Shown here: positions 1 to 64,000 of the stretch, piece after piece | Position numbering within the stretch: the first letter of the stretch is position 1 | Layout: every line of letters begins with the position of its first letter | Origin: Lysobacter soli | GTDB lineage: Bacteria > Pseudomonadota > Gammaproteobacteria > Xanthomonadales > Xanthomonadaceae | Direction of reading: 5' to 3' | NCBI RefSeq assembly: GCF_003382285.1 | Contig: NZ_QTJR01000017.1 | Span: 1 to 64,000 of the forward strand | DNA length: 64,000 nucleotides | Notes under the pieces: generated by a model | Databases searched by the model: none | Told to the model about the DNA's origin: nothing | The model's input: only the letters and a program-made list of their open reading frames with translations | Made by a program: the position numbers and the translations under genes

Positions 1-1
1 A

Positions 2-235
2 GAGAACCTCACGCTCGCGGTGATGGGCTGCGTCGTCAACGGCCCGGGCGAATCGCGCCACGCGAACATCGGCATTTCGCTGCCGGGCACGGGCGAAGCG
101 CCGTCGGCGCCGGTGTTCGAGGATGGCGAGAAGACCGTGACCCTGCGCGGCGAGAACATCGCGCACGAGTTCGTGGCGCTCATCGACCAGTACGTCGAGC
201 GCAAGTTCGGAGTCGGCGCCGCGCGTGGGGGCTGA
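2..235 (+). CDS. ispG: 4-hydroxy-3-methylbut-2-enyl diphosphate synthase, C-terminal part (IspG)
   Basis: The window opens inside this gene; 77 codons and the TGA stop are present. IspG is the penultimate enzyme of the MEP isoprenoid pathway. It reductively opens methylerythritol cyclodiphosphate to HMBPP using a [4Fe-4S] cluster in the cytoplasm. The visible segment holds the family's conserved C-terminal signature, [10 protein letters not shown], whose Cys is one of the cluster ligands, followed by the usual NIGI run and a typical end. The next gene starts inside the last codons of this one (11-base overlap), which suggests translational coupling. The start and first cluster cysteines lie outside the window. 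Confidence 0.93.
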
Positions 236-944
236 ATCTGGCGACAGCGCGGTCGCAAACGTCCTGCGCTACGGCGCGGGGCTCCTGCGCCGCCACGGCC
301 TGCTGCTCGGGCTGGTGTTCGCCGGGTTGCTCCTGCCGTTGTGGGTCTTCGGCGAACTCGCCGACGAGATCCACGAGCAGGAAGCCATCGCGTTCGACGA
401 GCCGATCCTCCGTTTCGCGCACGCCATGGCGCGCGAGGGATTCAACGAGTTCTTCGTGTTCGTTTCGAAGATCGGCTACGCCTGGGGCGTGGTGCCGTTC
501 GACATCGCCTTCGTGCTGGTGCTGGCCGTGCTCCGGCGTTATCGCGAGGCGGTGTTCGCGGCGATCGCGCTGGGCGGTTCGGGCTTGCTCAACGTCGGCG
601 CGAAGCTGTTCTTCGCACGCGACCGGCCGTCGCTGTGGGAGTCGATCGCGCCGGAAACCACGTACAGCTTCCCCAGCGGCCACGCGATGGGCTCGATGAC
701 GCTCGCCAGCGTGCTGGTGCTGCTGGCGTGGTCGACGCGCTGGCGCTGGCCGGTGATCGCGCTGATGGTGCCGTTCGTGGTCCTGGTCGGCCTGTCACGC
801 GTGTATCTGGGCGTGCATTACCCGTCGGACATCGTGGCCGGCTGGGCGGTCGCGATGGCGTGGGTCGCCGTGGTCTTCCTCTCGGTGTATCGGGTGCACG
901 GGCGGCCCTGGCGTCGGCGGACGATCGAGCCGGGTAACGCCTGA
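225..944 (+). CDS. PAP2-family membrane phosphatase
   Basis: Predicted 239-residue integral membrane phosphatase of the type-2 phosphatidic acid phosphatase family. These enzymes dephosphorylate lipid phosphates such as undecaprenyl diphosphate or phosphatidylglycerophosphate at the periplasmic face. All three catalytic motifs are visible: K127-x6-R134-P135, S151-G-H153, and S191-R-x5-H198-x3-D202. They lie between hydrophobic segments near residues 24-42, 88-104, 112-128, 158-170 and 176-192. The GTG start overlaps the end of ispG by 11 bases. Its isoprenoid-pathway neighbour makes undecaprenyl-PP phosphatase activity a reasonable guess, but the substrate cannot be read from sequence. Confidence 0.88.
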
Positions 945-950
945 CCGCAT

Positions 951-1862
951 TCACTCGCCGGGCTTGGCGGCCTCGACTGGTGCCGTCGTCGCGTGTCTGC
1001 GCAGCAGCACGGCTTCTCGATGGGCGATGTAAGCGTTCGCGGCGAGGATGATGCCGGCGCCGATCCAGGTATAGACGTCGACGGACTCGTTGAACCAGAG
1101 CCATCCGACCAGCGCCACGAGCGGCAGCTGGATGAAGCTGATTGGCGTGAGCGCCGACACTTCGCCGAGTTTCAACGCATGCGTCCATAGCACCTGGCCG
1201 CCCGTGCCGAACAAACCGGCGCCGATGACCCAGAGCCACACGATGCCCTGCGGCCATTCCCACGCGAACAGCGCCGGAATCAGCGAGATCGGCACCCAGA
1301 AGAGGTAGGTGTAGAGCACGATCGTATTGGCGGCGTCCACGCGCGCCAGCTGCTTGATCTGGATCGCCACCACCGCGCTGAGTACCGCGGCGAGCAGGGC
1401 GATGAGCGTGCCCCCGGTGAATTCATGCGAGAACGGCCGCACGATCACCAGTACGCCGACGAAACCCGCGGCCACGGCGGCCCAGCGTCGCCCGCGCACG
1501 GTCTCGCCCAGCATCACCGCGGCCAGGATCGTGACGAACACCGGCGAGGAATACGACAGCGAGATCGCCTGCGCCAGCGGCAGGTGGCCGATGGCCCAGA
1601 AGCCGCACAGCATCGAGAAGATGCCGATCACGCAGCGCACGAAATAGCGCGGCAGCTGCTTCGTTCGCAACGCCGCCGGGTCCATGCGCATCACCAGCGG
1701 CAGCACGGTCATCAGGCCGAAGAAGTTGCGGAAGAACGCGATCTCCACCGTGCTGAGCGTGTGCGACGCGAGCCGGATCGCGATCGCCATCACGCCGAAG
1801 CATAAGGTGCTGGCCAGCATGAATCCCGCGGCGCGAAGCGGATGGGGCAGGGCTTCGCTCAC
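951..1862 (-). CDS. EamA/DMT-family transporter
   Basis: A 303-residue protein with about ten hydrophobic segments arranged as two EamA repeats, as in drug/metabolite transporters of the RhaT/RarD group. The first repeat covers roughly residues 10-145 and the second 150-285. The start is GTG, preceded by an AAGGAG ribosome site at good spacing. It is the last gene of a tight leftward group (pyrD, murB, this gene), only 12 bases after murB. The substrate is unknown; metabolite or amino-acid export is usual for the family. It ends seven bases from the convergent PAP2 gene. Confidence 0.85.
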   Translation of the reverse strand: MSEALPHPLRAAGFMLASTLCFGVMAIAIRLASHTLSTVEIAFFRNFFGLMTVLPLVMRMDPAALRTKQLPRYFVRCVIGIFSMLCGFWAIGHLPLAQAISLSYSSPVFVTILAAVMLGETVRGRRWAAVAAGFVGVLVIVRPFSHEFTGGTLIALLAAVLSAVVAIQIKQLARVDAANTIVLYTYLFWVPISLIPALFAWEWPQGIVWLWVIGAGLFGTGGQVLWTHALKLGEVSALTPISFIQLPLVALVGWLWFNESVDVYTWIGAGIILAANAYIAHREAVLLRRHATTAPVEAAKPGE

Positions 1863-1874
1863 CGTTGCAACTCC

Positions 1875-2915
1875 TTACCAGCTCGCGCCGACGATGCGCG
1901 GTTCGGGCTCGATGGATACCGCAAAGCGCGTGCGCACCGAGTCGGCGATGCGTCGTGCCAGCGTGAGCAATTCGTGGCCGCTGGCGTTGCCGTGGTTCAC
2001 CAGCACAAGCGCGTGCGTGGGCGCGACACCGGCATCGCCGTCGCGATGGCCCTTCCAGCCGCTGGCGTCGATGAACCAGGCGGCCGAGAGCTTGCGCGTG
2101 TCCGGTCCGTTGCCGCGGAACACCGGCATGCCGGGATGTTCGGCTTGCAAGGCTTCTGCCTGCGCGACGGGGACGATGGGATTCTTGAAGAAACTGCCCG
2201 CGTTGCCGAGCACGGCCGGGTCGGGCAGCTTGCGGCGGCGTATCGCGATGACCGCCTGCGCCACATCGCGCGGCGTGGGCGAGGCGATGCCCATCGCGAT
2301 GAGTTCGTCGCCGATGCCGGCGTAGTCCAGCTTCAGTGTCGGCGTGCGCGGCAGCGCGAATTCGACGGCGGTGACGATGAAGCGGTCGGGTTCGTGCTTG
2401 AACACGCTGTCGCGATAGGCGAATGCGCACTGCGCGGCGTCGAAGCGATGCACGCGGCCGGTGGCGGGTTCGAAGCTTTCGACGGCATGGATGAACTCGC
2501 GCACCTCGACGCCGTATGCGCCGATGTTCTGGATCGGTGCGGCGCCGACGGTGCCGGGAATCAGCGACAGGTTTTCCAGTCCCGCGAAGCCTTCGTCCAG
2601 CATGCGCATGACGAACCCGTGCCAGGCGACGCCGGCGTCCGCGCGCACGATGGCCATGTCGCCTTCGTCGCGCACGATGCGCACGTCCTGTCCGGTGAGC
2701 GCCAGCAGCGGGACGTCCGGATCGCCCGCGAACAACAGGTTGCTGCCGCCGCCAAGCACGAGCGGCGCGCGGCCGGCGAACTCGCTGCGTGCGAACAGGC
2801 CAGGCAGGGCGGTCGCATCGGCGACTTCCGCGAGCAGCGGCGCAGTGGCGGCGACGCCGAAGGTGTTGCGCGAACGAAGCGGCGCGCCGTGCAGCACGCG
2901 GATGGGGTCGGTCAT
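1875..2915 (-). CDS. murB: UDP-N-acetylenolpyruvoylglucosamine reductase (MurB)
   Basis: MurB reduces UDP-GlcNAc-enolpyruvate to UDP-MurNAc with NADPH and FAD, the committed step of peptidoglycan precursor synthesis. The 346 residues match type I (E. coli-like) MurB in length. Visible features are the FAD-binding VLGGGSNLL segment near residue 55, the SLIPGTVGAAPIQNIGAYG core near 125-145, the catalytic serine in NAGSFFKNP, and the C-terminal EPEPRIVG that carries the proton-donor Glu. It lies 19 bases downstream of pyrD and 12 bases upstream of the EamA gene, so the three are probably cotranscribed. Confidence 0.96.
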   Translation of the reverse strand: MTDPIRVLHGAPLRSRNTFGVAATAPLLAEVADATALPGLFARSEFAGRAPLVLGGGSNLLFAGDPDVPLLALTGQDVRIVRDEGDMAIVRADAGVAWHGFVMRMLDEGFAGLENLSLIPGTVGAAPIQNIGAYGVEVREFIHAVESFEPATGRVHRFDAAQCAFAYRDSVFKHEPDRFIVTAVEFALPRTPTLKLDYAGIGDELIAMGIASPTPRDVAQAVIAIRRRKLPDPAVLGNAGSFFKNPIVPVAQAEALQAEHPGMPVFRGNGPDTRKLSAAWFIDASGWKGHRDGDAGVAPTHALVLVNHGNASGHELLTLARRIADSVRTRFAVSIEPEPRIVGASW

Positions 2916-2934
2916 GGGGACGTGCGTTCGCGGC

Positions 2935-3993
2935 TCATACGATCGGCGGCATGTTGCCGCGACTCGGGGCTTCCTTGCGGCGACGCATCGCTTCGACGCA
3001 TTCCTTGATCAGCGCCGGCCCGCGATACACCAGGCCGGTGTAGCACTGCACCAACGTCGCGCCCGCGGCCATCTTCGCCGCGGCATCGGCGCCGGACAGG
3101 ATGCCGCCCACGCCGATCATCGGAATCGACTCCGGCAGGCGCGTGCGCATCATGCGCAACACCGCGGTCGCCTGGCCGAGCAGCGGCTTTCCGGACAGCC
3201 CGCCCGCTTCGTTGGCCAGTGGCGAGCCTTCGATTCCCACGCGCGAGATCGTGGTGTTCGTGGCGATCACGCCATCCACATGCAGATCGCCCAATACGCG
3301 CGCGGCGGCCTCGACGTCGTTGTCGGTCAGGTCCGGCGCGATCTTCACCAGCATCGGCACGCGCCGGCCGTGGACGCCCGCAAGCCGTTCCTGCGCCTCG
3401 CGCAGCGTGCCGACAAGGCGCCGCAGCGCCTGCTCTTCCTGCAATTCGCGCAGACCCGCGGTATTGGGTGAGGAGATGTTGACCGTCACGTAGTCGGCGA
3501 GCGGATAGACGCGCTCCAGGCAGAACAGGTAGTCGTCCTCCGCCGAGTCGTTCGGCGTGTCCTTGTTCTTGCCGATGTTGATGCCGAGCAGGCCATGGCG
3601 CCGCTTCGCCCGCTCGACGTTACGCACCAGCACATCGACGCCGCCGTTGTTGAAGCCCAGCCGGTTGATGACGGCCTCGTGCTCCGGCAGCCGGAACATG
3701 CGCGGCTTCGGGTTGCCTTCCTGCGCACGCGGCGTGACGGTGCCGATCTCGACAAACCCGAACCCCAGCGCCATCAGCGCATCGATGTGCGCGCCGTTCT
3801 TGTCCAGACCTGCAGCCAGGCCGACCGGATTGGGGAACGTCAGTCCGAACGCACGCGTCGGCAGCGGCGTGGGACGCCGCGACAGCAGTGCGCCGGCACC
3901 GGTGCGGTACGCCACTTCCAGCGCGTTGAGCGCTGCGCCGTGCGCGGCTTCGGCGTCCAGGCCGAACAGGAAGGGGCGGGCGAGTCCGTACAT
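2935..3993 (-). CDS. pyrD: Dihydroorotate dehydrogenase (quinone), class 2
   Basis: Catalyses dihydroorotate to orotate in pyrimidine synthesis, passing electrons to ubiquinone at the inner membrane. The 352-residue length and the N-terminal membrane-associating helix ([15 protein letters not shown]) mark class 2. Other motifs are [13 protein letters not shown] (FMN site), [10 protein letters not shown] with the catalytic Ser, KIAPDLTD, and the IATNTTISR block. First gene of the leftward pyrD-murB-EamA group. A dihydroorotase-type gene at 41.2-42.5 kb may be another step of the same pathway. Confidence 0.96.
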
Positions 3994-4062
3994 TCAGTCA
4001 GCCTGGAGGGGGGCCTGGGTCGAGAACCGTATGCGGGTGTGAACGCGGGTGGACGGCAGCTC

Positions 4063-5595
4063 CTACAGGTCGAACTTGATGCCCTGCGCCAGCGGAAGTG
4101 CGTCGGAGTAGTTGATCGTGTTGGTCTGGCGGCGCATGTAGGCGCGCCAGGCGTCCGAACCCGATTCGCGACCGCCGCCGGTTTCCTTCTCGCCGCCGAA
4201 CGCGCCGCCGATCTCCGCGCCACTGGTGCCGATGTTGACGTTGGCGATGCCGCAATCCGAGCCGGCCGCCGACAAAAATGCCTCGGCTGCCTTCAGGTTC
4301 TGCGTGAAGATCGCCGACGACAGGCCCTGCGGCACGTCGTTCTGCATGTGGATGGCGTCGGCCAGGTCACGGTACTTCATGACGTACAGGATCGGCGCGA
4401 AGGTCTCGTGCTGCACGATGTCCGCGTCGTTCGACAGCCCCGTCACGATGGCGGGGAGCACGAAGTTGCCGGCGCGCTCGATGGCGGCGCCACCGGTTTC
4501 AACCTTGCCGCCGGCGGCCTTGGCCTGTTCGATCGCGTCGAGGTAGGCCTGCACGGCGTCGCGGCTGTTGAGCGGACCCATGAGATTGGCCGGATCGGTC
4601 GGATCGCCGATCTTCTTCTCCACCTGCTTGTAGGCGGTGACGAGCTTGGCGAGGACGTCGTCGTAGATCGACTCGTGCACGAACAGGCGGCGCGTGGTGG
4701 TGCAGCGCTGGCCCGCGGTGCCGACGGCGCCGAAGACGATTGCCGGAATGGCGAGCTTCAGGTCGGCCGTGGGGTCGACGATGATCGCGTTGTTGCCACC
4801 CAGCTCCAGCAGCGAGCGGCCCATGCGGCGCGCGACGCGCTCGCCGACGATGCGGCCGACCTTGGTAGAACCCGTGAAGCTGATCAGCGGGATGCGCTTG
4901 TCGTCGACGAAGCTGGAGGCGAGCTCGGTTCCGGCGTCGTTGAACAAGAAGAAGATGTCCGGGAAACCGCCGGCCTTCAGCGCCTCGTTGCAGATCTTCA
5001 TCGATGCGACGGCCGACAGCGGCGTCTTCGGCGAGGGCTTCCAGATCGTGATGTCGCCGCAGATCGCCGCGATGAAGGAGTTCCAGGCCCACACCGCGAC
5101 CGGGAAGTTGAACGCCGAGATCACGCCGACGAGACCGAGCGGATGCCACTGCTCGTACATGCGGTGGCCGGGGCGCTCGGAATGCATGGTCAGGCCGTAA
5201 AGCTGGCGCGACAGACCGACGGCGAAGTCGCCGATGTCGATCATTTCCTGCACTTCGCCGTCGCCTTCCGGCTTGGACTTGCCCATTTCCAGCGCGACCA
5301 GCGAGCCGAGGGCATCCTTGTGCCTGCGCAGTGCGTCGGCGCACAGGCGGATCGCCTCGCCGCGACGCGGGGCCGGGGTGGTGCGCCACACCTTGAAGGC
5401 GGCCTGGGCGCGCTCGACGATGGTGTCGTAATCGGACTGCGACGACGCGTGGACCTTCGCCAGCACCTCCCCGTTGGTCGGGTTCACCGACTCGAGCACG
5501 CCCGCATCGCGGGTGCCGGACCACTCGCCGTTGCCGAGATAGGTACCGGATTCGGCGGCGTTCAGGCCAAGGGCGGTGAGGACGGGGTGGGTCAT
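4063..5595 (-). CDS. Aldehyde dehydrogenase, ALDH7 type (probable piperideine-6-carboxylate / aminoadipate-semialdehyde dehydrogenase)
   Basis: A 510-residue NAD-dependent aldehyde dehydrogenase. Catalytic E264 sits in LLELGGNN and the nucleophile C298 in [10 protein letters not shown]. The IWKPSPKTP cofactor segment is near residue 185, and the C-terminal block ending [16 protein letters not shown] is typical of the ALDH7/antiquitin group. Members of that group oxidise aminoadipate semialdehyde in lysine catabolism. A GGGAG ribosome site precedes the ATG. The start lies only 23 bases downstream of tRNA-Arg on the same strand, so read-through transcription from the tRNA promoter is possible. 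The substrate assignment is by family only. Confidence 0.88.
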
Positions 5596-5618
5596 GGCGG
5601 CTCCCTTTACTGCGACAG

Positions 5619-5695
5619 TGGCGGCCCCGACACGATTCGAACGTGCGACCTGTCCCTTAGGAGGGGACCGCTCTATCCAGCTGAGCTACGGGGCC
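5619..5695 (-). tRNA. tRNA-Arg (anticodon CCT)
   Basis: Read on the minus strand, the 77-nt sequence folds as a full cloverleaf. The acceptor GGCCCCG/CGGGGCC is a perfect 7-bp stem. The D-arm is AGCTCAGCTGGATAGAGC, the anticodon stem GTCCC/GGGAC encloses loop CTCCTAA (anticodon CCT, reading AGG), the T-loop is TTCGAAT, and CCA is encoded. The ALDH gene follows 23 bases downstream. Confidence 0.97.
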
Positions 5696-5833
5696 ATGAG
5701 GCGGGCATTTTCGCATGAACGCGTGCGGATCGGGCCGGGAAGGCGCCCGATCCAGCGTCGGAAAAGCCTGCGAATCGCCGTAAGCGCCGTGATCCCCGGC
5801 CGTTCGTGGCGACCGCTCGATGACGCCGCAGCG

Positions 5834-7093
5834 TCAGCCGTCTTCGCCGAGGTCCGGATTCACCGGATCGTGCTGGCCCTTCGCCACTACCGTCGTCGCG
5901 GTGAGATCGCCGGTGACGTTGCCCAGCGTCGCGAAGACGTCCGGAATCGTGTCCAGCGCCAGCAGCAGGCCGAGCGGCTCGACCGGCAGGCCGAGCGCCT
6001 GCGTCACCGGCATGTTGGTCGCCATGAAGCTGACCTGGCCGGGCAGTCCCACGGAGCCCATGCTGATGACCACTGCCAGCGCCGCCGCGGCGGCCCATTG
6101 CGCGATGCTCAGGTCCACGCCGTAGGCCCACGCGATGAACGCCGCCACGCCCATGTACTGGATCGGGCTGGTGATGCGGAACAGCGACACCGCCATCGGC
6201 AGCACCAGCGAGGTCACGCTGAGCGGGTGGCCCAGGCGCTCGCGCGAGGATTCGATCATCGCCGGGAGCGATGCCAGCGAGGACTGCGTGCTGGCCGCGA
6301 CGACCTGCGCGGGCGCGATCGCCGCCGCGAAACGGCGCAGGCGCTCGCCGCCGGCGATGATCGCGATGGGGTACATCAGCGCTGTCGCCAGCAGGTACAT
6401 CGTGCAGAGGATGGCGATGTACCAGCCGAACGCGCCGATCATGCCGTGGCCCACGCGGGCGCACACGGCCAGCACCAGCGCGAACACGCCGATGGGCGCC
6501 ACCCACAGCACCCAGTGCACGATGACGATCATCACGTCGGCGATGCCCTGGATCAGTTCGAGCACGCGGGCGCGGCGGCCGGCCTCGATCCTGGTCAGGC
6601 CGAAGCCGAAGAACAGCGCGAACACCACCAGCGGCAGCATCGCGCTCGACGCCGCGGCGGCCAGTGCGTTGGCGGGGATGATCCCGGCGAACCATTCGGC
6701 CAGCGAGCTTGGCAGCGACAGTTGCGCCGCGCCGGCAGTGGCGGCTCGCAGCGATTCGGCCAAGCCCTCCTGTCGCGGCACGAACGAGAACAGGATGGGC
6801 GCCACCGTCGCGGCGAACGCGGCGCAGACGGCCAGGATCACCACGAAGGTGATGATCGCCTTGCGCGCGGTGCGGCCGGAAGCCGCGGCGTCCGTCGCGT
6901 TGTTCACGCCGATCACCACCAGCGCCGCGACCAGCGGCACCACGGTCATCTGCAGGGCGTTGAGCCAGAGGCGGCCGACCGGTTGCACGAAATCGGCGAC
7001 CTTGCCGGCCAGTACCGGGTCGATCCACGCGAGCGACAGGCCGATGGCGGCGCCGAGGAAGAGTCCGAGGAGTACGCGGGCGGTGTTCGACAT
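5834..7093 (-). CDS. Dicarboxylate/amino acid:cation symporter (DAACS family)
   Basis: A 419-residue secondary transporter of the DctA/GltP fold. Hydrophobic segments run through the protein. The diagnostic parts are the serine-containing re-entrant loop (SSLASLPAMIES, about residue 280), the MGSVGLPGQVSF segment, and the C-terminal substrate/cation site DTIPDVFATLGNVTGD. The ATG at 7093 is preferred over an upstream in-frame start because it places the first helix at the N terminus. It lies 80 bases downstream of the YkuD-type gene on the same strand and could be a late member of that operon. If so, import of glutamate, aspartate or dicarboxylates would fit the murein-peptide theme. That link is inference. 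Confidence 0.88.
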   Translation of the reverse strand: MSNTARVLLGLFLGAAIGLSLAWIDPVLAGKVADFVQPVGRLWLNALQMTVVPLVAALVVIGVNNATDAAASGRTARKAIITFVVILAVCAAFAATVAPILFSFVPRQEGLAESLRAATAGAAQLSLPSSLAEWFAGIIPANALAAAASSAMLPLVVFALFFGFGLTRIEAGRRARVLELIQGIADVMIVIVHWVLWVAPIGVFALVLAVCARVGHGMIGAFGWYIAILCTMYLLATALMYPIAIIAGGERLRRFAAAIAPAQVVAASTQSSLASLPAMIESSRERLGHPLSVTSLVLPMAVSLFRITSPIQYMGVAAFIAWAYGVDLSIAQWAAAAALAVVISMGSVGLPGQVSFMATNMPVTQALGLPVEPLGLLLALDTIPDVFATLGNVTGDLTATTVVAKGQHDPVNPDLGEDG

Positions 7094-7173
7094 CGGGGAT
7101 CGGGTTTCCGGGTCTGTGCGTCGAGGCCCATCCTCGCGCAGCCGCGCAGAGGATGGCATGGGGCGCGACATTT

Positions 7174-7956
7174 TCAGTGCAGCGGCGTCGGCGCGGGGAG
7201 ATCCCACGCCGCATGCAGACGTTCCAGTTCGTTATCGGGCAATAACGCGAACACGGGTTTACGGCGCGGGTCGAGCCATGCCAGCAGCTCGCGCATCGCC
7301 GCTTCCGGCATCGCGGTGCAACCCGCCGTGGGCTCGCCCGGGGCGCGCCACAGGTGGGCGAAGATGCAGCTGCCCGCGCCGCTGCGGTTGCCCGGGTTGT
7401 GCTCGATCACGAAGCCGAGCTTGTAGCGGACGTCGCCGCCGGCGTGGAGGTCGCGGCGCATCGGCTCGCTCGACCCTTCGACGGCAGCGTCGCCAACCTG
7501 CCTGGCGTCGACGATGCGGTTGTAGAGCGGCGAGGCGGGCACGTCGATGCACCAGTCCGATGCGCTCATCCCCTGGTAGGGCCAGGCCGTCGAGGCCGTG
7601 TCGGCATAGCCGAAGGCCGTGCCGATGCGGAACACGCCCGCCGGCGCGCGACCGTCGCCTTCCTGTTTCTGCGGCGCGTCGGGTTGCGCGGGATGAAGCC
7701 CGACGCCCCACGCCGAACCGCTGCGGCCTACGGTAATCGGCGTCGGCTCGCCTGCTTCACGCCACTGACCGCCATGGCGCTCGTAGCGGCGCAGCGTGCC
7801 GGTCGTGGCGTTCCAGTCGGCGGTGGTGACCAGTACGAGTTGTTGCGCGTCCTTCCACGGCGTCGTCGCAACGGGCCCGGAGCCCAGGCCTGCGCAAGCC
7901 GTGAGTGCCGCGAGCGCGACGAGGGCGTAGCTGCGAACGAATGCCGCCATCTGCAT
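7174..7956 (-). CDS. L,D-transpeptidase (YkuD-fold) family protein, putative lipoprotein
   Basis: A 260-residue exported protein. The N terminus is hydrophobic and ends in LTACAG, a lipobox-like site. The C-terminal half has the YkuD signature: a distal H in IFAHLWRAPG and the nucleophile Cys in EPTAGCTAMP. It matches the YkuD variant in which the Cys follows TxGC(T/V), found in L,D-transpeptidases and related L,D-carboxypeptidase-like enzymes. Such proteins act on the L,D bonds of murein tetrapeptides. It is the last gene of a four-gene leftward operon, 13 bases after the rpiR-type gene. An ATG six bases further in (7950) is an alternative start. Confidence 0.8.
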   Translation of the reverse strand: MQMAAFVRSYALVALAALTACAGLGSGPVATTPWKDAQQLVLVTTADWNATTGTLRRYERHGGQWREAGEPTPITVGRSGSAWGVGLHPAQPDAPQKQEGDGRAPAGVFRIGTAFGYADTASTAWPYQGMSASDWCIDVPASPLYNRIVDARQVGDAAVEGSSEPMRRDLHAGGDVRYKLGFVIEHNPGNRSGAGSCIFAHLWRAPGEPTAGCTAMPEAAMRELLAWLDPRRKPVFALLPDNELERLHAAWDLPAPTPLH

Positions 7957-7969
7957 GAAGAACCCCGGA

Positions 7970-8821
7970 TCAGTGATCGAGCAGATCCTGCATGCGCTCG
8001 AAGTTGAAGTCGAGCTGGAGGCGGCGTTCCTCGCTCGCATCGCACAGCAGGACGAAGATGAGGTCGAGCAGGTGCTGCAGCGCGGATTGATACAGCAGCG
8101 GCTCGATGTGCCGTCGCTCGTCGTGCGCCGACACCAGCAGCGCGGCATCGCCATGCGCGCGCAGCGGATTGGGCGTGTGGCGCGTTACCGTGACGACACG
8201 CCCGACGCGCTCGCGGAAGAGATGGCTGATCTGGCACAGCGTCGGCTGCCGGCCGTGCTCGGAGAACACCATCAGCACATCGCCCGGCGCGGCGCTGGAA
8301 ACACCGGCCTGCATCAAAATCGCATCGACGTAGTGCACCGTGACGATGCCGAGCATCGACAGCCGCGTGGCGAACGCGCGCGCCGGGATGCCGTCCTCGC
8401 CCAGGCCGATGATGAAGACCTTGCCGGCCTGCAGTATCGCGTGCGCGATCGCGTCGATGTTCTCCGGCGGATTGATCAGGCGCGTTTCGGCCTCAGCCAG
8501 CGCCTTCAGGTGCCATAGGTCTTCGGCCAGCGCAGCGTGCGGATCGTCCGCGCGCGTTTCGCGACTGGTCCCGCCGTCGTCCGCGCCATCGCCGCGCGCG
8601 ACCGCTTGGCCGATCGAGTACTTGAGGTCCGGATAGCCCTTGAAACCAAGCTTCTGGCTGAACTTCACCACGCTCGACTGACTGATGCCCAGTGCATTGG
8701 CGAGCTGCTGCGACGAGTAGTCGCGCAGCAGGTGGGAGTTCTCGAGCAGGAAATCCGCGATGCGGCGTTCGATCGCCGACATCTGGTCGCGTTCGGAGCG
8801 GATCTTCAGCAGCGGCGACAT
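7970..8821 (-). CDS. MurR/RpiR-family transcriptional regulator
   Basis: A 283-residue regulator. The N-terminal HTH_6 domain (residues about 1-80) contains SSQQLANALGISQSSVVKFSQKLG, the standard RpiR helix-turn-helix. A SIS sugar-phosphate-binding domain follows (about 115-245; VFIIGLGEDG, DVLMVFSEHG). Family members sense phosphosugars, for example MurNAc-6-phosphate for MurR and glucosamine or hexose phosphates for others. Its place inside a murein-peptide operon, 24 bases after the dipeptide epimerase gene, suggests it controls this locus in response to a murein-derived ligand. The palindrome at 11602-11621 is a candidate target. Ligand and target are inferred. Confidence 0.9.
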   Translation of the reverse strand: MSPLLKIRSERDQMSAIERRIADFLLENSHLLRDYSSQQLANALGISQSSVVKFSQKLGFKGYPDLKYSIGQAVARGDGADDGGTSRETRADDPHAALAEDLWHLKALAEAETRLINPPENIDAIAHAILQAGKVFIIGLGEDGIPARAFATRLSMLGIVTVHYVDAILMQAGVSSAAPGDVLMVFSEHGRQPTLCQISHLFRERVGRVVTVTRHTPNPLRAHGDAALLVSAHDERRHIEPLLYQSALQHLLDLIFVLLCDASEERRLQLDFNFERMQDLLDH

Positions 8822-8845
8822 GCGGACTCCGGATCCGAAGGGACG

Positions 8846-9943
8846 TCAGTTTGGCAGCATTTCCAGCCCGCGGATCTCGCGGATGCCCAAGCCCGGCGCG
8901 TCGGTGACGGAGATCTCCGACTCGTTGAAGAGCACGCCCCCATCGACCGGGTTGAACGCAGAAAGCGAAGGTCCATCGAGGTCGACCTTGGTGATCGCAT
9001 TGGACTTCGCCACCGCCAAATGCACTGCCGCCGCCACGCTGATGCTGCTTTCGAGCATGCAGCCGATCATGCATTCCACTTCGTACAGCGCCGCTATGTC
9101 GGCGATACGGATCGCGTTCGACAGACCGCCGGTCTTCATCAGCTTGATGTTGATGATGTCCGCCGCGCGCATGCGGATGAGGTCGATCACTTCCTTCGGG
9201 CCGAACACGCTTTCGTCGGCCATGATCGGCGTGTGCACACGTTCGGTGACGTACTTCATGCCGTCCAGGTCCTGCGCCTTCACCGGTTGTTCCACCAGCT
9301 CCAGCCGCACGCCGGCGTCTTCGAGCATGTTGATCGCGTGCACGGCCTGCTTGGCGGTCCAGCCCTGGTTCGCGTCCAGGCGGAGCAGGGCGCGCCCTTC
9401 GACCGCGGCGTAGATGGCCTTCACGCGTTCGATGTCGACGCCGATGTCCTTGCCGACCTTGATCTTCAGCGACTCGAAACCGCGCTCCACCGCGCTGAGC
9501 GAATCGGCGACCATCTTCTCGATGTAGTCCACGCTGATGGTGATGTCGGTGGTGATCACCGGATCGCCGCCGCCGAGCATTTTGTACAGCGGCACGCCGT
9601 ACAGCTGGCCGAACAGGTCGTACACCGCGATTTCCACCGCCGCCTTCGCGCTGGTGTTCTTCTCCAGCGCGGTCTGGATCAGCTGCGTGATGCGGTTGAG
9701 GTTCGCGATTTCCTGGCCGATCAGGCGCGGTGCGATGAACTTGTTGATGGCCTCGACGATGGAGCCGTGCGTGTCGCCGGTGATGACCGCTGTCGCCGGC
9801 GCTTCGCCATAGCCGACGTGACCGGTGTCGGTATGCACGCAGACGATGATGTCCTCGATCGCCTCGACCGTGCGCAGCGCGGTCTTGAAAGGCGTTTTCA
9901 GCGGGACGCGCAACATGCCGAACCGGATCTGCGTGATCTTCAT
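8846..9943 (-). CDS. Dipeptide epimerase (L-Ala-D/L-Glu epimerase)
   Basis: A 365-residue enolase-superfamily enzyme. The catalytic set is complete: K160-x-K162 (acid/base), metal ligands D190, E218 and D243, and the second base K267 in INIKLMKTGG. These positions correspond to those of the Bacillus YkfB and E. coli YcjG epimerases. The reaction inverts D-Glu in L-Ala-D-Glu to give L-Ala-L-Glu, which ordinary dipeptidases can cut. It is cytoplasmic, with no signal peptide. It sits 46 bases downstream of an NlpC/P60 peptidase, repeating the Bacillus ykfB-ykfC pairing in which the peptidase releases L-Ala-D-Glu. Confidence 0.93.
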   Translation of the reverse strand: MKITQIRFGMLRVPLKTPFKTALRTVEAIEDIIVCVHTDTGHVGYGEAPATAVITGDTHGSIVEAINKFIAPRLIGQEIANLNRITQLIQTALEKNTSAKAAVEIAVYDLFGQLYGVPLYKMLGGGDPVITTDITISVDYIEKMVADSLSAVERGFESLKIKVGKDIGVDIERVKAIYAAVEGRALLRLDANQGWTAKQAVHAINMLEDAGVRLELVEQPVKAQDLDGMKYVTERVHTPIMADESVFGPKEVIDLIRMRAADIINIKLMKTGGLSNAIRIADIAALYEVECMIGCMLESSISVAAAVHLAVAKSNAITKVDLDGPSLSAFNPVDGGVLFNESEISVTDAPGLGIREIRGLEMLPN

Positions 9944-9989
9944 TCTTGTCGTTCTGGAATGTGGGGGCGGGTGTGCGGCGGATCGCGGC

Positions 9990-11390
9990 TTACGGCCGGA
10001 TGCGCTGGATGTTGGTGATGCGATCGACGAACGTCTGCTTGCCGTTGAACAGCAGCGGCGTGAGCGGCGAAACGGTGACGCCGTTGGTCTTCGCGCGAAC
10101 GGTCTGGCCGTCGGATCCGGCGAAACTGAGGCCGGTGGTGTCGTGGATGACGTACGGCTCGCCGTCGAGGTTGCCGATCACCATCATCACGTGGCCCGGG
10201 ATGTAGACCAGGTCGCCGACCTGCAGTTCGCGCACGATGGCCATCCGCTTGGCATGGCTGTCCTTCTCGTTGAACGCGATGCGGTTGAGTGCTGGACTGA
10301 CCGCCTGGTCGCTGGTGTTGCGCGGCAGCTGCACGCCCATGCTGCGGTAGATCTCGGAGACGAAGCCGCTGCAATCGCGCGCGTTGTAACTGTGGCCCCA
10401 GCCGTAGCGCTCGCCGAGGAACTTGAATCCTTGTTGGATCAGGTTGCGGGGCGTCAGCGCCAGCGGCGCGTCAGCCGTCGGTTCGCGACGCGGCAGCAGC
10501 GCGGGCGCGAATCTCAGCGAGCCATCGTCGTTGCGCACTGGCAGTTCGACGACGTGCGAGGTGTAGCCGTGCTGGCCGTTCACCGCCTTGCCGACAGGCC
10601 AGTCGGCGATGACCGGAACGCGCACGCCCATGTCGAGCTGGAGTTCGGAAACACCGGGTTCCTCGGGCGTGTACACGGTCGTCGCGCGCGCGCCGGTGAC
10701 GATGCGGAATGGGGTGCGCTTGCCATAGGCCAGCACGTCGTCGCGACGGCCTTCGGCGACCAAGCGTTTTTCTATCCACGCTGCATAACGCGTGTTGACC
10801 ACGAACAGCCACTGGCCGTCGCGGCTTTCGTGCACGATCGCCACCGGATCGCCCGGGAACAGGCCACTTTCCTGGAAGCGGTCGATATCGTGGTCGTCGT
10901 TGGAACTGAACACCCGTGTGCGCGTCGGGAACGTGCGCAGGTCGGCGCGATGCACGACCAGCCCGAAGCGCGTCGGCTGGGAGGCGGGAATCGCCGCGAG
11001 GTTGACGTTGTCGACGATTGCGTCCAGGTCCGCGTTCGCGGTCGTCCGGCCGCGCTCGTCGTAAAGCGTGCGCGTCGGGCGCTTCGACAAGCCTTCGATC
11101 CATGCCGCAACGCGGGCGCGGTCGAGCGACGCCGGCAGCGCGTCGAGATCGAACATGCTGTCGTCCAGCTGCATCAGCTTCGCGTTCTGCGCGGCGATGG
11201 CCTGCGCGTCGAGGATCACGCGATCCGGCTCGCTTTGCCGCGCGACCCACCACGACGGATCGAGCTGGGCCTGTTCGACACCGACGACGCCGGTATCGGC
11301 CGGAATGCTCCAGTTGCGCTCGTACGCGTGGGCCGAGGAAAGCAGGCCGATCGAGAGCAGCGATGCGAAGAGGACGGTGCGAAGGCGCAT
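9990..11390 (-). CDS. SH3-domain NlpC/P60 (C40) peptidase, exported
   Basis: A 466-residue protein with a cleavable signal peptide (about residues 1-23, ending SSAHA). It has an N-terminal stabilising region and SH3b-like domains (about 100-310), then a C-terminal NlpC/P60 domain with catalytic C340 (NARDCSGFVSEIY), H400 (GHVMMVIG) and H416 (VIHD). This architecture is that of the YkfC-like gamma-D-glutamyl-diamino-acid endopeptidases, which cut L-Ala-D-Glu from murein peptides. The ATG at 11390 was chosen because it starts the signal peptide; reading frame extends upstream to 11633 without one. It is the first gene of the leftward operon, transcribed from the AT-rich region near 11580-11606. 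Confidence 0.9.
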   Translation of the reverse strand: MRLRTVLFASLLSIGLLSSAHAYERNWSIPADTGVVGVEQAQLDPSWWVARQSEPDRVILDAQAIAAQNAKLMQLDDSMFDLDALPASLDRARVAAWIEGLSKRPTRTLYDERGRTTANADLDAIVDNVNLAAIPASQPTRFGLVVHRADLRTFPTRTRVFSSNDDHDIDRFQESGLFPGDPVAIVHESRDGQWLFVVNTRYAAWIEKRLVAEGRRDDVLAYGKRTPFRIVTGARATTVYTPEEPGVSELQLDMGVRVPVIADWPVGKAVNGQHGYTSHVVELPVRNDDGSLRFAPALLPRREPTADAPLALTPRNLIQQGFKFLGERYGWGHSYNARDCSGFVSEIYRSMGVQLPRNTSDQAVSPALNRIAFNEKDSHAKRMAIVRELQVGDLVYIPGHVMMVIGNLDGEPYVIHDTTGLSFAGSDGQTVRAKTNGVTVSPLTPLLFNGKQTFVDRITNIQRIRP

Positions 11391-11578
11391 GGAGCGGAAT
11401 CCGTGAACGGCCGGGCGAGGGCCTGCAGACAAGAGCGGGGCGGTGCCGGCGAGTTCCGGCATCGGGCTGGCGGAACGCGGCGCGACATGGGTCATATCGC
11501 GGCCGAAGGCCAGAGCGTCCTCGATCATCGCGTCCCCCTCATGAGCCGCCGTACGGGCAGCGGGCCGGTTCAGGAGAA

Positions 11579-11606
11579 TAGATACTTCATTCGATCTGAT
11601 AGTCAA
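11579..11606 (-). promoter_or_regulatory. Candidate sigma-70 promoter of the leftward NlpC/P60 operon
   Basis: On the minus strand, TTGACT (11606-11601) is followed after 16 bases by TATCTA (11584-11579). The -35 box matches the consensus at five of six positions; the -10 is weaker. It lies about 190 bases upstream of the chosen start of the NlpC/P60 gene, in the most AT-rich patch of the neighbourhood. Confidence 0.4.
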
Positions 11607-11621
11607 GAATAAATTATTGAC
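11602..11621. promoter_or_regulatory. Imperfect palindrome, candidate operator
   Basis: GTCAAGAATAAATTATTGAC pairs with its own reverse complement at 16 of 20 positions and overlaps the -35 box of the leftward promoter. AT-rich dyads of this size are typical targets of RpiR-family repressors. A second, longer-range inverted repeat, CACTCATG (11631-11638) with CATGAGTG (11662-11669), lies on the rightward side. The regulator encoded at 7970-8821 is the natural candidate to bind here. This is inference. Confidence 0.4.
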
Positions 11622-11708
11622 CGGGTACTCCACTCATGTTACACAGCGATGAAACGCCTCTCATGAGTGGCCCGCGTGGACGATCTTCGGTTACCGCTTC
11701 GATCGCCA

Positions 11709-13181
11709 ATGCCCCGGACGCGCCGCCGGCACGTCTTGCTCGCCGCCGTCCTTGCGCTGGGCGCGATCGCCGCGACCGATGCCGCTATTTCATCCACCGA
11801 TCCCTTGCCCGCGGTTGTCGCTGACATCGACGCGGGCGACTTCCGCGGCGCTACCTCGCAGATCGATGCGGCACTCGCGAAGGCGGGCATCGACGACAGG
11901 ACCCGCGCCGACCTCGAATTCCAGCGCGAGCGGATGCGCCGCATCCGGCTCGATTTCACGCTGTCCGCCGACCAGGCGCGCGCGAAGCTTCGCGACTCGA
12001 TTCCCGATCTACGCGAGGACGAATTCCAGCGCTGGACGAAGGCCAACCTGCTCGAGCACATGGTGATCGACGGAACGCCCTGGTACTTCAACCGTTCCGT
12101 GTCGAACCTGTTCCGCGTGAGCCCGGAGGCGATGGCGCGCCGCGCGACGCCGTTCCCGCGCAACGACGGGCCGATGGAGAACGCCAACGCCTACCACGAC
12201 GAGGCCGTCGCCGAGGCGAAGCGCACCGGGAAAAGCAGCGTCGCGCCACGACGCATCCACGTGACGCAATCGATCACGGTGAATGCCGATGCGGTGCCGG
12301 CAGGCGAGACGGTGCGTGCATGGATTCCGTATCCGCGCGCATTGCCGGGCCGGCAGGAAGACATCCGCTTCCTGTCGAGCGCGCCGGCGAAGCACCAGAT
12401 CGCGCCCGAGCCGACGCTGCAGCGCACCGTGTACCTCGAAAAACCGGCGGTGGCGGGACAGCCGACGACGTTCTCGATCGACTACGAACTGACGATCTTC
12501 GGCGAGCACCACGTCATTGATCCCGCCAAGGTGACGCCGCTCGGCGATCGTCCCGACCTCGCCCCGTACCTGGCGCAGCGCCCGCCGCACATCGTGTTCA
12601 CCGATGAAATGCGCGCGTTCTCGAAGAAGGTCGTCGGGGACGAAAAGAATCCGTATCGCATCGCGCAGAAGCTCTTCCAGGCGGTCGACGACATTCCCTG
12701 GGGCGGCGCGCGCGAATATTCGACGATCACCAACATCAGCGATTACGCGCTGCGCGGAAATCATGCCGACTGCGGCCAGCAGACATTGCTGCTGATGACG
12801 CTGCTGCGCCTGAACGGCATTCCGTCGCGCTGGCAGTCGGGCATGGTCTATTCCGACGGTACCTACGACAACCTGCACGACTGGGGCGCGCTGTACCTGG
12901 CGCCGTACGGCTGGGTGCCGATGGACGTGACGACCGGCCAGTTCAAGGGCGCGCGCGATCCGGAAGTGGAGTGGTTCTACCTCGGCGGCCTGGATGCCTA
13001 CCGGATCGCCTTCAACGACGACATCAGCACGGACTTCGTGCCGGCCAAGCAGCACGTCCGGTCGGAGACCGTGGATTCGCAACGCGGCGAAGTGGAGTGG
13101 GCAGGGGGCAACCTCTACTTCGACCAGTGGGATTACAGCTTTGCAGCAAAGGTACTGCCCGCCGGCGGGACGTCGCGCTAG
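11709..13181 (+). CDS. Transglutaminase-like domain protein, exported
   Basis: A 490-residue protein with an N-terminal signal segment (RRRHVLLAAVLALGAIAA), an N-terminal domain of unknown type, and a C-terminal transglutaminase-like core. The papain-type triad is visible: C355 in HADCGQQTLL, H390 in NLHDWGALYL and D406 in PMDVTTG. Bacterial members act as proteases, amidases or cross-linkers in the envelope; the substrate is not known. The ATG at 11709 was preferred to the GTG at 11667 because the signal peptide follows it directly. First gene of the rightward set, ending 35 bases before the TonB receptor. A role in trimming murein peptides is suggested only by context. Confidence 0.82.
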   Translation: MPRTRRRHVLLAAVLALGAIAATDAAISSTDPLPAVVADIDAGDFRGATSQIDAALAKAGIDDRTRADLEFQRERMRRIRLDFTLSADQARAKLRDSIPDLREDEFQRWTKANLLEHMVIDGTPWYFNRSVSNLFRVSPEAMARRATPFPRNDGPMENANAYHDEAVAEAKRTGKSSVAPRRIHVTQSITVNADAVPAGETVRAWIPYPRALPGRQEDIRFLSSAPAKHQIAPEPTLQRTVYLEKPAVAGQPTTFSIDYELTIFGEHHVIDPAKVTPLGDRPDLAPYLAQRPPHIVFTDEMRAFSKKVVGDEKNPYRIAQKLFQAVDDIPWGGAREYSTITNISDYALRGNHADCGQQTLLLMTLLRLNGIPSRWQSGMVYSDGTYDNLHDWGALYLAPYGWVPMDVTTGQFKGARDPEVEWFYLGGLDAYRIAFNDDISTDFVPAKQHVRSETVDSQRGEVEWAGGNLYFDQWDYSFAAKVLPAGGTSR

Positions 13182-13216
13182 CGCGTCGCGCATCACCTTC
13201 ACCGTGGAGAGGGGAC

Positions 13217-16123
13217 ATGAAGAGCATGGGGTTTCGTAGGACCGCGTTGTGCATGGCGTTGGGCGTCTGCCTGACGTCGGCGTTGTCGTTGAATCAGGCG
13301 CACGCCGCCAACACGGACGGTTCGCTGGTCGGTCGCACCGCGCCGAACGCCGAAGTCACGGTGCGCAATCCGGCCACCGGGTTCGTGCGCACGGTGCGCG
13401 CGGACGATTCGGGCAATTACCGCTTTCCGTTCCTCCCGGTGGGCGAATACCAGGTCGAAGTGGTCGCTGACGGACAGGCGCTGTCGCAACCGGCGCAGAC
13501 GACCATCAGCCTGGGCAACGCGACGACGCTGAACATCGCCGCCGGCGGCTCGGCGACTGACCTGGCGGCGGTGCAGGTGATCGGCTCGCGCGTCGTGTCC
13601 GCGGTCGACGTGACCTCGACCGAGATCGCGACCAACATTAGCCGCGAGGAAGTGGCGCGGTTGCCGGTGCAGCGCGACATCATCGACGTGGCGACGCTCG
13701 CACCGGGCGTGAATCGCGGCGAGTTCGGCGGCATCTCGTTCGGCGGTTCGTCGGTGGCGGAGAACACCGTCTACATCAACGGCCTGAACGTCACCGACTT
13801 CTACAACCGCGTCGGCTTCTCTTCGTTGCCGTTCTCGTTCCTGGAGGAGTTCCAGATCAAGACCGGCGGTTATTCGGTGGAATACGGCCGCAGCACGGGC
13901 GGCGTGATCAACGCCGTGACGCGTCGCGGCACGAACGAGTTCCACGCCGGCGCCGACATCGTGATCGACGGCCTGTGGCAGGGCAACGGCCGGAACTACG
14001 CGCCGACGCTCTACACGCGCTGGGACGATTCCGACGAGAACAACTATTCCGTCTGGGGCTCGGGCGCGCTGATCAAGGACCGCCTGTTCTTCTTCGGCAT
14101 CTATGAGAAGCGCGACCTCGACTCGCAGAACACCGACGATGGCGGCGGAAACTTCTTCGAGAACCACGGCGACAACGACTTCTGGGGCGCGAAGGTCGAC
14201 TGGCAGATCAACGACGCCAACCTGCTGGAAGTGTTCGGCTTCTCCGACAAGAACGACACCACGCAGGACGTGTTCGGTTTCGATGCGGACGCCGGCACGC
14301 GCGGCGACTTCCGCAACCGCATCATCAACAAGACCGGTGGCGACAACTGGGCCGCGACGTACACCGGCTACTTCACCGACACGTTCTCGATGAAGGCGAT
14401 GTACGGCGAAAACGAGCGCTCGGCCTCGGCGATCGGCGTCAACGACGACCGCTGCAGCCTCGTGCAGGACCAGCGCGTCAACACCTCCTTCATCGGCTGC
14501 ACCAGCAACACCTCGGTGATCGACCGCACCGACACGCGCGAGGCGATGCGCCTTGATTTCGAGTGGAACCTGGGCGACCACCTGCTGCGTTTCGGCGCCG
14601 ACCACGAGAACAACACGTCCGACTACAGCAGCCGCTATCCGGGCGACGGACTGCGTTACGAAGTGAACAATGCCGGCGCGCGCGTCAACGGCGTGACGGT
14701 GCCCGCGGGCACCGTGTACGTCCGCACGCGCCAGGTCGCCAACCAGGGCACGTTCGAGACCGAGAACGAGGCCTACTACATCGAGGACAACTGGAACGTC
14801 ACGCCGAACCTGCTGCTGAACCTCGGCGTGCGCATCGAGAGCTTCGACAACAAGGACGCGGCGGGCAACAGCTACATCAAGCTCAACGACATGATCGCGC
14901 CGCGCTTCGGGTTCTCGTGGGATCTGAACGGCGATGGCCGCTCGAAGGTGTTCGGCAACGCCGGCCGTTACTTCCTGCCGGTGGCGAACGTCATCAACAT
15001 CAAGCAGGCCGGTCCGTTCCTCGACGCCCGCCGGTTCTACTTCTGGGACGGCACCTTCGCCTCTGGCGACAACCCGATCCCGGGCCTGGGCGCGGAGATC
15101 GGTACCGTCGACGATTCGCAGGGCGACGGCAGCGTGGCCGACTTCCGCGGCGAGGTCGACAAGGACATGGATCCGGTCTACCAGGACGAGTTCATCCTCG
15201 GCTTCCAGCAGATGCTGGGCGAGAAGTGGTCGTGGGGCGTGAGCGGCACCTATCGCAAGATGCACAACGCGATCGACGACATGGAAGTGGTCAACAGCTG
15301 TGGCGACAGCGGCTTCGTGATGGCCAATCCGGGCAAGGACCTGACCTACTACACGGACACCGACTGCGACGGCGAAAGCGATGGCTTCGTCACCATCGAC
15401 ACCTCGCAGACGGGTTGGGAACTGCGCGACGGCACGATGATCGGCTGGGAAAACCCGAAGCGCACCTATCGCGCCATCGAACTGCAGCTCGACCGCGCAT
15501 GGGACGACAAGTGGGCATTCAACGCGACCTATGTCTGGTCGATGAGCAAGGGCAACTATGAGGGCCCGGTGAATTCGGACACCGACTTCGCCGACTCCGG
15601 CCGCACCGAGGCCTTCGACAATCCGTTCGTCGAGATTGGCGGTTACGGCTACCTGCCCAACGACCATCGTCATCAGATCAAGCTGCGCGGCAACTACGCC
15701 ATCACCGACAACTGGACCATCGGCGCCACGCTGGATGCGGCGTCGGGTCGCCCGATGAGCGAGTACGGCGCGGGTAACCCGTACGACGACAACGAGTTCC
15801 TGACGCACTACATCTGCGAAAGCGATCCGAGCCTGTGCTACACCGACCAGGGCCAGTGGCGCCTGTCGCGTCGCGGTGCGTACGACACGCTGCCGTGGAC
15901 GTACAACCTCGGCCTCAGCGTGGCCTACAACACCACGCTCGGCCCGGTGAAGCTCAACGCCAAGTTCGCCGTCTACAACGTGCTCAACGAGCAGACGGTG
16001 ATCGAGCGCAACGAAACGCTGCAGGAAGAGGAGGGCGTGGGCCTGATGAATCCGTTCTTCGGCAACCCGACCGCGTTCCAGGCACCGCGCAACGCGCAGT
16101 TCATCCTGTCGCTGAGCTATTGA
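13217..16123 (+). CDS. TonB-dependent outer-membrane receptor with carboxypeptidase-regulatory-like domain
   Basis: A 968-residue receptor with a signal peptide (about 1-31, cut after NQAHA). An N-terminal carboxypeptidase-regulatory-like beta domain (about 33-110; AEVTVRNPATG, GNYRFPFLPVGEY) is followed by a plug domain (about 125-245; ENTVYINGLNV, EYGRSTGGVINAVTRRG) and a long beta-barrel with alternating aromatic strands. It ends with an aromatic Tyr, as expected for barrel insertion by Bam. A GAGAGGGG ribosome site precedes the ATG. Oar-like receptors with this extra domain take up peptides or glycans. Its neighbours suggest murein fragments as cargo, but that is inference. Confidence 0.92.
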   Translation: MKSMGFRRTALCMALGVCLTSALSLNQAHAANTDGSLVGRTAPNAEVTVRNPATGFVRTVRADDSGNYRFPFLPVGEYQVEVVADGQALSQPAQTTISLGNATTLNIAAGGSATDLAAVQVIGSRVVSAVDVTSTEIATNISREEVARLPVQRDIIDVATLAPGVNRGEFGGISFGGSSVAENTVYINGLNVTDFYNRVGFSSLPFSFLEEFQIKTGGYSVEYGRSTGGVINAVTRRGTNEFHAGADIVIDGLWQGNGRNYAPTLYTRWDDSDENNYSVWGSGALIKDRLFFFGIYEKRDLDSQNTDDGGGNFFENHGDNDFWGAKVDWQINDANLLEVFGFSDKNDTTQDVFGFDADAGTRGDFRNRIINKTGGDNWAATYTGYFTDTFSMKAMYGENERSASAIGVNDDRCSLVQDQRVNTSFIGCTSNTSVIDRTDTREAMRLDFEWNLGDHLLRFGADHENNTSDYSSRYPGDGLRYEVNNAGARVNGVTVPAGTVYVRTRQVANQGTFETENEAYYIEDNWNVTPNLLLNLGVRIESFDNKDAAGNSYIKLNDMIAPRFGFSWDLNGDGRSKVFGNAGRYFLPVANVINIKQAGPFLDARRFYFWDGTFASGDNPIPGLGAEIGTVDDSQGDGSVADFRGEVDKDMDPVYQDEFILGFQQMLGEKWSWGVSGTYRKMHNAIDDMEVVNSCGDSGFVMANPGKDLTYYTDTDCDGESDGFVTIDTSQTGWELRDGTMIGWENPKRTYRAIELQLDRAWDDKWAFNATYVWSMSKGNYEGPVNSDTDFADSGRTEAFDNPFVEIGGYGYLPNDHRHQIKLRGNYAITDNWTIGATLDAASGRPMSEYGAGNPYDDNEFLTHYICESDPSLCYTDQGQWRLSRRGAYDTLPWTYNLGLSVAYNTTLGPVKLNAKFAVYNVLNEQTVIERNETLQEEEGVGLMNPFFGNPTAFQAPRNAQFILSLSY

Positions 16124-16134
16124 TGTCCCTCGAG

Positions 16135-16170
16135 CGGCGGGCGGCCTTGTGCCGTCCGCCGTCTTTTTTT
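16135..16170 (+). terminator. Intrinsic terminator after the TonB receptor
   Basis: An 11-bp GC-rich stem (16135-16145 with 16151-16161, one G-T pair), a 5-base loop, then TC and seven T (16164-16170). It lies 12 bases after the receptor stop and 22 bases before the chosen lysA start, so it should limit read-through into lysA. Confidence 0.85.
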
Positions 16171-16191
16171 GGCCTACGCAAGGGTCCTGCC

Positions 16192-17433
16192 TTGTCGAAC
16201 TTCCTTCCGGGCGAGCTGGACGCGATCGCGCGCCAGATCCAGACACCGTTCTACGCCTATTCGGCGCAGATGATCCGTGACCGCATCGCGAGCCTGCACG
16301 GCGCTTTCCGCGGGCTCGACGTACGCATCTGCTATGCCGTCAAGGCCAACTCGAACATCGCGATACTCCAGCTGATGGCGCAGCACGGCGTCGGCGCGGA
16401 CATCGTGTCGCTCGGCGAGATGCAGCGCAGTTTGAAGGCCGGCATTCCCGCCGAACGCATCGTGTTTTCCGGCGTCGGCAAGACGGCCGACGAGATCGAC
16501 GCCGCACTTTCGGCCGGCGTGTGGCGGTTCAACGTCGAGTCGGCCGACGAACTGCATCTTCTGCAGCACAGGGCACAGTCGCGCGGCGTGTGCGCGCGGG
16601 CAGCCGTACGTATCAATCCGGACGTCGATGCCCGCACGCACGCGAAGATCTCGACCGGCAAGGCCGAGAACAAGTTCGGCGTGTCCATCGACGAGGCCCG
16701 GCGGTGGTTCGCCGAATGCGCCGCGCTCGATCACGTGCAGCTGGACGGGCTGCACGCGCATATCGGTTCGCAGATCCTCGATCTCGAACCATTCCGGCAG
16801 GCGCTGCAGCGGGTGGAAGCGTTTCGCCGCGAACTGGTGCAGTCGGGCCATGCGATCGCGAGTGTCGACATCGGCGGCGGCCTGGGCGTCACGTATCGCC
16901 CCGGCGGCGACATGCCCGTGGACATCGCCGATTACGCATCGCTGGTGCGCGCAACGTTCGCCGGCTTCAAGGGCACGCTGGCACTGGAGCCCGGGCGCTG
17001 GCTCGTCGCCGAAGCGGGCGTGCTGGTGACGCGGGCGATCCGGGTGAAGCACGGCACCGATCGCCAATTCCTCGTCGTCGATGCCGCGATGAACGATCTG
17101 CTTCGTCCCTCGCTATACGATGCGTGGCACGAGATCGTGCCGATGCACGGCCGCAACGAGCCGGACGTCGCCTACGACGTGGTCGGCCCGGTGTGCGAGA
17201 CCGGCGACACCTTCGCCCAGGGACGGGTGCTGGCGCGCTGCGAGGCGGGCGACCTGTTGATGATCGCCGGTGCCGGCGCGTACGGTGCGTCGATGGGGTC
17301 CACCTACAATTCCCGGCCGCTGCCGCCGGAAGTGCTGCTCGACGACGGCCGCTACGCCATCATCAGGCGGCGCCAGACGATCACGGAGATGATGGCCGGT
17401 GAACAGTTCCCGCAGGCATGGCATGAGACCTGA
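16192..17433 (+). CDS. lysA: Diaminopimelate decarboxylase (stand-alone LysA)
   Basis: A 413-residue PLP enzyme of fold type III that converts meso-diaminopimelate to L-lysine. It shows the PLP lysine K51 in YAVKANSN, HIGSQI (residues about 189-194), the glycine-rich phosphate site DIGGGLG, EPGR, and the active-site Cys C335 in GPVCETGDT. The chosen start is TTG at 16192, after the terminator and an AGGG ribosome site. An in-frame ATG at 16123 overlaps the receptor stop and would add 23 residues read through the terminator hairpin. Xanthomonads usually carry an aspartokinase-DAP decarboxylase fusion for biosynthesis, so this separate copy next to murein-peptide genes may serve DAP salvage. 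That role is inference. Confidence 0.9.
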   Translation: MSNFLPGELDAIARQIQTPFYAYSAQMIRDRIASLHGAFRGLDVRICYAVKANSNIAILQLMAQHGVGADIVSLGEMQRSLKAGIPAERIVFSGVGKTADEIDAALSAGVWRFNVESADELHLLQHRAQSRGVCARAAVRINPDVDARTHAKISTGKAENKFGVSIDEARRWFAECAALDHVQLDGLHAHIGSQILDLEPFRQALQRVEAFRRELVQSGHAIASVDIGGGLGVTYRPGGDMPVDIADYASLVRATFAGFKGTLALEPGRWLVAEAGVLVTRAIRVKHGTDRQFLVVDAAMNDLLRPSLYDAWHEIVPMHGRNEPDVAYDVVGPVCETGDTFAQGRVLARCEAGDLLMIAGAGAYGASMGSTYNSRPLPPEVLLDDGRYAIIRRRQTITEMMAGEQFPQAWHET

Positions 17434-18982
17434 CCGCATCCTCGCCATCGCGTTCTCGCTATGCGTGGCATGGCTACCTGGCTCGGGCGCTGCGGCGGAA
17501 GCGCCGGCCGACCGGAAGGCCGTGGACGCGATTTTCGACGAGGTGTTCTCGCGATACCACTTGCCTGGACTGGCGCTGGGCATCGTCGAGGACGGACGCG
17601 TCGTGTATTCGCGCACCGCGGGCGAACTCGTGGAAGGCGAGGGCGACAGGATCGACTCGAAGACGCTCTTCAAGGTCGCGTCGAATACCAAGTCGATGAC
17701 GACCGCCACGCTCGCGCGACTGGTCGACGCCGGCAAACTGCGTTGGGACGATCCGGTGACCCGATGGATCCCGGACTTCCGCATGCACGACGCGTGGGTC
17801 GGCCGCGAGATGCAGGTGCGCGACCTGTTGATCCACAACAGCGGCCTGCGCGCGGGCGCCGGCGATCTGATGCTGTGGCCCGAACCGAACACGTTCACGC
17901 GCGCGGACATCATCCACGGGCTCGGCTATCTGGAGCCGTATCGCAGCTTCCGCTCGGGCTACGACTACGACAACCTGATGTACATCGTTGCGGGCGAAGT
18001 AGCCGCGGCGGCAGGTGGCTCGCCGTACGAGGCGCTCGTGCGGCGCGAAGTGTTCGAGCCCCTCGGCATGACACGCTGTCAGGTGGGGCAGTGGAGTCGC
18101 ATCGAAGTCGGCAACGTCGCGCAGCCGCACCGGCGCGAAGGCGGACGCAATGTGCCCGTGCGCAGCGACGGCGACATCATCCCTGCGACCACGATGGACC
18201 CGGCCGGCGGCGTGCGGTGCAGCCTCGACGACATGCTGCGCTGGACCGCGAACTGGCTGAAGCCGGACGCGAAGAATGAAGCGTGGCTTTCGCAGGAACA
18301 ACGCCAGGCGCTGTGGGCGCCGCAGATGCCGATGCCGGTATCGAAACGCATGCGTGAATGGGATCGCAGCCATTTTTCCGCGTACGGCTACGGCTGGCGG
18401 CTCGCCGACGTGGACGGCGTGTTCAAGGTCGCGCACACAGGCACGCTGATGGGCATGTATTCGGCGGTGACGATGCTGCCCGACAAGGGCGCGGGCTTCG
18501 TCATCCTGATCAATGGCGAAGGCGAGGACGCACGCACCGTGCTGACGCAGGTGCTGGTGAAGCGCTACACGTCCGGCGCCCCGGCGCTGTCGGTCGCGCA
18601 TTACGCGGGCCTCATCGACAAGGAGGACGCCGCACGCCCGGTCAGCGAACAGGCGCCGGATACCTCACGTCGTCGCCGAGCGACCGTGAAGGAGCTTTCG
18701 CCGAAACTGGGCACGTATCGCGACCCGTGGTTCGGCGAGGCGACGCTGTGCCGCGACAGCGATGCGGTTCGTTTCCGCGCGAGCAAGTCGCCCCTGCTGG
18801 ATGGCGTCGTGCAGCGCGTCGGCAAGCGTTGGCTCATCGACTGGGGCGATCCTAGCGTCGACGCCGAAGCCTGGCTCGATCTCGACGGCAGTGGCATGCG
18901 GCTGGCAAAGGTCGATCCGCAGGCCGATTTCAGCTACGACTACGAAGACCTGGCGTTCGAACGCGTGGGAGCGTGCCCCTGA
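17423..18982 (+). CDS. Serine hydrolase, class C beta-lactamase/DD-peptidase fold, with DUF3471-like C-terminal domain
   Basis: A 519-residue exported protein. The signal peptide ends near GSGAAAEA. The beta-lactamase-type domain shows S87-x-x-K90 (ASNTKS), a YDYDN motif (Tyr general base) and HTG in KVAHTGTL. A C-terminal domain (about 425-519) resembles the DUF3471/lipocalin-like appendix found on D-aminopeptidases and EstB-like esterases. The gene overlaps lysA by 11 bases and the following VanX-type gene by one, so the three are translationally coupled. A D-amino-acid-releasing peptidase would fit, but esterase or beta-lactamase activity cannot be excluded. Confidence 0.85.
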   Translation: MRPDRILAIAFSLCVAWLPGSGAAAEAPADRKAVDAIFDEVFSRYHLPGLALGIVEDGRVVYSRTAGELVEGEGDRIDSKTLFKVASNTKSMTTATLARLVDAGKLRWDDPVTRWIPDFRMHDAWVGREMQVRDLLIHNSGLRAGAGDLMLWPEPNTFTRADIIHGLGYLEPYRSFRSGYDYDNLMYIVAGEVAAAAGGSPYEALVRREVFEPLGMTRCQVGQWSRIEVGNVAQPHRREGGRNVPVRSDGDIIPATTMDPAGGVRCSLDDMLRWTANWLKPDAKNEAWLSQEQRQALWAPQMPMPVSKRMREWDRSHFSAYGYGWRLADVDGVFKVAHTGTLMGMYSAVTMLPDKGAGFVILINGEGEDARTVLTQVLVKRYTSGAPALSVAHYAGLIDKEDAARPVSEQAPDTSRRRRATVKELSPKLGTYRDPWFGEATLCRDSDAVRFRASKSPLLDGVVQRVGKRWLIDWGDPSVDAEAWLDLDGSGMRLAKVDPQADFSYDYEDLAFERVGACP

Positions 18983-19692
18983 TGCGGTCGCTGGCGCACG
19001 TCGTGTCCGCACTTTGCCTGCTCGCGTTCGCAGGTTGCGCAACGCGCGCGCGGATGGATGTTTCGCCGGCAACGACGCCGGATTCAGCAGGTCTTGTCGA
19101 TATCCGCACGCTCGTCCCCGACATCGACCTCGATATCCGCTATGCCGGACGGAACAACTTCACCGGCGCGATCGTGGACGGCTACGGCGCGCCTCGTTGT
19201 TATCTGCTGGAACCGGCGGCGAAAGCGATCCAGCGCGCCGAAACCGCGCTGCGTTCGCAGGGTTATCGCCTTCGCATCTTCGACTGCTATCGGCCCGCGC
19301 GTGCGGTGCGTGCGTTCGTCGCGTGGGCCAACAATCCCGACGAAAGCACGAAGGCGCGCTTCTATCCCGCACTGGACAAGCGCGCATTGCTGGGCGAGTA
19401 CATCTCGCCGACGTCCGGCCACAGCCGTGGCGCGACGATCGACCTGACGCTGATGCGTTGCGGCGCTCCAAGTTCATGTGCGCCGCTGGACATGGGCACC
19501 GATTTCGACTTCTTCGATACGCTCGCCAACACCGATTCGCCGCGCGTCACGCCGGAACAGCGGGCCAATCGCGATCGCCTGCGCGACGCGATGCGGCAGG
19601 CGGGGCTGCGCAACTATCCGATGGAATGGTGGCACTTCACGCTCGACCCCGAACCCGCACCGAAGACCTTCTTCGACGTGCCGATCGAGTGA
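18982..19692 (+). CDS. D-alanyl-D-alanine dipeptidase (VanX/DdpX family), lipoprotein
   Basis: A 236-residue zinc dipeptidase that splits D-Ala-D-Ala. It has a lipoprotein signal (LLAFAGC, Cys20). The metal and catalytic residues are complete: H147 and D154 in SGHSRGATIDLTL, E215 (catalytic) and H218 in EWWH, and an Arg in CYRPARAVRAF corresponding to the transition-state Arg of VanX. The ATG overlaps the preceding stop as TGATG. As a lipoprotein it should act in the periplasm, on D-Ala-D-Ala released from murein pentapeptides. This is therefore a catabolic enzyme. No vanHA-type ligase or sensor genes are nearby, so vancomycin resistance is not indicated. Confidence 0.92.
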   Translation: MRSLAHVVSALCLLAFAGCATRARMDVSPATTPDSAGLVDIRTLVPDIDLDIRYAGRNNFTGAIVDGYGAPRCYLLEPAAKAIQRAETALRSQGYRLRIFDCYRPARAVRAFVAWANNPDESTKARFYPALDKRALLGEYISPTSGHSRGATIDLTLMRCGAPSSCAPLDMGTDFDFFDTLANTDSPRVTPEQRANRDRLRDAMRQAGLRNYPMEWWHFTLDPEPAPKTFFDVPIE

Positions 19693-19696
19693 GTGC

Positions 19697-20758
19697 TCAG
19701 TTCGTCGCGGCCTCGCGCATCGCCAGCGCGCCGATCTTCTTCGCCGTCTCGTAAGGCTCCGGATCGTCGCGATTGGTGAGCACCACGACGGTCAGGTGGC
19801 GTTTCGGCCAGCGCACGATCACGTTGCGGAAGCCGATGGTTTCGCCCGAATGCCAGAGCGTTTCGCCGGTGATTCGCCATCCGAAGCCGTATTCGACCTG
19901 CGGATCGTCCGTCGGCGTGGCGGGCGTGAACGCCTGGCGCAGCACGCTCGACGGCAGCAGCCGCTCGTCGTAGAGGGCGGCGTCCCACTTGCTCAGGTCA
20001 TCGAGGGACGAATAGATGCCGCCATCGCCAAGCACGGCGCTGGTGGTGCTCTGGTCGGTGCGCATCCACGCCCCGTTCTCCAGGCTGTAACCGTAGGCGC
20101 GATTCGGCACCTCGGAGACGCCGGCCTCGTACGCGACCGTGTCGTTCATTCCCAGCGGCTGGAAGATGCGGTCGTGCAGGAATCGCGCGTAACGCTGCGC
20201 GGAGGCGCGTTCGACAATCTGCGCGAGCAGCGCATAACCGCTGTTGCTGTAGCGGTATCCGGTGCCGGGCGCGAAGTAGGTGCGGTCCTGCGACTGCAGG
20301 AGCGTGAGCACGTCGGCGTCGTGCACCTGCCGCGTGTCGGCGGGATCCATCACGTCTTCGTAATCGATCAGGCCGGAGGTGTGCGTGAGCAGGTGGCGGA
20401 TCGTGATGCCGTCCGCTGCGGCAGGCAGGCCGGGCAGGTAGCGCTTGATCGAATCGTCGAGTTTCAGCCGACCGTCCTCGACGAGCAGCAGCACCGAAGC
20501 GGCAGTGAATTGCTTGCTCACCGACGCGAGGCGGTAATTCGTCTGCGGCGAGGCTTCGACGTGTCGTTCCAGATCCGCCATGCCATACGAGCGGCGCACG
20601 AGCGGCTGGCCGTCGCGTACGACGAGCACGCTGGCGCCGGGTACGTCGCCCTGGTAGTCGCGCATCAGCGCGTCGATTTCGTGCTGCATTCGCGTCCCTC
20701 CGCTCGCGCAACCGGCGAGGAGCAGGACGGCGCCCGTGAGCCAGTGATGTATGCGCAT
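19697..20758 (-). CDS. Serine hydrolase, class C beta-lactamase/DD-peptidase fold, lipoprotein
   Basis: A 353-residue putative lipoprotein (signal ends LLLAGC, Cys17) with S79-x-x-K82 (ASVSKQF), YSN in YRYSNSGYA and HSG in LWHSGETIG. These are the three motifs of AmpC/DD-peptidase-like hydrolases. The ATG at 20758 starts the lipoprotein signal, and upstream in-frame sequence is ignored for that reason. It converges with the VanX-type gene, four bases apart. It is the second such hydrolase in the murein-peptide region. The substrate is unknown. Confidence 0.85.
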   Translation of the reverse strand: MRIHHWLTGAVLLLAGCASGGTRMQHEIDALMRDYQGDVPGASVLVVRDGQPLVRRSYGMADLERHVEASPQTNYRLASVSKQFTAASVLLLVEDGRLKLDDSIKRYLPGLPAAADGITIRHLLTHTSGLIDYEDVMDPADTRQVHDADVLTLLQSQDRTYFAPGTGYRYSNSGYALLAQIVERASAQRYARFLHDRIFQPLGMNDTVAYEAGVSEVPNRAYGYSLENGAWMRTDQSTTSAVLGDGGIYSSLDDLSKWDAALYDERLLPSSVLRQAFTPATPTDDPQVEYGFGWRITGETLWHSGETIGFRNVIVRWPKRHLTVVVLTNRDDPEPYETAKKIGALAMREAATN

Positions 20759-20870
20759 CGACGGATGGTAGCGGCAGCGGGCCGCGGTGTGCGAGGCTGC
20801 GAAGCGGGTTGCGGTCATGCCGCACAGGGAACGATGCGGCGGGACGGTGCCGCATATCGCGAGGGGAACG

Positions 20871-21332
20871 ATGAACGCAATGAAGGCGTGCGCCGGCGCA
20901 CTGGTGTTGTTGGCCGGTGTCGGCGTGTGGAAAACCTACATCGACAGCGGCCGCGTGGATCCCGGCGCATGGGTCGCCGAGCACACCGGCTCGGCAGGCG
21001 ACGCTGGCGGCATAAGCACGCAGGGGTTCAAGTCGATCCCGATGCCCGACGGCGTGCCGTCGCGCGGGGTGATCGTGTTTGCGCCGCAACACTGCACGTC
21101 GGACGCCGCACGTCGCACCGAGGAACTGGTGCGCCACCTGTCCAGGCAGGGCATCGCCTACGTGCGAACGGACCACGCGAGCTACAACAGCCTGACCTCC
21201 CCAGAGGAAGCCACGCGCGTGACTTCGGTGATGAACGGGCCGGTGCCGATCGTCTATGTCAACGGGAAGGCGAAAGCGAACCCGACGCCGCAGGAAGTGG
21301 TGACCGAATTCCGCGGGAAGAAAGCCGGCTGA
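20871..21332 (+). CDS. Glutaredoxin-like small protein of unknown function
   Basis: A 153-residue protein with an N-terminal hydrophobic anchor (ACAGALVLLAGVGVW), a GAGGGG ribosome site, and a C-terminal region that reads like a thioredoxin/glutaredoxin fold. There is a beta strand VIVFAPQHC where the redox Cys would sit, a helix, an IAYVRTD strand, a cis-Pro-like GPVPIVYVNGK segment and a final helix. Only one Cys is present in the mature part, so dithiol redox chemistry is unlikely. I do not recognise a specific family. It diverges from the serine hydrolase gene across 112 bases. Confidence 0.65.
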   Translation: MNAMKACAGALVLLAGVGVWKTYIDSGRVDPGAWVAEHTGSAGDAGGISTQGFKSIPMPDGVPSRGVIVFAPQHCTSDAARRTEELVRHLSRQGIAYVRTDHASYNSLTSPEEATRVTSVMNGPVPIVYVNGKAKANPTPQEVVTEFRGKKAG

Positions 21333-21357
21333 GGCACTGCGCGCGCGTTTCGAACCC

Positions 21358-21405
21358 CGAAAAGCAGAACAGCGCGTGACGCCTGAGGCGTTACGCGCTG
21401 TTCTG
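21358..21405 (-). terminator. Terminator of the tRNA-Ala transcript
   Basis: A perfect 13-bp stem (21365-21377 with 21393-21405), continued by GACGCC/GGCGTT near the loop. Read on the minus strand it is followed by CTTTTCGG. It lies just beyond the CCA end of tRNA-Ala. The plus strand shows no T-run. Confidence 0.75.
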
Positions 21406-21415
21406 GCTGGATGAG

Positions 21416-21491
<76 letters not shown>

Positions 21492-21615
21492 ACGAAGGGC
21501 AAATTCTAGCGGGCGAGGCGGCGGCACGCTAGCCCCTGATCCGGCAACGGGCCTCGAAGTCGGCGATTGGCTGCATGGGCCGACGATTGCTCAGCCCAAA
21601 GCAGCGCCGTAGCCG

Positions 21616-22716
21616 TCAGGACGCCTGCAGCAGTGGGGCCAGTCCCGGCTCGAGCGCGCGGCGTCGCCAGCCGGCGAGCGCTTCGGGCCACTCGCCCTGG
21701 TCCATCAGCACTTCGAGCCAGCGTCGCGAGGCGAGCACGCCGTCAGGCAGGCCCAGTTCGGCACTGCGCGCGGCGACGGCATCCTGCAGCTTGCGAAGGC
21801 GCTGCTTGTCGCGCTGTTCGGACTGCACGGCATCGGGCGCGTCTTCCTCGTCGGGCAGCGGCGTGGTCAGCGCCGACCAGAGCGCGTCGGCGAGGCGGCG
21901 CGGCGATTTCGGAATCGCATCGAGCGTGCGCTGCAGCCCAGCGCGATCGATCGGCGGCGTGCGCGCGAGCGTGACGGCCAGTTCGTTGTCGAGGATCCAG
22001 CTGCGTGGGCGATCGTTGTCGCGCGCGTAAACGTCGCGCCAGCGCAGCAGCCGCAACAGGCGCAGCTGCGCCGGGCGATCGAGGAACTGCGCGCTGCGCA
22101 TCGTCGCGTGCGGCCAGCGCTCGGGCGCTTCGTTCTCGGCGTTCTGCACGGTGCGCGCGGCGTCTTCGGCCAGCCATTCGCGGCGATCGAGTTCGCGGAG
22201 TTTGCGGTCGAGCTGGTCGTGCATTTCGAACAGGTGGCGCACGTCGTCGGCCGCATATTCCAGCTGCGACGGCGAGAGCGGACGACGCAGCCAGTCCGAA
22301 CGCGTCTCGCCTTTGGCAAGGGCGATGCCGGTGAGCTGTTCGACCAGCTTCTGGTAACCCAGGCCGCCGCCGATGCCCGCCAGCGCTGCGGCAAGCTGCG
22401 TGTCGAACAGCGGTTTGGGCACGACCTTGCAGGCGTGCTTGAAGGCGACGAGATCTTCGCTCGGGCTGTGCATGACTTTGACGATCGATTCGTCGGCGAG
22501 GACGGGCGTCAACGCCTCCAGCATGCCCGGCACGAGTGGATCGATCAGCAGGATGTCCGGTTCGCCGTCGGCATCGCCGATCGCGATCTGCACCAGCGCC
22601 AGTTGCGGCCAGTAGGTGCGTTCGCGGATGAATTCGGTGTCCAGGCCGATGCGCGCGGGCTTCGATGCGAAGCGGGCCCGCAATGCGGCGGGGTCTGTGA
22701 TCCAGGCGACGGGCAT
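21616..22716 (-). CDS. rnd: Ribonuclease D
   Basis: A 366-residue 3'-5' exoribonuclease that trims tRNA precursors and other stable RNAs. The DEDDy exonuclease domain shows IGLDTEFIRERTYWP (first D and E near residue 25), VKVMHSPSEDLVAF (third acidic residue) and LEYAADDVRHLFEMH (Tyr and Asp of the last motif). A following HRDC domain is recognisable near residues 205-285. The ATG at 22716 gives the normal N terminus; the frame continues upstream without family similarity. It sits next to tRNA-Ala, which is probably coincidental. Confidence 0.94.
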   Translation of the reverse strand: MPVAWITDPAALRARFASKPARIGLDTEFIRERTYWPQLALVQIAIGDADGEPDILLIDPLVPGMLEALTPVLADESIVKVMHSPSEDLVAFKHACKVVPKPLFDTQLAAALAGIGGGLGYQKLVEQLTGIALAKGETRSDWLRRPLSPSQLEYAADDVRHLFEMHDQLDRKLRELDRREWLAEDAARTVQNAENEAPERWPHATMRSAQFLDRPAQLRLLRLLRWRDVYARDNDRPRSWILDNELAVTLARTPPIDRAGLQRTLDAIPKSPRRLADALWSALTTPLPDEEDAPDAVQSEQRDKQRLRKLQDAVAARSAELGLPDGVLASRRWLEVLMDQGEWPEALAGWRRRALEPGLAPLLQAS

Positions 22717-22856
22717 GTCAGCGATGCATGGCGAGTGGTCGGCGGTTGCCGGGGCGGGCGACAATAGCCTACTTTCGGGGCTCCCGGCATCGCGGGCCGT
22801 GAAGGCCGGGCCCCATTGCTCACCAGCACGATCTGCCCCGGAGGCGAGGAGGACGT

Positions 22857-24689
22857 TTGCGCGCAGTGCTTTTGGCAGCCTGCATCGCCGCGATGGCACT
22901 GGCGGCAGCATGCTCACGCGATGCGTCCTCGCCGAAGGGCGATGCCGCCGCGGCGCACACGCCCATCGTCACCATCAGCGCCGACCAGGCGGTTTCGCCC
23001 GTGCCGCCGTGGCGCGTACCGGCGGTGCAGGTCACCGACGAAAATGTCGCCGAACTCAAGGAAAAAGCCGCGCAGGCGCTGGCGCGCGGGCGCCTGTTCG
23101 GAACGGCGGACGACGCCATTCCGCTCTATTACGCGCTGCGCCGGTTCGATCCCGAGGACGCGGCCGCCAATGCGGGCTTCGACCGCTCGCTCAAGCGCCT
23201 GGTCGCCAATGGCGACGACGCGCTGAAACAGCTCGACCGCGATCCGTTGTCGCTGCGGCGCGCCCACGAGATCGCCGCTGTCGCCCGCGCCGTGGCGCCG
23301 GGCAACGTCGATATCGTCGATTTCCTCGCCCGGCTCGATCGCGCCGACGAAGCGCAGGAAGCTAACCGCCTGGGCGAGGAAGCACTCAATGCGGGCCGGC
23401 TCGGCGTCGCCGGTGAGCCCGACCAGGCGCTCACGCATTTCCGCGAAGCGCTGGAGTTGCGCCCTGGCGACATGCGCGCCAACCAGGGCATCGCCGCGGT
23501 GGAGAGCGCGTTGATCCGCCGCGCCGAACAGGCGTCGGATCGCGACGACTACGTCGGCGCCGCGCGCGAACTCGACATCGCCGCGAAAGTGCGCCCGCCC
23601 GCACCGAGCGTGGAGGACGCGCGCGCGCGTCTGGCGATGCAGCGCATCGTTCGCATCAACGCCCTGCGCGATGCGGGACTTTCAGCGCTCACGCGACAGG
23701 GCGGCATCGACGAGGCGCGGCGCCACCTCGCCGTGATGCTGCGCATCGCGCCGGCAGGCGATCCGGCCACGCGCGAGCTTCGCGAGCGCATCGACCTGGC
23801 CACGCATTACGGCCTCTTCCGTCCAGGACAGGTGTTCACCGACGCCATGCAGGGCGCCGTTCGCGGGCCGCAGATGGTGGTCGTTCCGCATGGCGCGTTC
23901 CGCATGGGCTCGGAGGAAAACGAGGGCCAGGAATCCGAACGCCCCGCGCGCAACATCCGCTTCGACCGCGGCTTCGCGATGTCCCGGACGGAGATCACGG
24001 TCGGCGAATTCCGCCGCTTCATGCAGGCCACCAAACATCGCGCGCGCGCCAGCCGCCGGGGTTATTCGACCGCTTACGACGAGCGCAGCGGCAACCTCGT
24101 GCGTCGCGGCAACGTCGACTGGCAATCGGATTACACCGGCCGCCCCGCGAGCGACGACATGCCGGTGATCCACGTCAGCGCGAAGGACGCGATGGCGTAT
24201 GCGGAGTGGCTGTCGGCGCAGACAGGCCAGCGCTACCGGCTCCCCAGCGAAGCCGAGTTCGAATACGCGCTGCGCGCCGGCAATCGCGGCCGTTTCCCGT
24301 GGGGCGACGGGCCGCCGCCGCCGCGGGCGGGCAACTTCACCGGCGCGCTGGACGTCTCGCCGAGCGGCCGCCGCTGGCGCAATGCGTTCCCCGGTTATGG
24401 CGACGGCAACTGGGGCCCGGCGCCCGTGGCGACCTACCGCGCGAACGCCTGGGGGCTGCACGACATGGCCGGCAACGTCAGCGAATGGGTCGCCGACTGC
24501 TGGCACGACACGTTCCGCCGTGCGCCGCGAGGCGGCGAGGCCTGGATCAATCCCGGTTGCCGTTCGAGGGTGGTACGGGGCGCCTCGTGGGCCAGCGCGC
24601 CGGAAGAACTGCGTTCGGCCTGGCGACAGGGCAGTGACGCCAACAACACGACCGCGCGGATAGGGTTCCGGGTGGTGCGCGACATCTGA
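22857..24689 (+). CDS. Lipoprotein with repeat region and C-terminal formylglycine-generating-enzyme-like (SUMF1) domain
   Basis: A 610-residue protein. The TTG start follows a strong GGAGG-type ribosome site and begins a lipoprotein signal (ALAAAC, Cys19). Residues about 55-310 are Ala-rich helical repeats resembling TPRs. Residues about 335-610 form an FGE-sulfatase/SUMF1-like fold: FRMGSEENEGQ, MSRTEITVGEFRRFM, LPSEAEFEYALRAG, FPWGD, GLHDMAGNVSEW, VVRGASW, and the final IGFRVVRD. The paired catalytic Cys of true FGE is not evident, so a structural or ligand-binding role (as in GldJ/K- or PvdO-like proteins) is more likely. It diverges from rnd. I cannot assign a partner. Confidence 0.82.
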   Translation: MRAVLLAACIAAMALAAACSRDASSPKGDAAAAHTPIVTISADQAVSPVPPWRVPAVQVTDENVAELKEKAAQALARGRLFGTADDAIPLYYALRRFDPEDAAANAGFDRSLKRLVANGDDALKQLDRDPLSLRRAHEIAAVARAVAPGNVDIVDFLARLDRADEAQEANRLGEEALNAGRLGVAGEPDQALTHFREALELRPGDMRANQGIAAVESALIRRAEQASDRDDYVGAARELDIAAKVRPPAPSVEDARARLAMQRIVRINALRDAGLSALTRQGGIDEARRHLAVMLRIAPAGDPATRELRERIDLATHYGLFRPGQVFTDAMQGAVRGPQMVVVPHGAFRMGSEENEGQESERPARNIRFDRGFAMSRTEITVGEFRRFMQATKHRARASRRGYSTAYDERSGNLVRRGNVDWQSDYTGRPASDDMPVIHVSAKDAMAYAEWLSAQTGQRYRLPSEAEFEYALRAGNRGRFPWGDGPPPPRAGNFTGALDVSPSGRRWRNAFPGYGDGNWGPAPVATYRANAWGLHDMAGNVSEWVADCWHDTFRRAPRGGEAWINPGCRSRVVRGASWASAPEELRSAWRQGSDANNTTARIGFRVVRDI

Positions 24690-24748
24690 TCATCGATCCG
24701 GTTGCGCGGCGACGACACACTGGCCAGCGATTGAATCAGGAGATGCGG

Positions 24749-25690
24749 ATGAGGACAGACCCCTTCGGCGGTGCGCGGCAGCAGGGCCGGCCCCGGCGCG
24801 GCTTCGGCGGGATCCGCTGGTGGATCCTGATCCTGTTCGCCGGATATGCGGCATGGCAGTGGTTCGGCAATGCCCGAGTGGACCCGTACACGGGCGAGAA
24901 GGCCCACTACGGCACGACCGCCGACGAGGAAGTGCAGCTGGGGGCGCAGGCGTTCCAGCAGGTGCTGGGCGATGCGAATGCCCAGGGCGCGCTGCTGCCG
25001 CCCGATTCCCAGGCGAGCGTGCAGATCCGGCAGATCGCCGAGCGGCTGATCCAGCGCGTTCCCGAAGTGACCGCGACCCTCGCCGCGCAGAACCAGCAGC
25101 AGACACCGACCGACCACCAGCAGTTCCAGTGGGACGTCGCAGTGATCCAGTCCGACCAGGCCAACGCGTTCTGCCTGCCCGGCGGAAAGATGGCGGTCTA
25201 CACCGGGCTCATCCCCATCGCCCAGAACGCCGACGCGATGGCCGTGGTGATGGGCCACGAAATCGCGCACGCGCTGCTGCGACACGGCAGCCAGCGCATG
25301 GCGCAGCAGAAACTGGTGCAGATGGGGCAGATGGCCGCCGGCATGGCCATCGGCGGCATGGACCCGCAACAGCAGCAGGCCGTGATGGCCGCGCTGGGTG
25401 CCGGGGCGCAGTACGGATTCATCCTGCCGTACGGCCGCAATCACGAGACGCAGGCGGACAAGGTCGGGCTGATGCTGGCGGCGGCCGCGTGCTACGACCC
25501 GCATGCGGCGATCCCGCTATGGGAGCGGATGTCAGAGCTGGGCGGCGGCGAGCGCCCGCCGGAGTTCGCGTCGACGCATCCGGATCCGGCCAATCGCATT
25601 CAGGTGCTGCAGTCGTTGATGCCGCAGGCGGAGCAGTTCCGCGCCCAGTTCTGCGGGGCCGGGGCGAAAGCGGCTACGGCGGCGCGGTGA
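24749..25690 (+). CDS. M48-family zinc metallopeptidase, membrane-anchored
   Basis: A 313-residue protein with one N-terminal hydrophobic segment (about 18-36; WWILILFAGYAAWQWF) and an M48 peptidase domain. The zinc motif is H170-E171-x-x-H174 (GHEIAHALLRHGSQRM) and the third ligand Glu lies in NHETQADKVGL. Residues 75-130 form the usual accessory region. It resembles LoiP/YcaL-type periplasmic quality-control proteases. ATG 24749 is chosen over in-frame ATG 24743 and TTG 24731 because of its spacing from CAGGAG. It follows the SUMF1-type gene by 59 bases and may share its transcript. Confidence 0.87.
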   Translation: MRTDPFGGARQQGRPRRGFGGIRWWILILFAGYAAWQWFGNARVDPYTGEKAHYGTTADEEVQLGAQAFQQVLGDANAQGALLPPDSQASVQIRQIAERLIQRVPEVTATLAAQNQQQTPTDHQQFQWDVAVIQSDQANAFCLPGGKMAVYTGLIPIAQNADAMAVVMGHEIAHALLRHGSQRMAQQKLVQMGQMAAGMAIGGMDPQQQQAVMAALGAGAQYGFILPYGRNHETQADKVGLMLAAAACYDPHAAIPLWERMSELGGGERPPEFASTHPDPANRIQVLQSLMPQAEQFRAQFCGAGAKAATAAR

Positions 25691-25783
25691 GGGCGGGCGG
25701 TTCGAACCGGTTTGCCTGTTCGGTTAGTCCGTCACCTCGGCGGAAGCCGAATTCGGGCTAGGCATGCCGGTCAGGGTGAGGGT

Positions 25784-25810
25784 CTGGGTCCCGGCTTTCG
25801 CCGGGATGAC
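25784..25810 (-). repeat. REP-like palindromic element
   Basis: TCCCGGC-TTTC-GCCGGGA hairpin with flanking CTGGG and TGAC, the reverse-strand form of the element GTCAT-CCCGGCGAAAGCCGGG-A. Related copies lie at 33341, 34887, 40005 and 49092. It is placed between convergent genes. Confidence 0.7.
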
Positions 25811-25865
25811 GGCTCCGGCGAGGCTCTGCGAATCCCGAACCCCGGTTCCCGAATCGGGAACGGAC

Positions 25866-26360
25866 CTAGCGCTTCTGCTCTCCGCCCTTCGCCTTGTTCG
25901 GCGGCGGGGTGGTGCTCTGGCCGACGTTGCCGGACAGGTTGCGCTGGAACTCGTTCCACATCTGCAGGTTGCGCTCGGTGAGCTGGTTCATCAGCGCCCA
26001 CGGCGTCTGGCCGAGGATGCCGCCCATCTGGTTGCGGAACTGCTGCTGCTGGTCGAGGAAGACCTGCATCGACCGCTCCAGGTAGCTGCCCATGAAGCCC
26101 TGCAGCGAGTCGCCGTAGAAGCGGATGATCTGGCTGAGCAGCTGGGTCGACAGGACCGGTTCGCCGTCCTGTTCGTGCTCGGCGATGATCTGCAGCAGCA
26201 CCTGGCGGGTAAGGTCTTCGCCGCTGCGGGCGTCGCGCACCTCGAATTCCTCGCCGTCGACGATGAGCTGTCGCACGTCCTCGATGGTGATGTAGCTCGA
26301 AATCTCGGTGTCGTAGAGCCGTCGGTTCGGATACTTCTTGATGACGCGCATCGAGGCCAT
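25866..26360 (-). CDS. phaR: Polyhydroxyalkanoate synthesis repressor PhaR
   Basis: A 164-residue DNA- and PHA-granule-associated repressor. The N terminus carries the conserved RVIKKYPNRRLYDTEISSYI block (PHB/PHA accumulation regulator DNA-binding domain, residues 4-65). The PHB_acc segment follows (about 70-110), and the C terminus is Gln/Asn-rich and low complexity. PhaR represses phasin and PHA genes and is released when PHA granules form. It lies downstream of the acetoacetyl-CoA reductase gene on the same strand, which supports a PHA context. No PHA synthase gene is in the window. Confidence 0.93.
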   Translation of the reverse strand: MASMRVIKKYPNRRLYDTEISSYITIEDVRQLIVDGEEFEVRDARSGEDLTRQVLLQIIAEHEQDGEPVLSTQLLSQIIRFYGDSLQGFMGSYLERSMQVFLDQQQQFRNQMGGILGQTPWALMNQLTERNLQMWNEFQRNLSGNVGQSTTPPPNKAKGGEQKR

Positions 26361-26546
26361 GGAGCTTCGGCTCTAAATCGTGATGCTTCGCAGCATGGCG
26401 CAGCGGGCCGGGGCTTGCAACTGCCGCCGGGCACGGTTGCCGGGCGTCGGTGCGGTGAATGGGGACGGCGTCGTCACGACCGGTAACGCCGGCTGAAACA
26501 GGTATGCATCGGCTCGGGGCACCGCAGTGTCGCCGCGCTCGCGCCG

Positions 26547-27287
26547 TCACCAGCCCATATGGTGGCCGCCGTTGATGTCGAGGTTCGAGCCGGTGATCCA
26601 CGCCGCTTCCTCGGCGACCAGGAACGACACGGCGTACGCGATTTCGTCCGGCGAGCCCAGGCGTCCGGTCGGGATTTCCGCCACGATCTTGGCCCGGACG
26701 TCCTCCGGTACCGCCATCACCATGTCCGTGGCGACGTAGCCGGGCGAGACGGTATTGACCGTGATGCCGAAGCGGGCGTTCTCGCGCGCCAGCGAAATCG
26801 TGAAACCGTGCATGCCGGCCTTGGCCGCCGCGTAATTCGCCTGCCCGTACTGGCCCTTCAGGCCGTTGATCGAGCTGATCTGCACGATGCGGCCCCACTT
26901 GCGCTCGCGCATGCCCTCGATGACGGGGCGCGTCACGTTGAAGCAGGAATTGAGGTTGGTGCCGATCACCTCGTTCCACTGCATCGGCGTCATGCGGTGG
27001 AAGGTGGAGTCGCGCGTGATGCCGGCGTTGTTGACCAGCACCTCGATCGGGCCGAGGTCGCGCTCGATGTCGGCCACCAGCGACTGCGCTTCCTCCGGCG
27101 AGGAGACGTCACCGCGCGCCAGCACCACGTCGACGCCGCGCTCGCGCATTTTCGACTGCCAGGCCAGCGCACGTCCTTCGTCGCGGTAGTTGGTCGCGAC
27201 GCGATGGCCCATGGCCGCGAGGCGCTGGACGATCGAACTGCCGATACCGCCGGTACCGCCGGTGACGAGGGCGACGCGAGACTGCAT
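26547..27287 (-). CDS. phbB: Acetoacetyl-CoA reductase (PhbB/PhaB-type SDR)
   Basis: A 246-residue short-chain dehydrogenase. The NADP site is TGGTGGIGSSI (residues 8-18), NNAG is near residue 88, and the catalytic set is Ser in ISSINGLKGQYG, Tyr and Lys in YGQANYAAAKAG. The C-terminal NLDINGGHHMGW ending is characteristic of acetoacetyl-CoA reductases. It supplies (R)-3-hydroxybutyryl-CoA for PHB. A GGAGATC ribosome site sits before ATG 27287. The 186 bases between it and phaR hold no gene I can support. Confidence 0.93.
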   Translation of the reverse strand: MQSRVALVTGGTGGIGSSIVQRLAAMGHRVATNYRDEGRALAWQSKMRERGVDVVLARGDVSSPEEAQSLVADIERDLGPIEVLVNNAGITRDSTFHRMTPMQWNEVIGTNLNSCFNVTRPVIEGMRERKWGRIVQISSINGLKGQYGQANYAAAKAGMHGFTISLARENARFGITVNTVSPGYVATDMVMAVPEDVRAKIVAEIPTGRLGSPDEIAYAVSFLVAEEAAWITGSNLDINGGHHMGW

Positions 27288-27372
27288 GTGGGGATCTCCT
27301 GGGCAGGCCCGCACGGCGCGCGGCCTGGCTCGATTCTAGAGGCAAGGCTGCGGCCATCGTGCGGGCCGCTCA

Positions 27373-28263
27373 TTACATTTCGTGCGGTCCGGCGTCGTGC
27401 CGCGGAATGCGCGTGGGGTCGAACGAGGCCACGGCGCGCGCGAGCAGGTGGGCCACGTCGCGCGCGTCGGCCAGCGCATCCGGCGCCTGCCTGAGGCGCG
27501 CCCATGCCGCGCGCAGCGTGGCCACCGGTTCGGCCGCATCCACCGGCTGCGCCGCATCGGATTTGGACAGCTTGCGCCCGTCCGGCCCCAGCACCAGCGG
27601 CAGGTGCACGTAACGCGGCGTTGGCAGGCCGAGCGCGCGTTGGAGCAGGATCTGCCGCGGTGTGGAATCCAGCAGGTCGGCACCGCGGACGACGTCGGTG
27701 ATGCCCTGGTCGGCGTCGTCGACCACGACCGCCAGCTGGTACGCCCAGAAACCGTCCGCGCGACGGAGCACGAAATCTCCGACCTCGCGCGCCACGTCCT
27801 GTTCGATGCGGCCGGCGATCGCGTCGTCGAATGCCACCACGCTGCCATCGTCCACGCGCAGGCGAACCGCGGGATCCGGACGGAGCCGGCTCGCGACGCA
27901 CGCGCGATGGACCCCTGCCACGGTGGCAAGGTCGGTGCGGCTGCAATGGCAGTAAAAGGCGCGACCGTCCTGCAGCAGCTTCACGAGCGCGGCCTCATAC
28001 AGCGTCGAACGCCGGCTCTGCCAGACGATTTCCTCGTCGGATTCCAGGCCGAACGCGCGCAGCGCATCGAGTTGCCGACGAGCGGCGCCGGCGACTTCGC
28101 GCGGCGGATCAAGATCCTCCACGCGCACCAGCCAGCGGCCGCCGGCGTGGCGCGCCAGCAGCCAGCTGCCGAAGGCGGCGAGCAGGGAACCGAAATGGAG
28201 ATCGCCGGTCGGAGAAGGCGCGAAACGGCCGCGGTAGCCCGATGGTGCGATAGGCGCGATCAC
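27373..28263 (-). CDS. gluQ: Glutamyl-Q tRNA(Asp) synthetase
   Basis: A 296-residue truncated class I synthetase-like enzyme that attaches glutamate to the queuosine base of tRNA-Asp. It has the Rossmann catalytic domain of GluRS ([16 protein letters not shown], residues 11-26) and KLSKSD as the KMSKS loop. A zinc site is formed by CHCSRTDL and a downstream Cys. The anticodon-binding domain is absent, as is normal for GluQRS. Confidence 0.95.
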
Positions 28264-28370
28264 AAGAGCTCGTCAGGCAAAGGGCTGGTTGCGGATTTCA
28301 CTTGAATTCAACGGCAGCGTGCCACATTTTTCCTGCATGTCGCGCCCGTGGGGCGCAAAAGGTTCCCATC

Positions 28371-29267
28371 ATGTTCAAGCGTGTATTCCTCTTCCTAGCG
28401 ACCAACTTCGCGGTCCTGATCCTGCTCAGCATCGTCATGTCGGTGCTCGGCGTGAATCCGCAGCAGTTCTCCGGCCTGCTGGTGATGGCGACGGTGTTCG
28501 GCTTCGGCGGCTCGCTGTTCTCGCTGATGATCTCCAAGTGGATGGCCAAGCGCTCTACCGGCGCGCACGTGATCGAGCAGCCGCGCAACGAATCCGAGCA
28601 GTGGCTGGTCAACACCGTGCGGCGCCAGGCCGAAGCGGCGGGCATCAAGATGCCCGAAGTCGCCATCTACGACGCGCCGGAAATCAACGCCTTCGCCACC
28701 GGCCCGAGCCGCAACAGCTCGCTGGTCGCCGTGTCCACCGGCCTGCTGCGCGCGATGAACCGCGACGAAGCCGAGGCCGTGCTGGGCCACGAAGTCAGCC
28801 ACGTCGCCAACGGCGACATGGTGACGATGGCGCTGATCCAGGGCGTGCTGAACACGTTCGTGATCGTGCTGGCGCGCGTCGTCGGCCGCGTCATCGACAG
28901 CTATCTCAGCGGCAATCGCGAAGGCGGCCCGGGCCTGGGCTACTTCGCCATCGTGTTCGTGCTGGACATGATCTTCGGCCTGTTCGCCAGCATCATCGCG
29001 ATGTGGTTCTCGCGTCATCGCGAGTTCCGCGCAGATGCCGGCGGTGCGCGCCTGGCCGGACGCGACAAGATGATCGCCGCGCTGCAGCGCCTGTCGATGA
29101 CCTATGGCGAAAGCACGCTGCCCAAGACGGTGCAGGCGTTCGGCATCAGCGGCGCGGTGGGCCACGGCCTGCGCCGCCTGTTCCTGACCCATCCGCCGCT
29201 GGAAGAACGCATCCTCGCGCTGCAGAACGCGCCGATGGAGCAGGTGCGCGGAACGGTCGTGAGCTGA
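28371..29267 (+). CDS. htpX: Protease HtpX
   Basis: A 298-residue inner-membrane zinc protease (M48B) that degrades misfolded membrane proteins under envelope stress. Two N-terminal membrane segments (about 4-25 and 38-58) are followed by the cytoplasmic catalytic domain with H140-E141-x-x-H144 ([11 protein letters not shown]). Two further hydrophobic segments (about 158-172 and 195-213) precede [12 protein letters not shown], which supplies the third zinc ligand. ATG 28371 matches the standard HtpX N terminus ([12 protein letters not shown]). The short gap to the divergent gluQ gene holds its promoter. Confidence 0.96.
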
Positions 29268-29294
29268 TCGCGAAACTGCCGGGTCGATAAAACG

Positions 29295-29324
29295 AAAAAG
29301 CCCGCCGGAAGGCGGGCTTTTTTC
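29295..29324. terminator. Bidirectional intrinsic terminator
   Basis: GCCCGCC (29300-29306), loop GGAA, GGCGGGC (29311-29317), with five A before and six T after. It serves htpX on the plus strand and the fimX-like gene on the minus strand. Confidence 0.93.
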
Positions 29325-29344
29325 TGCGACACGTTGCAGATGGA

Positions 29345-31417
29345 TCAGAACTCGTAATCCATCGCCGGCCCCGGCGGCGCGAGGAAGTTGCCCTGCGCGT
29401 AGTCGATGCCGGCGCCGAACAGCGCGCTCATGCTGGCCGCGTCCTGCACGAACTCGGCGATGGTGGTCTTGCCCTGTTCGCGCGCCTTTTCCGCGATTTC
29501 CTTGAGCCGCGCCTGATGGGCCGGGTTGCTGCCCAGGTCTTCCATGAAGCTGCGGTCGATCTTGAGCAGCGCAGCGTTGAAGTGCGTCAGCAGCTGGAAC
29601 GAGTTCAGACCCACGCCGAACTGCTCCAGGCCCACGCGCACGCCGTATTGCGCGACCTGCGCCTGGAATTCCTGCGCCGCGCGCAGGTGCGTGAACACCT
29701 TCGATTCGGGCAACTGGAGGACGAGCAGGTTGCCGTCGGCACCGTGCTTGGCGAGCTTCTCCTGGATGAACTGCGCCAGCGTGTTGTCCTGCAGGGAGGC
29801 CTGCGTGATCTTCACCAGCACCGTCGTCGGGCGGCCGGCGCGCGAGCGCTCGCCGATCACGGAGATCGCCTTGCCGACCACCCATCGGTCGATTTCCCAC
29901 AGCAGGCCGTGTTCCTCGGCGATCTGCAGGAACGCCAGCGGCGGCACGAGTTCGCCGTGTTCGCCCTGCAGGCGCAGGTAGGCCTCGTACATCTCCAGCG
30001 GCTCGCCGTGCATGGCAATGAGCGGCTGGTACTCCATGACGAAACGGTCGGCATCGAGCGCTTCGCGGATGCGCTGCACCCACGCTTCCACGCGCTCTTC
30101 CTCGGCGCGATCGGCCGCGCCGGGGTCGAACAGCTCGGTGCGGTTTCCGCCTACGCCGCTGGCCGACTGCAGGCACTGGCTCGCCTTGCCGAGGACCGCG
30201 GTGATGCTGGCGATCTTCTCGCCGATGAGCACGCCGCCGATGCTGACGGTGGTGCTGACCGAGCGGTCCGCAGTTTCCAGCACGTGGTCGGCGAAGGCGG
30301 CGCGCAGCTTTTCCGACAAACCGGTGACGGTGCGGTGGTCGGCGTTGGGCACGAGCACGGCGAACTGGTGCTCGCCGAAACGAGCGGCGACATGATCGGC
30401 CCCCAGCGCGGTGCGCAGACGGTCGCCCATCGCGGACACGAGTGCATCGGCTGCGTCCAGGCCGATGTCCTGCAGCAGGCGGTTGAAGTGGTCCGGTTCG
30501 ATCAGCAGCAGGCCGTGGTGCGATGCGTTCTGCGCGGCGTCGGCGACGGTGTCTTCCAGCGAGCGCAGGAACGTCGCGCGGTTGAACAGGCCGGTGACCT
30601 GGTCGCGCTGGCGCAGTTCCTCGACTTCGCGTGCGAGCTCGGGGTCGACCTCCTGCCGGCGCAGGATCACCTGCAGGCAGTGTTCGCCTTCGTACGTCGC
30701 GGGCGTGAATTCCATCACCGCCGGGAAGCCGCTGCCGTCGAGCGCGCGCGCTTCGGTTTCGTGGCGGGGCGGCGCTTCGCCCTTGCTGATCTGCTTGAGC
30801 AGCTGCTTGAAACCTTCGACCTTGGACGGGGCGATCAGGTCCAGCAGCGACATGCCTTCGATGTCCTCGAACGACTCGAAGCCGAAGATCTCCAGGTACG
30901 CCGGGTTGGCGCGGATGTGCATGCCTTCGTGGATGTAGGCGATGGGCTCGCGCGAGGAGTCGATGAGCGCGTCGCAGCGGCGTTCGGTCTCGCGGATCTG
31001 CGCTTCCAGGCGGCGCTGCGAACGGCGCGCCTCGAGGTCCGCCCACTCCTGCCGAACCCGCACGTTGACATGCTCGCCACTGCGGCGAAGCAGGATGCCG
31101 CGAGCACCAAGCGTGATCATCTCCATCAGGCGGGAGTCGTCCACGGTGTCCAGCAGCATCAGCACCGGCAGGTCCTTGCCGCTGGCGTCGACCGCCTGCA
31201 TGACCTTAGTGATCGGGACCAGCGTGGCCTCGCGCGCGGCGAGCACCAGATCCGGCGTCTGGCTCGCGATGAGCGAGGCCAGCTCGTTCTCGTTTTCCGG
31301 TCGCGACGGGCGCACGGCGATACCGCTGTTGCGCAGGCCGCTGACGATGGCCTCGGCTGCCTCGACGCTGTCGTCGACGATCAGCAGGCGCAGCGCCGTG
31401 TCTTTACCGAATTGCAT
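29345..31417 (-). CDS. fimX: FimX-like degenerate GGDEF-EAL signalling protein
   Basis: A 690-residue cytoplasmic protein. Domain order is receiver-like (about 1-125), PAS (about 150-270), GGDEF (about 285-430) and EAL (about 445-680). Every catalytic site looks inactive. The receiver has LVLAARE where the phosphorylated Asp should be, GGDEF reads FGEHQF, and EAL reads YEAYLRL. This pattern and the length match FimX, the c-di-GMP receptor that positions type IV pilus assembly in Pseudomonas and Xanthomonas. A GGAGGTGAC ribosome site precedes ATG 31417. It lies 168 bases downstream of epmB on the same strand. Confidence 0.85.
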   Translation of the reverse strand: MQFGKDTALRLLIVDDSVEAAEAIVSGLRNSGIAVRPSRPENENELASLIASQTPDLVLAAREATLVPITKVMQAVDASGKDLPVLMLLDTVDDSRLMEMITLGARGILLRRSGEHVNVRVRQEWADLEARRSQRRLEAQIRETERRCDALIDSSREPIAYIHEGMHIRANPAYLEIFGFESFEDIEGMSLLDLIAPSKVEGFKQLLKQISKGEAPPRHETEARALDGSGFPAVMEFTPATYEGEHCLQVILRRQEVDPELAREVEELRQRDQVTGLFNRATFLRSLEDTVADAAQNASHHGLLLIEPDHFNRLLQDIGLDAADALVSAMGDRLRTALGADHVAARFGEHQFAVLVPNADHRTVTGLSEKLRAAFADHVLETADRSVSTTVSIGGVLIGEKIASITAVLGKASQCLQSASGVGGNRTELFDPGAADRAEEERVEAWVQRIREALDADRFVMEYQPLIAMHGEPLEMYEAYLRLQGEHGELVPPLAFLQIAEEHGLLWEIDRWVVGKAISVIGERSRAGRPTTVLVKITQASLQDNTLAQFIQEKLAKHGADGNLLVLQLPESKVFTHLRAAQEFQAQVAQYGVRVGLEQFGVGLNSFQLLTHFNAALLKIDRSFMEDLGSNPAHQARLKEIAEKAREQGKTTIAEFVQDAASMSALFGAGIDYAQGNFLAPPGPAMDYEF

Positions 31418-31585
31418 TGCGTCACCTCCCCGAACGCAAGTTATGACATGAACGGGAGCGTTCAGTCCATTCACGCAAGTTGGAACTGGGGGATATGACG
31501 ATTTAGCGACCCGGGCGCCTCGAACTTGAGACCGGCGTCGCGCAGGCGCTGTTAACTCGGGCGACGCGGCGCCCGGGACGCAACT

Positions 31586-32611
31586 TCAGAGCGGACGCTT
31601 GCCCGTATCGCCGGCGACTTCGCGCACGAGCCTGGGCACCAGGTAGCCGGACACGCGGGCGGCCAGTTCGCGGTGCAGACGCAGCGCGGTGTCGTCGGGA
31701 ACTTCGAAATGCGCCGCGCCCTGCACGCGGTCGAGCTGGTGCAGGTAGTAGGGCAGCACGCCCGCGGCGTGGCCGCGCTCGCTCAACGCGGTCAGGGCAT
31801 CGACCGAATCGTTGACCCCCCGCAGCAGCACGGCCTGGTTGAGCAGCATCGCGCCGGTAGCGCGAAGACGGTCGAGCGCCGCGTCGACGTGGGCGTCGAA
31901 TTCGTTGGCGTGGTTGGCGTGCAGCACGATGGTGACCGGCCATGGCAGGGACGCGAGCCAGGCAACGAGTGCGTCGTCGACGCGTTCGGGCAGCACGACC
32001 GGCAGGCGCGTGTGCACGCGCAGGCGCTTCAGATGCGGGATGGCCGCCAGCGCGTCGGTCAGCTCGGCCAGCTTGGGCGTGGCGAGGGACCACGGGTCGC
32101 CGCCGGAGAGGATGACTTCGTCGATCGAGGCATCGGCGCCGATCGCGGCCACCGCCTCGCGCCAGCCCGCGGCGGCGGCGGTTTCTTCCGCATAGGGGAA
32201 GTAGCGCCGGAAGCAGTAGCGGCAGTGGATCGCGCACGAGCCGGTGGCGATGAGCAGCGCCCGGCCGCGGTATTTCCGGATGATGCCGTGGCCGGCCTTC
32301 GCCGCGCCATCGCCGACGGCGTCCAGCGTGAAGCCGGGCATGGGGCGCATCTCGGCATCGAGCGGCAGCACCTGGCGCAGCAGGGGGTCGTGCGGATCGC
32401 CGTGGCGCATGCGCGCGACGAACCCGTGCGGCACGCGCAGCGGGAACTGCGCCGCCGCCTCGTCCGACATGCCCAGCCCGTCGGCGTCCAGTCCCAGCAT
32501 CGCCAGCAGTTCGCGCGGGTCGCGCACGGCGTCGCGCCACAACTGCTGCCAGCGCGGCGAGGCGGCGTGGGAGGGGGCGGGGTGAAGAGGGGCGGGGGCA
32601 GCAGGTATCAT
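31586..32611 (-). CDS. epmB: EF-P beta-lysylation protein EpmB (lysine 2,3-aminomutase family)
   Basis: A 341-residue radical-SAM enzyme. The cluster motif is C126-x3-C130-x2-C133 ([13 protein letters not shown]), followed by the PLP-linked aminomutase core ([24 protein letters not shown]). It isomerises alpha-lysine to beta-lysine for attachment to EF-P. It is divergent from efp, with start codons 118 bases apart, which strongly supports the function. The partner ligase EpmA is not in this window. The start at 32611 is the first ATG compatible with family length. Confidence 0.93.
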
Positions 32612-32729
32612 GGCGGACCGGTTTTCCTTGCGCCGCGGCCATCGGCCGGGCACAACAGCCCGACATTCTAGCCTCCTGCCCACGTCCGGGCGGGGGCGAC
32701 ACCTATTCACCTACGCAGGAGTTCCACTC

Positions 32730-33296
32730 ATGGCCAGCCTGGGCATGAACGACGTCAAGACCGGACAGAAGATCCTGGTCAACAACGACCCGTGCATCAT
32801 CACCGAAACCGAGTACGTCAAGCCGGGCAAGGGCCAGGCCTTCACGCGCGTGAAGTACCGCAGCATCAAGTCCGGCCGCGTGGTCGAAATGACCATGAAG
32901 GCCACCGACAACGTCGAACAGGCCGACGTCGTCGACACCGACATGCAGTACCTCTATTCCGACGGCGAGTACTGGCACTTCATGAACCAGGAGTCGTTCG
33001 AGCAGGTGCAGGCCGACAAGGCCGGCATGGGCGGCGCCGAGAAGTGGCTCAAGGGCGAGGAAGAATGCGTCGTGACGCTGTGGAACGGCACGCCGATCGC
33101 CGTGCAGCCGCCGAACTTCGTCGAACTGAAGATCACCGAGACCGATCCGGGCGTCCGTGGCGACACCTCGGGCGGTGGCGGCAAGCCGGCGACGCTGGAA
33201 ACCGGCGCCGTGGTCCGCGTGCCGCTGTTCGTCGGCCAGGAAGAAATCATCAAGGTCGACACGCGCTCGGGCGAGTACGTCAGCCGCGTGAAGTGA
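32730..33296 (+). CDS. efp: Translation elongation factor P
   Basis: A 188-residue factor that rescues ribosomes stalled on polyproline. It has three beta-barrel domains: KOW-like N-terminal (1-65), OB (66-128) and the C-terminal domain ending [12 protein letters not shown]. The modifiable Lys is K34 in KPGKGQAF, the residue beta-lysylated by EpmB/EpmA, consistent with the divergent epmB gene. A GCAGGA ribosome site precedes the ATG. Confidence 0.97.
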
Positions 33297-33340
33297 CGAT
33301 CCGACCCGTGGCCGCCTCGCGACCACGGGTCTGCCAGATC

Positions 33341-33369
33341 GTCATCCCGGCGAAGGCCGGGATCCAGGC
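33341..33369 (+). repeat. REP-like palindromic element
   Basis: GTCAT followed by CCCGGCGAAGGCCGGG and ATCCAGG. Same family as the elements at 25784, 34887, 40005 and 49092. It lies in the 226-base gap after efp. A second hairpin, CTTCCCTGCAGGCAGGGGAG, lies at 33481-33500. Confidence 0.7.
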
Positions 33370-33522
33370 TGTCGCGCGGCCCGAAGGTCCTCTTCCCGCC
33401 CGCCGACGCGCTTGCCGCAACATAGGCAAGCGATCCTGGAACGTGCGAGCCGCAACCCGGCTCGCAACACCTCTCCAACCCTTCCCTGCAGGCAGGGGAG
33501 GGAGCAGACAAAGCGAGGCCGC

Positions 33523-34866
33523 ATGACCCACGACCGCACCCCCGAAGCCTGCGACCTGTTGATCGAAGCCGGCTGGGTGGTCCCGGTCGTACCGCACGGC
33601 GTGGTGCTCGAGGATCACGCCGTGGCCGTGCGCGATGGCGAGATCGTCGCCGTGCTGCCGACCCGCGAGGCACGCGCGCGCTTCGATGCTGCCGAGACCG
33701 TATCGCGTCCCGACGCCGCCTTGATCCCCGGCCTGGTCAACGCGCACACGCACAACCCGATGACGCTGCTGCGCGGCATCGCCGACGACCTGCCGCTGAT
33801 GGAGTGGCTGCAGGGCCACATCTGGCCGGTGGAAGGCGCGGTGATGGGGCCGGAGTTCATCGAGGACGGCATCACGCTGGCGATCGCCGAGATGCTCCGC
33901 GGCGGCACCACCTGCGCCAACGAGAACTACTTCTTCCCCGACGTGCAGGCCGCCGTCTACAAGCAGCACGGCTTCCGTGCCCGCGTGGGCCTGCCGGTGA
34001 TCGACTTCCCTACCGCGTGGGCGAAGACGAGCGAGGAATACTTCGAGCGCGCCGGCGAAGTGCATGACCAGTGGCGCGACGATCCGCTGGTCGCCACCAC
34101 CTTCGCGCCGCATGCGCCGTACACGGTGTCGGACGAGAACTTCGAGCGCATCCGCATGCTGTCGGACCAGCTCGACATCCCCGTGCACCTGCACACGCAC
34201 GAGACGGCGCATGAAGTGTCCGAATCGCACGCCAAGCTCGGCCAGCGTCCGATCGCGCGGCTGGACCGCCTCGGCCTGATCAACGACCGCCTCATCGCCG
34301 TGCACATGACGCAGCTCACCGACGCGGAAATCGCGCTGTGCGCGCAGCGCGGCGTGAGCGTCGTGCATTGCCCGGAATCCAACCTCAAGCTGGCGTCGGG
34401 CTTCTGCCCGGTCGGCAAGCTGGTGAAGGCCGGCGTGAACGTCGCCATCGGCACCGACGGCTGCGCGAGCAACAACGATCTGGACATGTTTGGCGAAACG
34501 CGCACTGCGGCGCTGCTGGCCAAGGCCGTGGCCGAAGACGCGTCCGCGTTCGATGCCGCAACCGCGCTGCATGCCGCCACGCTTGGCGGCGCGCGCGCGC
34601 TCGGTTTCGAGGCGAAGATCGGCTCGATCGAACCGGGCAAGCAGGCTGACGTCGTCTGCGTCGACCTCGGCCAGATCGAAACGCAGCCGCTGCACCACGT
34701 CGTCTCGCAGCTGATCTACGCAACCGGCCGCCACCACGTGAGCGATGTGTGGATCGCCGGACGCGCAAAACTTCGCGAACGCATGCTCGTCGACATGGAC
34801 GCCGCCGCGCTGGTCGCCAACGCGCGGCAGTGGCGCGAGCGGATCGCGGCGATCAGGCTGACGTGA
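33523..34866 (+). CDS. TRZ/ATZ-family amidohydrolase (probable MTA/SAH deaminase)
   Basis: A 447-residue metal-dependent hydrolase of the 5-methylthioadenosine/S-adenosylhomocysteine deaminase group. Metal and catalytic residues appear as NAHTHNPM (HxH, about residue 73), HLHTHETAHE, HMTQL, and GTDGCASNNDLDMF (Asp). The likely reaction is deamination of MTA or SAH. It is followed by ubiG, a SAM-dependent methyltransferase, in the order known from pseudomonads and xanthomonads, so recycling of methylation by-products is plausible. Confidence 0.87.
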   Translation: MTHDRTPEACDLLIEAGWVVPVVPHGVVLEDHAVAVRDGEIVAVLPTREARARFDAAETVSRPDAALIPGLVNAHTHNPMTLLRGIADDLPLMEWLQGHIWPVEGAVMGPEFIEDGITLAIAEMLRGGTTCANENYFFPDVQAAVYKQHGFRARVGLPVIDFPTAWAKTSEEYFERAGEVHDQWRDDPLVATTFAPHAPYTVSDENFERIRMLSDQLDIPVHLHTHETAHEVSESHAKLGQRPIARLDRLGLINDRLIAVHMTQLTDAEIALCAQRGVSVVHCPESNLKLASGFCPVGKLVKAGVNVAIGTDGCASNNDLDMFGETRTAALLAKAVAEDASAFDAATALHAATLGGARALGFEAKIGSIEPGKQADVVCVDLGQIETQPLHHVVSQLIYATGRHHVSDVWIAGRAKLRERMLVDMDAAALVANARQWRERIAAIRLT

Positions 34867-34886
34867 CGCCAACGACCGCACTGTCC

Positions 34887-34912
34887 GTCGTTCCCGTGTT
34901 CGCGGGAACGAC
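34887..34912 (+). repeat. REP-like palindromic element
   Basis: GTCGTTCCCG-TGTT-CGCGGGAACGAC, a near-perfect inverted repeat in the 63-base gap between the amidohydrolase gene and ubiG. Diverged member of the REP-like family. Confidence 0.6.
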
Positions 34913-34929
34913 GCACCTGGAGAATTAGT

Positions 34930-35655
34930 GTGACGACCCAGACTTCCACCGACAGCAACTACACCCAGTCCGAGCTCGACAAGTTCGGCGCGCTCGCGCA
35001 GCGCTGGTGGGATCCCGAAGGCCCGCAGAAGGCGCTGCACGCGCTCAATCCGGCGCGGCTGGGCTACGTCGCCGCGCGCACGCCGCTGCGTGGCGCGCGC
35101 GTGCTCGACGTCGGCTGCGGCGCGGGCCTGCTCAGCGAAGCGATGGCGCGCGAAGGCGCGCAGGTCACCGCGCTCGATCTCGCGCCGGAACTGGTGAAGG
35201 TCGCTCGCCTGCACGGTCTGGAATCGGGCGTGAAGGTCGATTACCGCCTGCAATCGGTCGAGTCGCTCGCCGACGAAATGGCCGGCCAGTTCGATGCGAT
35301 CACCTGCATGGAGATGCTCGAGCACGTGCCCGATCCGGGTTCGATCATCCGTGCCTGCGCGACGCTTCTGCGCCCGGGCGGAAAGCTGTTCCTGTCGACG
35401 TTGAACCGCACGCCGGCGGCGTTTGCGCTGGCCATCGTGGGCGCCGAATACATCGCCCGCCTGCTGCCGCGCGGCACGCATCAGTACCGCGACTTCATCA
35501 AGCCGCACGAGCTGGGCGCGTGGCTGCGTGCCTCTGGCCTGGCGCTGGAAGACGTCAGCGGCCTGATGTACGAACCGTGGCGCAACGCGGCGCGCGTCAT
35601 CTCGCGTACCGACGTGAACTACCTCGCCTGCGCGTCGAAGCCGGACGCCGCCTGA
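34930..35655 (+). CDS. ubiG: Ubiquinone biosynthesis O-methyltransferase UbiG
   Basis: A 241-residue SAM-dependent methyltransferase catalysing both O-methylations of ubiquinone synthesis. Motif I is [16 protein letters not shown] (about residue 59). The N-terminal helix with [19 protein letters not shown], plus [10 protein letters not shown] and the LNRTPAAF and [14 protein letters not shown] blocks, are UbiG-specific. The start is GTG. Its stop overlaps the next start as TGATG, so expression is coupled to the HAD phosphatase. Confidence 0.96.
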
Positions 35656-36338
35656 TGGCAGCCGACGCGGTGGCATACCCGAAGGCCGTGCTGTTCGACC
35701 TGGACGGCACGCTGCTCGACAGCGCGCCCGACATGGTCGCGGCGATCGACGCGATGCGTGCCGCGCGCGGCCAGCCGCCGATGCCGCTGGAACAACTGCG
35801 TCCGCACGTCTCGAAGGGCGCACGCGCCATGGTCGCGGCGGCCTTCCCCGACGTTCCCGACGATGAACGCGAGCGCTGGATTCCCGAATTCCTCGACTGC
35901 TACCAGCGTGCGCTGGGCCACCACGGCACGCTGTTCGAGGGTGTCGACGCGATGCTCGAAGCGCTGGAAAACGCCGGCTGCACATGGGGCATCGTCACCA
36001 ACAAGCCCGAGTATCTCGCGCGCCAGCTGATGCCCGTACTGGGCTGGGAGCAGCGCTGCGCGGTGCTGATCGGCGGCGACACGCTGAGCGCGCGCAAACC
36101 CGATCCGCTACCGCTGATCGTCGCGGCCGAGCGCATCGGCGTGGCGGCGGAGCAGTGCGTTTACGTCGGCGACGACGAGCGCGACATCATCGCCGCGCGC
36201 GCCGCGGGCATGCCGTCGGTGGTCGCGCTGTGGGGGTATCGCCTCGACGAGGACAACCCGATCGCCTGGCAGGGCGACGTCATGATCGACGTGCCGTCGC
36301 AACTGATCGCCGCCGACGCGTGGCCGGGCACGCGATGA
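35655..36338 (+). CDS. gph: HAD-IA phosphatase (annotated phosphoglycolate phosphatase; possible MupP)
   Basis: A 227-residue haloacid-dehalogenase phosphatase. Motif I is LFDLDGTLLDSAPDM (nucleophile Asp), motif II the Thr of IVTNKP, motif III KPDP, and motif IV GDDERD. In Xanthomonas this gene after ubiG is called gph. In Pseudomonas the equivalent gene downstream of ubiG is mupP, the MurNAc-6-phosphate phosphatase of murein recycling. The synteny makes that role a real alternative, and sequence alone does not decide. It overlaps the next gene by four bases (ATGA). Confidence 0.88.
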   Translation: MAADAVAYPKAVLFDLDGTLLDSAPDMVAAIDAMRAARGQPPMPLEQLRPHVSKGARAMVAAAFPDVPDDERERWIPEFLDCYQRALGHHGTLFEGVDAMLEALENAGCTWGIVTNKPEYLARQLMPVLGWEQRCAVLIGGDTLSARKPDPLPLIVAAERIGVAAEQCVYVGDDERDIIAARAAGMPSVVALWGYRLDEDNPIAWQGDVMIDVPSQLIAADAWPGTR

Positions 36339-37045
36339 GCGATGCCGCACCCTCGCGCGACGAAGCGCTCGACAGCTTCCTCGACAAGTGGCGCGCGCGC
36401 TGGCCGGAATGGGCCGTCGCGCAGGCGTTCGTACGTCCTGAGCAGCGTGAGGTCGCGCTCGCATGGGCAGCCCTGCAGCAGGAACTGACCGATGCCGCCT
36501 GGGGCGGCAGCGATGCACGCCCGGGCGAGGCGAAGCTCGCGTGGTGGATGGAAGAACTGCAGGGCTGGTCGCGCGGCATTCGCCGTCACCCGATCGGCCT
36601 GGCCTTGCAGAAGCTTCCGGTGCCATGGACCACGCTGGGCGCGGCCATTCCGTCGCTGCGCGAGAGCCGCGAACGCCCGCGCGATCGCGACGAGGCCTTC
36701 GCCGCGCTCGCACCGTTCGCGCAGGCGGTGGCGGACATCGAGACGGCGTTGTTCGATGCGACGTCAACTAGCGTCTCGGTCGTCCAGGCCGGGCTGCTCC
36801 AGGCGCGGCTCGCACATACGAATGAGGCGGCGGTGCCGATGAGCGTGATCGCCCGGGCGGGCGAGGGCGCTACGACGCACGCCTGGGCCGCCGAGTTGCT
36901 CGCGCACTGGCCGCGTGGCGATGCCGGCCGACCGCGCCGGGTATGGAACGCGCTCGCGCGGCAGCGCCTGCGACGCGGCGATGCCTCCCAGCCTTTGCCG
37001 CCCTGGTCGGCGCTGTGGACCGCCTGGCGCGGGGCGCGTGCGTGA
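36335..37045 (+). CDS. Squalene/phytoene-synthase-like protein
   Basis: A 236-residue protein. The segment KLAWWMEELQGWSRG followed by HPIGLALQKLPVPW resembles the trans-isoprenyl diphosphate synthase, head-to-head type. It is much shorter than true squalene synthases, and I do not see the paired DxxxD motifs, so enzymatic function is doubtful. It is the last gene of the amidohydrolase-ubiG-gph set, with a 4-base overlap to gph. Similar short proteins after gph occur in relatives. Function unknown. Confidence 0.65.
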   Translation: MSDAAPSRDEALDSFLDKWRARWPEWAVAQAFVRPEQREVALAWAALQQELTDAAWGGSDARPGEAKLAWWMEELQGWSRGIRRHPIGLALQKLPVPWTTLGAAIPSLRESRERPRDRDEAFAALAPFAQAVADIETALFDATSTSVSVVQAGLLQARLAHTNEAAVPMSVIARAGEGATTHAWAAELLAHWPRGDAGRPRRVWNALARQRLRRGDASQPLPPWSALWTAWRGARA

Positions 37046-37141
37046 ACGCCATGTCGGGGCTATCGCCGCGATAGGCGCGGCGGCGCCTCGAAACTGACTG
37101 TTGCAACCTGTCCGGCCGACCGTCCGGATGCGGCCGCTACA

Positions 37142-38119
37142 ATGGCCCGGCTTGCGCTCCCCCGCGCCAACCCCACTTCGTCCGCCGTGACCACGACTTC
37201 CACCACTCCGCGCCGTCTTCCCGATGTCGCCTTCGACGCCGCCGCCGCGGCGCGACCGCTCGACTGGGTCGGCATGTCCAACATCGCCCTGCCGCTCCGC
37301 GTGGCCGGGCCCGATGGCGAGGCGATCACCGTCGCCGCCTCGGTCGACGTCAGCGTCGACCTGAAGGACGCCAACGCCCGCGGCATCCACATGTCGCGCA
37401 TGTACCTGCAACTGCAGAACGCCTTCGCCAGCGAGACCGTGACGCCCGCCGGCCTGCGCCGCGTGCTGCAGACGCTGGTGGAGAAGCAGGGCGGGATTTC
37501 CACCTCTGCCCGCCTCGTGCTGCGCTACGAACAACTGCTGCTGCGCCGCGCGCTCGCCAGCGACAACGCCGGGTGGAAGCGCTATCCGGTCGAGATCGAC
37601 GCGACCCTGCGCGACGGCCACCTGCACCTGGCATTGGCGTTTTCGGTCGAATACTCCAGCACCTGCCCGGCCTCGGCGGCGCTCTCGCGCCAGCTCAACG
37701 CCGAACGCTTCGCCGAGGATTTCGCCGCCGCGCGCCCGCTGTCGGCGGCGGTGGTGAGCGAATGGCTCGCGTCCGAGCGCGGCCTTGCCGCGACGCCCCA
37801 CGCCCAGCGCAGCCGCGCCGACGTGCGCGTCGAGCTGCGCCCGGCCTTCGACGAAGTGCCGCTGGCGGCCTTGATCGACGCCCTCGAAACCGCACTCGCC
37901 ACGCCGGTGCAGACGGCGGTCAAGCGCGAGGACGAGCAGGCCTTCGCGCGTCTCAACGCCGAGAACCTGATGTTCTGCGAGGACGCCGCCCGTCGCGTCG
38001 CTGCCGTCCTGTCGGCCGATGCACGCATCGAGCGCTTCGACGCCCAGGTCTCGCATTTCGAAAGCCTTCACGCCCACGACGCCGTGGCGCGGGTGACCGG
38101 GCAGGGCGCCAGCGCCTGA
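37142..38119 (+). CDS. folE2: GTP cyclohydrolase FolE2 (type IB)
   Basis: A 325-residue enzyme that converts GTP to dihydroneopterin triphosphate, the first step of folate (and possibly queuosine) synthesis. Type IB enzymes are metal-promiscuous and replace zinc-dependent FolE when zinc is scarce. Visible are WVGMSNIALPLRV, the GIHMSRMYL segment and the catalytic Cys C175 in SSTCPASAALS. The start at ATG 37142 has a poor ribosome site. GTG 37187 is an alternative, and TACAAT overlapping the ATG could then act as -10. No Zur-type palindrome was seen. Confidence 0.92.
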   Translation: MARLALPRANPTSSAVTTTSTTPRRLPDVAFDAAAAARPLDWVGMSNIALPLRVAGPDGEAITVAASVDVSVDLKDANARGIHMSRMYLQLQNAFASETVTPAGLRRVLQTLVEKQGGISTSARLVLRYEQLLLRRALASDNAGWKRYPVEIDATLRDGHLHLALAFSVEYSSTCPASAALSRQLNAERFAEDFAAARPLSAAVVSEWLASERGLAATPHAQRSRADVRVELRPAFDEVPLAALIDALETALATPVQTAVKREDEQAFARLNAENLMFCEDAARRVAAVLSADARIERFDAQVSHFESLHAHDAVARVTGQGASA

Positions 38120-38229
38120 CCTTCCGGGGCACCGCCGGCCCCGGCGGCGCTGCCCTTCGTCGGACGATTCCGCGACCGTCGTCTCATTACGCTATGCTCC
38201 CCGACCTTGCTCGGGGACCTAGACGGGTT

Positions 38230-39954
38230 ATGGGGAAACCCTTTCGTCGGTGGTGGCTGGCCATGATGGCCGCGTTCGGCATGCTGGTGGCGACGTCCGC
38301 GTCGGCGCAGTTCTTCGACGTGTCCCGCCTCGACGACGACCCGGTTCCGCTGGAAGTGCTCTCGGGTCGGCACCAGACCGACTTCGCCAGCGTCGAAGGG
38401 CAGGCCATCCACGAGACCTCTCGACGCCCGCGCTGGTGGCGCCTGACCGCCCGGCAAGCCGTCCAGCCCGCCGATTCGCCGAACCTCGTCCTGCGCTTCC
38501 CGTACCTCAACCGCGTGGAGGTCTGGCGTCCCGGCGACGCGATTCCCCTGCGGCGGGCACTGGTCGGCGCCGATTCCGACCCCGAATTCTCCACGCGCGC
38601 CCTCGTCATTCCGCTTCCGCAGGGGCTGGCGACGGGCGAATCGATCTACCTCCGCGTGACCGCGTTGTCGCCGACCGCCATGTCGGTCGACGTCGAACCA
38701 CTTGCCGCCGTGCACCGGCAGGATCTGCGCCATGTCGCGCTGCGCACCTTCGTGCTGGGTACGCTCGTCGTGCTCGCGCTGCTGGCGGTGGGCTTCTGGG
38801 TGGGTATCGGCGAGCGGACGTACGCGTACCTGTCGCTGACGCTTGCCGCACAGGCGTTCTACCTCGCCTCGGTCGGTGGCGAGGTGCGCGCCGTGCCCTG
38901 GCTCGCGGAGCTGATCGGCGCCGATCCGCGCGTCGGTCGCATGTTCGGCCTGCTGGGCGTGGTCGCCAGCAACAGCTTCGTCGCGCTCTATCTCAACCTG
39001 CCCGAGCGCCACCCGCGCTTCATGCGCGTGCTGCACGGCTGCAACGCCGCGCTGCTGGTGTTGCTGCTGGCCAACCTCGGTACCGTCGCGAACTGGCTGC
39101 CGTGGGTGGCGAATTCGGTCTTCCTGGTGTCGGCCGTGACCACCTTCGCCGCCAGCGTGGTCGCTGCCTGGGAACGTCAGCGCGAGGCGTACTTCATGGC
39201 GCTCTCGTGGGCGCCGATGATCGTGCTCGTGCTGCTTCGACTCGGCGAACTGCTCGGCGGCTGGCGCAATCCCGAGTGGATGGAATACGCGTTCCCGATC
39301 GGCCTTGCGATGGGCGGCCTCGTGCTCACCATCGGCCTGACCGACCACATGCACCAGATGCGTCGCGACCGCGATCATGCGAGTCGCCTGGCGACCTACG
39401 ACGCGCTGACGGGAGCGCTTACGCGTTCGGCGATCAACGAACGGCTGGAAGCGCTCGCCGAGGCGGCGCACCGCGGACGCCGGCCCCTGTCGGTGGTGTT
39501 CTTCGATATCGACTTCTTCAAGCGCATCAACGACGCGCACGGCCATCGCGTGGGCGACCAGACGCTGCGGATCGTCGCGCTGCGAACGCGCAACCGACTG
39601 CGCACGTACGACCTGTTCGGACGTTACGGTGGCGACGAGGTCCTCGTCGTCCTGCCCGACACGCAGCTTCGCGAAGCGCTGTGCGTGGCCGAGAACCTGC
39701 GCGCCGCGGTGAACTGCCGGCCGCTGTCCATCGAGAACCGCCTGTTCAACACGACGCTGAGCCTGGGCGTGGCCGAACTGCACTACGGCGAGACGGTCGA
39801 GAAACTGCTCGAACGCGCCGACGCGGCGCTCTACGCGAGCAAGGCTGCCGGACGCGACCGCGTGACCGGCTACACAGCGTCGCGACTGCGCACGACCGCT
39901 GCCACGCCGGTGTCGAATACCGCGAACTCGCATGGGACGAGCACGGTGACGTGA
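38230..39954 (+). CDS. Membrane-bound diguanylate cyclase (7TMR-DISM type)
   Basis: A 574-residue protein with a signal peptide (about 1-27, ending SASA) and a periplasmic 7TMR-DISM extracellular domain (about 30-165). A run of seven hydrophobic helices (about 175-375) precedes a cytoplasmic GGDEF domain (about 395-555). The active site is G467-G-D-E-V471, an accepted functional variant. The product-inhibition I-site R458-x-x-D461 is present. FFDIDFFKRIND supplies the metal Asp. It should make c-di-GMP in response to a periplasmic ligand. This contrasts with the inactive FimX-like receptor at 29.3-31.4 kb. Confidence 0.9.
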   Translation: MGKPFRRWWLAMMAAFGMLVATSASAQFFDVSRLDDDPVPLEVLSGRHQTDFASVEGQAIHETSRRPRWWRLTARQAVQPADSPNLVLRFPYLNRVEVWRPGDAIPLRRALVGADSDPEFSTRALVIPLPQGLATGESIYLRVTALSPTAMSVDVEPLAAVHRQDLRHVALRTFVLGTLVVLALLAVGFWVGIGERTYAYLSLTLAAQAFYLASVGGEVRAVPWLAELIGADPRVGRMFGLLGVVASNSFVALYLNLPERHPRFMRVLHGCNAALLVLLLANLGTVANWLPWVANSVFLVSAVTTFAASVVAAWERQREAYFMALSWAPMIVLVLLRLGELLGGWRNPEWMEYAFPIGLAMGGLVLTIGLTDHMHQMRRDRDHASRLATYDALTGALTRSAINERLEALAEAAHRGRRPLSVVFFDIDFFKRINDAHGHRVGDQTLRIVALRTRNRLRTYDLFGRYGGDEVLVVLPDTQLREALCVAENLRAAVNCRPLSIENRLFNTTLSLGVAELHYGETVEKLLERADAALYASKAAGRDRVTGYTASRLRTTAATPVSNTANSHGTSTVT

Positions 39955-40004
39955 GGCCGGCCTGCGAGGCGTCGCGTGTTGACGGCAGGCGTCGCATTTG
40001 GCTC

Positions 40005-40030
40005 GTCATTCCCGCGAAAGCGGGAATCCA
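40005..40030 (+). repeat. REP-like palindromic element
   Basis: GTCATT-CCCGCGAAAGCGGG-AATCCA, the clearest copy of the family in this window, with a 6-bp CCCGCG/CGCGGG-type stem and the GTCAT and ATCCA flanks. Confidence 0.8.
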
Positions 40031-40121
40031 TGGACGTTCGATGCCGCGACGCGTGATGGAAAGCACGAGCGCCCGGTCAGTGACAGCGTTGCGACGTCCA
40101 CACTCCGCCGACCCTCACCCC

Positions 40122-40148
40122 AACCCCTCTCCCGGTGGGAGAGGGGTT
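40122..40148 (+). repeat. Palindromic hairpin element
   Basis: AACCCCTCTCCC (40122-40133), loop GGT, GGGAGAGGGGTT (40137-40148): a perfect 12-bp inverted repeat preceded by CCTCACCCC. Weaker relatives occur at 33481 and 63539. No T-run follows directly, so it reads as an interspersed repeat and not a standard terminator. Confidence 0.6.
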
Positions 40149-40173
40149 CACCCGCGGCGCACGCTAAGTAGAA

Positions 40174-40250
40174 CGCGCCACAGGGGTGAACAACGGTCGC
40201 CTACTGCGTGCGCTCCAGAACCAGCAACGGATCGACACGCACATCGAACC
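40174..40250 (-). pseudogene. Fragment duplicating the 3' end of the M23 peptidase gene
   Basis: These 77 bases match 40296-40372 at 69 positions, offset by 122 bases. On the minus strand they encode the same C-terminal peptide, FDVRVDPLLVLERTQ and stop, as the intact gene, plus 28 bases beyond the stop. There is no start or catalytic part. A local tandem duplication followed by decay is the simplest reading. Confidence 0.8.
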
Positions 40251-40322
40251 GCGCCGCGATGCACTGCAGTTGCCGCTGAAAAGAACGCGCCGCAGCGCGC
40301 CACAGAGGTGAACAACTGGCTC

Positions 40323-41198
40323 TTACTGCGTGCGTTCCAGAACGAGCAACGGATCGACCCGCACATCGAACCAGTTCATCCCCCAATGCAGATGCGGCCC
40401 CGTCGCACGACCCGTCGCGCCGACCGCGCCAATCACCTGGCCCTGCTGCACGCGATCGCCCACCTTCACGTCGATGCGCGACAGGTGCAGGAAATTCGAA
40501 CTCACGCCATGGCCGTGGTCGAGCAGTAGCGTGCCGCCGGTCAGGTAGAGATCCGGCGCGGCGAATGTGACCACGCCCGACGCCGGTGCCAGCACCGGCG
40601 TGCCCGTCGGCGCGGCGATATCCATGCCCGAGTGCGGCGATTTCGGCGTGCCGTTGTAGACGCGCTGGTTGCCGAAGCGCCCGCTGATTCGGCCCTTCAC
40701 CGGCCAGACGAAAGCCTGCGCGAAGTCGGCGCGATCGTCATCGCGTGCACGCGCGGCGGTGACCTGCGCCTGTTCGCGCTCGATGCGTGCGGCGATGTCC
40801 GGCGGCGGTTCGACCGTCTTCGGCGGCACGCCGCGGACGTTCTCGACCGGCCAGTCGCGCGGCGTCACGACGATGCGCGCCGTCTGCGTGCGGCCATCTG
40901 CGGTGGTGACATCGACGCTGACCGGACCGGCTTCGTCGCGGCCGATGCCGAACACGACCGTGCCGTAATTCGTCGGGCGCAGCACGCGCGTGCCGTATCG
41001 CACGGTCGCATTGGCCGGTACCTTGCCCAGCACGAGCGCGCCCTGCTGCACGGACGTCGGGAACACCACGCGAGTATCGACGCTCGACGTCGCGGACGCC
41101 TGCGCAACGCTGGGTACGACGGGCGCCACCGGTGCGGCCGAACAACCCGCCGACGCCATCGCCAGCAGCGACAGCGCGACGCCTTTCGCAAACCTCAT
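40323..41198 (-). CDS. M23-family metallopeptidase, lipoprotein
   Basis: A 291-residue putative lipoprotein (signal ends MASAGC, Cys19). An N-terminal beta-rich region (about 40-165) is followed by a LytM/M23 zinc peptidase domain with HxxxD in SPHSGMDIAAP and HLHW near the C terminus (ATGPHLHWGMNWF). Both metal motifs are intact, so it is probably an active murein endopeptidase. The start overlaps the dihydroorotase-type gene by four bases (ATGA). Its 3' end is duplicated just downstream. Confidence 0.9.
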   Translation of the reverse strand: MRFAKGVALSLLAMASAGCSAAPVAPVVPSVAQASATSSVDTRVVFPTSVQQGALVLGKVPANATVRYGTRVLRPTNYGTVVFGIGRDEAGPVSVDVTTADGRTQTARIVVTPRDWPVENVRGVPPKTVEPPPDIAARIEREQAQVTAARARDDDRADFAQAFVWPVKGRISGRFGNQRVYNGTPKSPHSGMDIAAPTGTPVLAPASGVVTFAAPDLYLTGGTLLLDHGHGVSSNFLHLSRIDVKVGDRVQQGQVIGAVGATGRATGPHLHWGMNWFDVRVDPLLVLERTQ

Positions 41199-42541
41199 CG
41201 ATCGAACGCCAGACGCTCGCCGCGCGGTTGGCCGACCAGCTGGCGGCCGTCCCACGCGAGTTCGCCATTGACCCAGGTCGAGGCGATGCGCGAACGGAAC
41301 GTGGTGCCTTCGAACGGCGACCAGCCGCATTTGGAGAGCACGTCCTCGCGCTGCACGGTGAACGGCGTATCGTCGATCAGCACCAGGTCGGCGGCGTAGC
41401 CTTCGCGCAGGAAGCCGCGGCCCTTCACGTCGAACAGCTGCGCGGGTGCGTGCGCGAACTTCTGCACGACCTGCGACGTGGTGAGACGTCCCTCGTGCAC
41501 GAGTTCAAGCGCGGCAACCAGCGCGTACTGCACCAGCGGCAGGCCACTGGGCGCGCCAGTGTAGAGACGTGCCTTTTCTTCCAGCGTGTGCGGCGCGTGG
41601 TCGGTGGCGAGCACGTCGATCACGTCGTCGGTCAACGCCTGGATCAGCGCTTCGCGATCGCTCGCGTCCTTGATCGCCGGGTTGCACTTGATCAGGTTGC
41701 CCAGGCGCGCGTAGTCGGCGCGGTCGAAACGCAGGAAGTGGATGCAGGTTTCGGCGGTGATGCGCTTGCGGCTGCCATCGGCGCGGATCAGCGGTCCCTT
41801 TTCGAACAGCGCCAGCTCGTCGGCCGTGCTGATGTGCAGCACGTGCAGGCGCGTGTCGTGCTTGCGCGCGAGCGACAGCGCGAGCTGCGTCGACTTCATG
41901 CACGCTTCGCGCGAGCGGATGTCCGGATGGCACGCGGCCGGGATGTCGTCGCCGTACTTCGCCTTGTAGCGGGCGAGTTCGGCATCGATCATCGGCGTGT
42001 CTTCGCAGTGCGTGATGATCGGCGTGGGTGCGTCGCGGAAGATGCTGTCGAGGATTTCCGGGTTGTCGACCAGCATGTTGCCGGTGGACGCGCCCATGAA
42101 CACCTTGATGCCCGGCGCGGCGAGCGGATCCAGCGACTGGATGGCGGCCAGGTTGTCGTTGCTGGCGCCCATGTAGAAGCCGTAGTTGCCCCATGCGCGG
42201 CCTTCGGCGCGGCGGTATTTGTTCTCCAGCGCCTCGGCGTCGAGCGTGGGCGGATTGGTGTTGGGCATGTCCATGAAGGACGTCAGCCCGCCGGCCACCG
42301 CGGCGGCCGATTCGGTCGCGATGTCGGCCTTGTATTCCATGCCGGGTTCGCGGAAGTGCACCTGGTCGTCGATCATGCCCGGCAGCAGGCGGCGGCCGCC
42401 GGCGTCGATCACCGACTCGTTCGCGCGCGCCGACAGTCCTGTGCCGATCTGGGCGATACGCCCGTCCTCGAACCGCAGGTCGCCGTCGAATTCACGGCCT
42501 TCGTTGACCAGGCGGGCGTTGACGATCAGTGTCGATGGCAT
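41195..42541 (-). CDS. pyrC: Dihydroorotase (class I-like)
   Basis: A 448-residue amidohydrolase of the dihydroorotase family, which cyclises carbamoyl-aspartate to dihydroorotate. Motifs are [10 protein letters not shown] (residues about 59-68), a Lys in IKVFMGAS that would be carboxylated, His in ITHCED and LHVLHIS, and the catalytic Asp in ATDHAPHT. The first His of the usual HxH is Gln (QVH), which I believe is shared with the xanthomonad/Bacteroidetes subgroup. The start overlaps yidD by 16 bases and the end overlaps the M23 gene by four. Confidence 0.88.
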
Positions 42542-42774
42542 GTGGGTTTCCCGGAGGTTGGTTCCGGCACGGGATCGATCCCGCCCGGGTGAAGCGGATG
42601 GCAACGCAGGATGCGCCGCAGCGCCAGCCAGCTGCCCTTGAACGCGCCGAAACGGGCGATGGCCTGCATGGCGTATTCCGAGCACGTCGGATGGAAACGG
42701 CAGCGCGGGCCAAGCAGCGGACTGATCCAGCGCTTGTAGCCTCGCAGAAGGACGATGAGCAGACGGTCGATCAC
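42526..42774 (-). CDS. yidD: Membrane protein insertion efficiency factor YidD
   Basis: An 82-residue protein with the three conserved Cys-containing blocks of Yid[25 protein letters not shown], then [13 protein letters not shown]. YidD assists YidC-dependent insertion at the inner membrane. In many bacteria the gene lies between rnpA and yidC. Here it stands alone at the head of a dihydroorotase-M23 operon and overlaps the dihydroorotase start by 16 bases. Confidence 0.94.
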
Positions 42775-42809
42775 GGTTCCTTAATGCGGACAGGCATCTG
42801 AATATGCGG

Positions 42810-42838
42810 TTGCCGCAGGTGCCGGGGCAGGGTATAAC
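42810..42838 (+). promoter_or_regulatory. Candidate sigma-70 promoter of the dksA-like gene
   Basis: TTGCCG (42810-42815), 17-base spacer, TATAAC (42833-42838). It lies about 210 bases upstream of the start, in the 277-base gap divergent from yidD, and leaves a long untranslated leader in which I see no known riboswitch. Confidence 0.5.
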
Positions 42839-43051
42839 AGCGCGCTTTCCCGTCACAAGGCTCCAGTTTTCGGTCGATCTCCGGGTCGTCCGACCTTCGC
42901 GGAAACCAGCACGATCGAGGCTCCGCGGACGGTGTCCGGCACATGCATGCGATGTCATGCTGCGCGGACACGAAGTGGGGCATGCTGTGCTCCACACCGC
43001 CTTCGGACCCGTCGTCCGGAGGTCCTCAGGGATCAGAAGGACACGTCGCTC

Positions 43052-44155
43052 GTGGCAGTGAAAAAAACCGCGAAGAAGGCCGCCAAGGCCGTCAAGAAGA
43101 CCGTCAAGCCGGCCGCCAAGAAGGCCGCGTCCAGCAAACCCGCAGCGAAGAAGACCGCGGTGAAGAAGCCGGTCGCGAAGAAGGCTGCGCCCGCCAAGAA
43201 GCCGGTGGCCAAGAAGGCCGCTCCGGCAAAGAAGACTCCCGCCACCAAGCCGGTCGCCAAGAAGGCTGCGGCGGCGAAGAAGGCGCCGGCCAAGCCGGTC
43301 GCCAGCACGAAGAAGCCCGTCGTCGCCAAGAAGGCGGCGCCGGCACCCAAGCCGGTCGCCAAGCAGGCTCCGGCGCCCGCCAAGAAGGCCGCTCCCCCGG
43401 TGAAGTCCACGCCGGCGAAGGCCGCCCCCCAGGAAGGCAAGCCCACGGCTGCGAAGCCGGAGAGCAAGCCCGTCGTCAAGAAACCCGCAGCAGCGCGCCC
43501 GGCCGTCGAATCCCCGACGGCGAAACCGGTCGCCAGCAAGCCAGAAGTCGCAAAGAATCCAGTGACGCAACCCGTATCCAACAAGGCGCCTGCAACCAAA
43601 GCGGCGGCCGCAAGCAATCCCGCGACCAAGACCGCTCCGCGCCCGGCCGGCAAGGTGGCCGTGGCCGTTGTCGCAAAGCCGCAGGCTCCCGCGCCGAAAG
43701 GCAAGGTCAAAGTCGTGCCGTACCAGACAGATGAGGCCACTGGCCGCCCGATCGTCCCGCAGGGCTACAAGCCCACGGTCGACGAGGAATACATGAACCC
43801 GCTCCAGCTCGAGTACTTCCGCCAGCGCCTGCTGGGCTGGCGTACCGACCTGGTCGAGGAATCCAAGCAGACCATCGAGAACCTCAAGGACGAAGTCCGC
43901 GACGTCGGCGACGAAGCCGAGCGCGCCACCCGCGAGACCGAAAACTCGCTGGAACTGCGCACCCGCGACCGCTACCGCAAGCTGATCAGCAAGATCGACA
44001 GCACGCTCAAGCGCGTGGACTCGGGCGATTACGGTTACTGCGTCGACACAGGCGAGGAAATCGGCCTGGAGCGCCTGGAAGCGCGCCTCACCGCCGAGCG
44101 CACCATCGACGCGCAGGAGCGCTGGGAACACCTGCAGAAGCAGATGGGCGACTGA
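43052..44155 (+). CDS. DksA/TraR-family protein with long histone H1-like Lys/Ala-rich N-terminal region
   Basis: A 367-residue fusion. Residues 1 to about 225 are Lys/Ala/Pro repeats (KKPVAKKAAPAKK type) like histone H1 or AlgP tails and should bind DNA or RNA non-specifically. Residues about 250-367 form a DksA domain: coiled coil with the tip motif DVGDEA (DxxDxA, contacts the polymerase secondary channel) and a degenerate zinc finger. Only C330 of the four Cys survives (YGYCVDTGEE, then TAERTIDAQE). The start GTG 43052 follows AAGGA by ten bases; GTG 43058 is possible. DksA proteins bind RNA polymerase through the secondary channel and tune the stringent response. Confidence 0.88.
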   Translation: MAVKKTAKKAAKAVKKTVKPAAKKAASSKPAAKKTAVKKPVAKKAAPAKKPVAKKAAPAKKTPATKPVAKKAAAAKKAPAKPVASTKKPVVAKKAAPAPKPVAKQAPAPAKKAAPPVKSTPAKAAPQEGKPTAAKPESKPVVKKPAAARPAVESPTAKPVASKPEVAKNPVTQPVSNKAPATKAAAASNPATKTAPRPAGKVAVAVVAKPQAPAPKGKVKVVPYQTDEATGRPIVPQGYKPTVDEEYMNPLQLEYFRQRLLGWRTDLVEESKQTIENLKDEVRDVGDEAERATRETENSLELRTRDRYRKLISKIDSTLKRVDSGDYGYCVDTGEEIGLERLEARLTAERTIDAQERWEHLQKQMGD

Positions 44156-44188
44156 TCCACCGCTCCCCGCTTCGATGCGACACGAAAG

Positions 44189-44216
44189 ACCCGGCTTCGC
44201 GCCGGGTTTTTCTTTT
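44189..44216 (+). terminator. Intrinsic terminator of the dksA-like gene
   Basis: ACCCGGC (44189-44195), loop TTCGC, GCCGGGT (44201-44207), then TTTTCTTTT. It lies 33 bases after the stop codon. Confidence 0.93.
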
Positions 44217-44335
44217 CCACCCGCCGGTTCGAACTGCCGGATCGAAGCGGCGATGCGGCCCGATCCGGTCCATCCGCCAGCGTCGCGCGCGATGCATGCT
44301 GGCCGCCGTCATCACGCCGCCTTCCGGAGCCCGCC

Positions 44336-44794
44336 ATGCCCGAACCCATCGACTTCATGCGCGAGGCGCTCACGCTGGCGCGTGCGAACGTGGCCGAAGG
44401 CGGTCGGCCGTTCGGCGCGGTGCTGGTGCGCGATGGAAAGGTGCTCGCGCGCACGGCCAATCGCATCCATGCGACGAACGATCCCACCGCGCACGCCGAA
44501 CTACTGGCGATCCGCGAGGCGGCTCAGCGCTCGGGCTCCCCGCGGCTGGACGGCGCCATCGTCTACGCCAGCGGCCATCCGTGTCCGATGTGCCTGGCCG
44601 CGATGCACCTGTGCGGCGTGACGCGCGCGTACTACGCGTATTCGAACGAGGAAGGCGAGCCGTTCGGCCTGTCCACGGCGGCTGTGTATGCGCAGATGGC
44701 GTTGCCGCCCGGGCGGCAGACGCTCGCGGTCGAGCCGCTGCGGCCGGACGGTGAGGGCGGGCTGTACGAGGCGTGGAAGGCGATGCGCGGTTAG
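44336..44794 (+). CDS. Nucleoside/guanine deaminase (CMP/dCMP deaminase fold)
   Basis: A 152-residue zinc deaminase. The metal site is HAE (DPTAHAELLAI, His ligand and catalytic Glu) with PCPMC (two Cys ligands). The overall pattern and the YAYSNEEGEPFGLS segment resemble GuaD-type guanine deaminases and TadA relatives. No tRNA-specific features were seen, so a small purine or pyrimidine substrate is more likely. GGAG precedes the ATG. It overlaps the convergent GNAT gene by four bases. Confidence 0.85.
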   Translation: MPEPIDFMREALTLARANVAEGGRPFGAVLVRDGKVLARTANRIHATNDPTAHAELLAIREAAQRSGSPRLDGAIVYASGHPCPMCLAAMHLCGVTRAYYAYSNEEGEPFGLSTAAVYAQMALPPGRQTLAVEPLRPDGEGGLYEAWKAMRG

Positions 44795-45207
44795 CGCGTC
44801 GAAAGCCGCTTGCGCATGAAGATGCGCTCGTGCGTGTCCGGGTATCCGTCGAGCACCGCGAAGCGCTCGTAACCGTGGCGTCGATAGAACGCCTCGGCCT
44901 GCCAGTCGAACGTGTCCAGCCGCGCCGAATGCGCGCCGATTTCGATCGCGCGCCGCTCGCAGGCGTGCAGCAGCGCGGCGCCGTGGCCTTGCGATCGGAC
45001 GTCCTCGCGCAGCCACAACACGTGGATTTCGAGCCAGCCGAGCAGCACTTCGCCGACGATGCCGCCGATCAGCTCGCCATCGTCGTCCTTCGCCGCCAGA
45101 TGGATCGGCGTGCTTTCGATCTCGCCGACCGCCGCGCGGTTGAACGCCTGCAGGCCGACGCAGATGCGCTGCGTTTCCACCACGGTGGCATCGGCGATCG
45201 TGGACAC
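44791..45207 (-). CDS. GNAT-family N-acetyltransferase
   Basis: A 138-residue acetyltransferase domain. The acetyl-CoA loop motif A is VRSQGHGAALLHACE, and the C-terminal strand block AFYRRHGYERFAVL is typical of the family. The substrate cannot be inferred. It lies seven bases after the MFS gene on the same strand. Confidence 0.83.
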   Translation of the reverse strand: MSTIADATVVETQRICVGLQAFNRAAVGEIESTPIHLAAKDDDGELIGGIVGEVLLGWLEIHVLWLREDVRSQGHGAALLHACERRAIEIGAHSARLDTFDWQAEAFYRRHGYERFAVLDGYPDTHERIFMRKRLSTR

Positions 45208-45214
45208 GCGGATG

Positions 45215-46483
45215 TCAGTGCAGGTCGCGAAGGTCGAGCCGGCGCAGCTTCGGCGCGAGTTTCGCCGTGGCGCCGACCACTGCCAGCGTCATGCAGCCGC
45301 CGAAGATCAGCGACGGCACCAGGCCCATCAGCCGCGCGGCGACGCCCGACTCGAACGCGCCAAGCTCGTTCGACGAACCGATGAATATGCCGTTGATCGA
45401 CGACACGCGACCGCGCAGGTGGTCCGGCGTGGCGAGCTGGAGGATCGTCGAGCGCAGCACCACCGACACGCCATCGCACATGCCCGACAGCATCAGCATC
45501 AGCGCCGAGACCCACAGCTCACGCGACAACGCGAAGCCGATGATGCTCAGCCCGAAACCCGCCACCGCGATGAGCAGGATGCGTCCGGCATGGCGCTGCA
45601 ACGGGCGACGCGCGAGGTAGACGCCCATCAGCACCGCGCCGACCGCCGGCGCGGCGCGCAGCAGGCCCAGCGCTTCGGGCCCGTAGTGCAGGATTTCGCT
45701 GATGAACGCCGGCAGCAGCGCGACCGCGCCGCCGAACAGCACCGAGAACATGTCCAGCGCCTGCGCGCCCAGCACGACCTGCGTCCTGAAGACGAAGTTC
45801 AGGCCCTCGCCGATGCTCTTGAAGATCGGCGCGCGTTCGGCCGGAAGCGGCGGTTCGGTCACGCGGATCGTGATGACGGCGATCGACGCCGCCGCCGCGA
45901 ACGCCGCCGCGACCAGGTACGCCGCGCTCTTTCCGCCCCATGCGACCAGCAGGCCGCCCGCCGCGGGACCGAGCACCAGGCCCGACTGCATCACCACGCT
46001 GCTCACGCCCGCGCCGCGCACGAATTGCTCGCGCTTGAGCACGCGCGCGAACAGCGACATGTACACCGGTGCCAGGAACGCGCGCACCACACCGTTCACC
46101 GCGATCGCCGCGTAGATGGTCAGCGTGCCGAACGACGACGTGCCCGCCGGCAGCACGCCGGACGCGACGCCGGCAAGCGTCAGCGTCGTCAGCAGCAAGC
46201 CGAGGCACGCCGCCATGCCGAGCTTGCGGCGGGGCAGGTGATCCACCGCGTAGCCGGCGAACAACGCGAAGCAGAAGTAGGGAATGACTTCGGCCAGGCC
46301 GATCAGGCCGAGCGCGAACGCGTCGCGCGTGAGTTCGTAGACGTGCCAGCCGACGGTCACCGCAACGATCTGGTACGACAGCATCGCCAGCAGGCGGTAC
46401 GTCATCAGGCCGGTGAAGCCGCGGTTCCTCAGCAGGTCGCCGATCCCCGGAACGGGGGCGTCGGCGGGTGCGGCTTCGCTCAC
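45215..46483 (-). CDS. Major facilitator superfamily transporter (EntS-like exporter group)
   Basis: A 422-residue integral membrane protein with about 12 hydrophobic segments in two halves. The loop DHLPRRKLG after the second helix is the MFS signature. The N-terminal RNRGFTGLMTYRLLAMLSYQIVAVTVGWHVYELT arrangement resembles the enterobactin-exporter/MFS_3 group. It lies between sufE upstream and the GNAT gene downstream, all leftward. Substrate unknown. Confidence 0.87.
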   Translation of the reverse strand: MSEAAPADAPVPGIGDLLRNRGFTGLMTYRLLAMLSYQIVAVTVGWHVYELTRDAFALGLIGLAEVIPYFCFALFAGYAVDHLPRRKLGMAACLGLLLTTLTLAGVASGVLPAGTSSFGTLTIYAAIAVNGVVRAFLAPVYMSLFARVLKREQFVRGAGVSSVVMQSGLVLGPAAGGLLVAWGGKSAAYLVAAAFAAAASIAVITIRVTEPPLPAERAPIFKSIGEGLNFVFRTQVVLGAQALDMFSVLFGGAVALLPAFISEILHYGPEALGLLRAAPAVGAVLMGVYLARRPLQRHAGRILLIAVAGFGLSIIGFALSRELWVSALMLMLSGMCDGVSVVLRSTILQLATPDHLRGRVSSINGIFIGSSNELGAFESGVAARLMGLVPSLIFGGCMTLAVVGATAKLAPKLRRLDLRDLH

Positions 46484-46493
46484 CGGCGCGGGC

Positions 46494-46946
46494 TCACAGC
46501 GCCTGCCGGGCGCGTTCGCGGATGAAGCCGAGCAGCGCGGCCAGTCCGTTGCTGCGCGTCGGCGACAGGTGCTTCGCCAGGCCGATCTCCGCGATGTAGT
46601 CGGCGTTGGTGTCGACGATTTCCTTCGCGCTGCGCCCCGAGTAGACGCGCAGGGCGAGGTAGATCAGCCCCGAGACGATGGCCGAGTCGCTGATCGCGTG
46701 GAAGTCGAGGCGGTCCGCATCGCCCTCGGCGACGATCCACACCATCGACTGGCAACCGTGCAGGCGGTGTTCTTCGGTCTTCCACTCCGGCGGCAGGTCC
46801 GGCAGCTTGCGGCCGAGGTCGATCAGGTACTGGTAACGTTCCGACCAGTCGCCGAAGAAGGCGAACTCATCGCGGATCGCCTGCTGCGCGTCGCGCGCGC
46901 TGGCTTCGAGCGGGAAGGGGCTGGTGGGGGCAGCGATGGCGTTCAT
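46494..46946 (-). CDS. sufE: SufE-family sulfur-transfer protein
   Basis: A 150-residue protein that accepts persulfide sulfur from a cysteine desulfurase through C65 (RLHGCQSMVW) and passes it to the Fe-S scaffold. The DFHAISDSAIVSGLIYLALRVYSG block and the C-terminal SPTRSNGL are family-specific. No suf operon is next to it in this window. Confidence 0.95.
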   Translation of the reverse strand: MNAIAAPTSPFPLEASARDAQQAIRDEFAFFGDWSERYQYLIDLGRKLPDLPPEWKTEEHRLHGCQSMVWIVAEGDADRLDFHAISDSAIVSGLIYLALRVYSGRSAKEIVDTNADYIAEIGLAKHLSPTRSNGLAALLGFIRERARQAL

Positions 46947-47026
46947 TGCAGTGGGATTTTACGCGGCGTGCGGCAAGGCACGGTGAGTCGGTCGCCACCC
47001 CGGCGGGCCGGGATGACGACGGTGGA

Positions 47027-48394
47027 TCAGGCGCGCTTCCAGCGCACGCCTTGCGGCGTGTCTTCGAGCAGGATGCCTTCGCCGGCGAGCTGGTCGCGGA
47101 TCGCGTCGGCACGGGCGAAATCGCGCGCCTTCTTCGCGGCGAGGCGTTCGTCGATCAGCGCCTGGATGCGCGCATCGTCGCCTTCCTCTGTGCCGCGTGC
47201 GAACCACGCCGCCGGATCCTGCTGGAGCAGGCCGAGCGCGAGGCCTGCACCGAGCAGTTCGGACTTCAGGCGCGCCTTCTCGTCGGCCGACACGGCCTTG
47301 CGCGCATCGCCGGCGATGCGGGCGATCTCCGCCATCACCTGCGGGGTGTTGAGATCGTCGTCGAGCGCGGCTTCGACCATCAACGGGATGGCGGGCTCGG
47401 CGTCGACGTCGGCCAGGTCGCGCAGGGTGCCGTACAGCCGGTCCAGCGTGCGCACACTTTGCTCGATCAGGCCGTCCGACCACTCCAGCGGCTGGCGGTA
47501 ATGCGCCGACAGAAGCGAGAAGCGCAGCGCCTCAGCGGGGTACTGCTTGACCAGATCGTGCACGCGCTGGATGTTGCCGACCGACTTGGCCATCTTGGCG
47601 CCGCCGAAATTCAGCATGCCGTTGTGCAGCCAGTAGCGGGCGAAGATCTTGCCGCCGTGGGCGCACTCGCTCTGCGCGATCTCGTTCTCGTGGTGCGGGA
47701 ACTGCAGGTCGACGCCGCCGGCGTGGATGTCGATGGTTTCGCCCAGGTGCGCGGCGGCCATCGCCGAGCATTCGATGTGCCAGCCCGGACGGCCGCGACC
47801 CCAGGGCGATTCCCAGCCGGGGAGGTCGTCGGTCGAAGGCTTCCACAGCACGAAATCGCCCGCGTCGCGCTTGTACGGCGCCACGTCGATGCGCGCGCCG
47901 GCGAGCAGTTCCTCCGGATCGCGGCGCGACAGCTTGCCGTAGCCGGCGAAGGTGCCGACCGCGAACAGCACATGGCCGTCGGCCTCGTAGGCGTGGCCGG
48001 CGTCGATCAGGCGCTGGATCATCTCGATGATCTGCGGCACGTGGGCCGTCGCCTCGGGCTGGATGTTCTGCGGCTTCACGCCCAGCGCGGCCATGTCGTC
48101 CAGGTACGCGGCGGTGAAGCGGGCGGTGATCTCGCCGATCGGCACGCCGCGTTCGCGGGCGGCGTTGTTGATCTTGTCGTCGATGTCGGTGATGTTGCGG
48201 GCGTAGTCGAGGCCGCCGTAGCGGCGGCGCAGGACGTCGGCCAGCACGCCGAACACCACCGGCCCGCGGGCATTGCCGATGTGGACGAAGTTGTAGACCG
48301 TCGGCCCGCACAGGTACATCGTCGGGCGGTCGGAATTCAGGGGCGCGAACGGCTCGACCCGTCGCGTCAGGCTGTTGAAAAGGTGCAGGCTCAT
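47027..48394 (-). CDS. cysS: Cysteinyl-tRNA synthetase
   Basis: A 455-residue class I synthetase. [19 protein letters not shown] carries the first zinc Cys and the HIGH box. Further zinc ligands are in IECSAMAAA and HHENE. The KMSKS loop reads KMAKS ([11 protein letters not shown]). The DALR-type helical domain follows. The start at 48394 gives the expected [11 protein letters not shown] terminus; upstream in-frame sequence is not homologous. Confidence 0.96.
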
Positions 48395-48553
48395 GGGGTT
48401 ACCGCCGGAAGTGCCGGCCATTCTAGCGGCAGCACCGGGCGCCGCGTCCCGACCCCTCCGGCCGCCGCATGCCGGCAAGCTAAAGGCGAGGTTCAGACCT
48501 ACGGCGCCGTATCCGCTTACACTTTCTGAACATTTCCCTACCTTGCGAGCGTG

Positions 48554-49051
48554 ATGGCCCGTCCAGTTCCGTCCCTGCCGGCGAAAGCAGCCCCGATGTC
48601 CGGGCGCGTCGCCGCGATGGCCGTGGCGGTCCTCTGGGCCGCGGCGGCACAGGCGCAACAGCAGGCTCCGACGCAGACCACGGTCATCCAGGCGGAGAAC
48701 GTCCGCTTCGACTACGCGCAGGTGCTGCGCGTGACGCCGGTGTACCAGACGCTGAAGGCCAGCTCGGTCGAGGAGCAGTGCGAGGAGGCCAAGGGCGATT
48801 CCAAGCTGTCGCGTGCCCTGGGCGCGGTAAAGGAAGCGCTGGGTCGCGAGGAGAAGCAGGACAAGCCCGCCGCCACGCCCGACTGCAAGCCGGTCACCGT
48901 CGAACGCGAGTTCCGCCGTCCCATCGCCTACGACGTGGACTACACCTACAAGGGCGCCAAGTACCGCTCGCGCCTGGCGGACGATCCGGGCAACCGGCTG
49001 CGGATCCGGGTTTCCGTGACGCCGGTCGTGCAGCCGCCGCGGAGTCGATAG
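48554..49051 (+). CDS. Secreted protein of unknown function
   Basis: A 165-residue protein, or 151 from ATG 48596, where a signal peptide [15 protein letters not shown] begins directly. The mature part has [16 protein letters not shown], then two Cys (EEQCEEA and PDCKPV) that could form a disulfide. It ends in [24 protein letters not shown] and [10 protein letters not shown]. This arrangement occurs in small periplasmic proteins of xanthomonads that often carry a glycine-zipper segment, which is missing here. I do not recognise a function. It diverges from cysS. Confidence 0.72.
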
Positions 49052-49091
49052 ATCCGGCCCGGGCGCGAAGCGCGCGGCTTTGCCGGATCAT

Positions 49092-49115
49092 CGTCCCCGC
49101 GCAGGCGGGGACCCA
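49092..49115 (+). repeat. REP-like palindromic element
   Basis: CGTCCCCGC-GCAG-GCGGGGACCCA, fifth copy of the REP-like family, directly upstream of the arginine leader ORF. Confidence 0.7.
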
Positions 49116-49181
49116 TTCGTTGCACGTTGGGTCACAAATCGGTTGCGCCCGCCCCGGTCGCGTGCGAGCATTCGCCCCCTC

Positions 49182-49286
49182 ATGAACGCCCTTTACGCCG
49201 ACGCCGACGTGCTCACCTCCGCCTGGATGGCGGCGGGGATGACCTCGCGCGCGCGCCGACCGTACACCCGCCAATCCGCTGGGTAG
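49182..49286 (+). CDS. Putative arginine leader peptide
   Basis: A 34-codon ORF starting with ATG, with Arg at codons 23, 25, 26 and 30 (SRARRPYTRQSAG, stop). Its last codons (GCTGGG, 49278-49283) can pair with CCCAGC (49333-49338), the 5' arm of the terminator just ahead of argF'. This is the geometry of a classical attenuator. The ribosome site is weak, which is the main doubt. A second frame (TTG 49127 to stop 49321) has five consecutive Arg codons at 49196-49210 and is an alternative leader, but it has no good start either. Confidence 0.4.
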   Translation: MNALYADADVLTSAWMAAGMTSRARRPYTRQSAG

Positions 49287-49330
49287 ACGGTCGCACGCGC
49301 CATTCGCAACAGGCGAAGTGACACACGAAA

Positions 49331-49357
49331 AGCCCAGCCTACGCGCTGGGCTTTTTT
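49331..49357 (+). terminator. Intrinsic terminator/attenuator ahead of argF'
   Basis: AGCCCAGC (49331-49338), loop CTACGC, GCTGGGCT (49345-49352), then a T-run ending at 49357. It lies 54 bases before the argF' start codon and 45 bases after the putative leader peptide stop, so it would terminate transcripts before the operon. GCTGGG also occurs at 49278-49283 and could compete for the 5' arm. Confidence 0.85.
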
Positions 49358-49410
49358 GCTTTTCGGCCCAGCGAACCTCCTTCGAGATCTTCTTCACGGG
49401 AACGCAGTCG

Positions 49411-50421
49411 ATGACCCCCAAGCACTTCCTCAACACCCAGGACTGGTCGCGCGACGGCCTCGACGCACTGCTCGCGCAGGCGGCGGAGTTCAAGCGCAGC
49501 AAGCTGGGCGACCAGCTGAAGGGCAAGTCGATCGCCCTGGTGTTCTTCAATCCGTCGATGCGCACGCGCACCAGCTTCGAACTGGGCGCCTTCCAGCTCG
49601 GCGGCCATGCCGTGGTGCTGCAGCCGGGCAAGGACGCGTGGCCGATCGAGTTCAACCTCGGCACCGTCATGGACGGCGACACCGAGGAGCACATCGCCGA
49701 AGTCGCGCGGGTGCTGGGCCGTTACGTCGACCTGATCGGCGTGCGCGCGTTCCCGAAGTTCGTCGACTGGCAGTACGACCGGCAGGACATCGTGCTCAAC
49801 AGCTTCGCGAAGTACTCGCCGGTGCCGGTGATCAACATGGAGACGATCACGCATCCGTGCCAGGAGCTTGCGCACATCCTCGCGCTGCAGGAGCACTTCG
49901 GCACCGCCGACCTGCGCGGCAGGAAGTACGTGCTCACCTGGACCTACCACCCCAAGCCGCTCAACACCGCGGTGGCGAACTCCGCGCTGACGATCGCCAC
50001 GCGCATGGGCATGGACGTCACGCTGCTGTGCCCGACGCCGCAGTACGTGCTCGATGAGCGCTATATCGGCTGGGCCGAACAGAACGTCGCCGAAAGCGGC
50101 GGTTCGTTCCGCATCAGCCACGACATCGAAAGCGCCTACCGCGGCGCGGACGTCGTCTACGCCAAGAGCTGGGGCGCGCTGCCGTTCTTCGGCAACTGGG
50201 AACCGGAGAAGCCCATCCGCGACCAGTACAAGCACTTCATCGTCGACGAGCAGAAGATGGCGCTGACCAACAACGGCGTCTTCAGCCACTGCCTGCCGCT
50301 GCGCCGCAACGTGAAGGCCACCGACGCGGTGATGGATTCGCTGCAGTGCATCGCCATCGACGAAGCCGAAAACCGCCTGCACGTGCAGAAGGCCATCATG
50401 GCCGCGCTCGCCCGCAACTGA
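49411..50421 (+). CDS. argF': N-acetylornithine carbamoyltransferase
   Basis: A 336-residue transcarbamylase of the xanthomonad type, which carbamoylates N-acetylornithine and not ornithine. The carbamoyl-phosphate site is FFNPSMRTRTSFE. The acetylornithine-specific features are DAWPIEFNLG (the Trp), ETITHPCQELAH in place of the usual LHPxQ motif, and a Lys-containing loop near the C terminus. First gene of the operon, probably attenuated by the leader upstream. Confidence 0.95.
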   Translation: MTPKHFLNTQDWSRDGLDALLAQAAEFKRSKLGDQLKGKSIALVFFNPSMRTRTSFELGAFQLGGHAVVLQPGKDAWPIEFNLGTVMDGDTEEHIAEVARVLGRYVDLIGVRAFPKFVDWQYDRQDIVLNSFAKYSPVPVINMETITHPCQELAHILALQEHFGTADLRGRKYVLTWTYHPKPLNTAVANSALTIATRMGMDVTLLCPTPQYVLDERYIGWAEQNVAESGGSFRISHDIESAYRGADVVYAKSWGALPFFGNWEPEKPIRDQYKHFIVDEQKMALTNNGVFSHCLPLRRNVKATDAVMDSLQCIAIDEAENRLHVQKAIMAALARN

Positions 50422-50448
50422 TTCGAAGAACCCCACAGAGATCCCCAC

Positions 50449-51645
50449 ATGAGCAAAGACATCGTCCTCGCCTTCTCCGGCGGCCTCGACACCAGCTTCT
50501 GCGTTCCGTACCTGAAGGAGCGCGGCTGGAACGTGCACACCGTGTTCGCCGACACCGGCGGCGTGGATGCGGAGGAACGCGCCTTCATCGAACAGCGCGC
50601 CGCCGAACTGGGCGTCGCCTCGCACGTCACCGTCGATGGTGGTCCGGCCATCTGGGAAGGCTTCGTCAAGCCGTTCGTGTGGGCGGGCGAGGGCTACCAG
50701 TCGCAGTACCCGCTGCTGGTGTCGGATCGCTATCTCATCGTCGATGCCGCGCTGAAGCGTTGCGACGAGCTGGGCACGAAGGCCATCGCGCACGGTTGCA
50801 CCGGCATGGGCAACGACCAGGTGCGTTTCGACCTGGCGGTGAAGGCGCTGGGCGATTACGAGATCGTGGCGCCGATCCGCGAGATCCAGAAGGAGCACAC
50901 CGAGGTCCGCGCCTACGAGCAGAAGTACCTGGAAGACCGCGGCTTCGGCGTGCGCGCCAAGCAGAAGGCGTACACCATCAACGAAAACCTGCTGGGCTTG
51001 ACGATGTCCGGCGGCGAGATCGACCGCTGGCAGGCACCGGGCGAAGGTGCCGTAGGTTGGTGCAAGCCGCGCAGCGAATGGCCGGCGCAGGCGCTGCGCG
51101 TGAAGATCGGCTTCGTCAATGGCGAAGCGGTGACGCTCGACGGCGAGAAGATCGAAGGCCACACGATGCTGGCCAGGCTCAACGGCCTGTTCGCGCAGTA
51201 CGGCGTGGGCCGCGGCCTCTACACCGGCGACACGACGATCGGCCTGAAGGGCCGCATCATCTTCGAAGCACCGGGCCTGACCGCGCTGCTCGCCGCGCAT
51301 CGCGCGCTGGAGGAAGCCGTGCTGAGCAAGCAGCAGAACCGCTTCAAGCCCGAGGTCGCGCGCAAGTGGGTGGAGCTGGTGTACGAAGGCTTCTTCCACG
51401 ACCCGCTGAAGACCGACCTCGAAGTGTTCCTGCAGTCGAGCCAGTCCACCGTGAACGGCGAAGTCACGCTGGAAACCAACGGCGGCACCGTGACGGCGGT
51501 GGCCATCGAGTCGAAGCACATCCTCAACGCCAAGGGCGCGACCTACGCGCAGGCGGCCGACTGGGGCGTGGCCGAGGCCGAAGGTTTCATCAAGCTGTTC
51601 GGCATGAGCAGCACGCTGTGGGCCGAGGTCAACCGGAAGGGCTGA
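50449..51645 (+). CDS. argG: Argininosuccinate synthase
   Basis: A 398-residue enzyme that joins citrulline and aspartate with ATP. The PP-loop is [10 protein letters not shown] (residues 8-17). Citrulline/aspartate binding segments include [14 protein letters not shown]. It lies 27 bases after argF'. In this pathway the direct product of argF' is N-acetylcitrulline, which must be deacetylated by the argE-type enzyme encoded next before ArgG can act. Confidence 0.95.
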
Positions 51646-51727
51646 GAAGCGAGCAACTGCAGAAGTGAGAAGTGAGCGAAGCGATGCTCACTCCTCACTA
51701 CTCTCCACTCACTCCGGCGTAAACGAC

Positions 51728-52816
51728 ATGCTCGACCAGACCCTCCAACATCTCGAAGCGCTGGTGTCATTCGATACCCGCAATCCGCCGCGCGACATCG
51801 GCACCGGCGGCATCTTCGACTACCTGCGCGAGAAGCTGCACAGCTTCCGCATCGACGTGATCGACCACGGCGACGGTGCCGTGTCGATGCTCGCCGTGCG
51901 TGGCAATCCGACGCGCCTGTTCAACGTGCACCTGGACACCGTGCCGTCGTCGGAAGCGTGGAGCGCCGATCCGCACGTGTTGCGCGTTACCGGCGATCGC
52001 GCGATTGGCCTGGGCGCATGCGACATCAAAGGCGCGGCCGCGGGACTGGTCACCGCCGCGTCGCGCACGACCGGCGATGCCGCGTTCCTGTTCTCCACCG
52101 ACGAGGAGGCCAACGATGCGCGCTGCATCGCGGCGTTCCTCGCCAGCGGCCATTCGTTCCAGGACGTCATCGTCGCCGAGCCGACGAAGTGCGAGGCCGT
52201 GCTCGCGCATCGCGGCATCAGCTCGGTGCTGATGCGCTTTCGCGGTGTCGCCGGCCATGCGTCGGGCGCGAACGCGATGCAGGCCAGTGCGCTGCACCAG
52301 GCGATCCGCTGGGGCGGGCATGCGCTGGATTTCGTCGAGAGCCAGGCGCACCAGCGTTTCGGCGGCCTGACGGGCCTGCGCTTCAACATCGGCCGAGTGG
52401 AAGGCGGGATCAAGGCGAACATGATCGCGCCGAGCGCCGAGCTGCGCTTCGGTTTCCGTCCGCTGCCGTCGATGTCGATCGACGCGCTGCACGAACGCTT
52501 CGGCACGCTGGTCGAAGCCGGCGCCGTGGAGCGCTACGAGGAAACCTTCCGCGGTCCGTCGCTGCCGTCGGGCGATGTCGCCGATGCGGAGAACCGCCGC
52601 CTGGAAGCGCGCGACCTCGCCGACGCGCTCGGCCTGCCGATCGGCAACGCGGTGGACTTCTGGACCGAAGCCTCGCTGTTCTCCGCCGCCGGACTCACCG
52701 CGATCGTCTACGGTCCCGGCGACATCGCGCAGGCGCACACCGCCGACGAATGGGTCGCGCTGGAGCAGTTGCAGCGCTACACCGAATCGGTAACCCGCAT
52801 CCTCGAAACTGCATGA
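51728..52816 (+). CDS. argE': N-acetylcitrulline/N-acetylornithine deacetylase (M20 family)
   Basis: A 362-residue zinc deacetylase. Metal and catalytic residues are seen in NVHLDTVP (His, Asp), GACDIKGAAAG (Asp), STDEEANDA (Glu pair) and AEPTKCEAVLAHRG. The dimerisation domain has GVAGHAS, and the C-terminal His is in IAQAHTADEW. In xanthomonads this gene removes the acetyl group from N-acetylcitrulline, matching its place after argF' and argG. Confidence 0.92.
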   Translation: MLDQTLQHLEALVSFDTRNPPRDIGTGGIFDYLREKLHSFRIDVIDHGDGAVSMLAVRGNPTRLFNVHLDTVPSSEAWSADPHVLRVTGDRAIGLGACDIKGAAAGLVTAASRTTGDAAFLFSTDEEANDARCIAAFLASGHSFQDVIVAEPTKCEAVLAHRGISSVLMRFRGVAGHASGANAMQASALHQAIRWGGHALDFVESQAHQRFGGLTGLRFNIGRVEGGIKANMIAPSAELRFGFRPLPSMSIDALHERFGTLVEAGAVERYEETFRGPSLPSGDVADAENRRLEARDLADALGLPIGNAVDFWTEASLFSAAGLTAIVYGPGDIAQAHTADEWVALEQLQRYTESVTRILETA

Positions 52817-52843
52817 CGACGTCCTGAGCCCCCTTTTTTTTGA

Positions 52844-52863
52844 GCCCCCTGAGTCAAGGGGGC
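52844..52863 (+). repeat. Hairpin with preceding T-run
   Basis: GCCCCCT, loop GAGTCA, AGGGGGC, with eight T before it and a direct repeat of TGAGCCCCC on both sides of the T-run (52825 and 52841). The T-run is on the wrong side for a plus-strand terminator. It lies between argE' and the argA/B fusion. Confidence 0.4.
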
Positions 52864-52976
52864 GGCCTCGCCGTGAAGCGGCGGGGCGGGGATGTGGCAC
52901 TAGACCCTGAGGGTGTCGCGACGCGACGCCTGTCGGCCCGAAGACATTGCAAGAACAACACCTGATCCGCTCAAAG

Positions 52977-54299
52977 ATGAACGACACCCGCGACATCCAG
53001 ACGAGGCAAACCATCGTGCGCCTGCTTTCGAGCATGGCCAGCGCGAAGGAGATCTCGCAGTACCTCAAGCGCTTTTCGCAGCTGGACGCCAAGCGCTTCG
53101 CCGTGGTGAAGGTCGGCGGCGCGGTGCTGCGCGACGATCTCGAAGCGCTGACATCCTCGCTCGCCTTCCTGCAGGACGTGGGCCTCACGCCCATCGTCAT
53201 CCACGGCGCCGGTCCGCAGCTCGATGAAGAGCTGTCCGCCGCCGGCATCGTGAAGCAGACGGTGAACGGCCTGCGCGTCACCTCGCCCGAAGCGCTCGCC
53301 ATCGTGCGCCGCGTGTTCCAGTCGCAGAACCTCAAGCTCGTCGAAGCGCTGCAGGCCTTCGACGCGCGCGCGACGTCCATTGTCTCGGGCGTGTTCGAAG
53401 CCGATTACCTGGATCGCGACACGTATGGCCTTGTCGGTGAAGTGAAGCGCGTGAACCTCGCGCCGATCGAAGCCAGCCTGCGCGCCGGTTCCATCCCGGT
53501 CATCGCGAGCCTGGGCGAAACCGCGTCCGGCCAGATCCTCAACGTCAATGCCGACTTCGCCGCCAATGAACTGGTACAGAAGCTGCAGCCGTACAAGATC
53601 GTCTTCCTCACCGGCACCGGCGGCCTGCTCGACGACAACGGCAAGGTGATCGACTCGATCAACCTGTCGACCGAGTACGACCACCTGATGTCGCAGCCGT
53701 GGATCAACGGCGGCATGCGCGTGAAGATCGAGCAGATCAAGGACCTGCTGGACAAGCTGCCGCTGACCTCGTCGGTGTCGATTACCAAGCCGTCGGAGCT
53801 GGCGAAGGAACTGTTCACGCACAAGGGTTCGGGCACGCTGGTGCGCCGCGGCGAGCGCGTGCTGCAGGTGTCGCAGTGGAGCGAACTCGATCTGGAACGC
53901 CTGCGCGAGCTCATCGAATCGGCGTTCGGCCGCCGCCTGCTGCCCGATTACTTCGAGCGCACGACGCTGCATCGCGCCTACGTCAGCGAGAACTATCGCG
54001 CCGCGGTGATCCTCACCAGCGAGGATGCCGGCATCTACCTCGACAAGTTCGCCGTGCTCGACGAAGCGCAGGGCGAAGGTCTCGGCCGCGCCGTGTGGCA
54101 GGTGATGCGCGAGCAGAATCCGCGCCTGTTCTGGCGCTCGCGCCACGGCAACCCGGTCAATCCGTTCTATTACGCCGAGTCCGATGGCTGCCTGAAACAG
54201 GAGAAGTGGAAGGTGTTCTGGTACGGCATGGACAGCTTCGACGAGATCGCCCGCTGCGTCGCGCACAGCGGCGGGCGTACCGCGACGCTGAAGGACTGA
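52977..54299 (+). CDS. argB: Bifunctional N-acetylglutamate kinase / N-acetylglutamate synthase
   Basis: A 440-residue fusion. The amino-acid kinase domain (about 1-285) shows [22 protein letters not shown], the [11 protein letters not shown] segment and [17 protein letters not shown]-terminal GNAT-like synthase domain (about 290-440) includes [34 protein letters not shown], the acetyl-CoA loop. It makes and phosphorylates N-acetylglutamate, the first two steps of arginine synthesis, and is the likely target of arginine feedback. ATG 52977 is preferred to TTG 52947. Confidence 0.93.
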
Positions 54300-54306
54300 G
54301 GACGCG

Positions 54307-54930
54307 ATGAGCGCACACGTCGACCCCTGGACCCACGTGCCGAGCCTTCGTGGCCAGCACGTCGTGCTCGAACCGCTGCGTGCCGATCACGCTGGCGCGC
54401 TGCGCCTTGCGCTCGGCGACGGCGAACTGTCGCGCCTGTGGTTCACCAACGTGCCGGCACCGAACGACGTCGAAAGCTACATCGCTGCCGCGCTGGAGAT
54501 GCAGGCGCAGGGCAAGGCGCTCGTGTTCGCGGTGCACGATGCGAACGGCGAGATCGTCGGCTGCACGCGCTTCTACGACCTCGATCCGGCCATGCCGCGC
54601 GTGCAGATCGGCTACACCTTCTACGCACCGCGCGTGCAGCGCACGGCGCTGAACACCGAAGCGAAGCTGCTGCTGCTCGCGCATGCGTTCGAGACGATGG
54701 GCTGCGTGTGCGTGGGCTTCGAGACCAGCTGGTTCAACCACGCGTCACGCACCGCGATCGCGCGGCTGGGCGCGAAGCAGGACGGCGTGCTTCGCAGCCA
54801 TCGCCGTCACGCCGACGGCAGCGTGCGCGACACGGTGGCGTTTTCCATCATCGAATCCGAATGGCCGGCCGTGAAGGGCAATCTCCGGCACCGGCTTGAA
54901 CAACACGAACAAGGGAGCGACCGGACGTGA
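54307..54930 (+). CDS. RimJ/RimL-type GNAT acetyltransferase
   Basis: A 207-residue acetyltransferase (Acetyltransf_3 group). [17 protein letters not shown] at the N terminus, the [29 protein letters not shown] region (about 100-125) with cofactor-loop residues, and the C-terminal [27 protein letters not shown] block are typical. It lies 7 bases after the argA/B fusion, and its stop overlaps the argC start (GTGA). It is firmly inside the operon, but no arginine step is missing that it would obviously supply. Confidence 0.87.
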
Positions 54931-55895
54931 GCAAGTCCGTTGGCATCGTAGGCGCGCGCGGTTACGTGGGCGCCGAACTCATCCGGCTTATCGCCGGTCA
55001 TCCGGATTTCGAACTCGCGTTCGTGTCCTCGCGCGAACTGGTCGGGCAGCGTGTTGCCGATCAGTTCGAAGGCGTCGCAGGCATCGATCCCGAACTGCGC
55101 TATGTCGCGCCGTCTAACGAGGAACTGCCGGGATTGGGCGCGGACGCCGTCGTGCTCGCGCTGCCGAACGGCAAGGCCGCCGCGTGCGTCGCCGCGTTCG
55201 ACAACGCGGGCATGGATCCTGTCATCGTCGATCTTTCCGCCGATTACCGCTTCGACGACACCTGGTATTACGGCCTGCCCGAACTCACGCGCCGCAAGTA
55301 CGCGGGCCAGCGTCGCATCAGTAATCCCGGCTGCTATGCGACGGCGATGCAACTGGCGGTCGCGCCGATGCTCGATGCGCTTGCGGGACCGGTGCAGTGC
55401 TTTGGCGTGTCCGGCTATTCGGGTGCGGGCACGTCGCCGTCGGACAAGAACGATCCGGAAAAACTGCGCGACAACCTGATGCCGTACGCGCTGACCAATC
55501 ACATCCATGAGCGTGAAGTGACGCGCCAGCTTGGTCACGAAGTGCAGTTCCTCCCGCACGTCGCACCGCATTTCCGCGGGCTGACCATCACCGCGAACCT
55601 GCCGCTGTCGGGCGCGTTCGAACGCGACGCGATCGTGTCGCGCTATCGCGAACGCTACGCCGACGAGCCGATGGTCGACGTGCTCGATGAAGCGCCGTGG
55701 GTCAGCCGCATCGCCGGCCAGCATCACGTCGAACTCGGCGGTTTCACGCTGTCGCCCGATGGCCGCCGCCTGGTCGTCGTCGCCACCGAGGACAACCTGC
55801 TCAAGGGCGCGGCGACGCAGGCGTTGCAGAACCTCAACCTCGCGTTCGGGTTCGACGAGAACCGCGGCATTCCGCAGGTTCGCCACGCGGGTTAG
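54927..55895 (+). CDS. argC: N-acetyl-gamma-glutamyl-phosphate reductase
   Basis: A 322-residue NADPH-dependent reductase, third step of arginine synthesis. The Rossmann motif is [15 protein letters not shown] (residues 5-19). The catalytic Cys is in [13 protein letters not shown], and the His in [16 protein letters not shown]. The start is GTG, overlapping the GNAT stop by four bases. Confidence 0.95.
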
Positions 55896-55952
55896 TCTGG
55901 CGTCGTTCGCATGCGCGGGCGACAGGAAGCATCACGTAATACCGAGGCCGTC

Positions 55953-57245
55953 ATGTCCGATCTGTTGTGGCAAAAACCCGGCGTCAAGGTCGACGCGCGC
56001 ATCCAGAAGTTCCTCGCCGGCGAGGACGTGATCCTCGATCGCGAGTTCTTCGTGTTCGACATCGAGGCCAGCCGCGCGCATGCGCAGGGCCTGCAGCAGA
56101 TCGGCATCCTCGCCGCCGACGAACTCGCCGGGCTGGAGCGCGAGCTTTCCCTCCTCGCCGACGATTTCAATGCGGGCCGCTTCGTCCTCGATGATCAGTA
56201 CGAAGACGGACATTCGGCGATCGAGGCGCGCCTGGTCGAACGCCTCGGCGATGCCGGCAAGAAGATCCACACCGGCCGCAGCCGCAACGACCAGATCCTC
56301 GTCGCCACGCGCCTGTGGCTGAAGGATCGCCTGTCGCGCCTGCTCGCGACGTGCCGCGAGAGCGCGCAGGTCGCGCTCGCCCGCGCCGAGGCCGAGCAGG
56401 CCGTGCCGCTGCCGGGTTACACGCACCTGCAGCGCGCCGTCGTGTCGTCGCTGGGCATGTGGTGGGCGGCGTGGGCCGAGGGGTTCGTCGACGACGCGCA
56501 GCGCGCCGCGGACACGCTCGCATGGGTGGATGCCAATCCGCTCGGCAGCGCTGCCGGTTACGGCGTGAACCTGCCGCTCGCGCGCGACCACACCACGCAG
56601 GCGCTCGGCTTCGGCCGCATGCAGGTGTCGGCCGCGTACGCGCAGCTTTCGCGCGGCAAGTTCGAGATGGCCGCGATCGAAGCGCTGACGTCCGCGCTGC
56701 TTGACCTTCGCCGCCTCGCGTGGGACCTGAGCCTGTTCACCAGCGCCGAATTCGGTTTCGTCGCGTTGCCGTCGCAGTACACGACGGGCAGTTCGATCAT
56801 GCCGAACAAGCGCAATCCCGACGTCATCGAACTGATGCGCGCCAGCTACTCCGCGGCCGCGGCTGCGCGCACGGAGATCGAACAGCTCCTCTCGCTGCCG
56901 TCGGGCTACCACCGTGACCTGCAGTTCTCGAAGGGCGCGATCTTCCACGCGTTTGGCCGCGGGCTCGACGCGCTCGAACTGCTGCCGGACCTGCTGCGCA
57001 ACCTGGAATGGAAGACCGACCGCATGCGCGAGGCGCTGGATCCGTCGATGTACGCGACCGATCTGGCCGTCGACATGGCGCGCGAGGGGCTGCCGTTCCG
57101 TGAGGCCTACCGCCTCGCCGCCGATCCGGCGCGCTGGGCCGAAGGCGATCCGGATGCGAGCCTGCGTGCACGCGTTTCGCCAGGTGCGTCGGGTGAGCTG
57201 CGGCTCGATGCGTTGAAGGAAAGACTGGCTCGTTTGCCGGAGTAA
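55953..57245 (+). CDS. argH: Argininosuccinate lyase
   Basis: A 430-residue lyase of the fumarase/aspartase superfamily that releases arginine and fumarate. The signature is [12 protein letters not shown]. Also seen are HTGRSRNDQ (substrate contacts) and the [12 protein letters not shown] catalytic His block. ATG 55953 gives the normal N terminus. It lies 57 bases after argC. Confidence 0.96.
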
Positions 57246-57350
57246 CTTCCGGCACATCCTGCCGCGCGCGGGGCGCGGGCAGGCTGGTTCCAATGCAGTG
57301 GCAGTCGCGGTTCCGCATCACACGGTACGTCCATGATGAAGGGGAGCTCC

Positions 57351-58487
57351 ATGCGCCGTTGGTTCTTCGCACTGTTCGCGTTCGCGCCGGCCGTCGTGTC
57401 GGCGCATGAGATTCCCGCGCCGGCGGCCATCGATGCCGAAGTCGCGCGCGTCATGCGCGACACCGGATCGAAGGGCCTCGCCATCGCCGTGATCGACGAC
57501 GGCAAGCCGGTGCACGTCGCTGCGCACGGCGTGCGCAACGCGGCAGGCGACCCGCTGCAGGTCGACACGATCATGTACGGCGCATCGCTGACCAAGGCGG
57601 TGTTCGCCTACACCGTGATGCGGCAGGTCGATGCCGGTCGCTTCACGCTCGACACGTCGCTGGCCGACATGTTGCCCAGGCCGCTGCCGTCCTATGCGTC
57701 GGCGGACATCACGAACCGTTTCGCCGACTGGACCGCGCTGGACGAGCGCTGGCGCAAGCTGACGCCGCGCATCGTGCTGACCCATTCCACCGGCTTCGCG
57801 AACTTCGGTTTCCTCGAGCCGGACGAGAAGCTGCATTTCCACTTTGATCCCGGGTCGCGCTACGCGTACTCCGGCGATGGCCTGAATACGCTCCAGTTCG
57901 CGATGGAAACCGGCAAAGGCATCGACGTCGGGACGGAAAGCGCGCGCATCTTCAACGAACTGGGTATGACGCGCACGAGCCTGATCTGGCGCGGCGACTT
58001 CGCCGGCAACCTCGCCGATGGCTGGGACGAGCAGGGCAAGGTCGAGCCGCACGACGAACGCTCCAAGGTGCGGGCCGCCGGCTCGATGGACACCACCATC
58101 GCGGATTTCGCGAAGTTCGCCGCGGCATTCGTGCGCGGCGATGGCCTCAAGCCCAGCAGTCGCGCCGAAATGGTGAAGCCGCAACTCGCGATCACCACGC
58201 GTTCGCAGTTCCCGACGTTGCAACCGGAGCTTCCGCCGGAACAGCGCCGGAAGGATCTGGCGGCGGGCATTGGCGTGGTCGTATTCGAGGGCCCGCAGGG
58301 TCGCGGCTTCTTCAAGGGTGGGCACAACGACACCACCGGCAACACATGGGTCTGCGTCGAGCAACGCAAGCGCTGCGTGGCGATCCTGTCGAACGACGTG
58401 CGCAGCGAGGCGGGTTTCCCGCAGCTCGTGCGCTTCGTGCTGGGCGAGACGGGCGTGCCGTTCGACTGGGAATACGGCACGCAATGA
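57351..58487 (+). CDS. Serine hydrolase, class C beta-lactamase/DD-peptidase fold
   Basis: A 378-residue exported protein. The signal peptide ends VVSAHE. Motifs are S79-x-x-K82 (GASLTKAV), YSG in YAYSGDG instead of YxN, and HND in GGHNDTTGN instead of HxG, so the active site departs somewhat from AmpC-type enzymes. GGGGAG precedes ATG 57351; an in-frame ATG at 57333 is less likely. It sits between argH and proB and overlaps proB by four bases, so it is translationally coupled to proline synthesis. Its role there is unknown. Confidence 0.85.
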   Translation: MRRWFFALFAFAPAVVSAHEIPAPAAIDAEVARVMRDTGSKGLAIAVIDDGKPVHVAAHGVRNAAGDPLQVDTIMYGASLTKAVFAYTVMRQVDAGRFTLDTSLADMLPRPLPSYASADITNRFADWTALDERWRKLTPRIVLTHSTGFANFGFLEPDEKLHFHFDPGSRYAYSGDGLNTLQFAMETGKGIDVGTESARIFNELGMTRTSLIWRGDFAGNLADGWDEQGKVEPHDERSKVRAAGSMDTTIADFAKFAAAFVRGDGLKPSSRAEMVKPQLAITTRSQFPTLQPELPPEQRRKDLAAGIGVVVFEGPQGRGFFKGGHNDTTGNTWVCVEQRKRCVAILSNDVRSEAGFPQLVRFVLGETGVPFDWEYGTQ

Positions 58488-59626
58488 ACGCCTCCGATTT
58501 CACCGCGCAACCGCTGCCGACTTGGCGCCGGGCCGTGCTGAAGGTCGGCAGCAGCCTGCTGGCGGGCGAGGACGGCCTGGATCCGCGCCATGCAGGCGCC
58601 CTGGCGCGCTTCATCGAACATGCGCGGATGCAGCAGCGGGAGATCGTGCTCGTGTCGTCCGGCGCGGTCGCGGCCGGCCGGCATCGCATCGCTGCGGGCG
58701 GCGACAGCCTCGTGTTGCGACAGGCGTTGGCGTCGCTCGGGCAGGCCGCGCTGGTGACGTTCTGGCAGCAGCTGGTCGATCGTCCCGTCGCGCAGGTTCT
58801 GCTCACGCACGACGACCTGCGCAACCGGCGGCGCTACCTCAACGCGCGCGCGACGCTGCGCGAACTGCTGCGCCTGGACGCGCTGCCGGTGATCAACGAG
58901 AACGACGCGGTCGCCGTCGACGAACTCAAGCTCGGCGACAACGACAATCTTGCCGCCGCCGTGGCATCGCTGGTGGATGCGGACCTGCTGCTGATCGCCA
59001 CCGACATCGGTGGCCTGTACAGCGCGCATCCGCGCGACCCGGCGGCGCAAGCGATCACGCGCGTGGAGGCGATCACGCCGGAGCTGCTGCAGGCCGCAAG
59101 CGGCGGCGCCGGCACGCTCGGTACGGGCGGGATGCGCACGAAACTCGATGCCGCCGCCAAGGCAGGCGCGGCCGGCATCGCGACTGCGCTGTTCTGCGGT
59201 CGCGATCCAGATGTCGTTCGGGCGCTCCACGACGAGGTGCTGCACGGAACGCTTGTGCTCGCGCAGGGCGACCGCCTTCGCGCCCGCAAGCAATGGCTGC
59301 GGCACGCGCCATCATCCGGCCGCCTGCACGTGGACGCGGGCGCGTTCGCCGCGTTGCACCGTCAAGGCGCATCGCTGCTGCCGGGCGGAGTGGCGTCTGC
59401 CGAAGGGGAATTCCGCCGCGGCGACGTGGTCGAGATCGGCGTCGAGGACGAACCCGCCTTCGCGCGCGGCCTGGCCCAGTACGGCGCCAACGAAGTCCGT
59501 CGCATCGCGCGCCGGCATAGCAACGAGATCGAAGCGATCCTCGGATTCCGCTACGGCGAATCGGTGGTGCATCGCGACGACCTGGTGCTGATCGACGCGA
59601 CGTCGCACAAGGAAACCAGCACGTGA
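58484..59626 (+). CDS. proB: Glutamate 5-kinase
   Basis: A 380-residue kinase, first step of proline synthesis. The amino-acid kinase domain (about 1-265) shows [39 protein letters not shown] and [14 protein letters not shown]-terminal PUA domain (about 280-370) follows. The start overlaps the serine hydrolase stop (ATGA) and the end overlaps proA (GTGA). Confidence 0.96.
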
Positions 59627-60888
59627 GTGGATACGTCCGCCATCTTGCCGAACGCGCGCGCGAAGCCGCGTCGGTAATCGCGCGGTTGGATGGCGATGCG
59701 CGCCGCCGTCTGATCGAACGCATGGCCGATGCGCTTTCGGAGCGACGTGCCGAGGTGATGGCCGCGAATGCCGAAGACATGGAACGCGGGCGCTCGAACG
59801 GGCTCGGCGATGCAGTGCTCGACCGCCTCAAGCTCGACGACGCGCGCATCGATTCAATGGCGCAGGGCTTGCGCGAAGTCGCGGCCCAGACCGATCCGCT
59901 CGGTGTCGTCACGCGGCGCGACGTACGTCCGAACGGCGTGGTCATCGAACGCCAGCGCATTCCCCTGGGCCTGATCGCGATGATCTACGAGGCACGTCCG
60001 AACGTGACCGCAGATGCCGCGGCGCTGTGCCTGAAGGCCGGCAATGCGGTGCTGCTGCGCGGCGGGTCGGAGGCGCGCGCGAGCAACGCCGCGATCGCCG
60101 CCTGCCTGCATTCGGCGCTGCGTGCCGGGAACCTGCCGGAAGCGGCGGTGTCGCTGGTATCCGACCCGGCGCGCGAACACGTGCTCGAACTGCTGCAGCT
60201 GTCGGACCTGATCGACCTGGCGATCCCGCGCGGCGGCGAGAGCCTGATCCGCTTCGTCGCCGAACACGCGCGCGTCCCGGTGATCAAGCATTACAAGGGC
60301 GTCTGCCATCTGTACGTCGATGCCTCGGCCGATGTCGCGCAGGCGCTGGACCTGCTGGTCGACGGCAAGGCCTCGCGGCCAGGCGTCTGCAATGCGCTGG
60401 AAACGCTGCTGGTGCATCGCGATATCGCGGCGACGTTCCTGCCGCGCGCGATGGAACGGCTCTCCGCACGCGGCGTCGAAGTGCGCGGCTGCGAGCGGAC
60501 GCGGGCGATTGTTCCGCAAGCACGCGCAGCGACGGACGACGACTACGCGGCCGAGTACCTGGATTTCGTCATTGCCGTGCGCGTGGTCGACGACCTCGAC
60601 GCCGCGCTGGCGCACATCGCGCGATACGGCTCGGACCACACCGAGGTGATCGCGACGCAGGATGCGGCGGCGGCGGACGCTTTCGTGCGCGGCACGCGCA
60701 GTTCGGCGGTGATGGTGAATGCGTCGTCGCGTTTCAACGACGGTGGGCAGCTGGGCCTGGGCGCGGAGATCGGCATTTCGACCACGCGGCTGCACGCGTA
60801 CGGCCCGATGGGCGCGGAATCGCTGACGATCGAGCGCTTCGTCGTGCGCGGCGAAGGGCAGGTGCGCCACGCGGACTCGCGCGGCTGA
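59623..60888 (+). CDS. proA: Gamma-glutamyl phosphate reductase
   Basis: A 421-residue NADPH-dependent reductase, second step of proline synthesis, in the ALDH superfamily. The catalytic Cys is C256 in [35 protein letters not shown] and the [11 protein letters not shown] block are family-specific. The start is GTG, with 4-base overlap with proB. Last gene of the arg-pro transcript. Confidence 0.96.
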
Positions 60889-60891
60889 CCC

Positions 60892-61740
60892 TCACTCCCG
60901 GAGGCGCTGCACTCCGAGCCACCGCTCGCCCGGCGCAAGCGTCACCGGTTCCACCACCGTCGCCGCTTCCACGCAGACGAAGCGCAGGTGCTCACCCGCG
61001 CCGAGGTCGCCCATCGAGGCCGCCAGCGTGGCGCCGGGATTCCATACGACCGCATCGCGGAAGCCCTCGCTTTCGATGTGCAGCGTCGAGTCGCCGTCGC
61101 GCAGGCGCAGCGACCGTGGCGCGGCGGCGTAGATGCGGTCGAGTTCGCCTTCGAAGCGGATCGGAGCGTTCGACGCCGGCATCGCGGCGCCGTTGCGCGC
61201 CGAATCCTCGTAAGGCGTGGATTCCAGGCCGTCGAGTTCCACGGCGGCCAGCTTGGCCACGCGCAGGTAGGTGTGCAGCGCGGCGGTGAAGGCGAACGGT
61301 GCGTCGTCGCGGTTGAGCACTTCCAGGCCGACCTGCAGCGCGTCCGCACCGAGTGCGACGTGCAGCCGCGCGCCGAAGCGAACGGGCCACAGCGAGCGCG
61401 TGTGTTCGTCGTCGTCCAGCTCGAACACGGCCGACTCGCCGAATGGCGTTGCGTCCTGCAGGCCGGCGAAGTGCCATTCCAGCAGCCGCGCGAACCCGTG
61501 CTTGACCAGCGCCCCGCGTGCGCCGAACTGCGGAAAGATCACCGGAATGCCGCCGCGGATCGCGGTGCCGGGCGTCAGGCTGGCGTTGGGGCTGAGATAC
61601 AGGCGCTCGCGGGCGGGGGAGGGCTTCCACGACAGCACGTTCGCGCCGTGCAGGCTGACGTCGGTCGTGGCGCCGCTGGAATGGCGCAGGCGCACGCAGG
61701 AACGGCCGCGCTGCTCGAAGGGTTCGATGGACAGGGGCAT
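60892..61740 (-). CDS. D-hexose-6-phosphate mutarotase (aldose 1-epimerase family, YeaD-like)
   Basis: A 282-residue beta-sandwich epimerase. Motifs include TAIRGGIPVIFPQFG, the conserved KHGFAR His segment, HTYLRV (second His) and a Glu near the C terminus in CVEAATVVEP, matching the YeaD-type active site. It probably equilibrates alpha and beta anomers of glucose-6-phosphate. ATG 61740 starts the recognisable domain. It converges with proA three bases apart. Confidence 0.88.
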   Translation of the reverse strand: MPLSIEPFEQRGRSCVRLRHSSGATTDVSLHGANVLSWKPSPARERLYLSPNASLTPGTAIRGGIPVIFPQFGARGALVKHGFARLLEWHFAGLQDATPFGESAVFELDDDEHTRSLWPVRFGARLHVALGADALQVGLEVLNRDDAPFAFTAALHTYLRVAKLAAVELDGLESTPYEDSARNGAAMPASNAPIRFEGELDRIYAAAPRSLRLRDGDSTLHIESEGFRDAVVWNPGATLAASMGDLGAGEHLRFVCVEAATVVEPVTLAPGERWLGVQRLRE

Positions 61741-61819
61741 GGCGGAGCGCCGAAGGGACTGCGCGGCATCATGCCCGACGTCGCGTCGACGCGTACGTGC
61801 GTTCGGAACGCCCCAAACG

Positions 61820-61846
61820 AAAAACGCCGGCATTGGCCGGCGTTTT
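61820..61846 (-). terminator. Terminator of the tRNA-Pro transcript
   Basis: ACGCCGGC (61824-61831) and GCCGGCGT (61836-61843) with a 4-base loop. On the minus strand it is followed by TTTTCG. It lies 30 bases beyond the tRNA CCA end. Confidence 0.85.
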
Positions 61847-61875
61847 CTGTTTCAGCAACCGCATCGCTGCGGAAT

Positions 61876-61952
61876 TGGTCGGGGAGACAGGATTTGAACC
61901 TGCGACTTCTACGTCCCGAACGTAGCGCTCTACCAGGCTGAGCTACACCCCG
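61876..61952 (-). tRNA. tRNA-Pro (anticodon CGG)
   Basis: A 77-nt cloverleaf on the minus strand. The acceptor CGGGGTG/CTCCCCG has a C1-G72 pair, typical of proline tRNAs, and a T6-T67 mismatch. The D-arm is AGCTCAGCCTGGTAGAGC, the loop TTCGGGA (anticodon CGG, reading CCG), the T-loop TTCAAAT, and CCA is encoded. Confidence 0.97.
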
Positions 61953-62135
61953 ACTGCTGAGCCGCAAATTCTAGTCAGTTCGGCGGGGGCGAGGCAAGGG
62001 GTCTCATGCAATTTCCTTCAGGTCGGTGGCGCCGCGCTGGGGGAAGGGCGGGCGCAACCGCTAAACTGTGGGGGTTCCCGTCCCCTTCAGCGACGCGCCG
62101 CGCAGGCGCCGCCGCCCGATCCACTGGAGTCCCGC

Positions 62136-63530
62136 TTGATCAAGCCGCGTACCCCGCCCGGGGTCATGGAGCTGCTGCCTCCTGACCAGATCGCTTTCCA
62201 GCGCATGCTGGACACGATCCGCCGAAATTTCGAACGCTTCGGCTTCCTCCCGGTGGAAACGCCGGTGATGGAGCTGTCGGAGGTGCTGCTGACCAAGTCC
62301 GGCGGCGAGACCGAGCGGCAGGTGTATTTCGTGCAGTCCACCGGCGCGCTCGGCAAGGCCGAAAGCGGGACCGGCGAGGGCATGCCGGAACTGGCGCTGC
62401 GCTTCGACCTGACCGTGCCGCTGGCGCGCTTCGTCGCCGAGCACGAACACGAGCTCGCGTTCCCGTTCCGCCGCTACCAGATGCAGCGCGTGTACCGCGG
62501 CGAGCGCGCCCAGCGCGGCCGCTTCCGCGAGTTCTACCAGTGCGACATCGACGTGATCGGCAAGGACGCGCTGAGCGTGCGCTTCGATGCCGAACTGCCG
62601 GCGGTGATCCATTCGGTGTTCAGCGAGCTGGACATCGGCGCGTTCACCATCCAGCTCAACAACCGCAAGCTCATGCGCGGCTTCTTCGAGGCGCAGGGCG
62701 TCGCTGACGGCGAACTGCAGGCGCTGGTGCTGCGTGAAGTCGACAAGCTCGACAAGCGCGGCGAGGACTACGTGCGCGAGACGCTGACGGGTGAAGGCTT
62801 CAACCTGCCGGCCGACGGCGTCGAGAAGATCCTCGACTTCGTGAAGGTGCGCTCCACCTCGCACGCCGATGCGATGGCGCAACTGGACGCGCTGGGCGAA
62901 GGCAACGACTCGCTGCGCGACGGCGTGGCCGAACTGCGCGAAGTGCTGGAACTGGTGCGCGCGCTCGGCGTGCCGGAAACGCACTACGCGCTCAATTTCT
63001 CGATCGCGCGCGGCCTGGACTACTACACCGGCACCGTCTACGAGACCACGCTCAACGATTACCCGCAGATTGGTTCGATCTGCTCGGGCGGCCGTTACGA
63101 AAACCTCGCCAGCCACTACACCAAGTCGAAGCTCCCGGGCGTCGGAATCTCGATCGGCCTCACGCGTCTGTTCTGGCAGCTGCGCGAAGCCGGCCTGCTC
63201 GGCAAGGCGACCGGCAGCACGGTGCAGGCGATGGTCGCGCTGATGGATGCCGATTCGCTGCCCGACGCGCTCGACATCGCGCGGCGCCTGCGCGCGGCCG
63301 GCATCAACACCGAGATGCAGATGGAAGCGCGGAAGATCGGCAAGCAGTTCCAGTACGCCTCGCGTGCCGGCATCCGCTTCGTCGTGCTCACCGGCGAGGA
63401 CGAGCGTGCACGCGGCGTGGTCGCGGTGAAGGACCTGCTGCGCGAAGAACAGTTCGAAGTCGCGCGCGAGGAGCTTGCAAGCACGCTGCGCGTCGAACTC
63501 GAGCAGGCCCAGGTACTCGCCGGTCGCTGA
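62136..63530 (+). CDS. hisS: Histidyl-tRNA synthetase
   Basis: A 464-residue class II synthetase with TTG start after CTGGAGT. Motif 1 lies near [15 protein letters not shown], and motif 2 is [24 protein letters not shown]. The histidine-specific [13 protein letters not shown] and GGRYENL blocks and motif 3 [10 protein letters not shown] are present. The C-terminal anticodon domain follows. It lies 54 bases upstream of a histidine ammonia-lyase-type gene. Confidence 0.96.
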
Positions 63531-63538
63531 GCCCCGAT

Positions 63539-63558
63539 CCTCCCTGTTCGCAGGGGAG
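63539..63558 (+). repeat. Palindromic hairpin element
   Basis: CCTCCCTG-TTCG-CAGGGGAGG, an imperfect inverted repeat in the hisS-hutH gap, related in style to 33481 and 40122. Confidence 0.5.
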
Positions 63559-63584
63559 GACGCCGAAACCATTACGGAACCTCC

Positions 63585-64000
63585 ATGAAACCGATCCGAC
63601 TCGACGGCCGTTCCCTCACCCGAGCACAACTGGTCGATGTCGCCTACGGCGCGCACGTCGAGTTGGCGCACGAGCAGCTTCCGACCGTGGCGCGCGCCGC
63701 GGCGTTCCTGGCCGAACAGGTGGGCCGGGAAGAGCCAATCTACGGCGTTTCCACCGGTTTCGGCAGCAATGCCGACCGCCTGCTCGGCAACCATCGCCTT
63801 CGCGACGAATTGCCGGGCAGCACGCGTTCGAACGAAACGCTGCACGAGGAACTGCAGCGCAACCTGATCGTCACGCACGCGGTGTGCGTGGGCGAACCGT
63901 TCGCGCCGGAGATCGTCCGCGCGATGCTGTGCATCCGCATCAACACGCTGATGCGCGGGCATTCGGGCATCCGCGTGGAAACCCTGCAGGCGCTGACCTC
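63585..64000 (+). CDS. hutH: Histidine ammonia-lyase (5' part; aromatic amino acid lyase family)
   Basis: The first 138 codons are in the window. The segment PIYGVSTGFGSNADRLL is the conserved N-terminal active-site Tyr block of HAL/PAL enzymes, and RINTLMRGHSGIR is the following conserved helix. The ASG triad that forms the MIO cofactor lies beyond the window, so histidine specificity is not proven. The gene follows hisS on the same strand. If it is HutH, the product urocanate enters histidine catabolism. Confidence 0.85.
   Translation, partial: MKPIRLDGRSLTRAQLVDVAYGAHVELAHEQLPTVARAAAFLAEQVGREEPIYGVSTGFGSNADRLLGNHRLRDELPGSTRSNETLHEELQRNLIVTHAVCVGEPFAPEIVRAMLCIRINTLMRGHSGIRVETLQALT

Follow-up and report, generated by a model that had tools for sequence, protein, structure and literature searches.

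A conserved divergent locus in Lysobacter soli and related bacteria that probably serves the import and catabolism of murein stem peptides

Introduction

Does a divergent locus of Lysobacter soli encode a pathway that feeds on murein peptides? The question was raised by a first-pass annotation of the window, that is, the whole stretch of 64,000 nucleotides analysed here (contig NZ_QTJR01000017.1, positions 1 to 64,000). It read nine adjacent genes as a complete set for scavenging peptidoglycan peptides, which in a bacteriolytic lineage might serve as a nutrient system for lysed prey. Our analysis favours, with a probability of roughly 70%, a co-regulated locus for the import and catabolism of murein (peptidoglycan) stem-peptide fragments. 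Scavenging of murein peptides remains the best explanation, while the YkfC-like peptidase, the MurR-type regulator and the tie to bacteriolysis were either lost or weakened.

Results

Gene content and conservation of the locus

Pfam and NCBIfam scans of the window recovered all nine genes of the first-pass annotation at the positions it had given, arranged in two divergent arms (Table 1; gene starts are in-frame starts of our choice). From the transglutaminase-core gene to the VanX-type gene, the plus-arm junctions are a gap of 35 bp followed by overlaps of 1, 11 and 10 bp. A DAACS symporter gene lies downstream of the YkuD gene, beyond the span of 7174..19692 annotated at first; as judged by sequence comparison, it is a member of the conserved cluster.

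Table 1. Features of the locus in window coordinates
Feature	Position	Strand	Basis or remark
DAACS-family symporter (GltP/DctA-like)	5834..7093	-	NCBIfam GltP 146 bits, under cut-off 638
YkuD-fold lipoprotein, 260 residues	7174..7956	-	Pfam: YkuD domain alone found
RpiR-family regulator, HTH_6 + SIS	7970..8821	-	Pfam 78.6 and 45.8 bits, above cut-offs
L-Ala-D/L-Glu epimerase-like enolase-superfamily protein, cytoplasmic	8846..9943	-	
Exported NlpC/P60 protein with SH3_6 domain	9990..11390	-	Pfam; N-terminal signal sequence in window protein
Two-box regulatory element between arms	11576..11621	+	
Possible minus-arm promoter GTAACA - 18 - AATAAT	11613..11642	-	Consensus scan
Proposed plus-arm promoter TTGACC - 17 - TACACA	11617..11645	+	
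Exported transglutaminase-core protein	11709..13181	+	Proposed peptidase/amidase on murein fragments
TonB-dependent outer-membrane receptor	13217..16123	+	Pfam CarboxypepD_reg (N-terminal), Plug, beta-barrel
Stand-alone diaminopimelate decarboxylase (LysA), cytoplasmic	16123..17433	+	TIGR01048 463 bits, cut-off 297.9
Exported serine hydrolase, possible DD-peptidase	17423..18982	+	Pfam Beta-lactamase 196 bits
VanX-type M15 D-Ala-D-Ala dipeptidase, lipoprotein-like N terminus	18973..19692	+	Pfam M15
Second serine hydrolase, convergent, possibly associated	19697..20758	-	Pfam Beta-lactamase 248 bits

We compared the best 80 of 465 loci picked by their epimerase, whose presence is thus true by construction; one locus is counted in two records (L084 duplicates L082). 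The RpiR gene is present in all 80 loci, the NlpC/P60 gene in 79, the transglutaminase-like gene in 72 and the TonB receptor gene in 69. In this epimerase-selected sample, NlpC/P60, epimerase and RpiR genes occur jointly in 79/80 loci, and together with the transglutaminase-like and TonB receptor genes in 66/80; families that we did not count to the cluster are common to at most 13/80. On these sequence counts, the co-occurrence of the genes exceeds chance. The neighbourhood is kept across the 80 related loci, and the scattering of its genes in relatives, named at the outset as an argument against a pathway, was not observed.

The loci span Lysobacteraceae, Rhodanobacteraceae and Steroidobacteraceae. 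The same locus is found in Rhodanobacter, Dyella, Luteibacter, Dokdonella, Pseudoxanthomonas and Steroidobacter, and Lysobacter enzymogenes (L031) carries it as well. A nutrient system specific to bacteriolysis was rejected because of this presence in many other genera, and the suggested link to lysed prey is weak.

Where gene positions vary, the genes that could be named encode enzymes acting on D-amino-acid or murein peptides, or transporters. The accessory genes, named in part by Pfam searches with ten family representatives, are M19 dipeptidase, VanX, LysA, Amidase_2 and FAD-dependent D-amino-acid-type oxidases; at least one of these types or a serine hydrolase occurs in 74/80 loci. LysA is found in 33/80 loci and VanX in 28/80, counts that are lower bounds, like that of the serine hydrolase, because several loci end at contig edges; on these counts neither is essential to the system. 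The family of the second, convergent serine hydrolase has a called member in 14 other loci, close to where the plus arm ends and facing either way. When both arms were followed gene by gene, allowing gaps of at most 250 bp, 611 called genes were met, 569 of them in named families and 42 outside. The latter lie mostly at the outer ends of the arms.

Epimerase and NlpC/P60 endopeptidase

No other gene of these epimerase-selected loci is as well conserved as the epimerase (82-98% identity). Its nearest solved chain is the B. subtilis L-Ala-D/L-Glu epimerase AEE (1JPM/1TKK, E 1.6e-100). Residue counts here and below include the window, and called proteins shorter than 70% of the window protein were dropped. 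All ten residues checked are unchanged in 81/81 sequences, including, by alignment to 1JPM, R24, K160, K162, D190, E218, D243, K267, D321 and D323, which we take to be the catalytic KxK and Lys, the three metal carboxylates, the DxD and Arg24 of AEE. At the positions checked, this agrees with the full active site announced by the first-pass annotation. The protein scores below the cut-offs of the NCBIfam equivalog NF041118 (262 vs 500 bits) and of the E. coli-type model PRK15129 (109.5 vs 343). The name of NF041118 suggests a Thermotoga-type enzyme. Epimerase and NlpC/P60 genes adjoin in 79/80 loci, as in the Bacillus ykf-type locus.

The closest solved chains of the NlpC/P60 protein, both distant, are DvLysin (3M1U) and PnpA (6SQX), with phmmer E values of 1e-24 and 4e-14. 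The catalytic residues Cys340, His400 and His416 are present in 78/78 sequences. In YkfC, Asp256 contacts the free N-terminal amine of L-Ala, according to the accessible part of PMC2954226. At this place the cluster protein has Asn358 in 78/78, the PRDS of BcYkfC aligning with PRNT. The label YkfC-like was rejected on account of this change in the residue that defines YkfC, and the protein stands nearer to DvLysin and PnpA. Tyr202 of the SH3 part is also kept in 78/78; the match to 3H41, which spans the catalytic part only, does not place it relative to the conserved Tyr118 of the YkfC SH3b domain. We predict from sequence that this protein is an exported, lysin-type gamma-D-Glu-diamino-acid endopeptidase.

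YkuD-fold lipoprotein and plus-arm proteins

An LD-carboxypeptidase had appeared to be missing. A genome search for Peptidase_S66, the only LD-carboxypeptidase family searched for, gave no match. The YkuD-fold lipoprotein carries the catalytic Cys and His of its fold, and the top structural matches of its model include the LD-carboxypeptidases Csd6, Pgp2 and Bd1075; Foldseek alone is weak here, with no E value under 0.001. Csd6 holds D-Ala in a pocket of two aromatic residues, Tyr132/133 (the paper gives both numbers) and Trp158. Phe199, two residues ahead of the catalytic His, is kept in 72/72 sequences and may stand at the place of Trp158 in Csd6 numbering. On the basis of the model, this lipoprotein is the best candidate for the LD-carboxypeptidase.

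LysA passes the equivalog cut-off of its model (Table 1), as expected of the stand-alone diaminopimelate decarboxylase first annotated. It duplicates a biosynthetic aspartokinase-LysA fusion elsewhere in the genome (1352 bits, cut-off 802), which rules out the cluster enzyme as sole DAP decarboxylase. The VanX-type protein aligns to VanX (1R44, E 2e-39) and scores below the NCBIfam VanX cut-off (175.5 vs 320 bits); H150, D157, E218, H221 and R107, presumably the zinc ligands and catalytic residues of 1R44, are present in 28/28 sequences. For the serine hydrolase, the best NCBIfam match, AmpH, is below cut-off (87 vs 266 bits). TonB receptors differ strongly even among near relatives, and over the 69 loci that have one the identity is 43-93%. 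The transglutaminase fold leaves the substrate of its protein unfixed.

Transport and amidase

The DAACS symporter is encoded in 61/80 loci (59-95% identity), and an APC permease family occurs in 7 cluster loci, 6 of which lack DAACS. Going by sequence family and linkage, the symporter is the minus-arm candidate for import across the inner membrane. No SBP_bac_5 (Opp/Dpp-type) protein was found in the whole genome by a search whose control was positive in 11/14 genomes. AmpG and POT transporters are encoded elsewhere in the genome, POT at four loci. A DUF819 protein of the same genome was discarded as cluster transporter, as it shares only 28% identity with the type found in the cluster at locus L010. 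The window cluster has no amidase that would free the stem peptide from MurNAc; Amidase_2 genes are present elsewhere in the genome.

The RpiR regulator and the two-box element

The regulator has both the HTH_6 and the SIS domain of the RpiR family, so that this half of its first name, RpiR/MurR-type, holds. It misses the NCBIfam MurR cut-off (79 vs 408 bits), and that of the best RpiR-type model, PRK11557 (153 vs 355). The SIS motifs GTGSSG and FSLSGST of 8TXL compare with GLGEDG and FSEHGRQ in the window regulator. Asp143 is found in 80/80 sequences where aligned solved relatives have Ser; position 189 is never Ser and position 192 never Ser or Thr (0/80 each). S187, the first Ser of the second SIS motif, is retained in 77/80, and Glu188 is not at a Ser position of the solved relatives. 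We take these Ser/Thr positions to be the phosphate site of phosphosugar-binding SIS domains in MurR/RpiR regulators. Since the Ser/Thr residues typical of phosphosugar sites are mostly gone, the designation MurR-type is doubtful; the missed cut-off and the altered phosphate site weaken MurR-type phosphosugar sensing and leave a regulator that is only distantly MurR-like.

Between the two arms lies the element GAATAgaTacTTC-N18-GAATAAATTATTGAC. The strict two-box pattern is found in 62/80 loci, always 46 bp long though gaps of 5-40 were allowed, and gave 0 matches in 100 shuffles of the window. The core box occurs once in the L. soli genome with at most one mismatch allowed. Box and RpiR gene are both present in 86 genomes, the box alone in 5, RpiR alone in 3 and neither in 205, an association whose independence a Fisher test overstates because the genomes are related; read backwards, the core-box pattern matches in 4/299 genomes. 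In none of the five genomes with the box alone does a strict first box lie within 45 bp or the fetched stretch show cluster genes, so that their boxes are probably due to chance. The missing first box alone proves nothing, since it is likewise absent from the extra Pseudoxanthomonas boxes and from the one site each of L069 and L075. Among the three genomes with RpiR alone, G068 has a one-base variant of the box and the other two have none in the fetched stretch.

Six Pseudoxanthomonas loci carry an extra core box ahead of another TonB receptor. That an amidase there has its own copy of the box was rejected: it is the other TonB receptor whose called start follows the extra box, at a distance of 357-451 bp. 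In L074, the main element is followed directly by an amidase gene.

The first hexamer of the proposed plus-arm promoter overlaps the second box, and the promoter is kept in 69/71 aligned intergenic regions (the window included, loci without both genes called within 800 bp excluded). It is missed by the consensus scan, which accepts only a second hexamer ending in T. The possible minus-arm promoter overlaps the same box and is the 1 that the scan found, vs 0.1 in shuffles. We propose from these patterns that the two-box element is a putative RpiR operator. Such a shared promoter element speaks for the co-regulation on which the first-pass annotation had made the pathway depend, as far as sequence can.

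Discussion

Gene content, linkage, regulatory element and catalytic residues of the locus are all conserved, and they are best explained by import and catabolism of murein stem peptides. The TonB receptor would bring murein fragments across the outer membrane. The exported NlpC/P60 protein, serine hydrolase, VanX or M19 dipeptidase, YkuD protein and transglutaminase-fold peptidase, joined in some relatives by a lipoprotein amidase, could then release L-Ala-D-Glu, meso-DAP and D-Ala. A symporter that differs by lineage (DAACS, APC or DUF819), or a POT transporter encoded elsewhere, would carry these products inward. In the cytoplasm, the epimerase would yield L-Ala-L-Glu and the extra LysA would convert meso-DAP to L-lysine. 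RpiR binding to the two-box element would repress both arms until an inducer appears. Only tentatively do we put forward the specific combination of TonB import and periplasmic disassembly with an RpiR repressor whose SIS ligand is an amino acid or peptide (e.g. L-Ala-D-Glu or meso-DAP) and whose two-box operator has a fixed 31-bp register.

The cluster could instead recycle products of the cell's own murein turnover, the TonB receptor merely recovering fragments lost to the medium. The genome does encode AmpG, the usual start of murein recycling, and among the genera with the conserved set are some that are not known as predators. We nevertheless consider own recycling rather unlikely. The frequency of the TonB receptor, and the second receptor with its own core box in six loci, point outward; the dedicated two-box element suits conditional use; and the redundant LysA, with the D-amino-acid-type oxidases of relatives, suggests catabolism rather than reuse in wall synthesis.

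Murein might also not be the main substrate, the enzymes acting on other peptides with D-residues or gamma-glutamyl bonds, such as peptide antibiotics or poly-gamma-glutamate. Both dipeptide epimerases and serine hydrolases form broad families, and the divergence of the TonB receptor and the latitude of the transglutaminase fold are compatible with such substrates. This reading is improbable in our view, as the DAP decarboxylase, the VanX-type protein, the LD-carboxypeptidase-like fold and the Amidase_2/AmpD-type amidase of relatives best suit murein. Wall remodelling or control of cell shape by LD-carboxypeptidase and endopeptidase, with the metabolic genes as passengers, is very improbable: Pgp2, Csd6 and Bd1075, the solved structures closest in fold to the YkuD protein, are tied to cell shape, but the symporter and the TonB receptor are out of place in this reading, as is an epimerase that is the best conserved gene, even if by selection of the loci, and has no known remodelling role.

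If the catabolic reading is right, these soil bacteria would have a dedicated, regulated route for feeding on wall peptides, with its own outer-membrane receptor. Testable roles would follow for the transglutaminase-fold protein, the DUF819 transporter and the YkuD-fold lipoprotein, and RpiR may sense peptides. With the two-box element, the regulon can be searched for in hundreds of genomes.

Comparison with known systems

The kinds of enzyme are already known; we found no earlier description of the whole set. Known routes of murein recycling use porins, AmpG or Opp. Csd6, Pgp2 and Bd1075 share the YkuD fold with catalytic Cys and His with the cluster lipoprotein, which differs in having a YkuD domain without accessory domain (Pfam). 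VanX and E. coli DdpX share the M15 fold and the checked metal-site residues with the cluster dipeptidase; unlike them, the latter falls under both NCBIfam cut-offs, has a lipoprotein-like N terminus and belongs to a murein-type cluster.

PnpA, which with DvLysin is the closest solved relative of the endopeptidase by sequence, is secreted and has been proposed to fight competitors or gain nutrients; the accessible part of its description mentions no epimerase or TonB receptor alongside either protein, unlike in the present cluster (PMC7860986). The Caulobacter clusters for GlcNAc and peptidoglycan recycling, as far as the available text goes, likewise combine a TonB receptor with degradative genes for a wall component, but handle the sugar GlcNAc through a PTS and NagA/B, not peptides (PMC13046382).

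The Bacillus ykfABCD and B. cereus ykfBC loci share the pairing of an endopeptidase with an epimerase, the former with and the latter without signal peptide here as in B. cereus, in the part of the account available (PMC2954226). The linked Dpp/OppA ABC importer of ykf-type loci has no counterpart here, in a genome without SBP_bac_5. The present locus differs from them further in its lysin-type endopeptidase, with Asn for Asp256, and in its TonB receptor, LysA, VanX, YkuD and transglutaminase proteins and RpiR regulator.

Gene content and conservation of the locus

The window lies in a 3.95-Mb Lysobacter-like genome, which is 99.99% complete and in 27 contigs. The epimerase encoded in the window shares 98% identity with that of Lysobacter changpingensis. 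The nine genes that the first-pass annotation had assigned to a possible murein-peptide scavenging pathway are all real, as shown by Pfam and NCBIfam matches. They are arranged in two divergent arms. The minus arm comprises the NlpC/P60 peptidase, the epimerase, the RpiR regulator, the YkuD-fold protein and then the DAACS symporter, which lies just beyond the stretch initially delimited and is a member of the set. The plus arm comprises the transglutaminase-like protein, the TonB receptor, LysA, the serine hydrolase and VanX, with junctions that overlap or nearly touch.

Coordinates of features in the window and in other fetched records
Feature	Record	Position	Strand	Location
tRNA-Arg gene	window	5619-5695		just past the DAACS end of the cluster
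Two-box element	window	11576-11621		between the arms
Boxes through TACACA	window	11576-11645		between the arms
Serine hydrolase 2	window	19697-20758	-	convergent, beyond the plus-arm end
tRNA-Ala gene	window	21416-21491
610-residue ORF, FGE-sulfatase (formylglycine-generating) domain	window	22857-24689		downstream of the cluster
DUF819 membrane protein	L010, a related locus	7404-8561		between the arms
DgcA-like racemase	L004, the window's own genome	1468-2517		contig C24, about 36-39 kb

We mapped the window proteins onto the best 80 of 465 named loci encoding an epimerase relative, scoring presence at 40% identity or more to the window protein. Two of the records, the MAGs L082 and L084, are identical over the stretch compared and represent one locus counted twice. 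The epimerase is found in 80/80 by construction, the loci having been picked through it. RpiR is present in 80/80, NlpC/P60 in 79, YkuD in 73, the transglutaminase-like protein in 72, the TonB receptor in 69, DAACS in 61, the serine hydrolase in 54, LysA in 33 and VanX in 28; NlpC/P60, epimerase, RpiR, transglutaminase and TonB receptor occur jointly in 66. Gene families placed outside the cluster each reach at most 13 of these 80 loci, and that of serine hydrolase 2, found in 14, was counted as cluster-associated.

The loci belong to members of Lysobacteraceae and Rhodanobacteraceae, and also to Steroidobacter, where the gene order is different. Of 369 genomes sampled across the class, 4 gave an RpiR orthologue (E 1e-60), all from the family of the window, so the distribution of the system looks narrow; since the Steroidobacter loci exist, this sample misses some carriers. 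The proposal that the locus serves feeding on lysed prey is not specific, because the locus is common in genera that are, to our knowledge, not known as bacteriolytic.

The TonB receptor of the window, at 13217-16123, is 93% identical to that of the related locus L006 and 51-52% identical to those of L007-L009, whereas the other cluster genes are 75-97% identical in L007-L009; these identities suggest that near relatives have exchanged the receptor. Beside the regulator of L011 and L016 (Lysobacter daejeonensis and L. ruishenii), neither the transglutaminase gene nor the TonB gene was found; there the symporter is followed by a different TonB receptor, a serine hydrolase and an Amidase_2 protein.

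A two-box element and an altered regulator

A shared element could be aligned in 69 of the 71 intergenic regions between the arms, that of the window included; L063 and L066 carry it in a diverged form. It consists of two GAATA-type boxes, the second of which overlaps a TTGACC hexamer located 17 bp ahead of a conserved TACACA. A strict two-box pattern with 15-22 bp allowed between the boxes matched 62 of the best 80 of 465 loci, each match spanning 46 bp, and widening the gap to 5-40 bp left the result unchanged. This places the starts of the two boxes 31 bp from each other, or roughly three turns of the helix. No match was obtained in 100 shuffles of the window. The second, or core, box alone is found in 74 of the same 80 loci and, with up to one mismatch allowed, occurs once in the whole genome of the window. 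Six Pseudoxanthomonas loci carry it a second time, without a strict first box, ahead of another TonB receptor.

Among 299 genomes of the order, the core box was detected in 91 and an RpiR orthologue (E 1e-50 or better) in 89: 86 have both, 5 the box only, 3 RpiR only and 205 neither. This co-occurrence is inflated by the kinship of the genomes; the fixed spacing and the single occurrence are less prone to this effect. Box and RpiR gene are 2.1-4.8 kb apart in 84 of the 86 genomes and on separate contigs in the other two. Neither a first box nor cluster genes were found in the five box-only genomes, a number in line with the 4/299 genomes matched by the reversed pattern. One RpiR-only genome carries a one-base variant of the box. 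We infer that RpiR is the protein that binds the element.

The usual ligands of RpiR proteins are phosphosugars, bound through Ser/Thr residues in the SIS domain. The motifs GTGSSG and FSLSGST of the solved relative 8TXL read GLGEDG and FSEHGRQ in the window RpiR. Across the 80 loci (best of 465), position 143 is always Asp instead of Ser, position 189 is never Ser (50 His, 15 Phe, 10 Gln, 5 other) and position 192 never Ser or Thr; S187 is retained in 77, and Glu188 and Arg214 in all 80. From the sequence we hypothesise that this pocket, being charged, would fit a peptide or an amino acid better than a phosphate.

Accessory genes and import

Genes were called in all loci and clustered into families, whose representatives were named with Pfam and NCBIfam to see which families take each other's place. 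In the best 80 of 465 loci we found a DUF819 membrane protein between the arms (38/80), an M19 dipeptidase (23), an FAD-dependent oxidase of DAO fold (21) or a DadA-like dehydrogenase (5), an Amidase_2 protein (13; a rough rule assigns 10 of them a hydrophobic or lipobox N terminus), an APC permease (7, only one with DAACS alongside) and another TonB receptor family (10). VanX and M19 were both called in only two loci. In 74 loci, one or more accessory enzymes were called, counting the serine hydrolase. The 611 genes called in the two arms comprise 569 in named families and 42 outside them, the latter mostly at the outer ends. The activities named at the variable positions are those wanted for D-alanine, D-glutamate and diaminopimelate peptides.

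SBP_bac_5 had no match in the genome of the window, which leaves no Opp/Dpp/MppA route apparent; this genome does have AmpG and four POT-type loci. The candidates within the cluster for importing L-Ala-D-Glu or DAP are DAACS in the window and APC or DUF819 in relatives. The DUF819 protein is likely a transporter, for which the cluster neighbourhood supplies a candidate substrate.

The genome of the window encodes a further enolase-superfamily racemase, which resembles DgcA (347 bits, cut-off 400) and is flanked by a POT peptide transporter and by a serine-hydrolase-like gene without NCBIfam match, whose likeness, judged by eye, lies in the C-terminal part. This neighbourhood is possibly a second D-Glu dipeptide route.

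Relation to known systems

This locus is real and conserved, includes an outer-membrane receptor, and is probably a co-regulated set for murein-peptide catabolism. The core of the original idea holds up, with corrections to several of its parts. As far as our searches reach, the literature holds no prior description of the assembly, the element or the altered regulator; the enzyme types themselves are already known.
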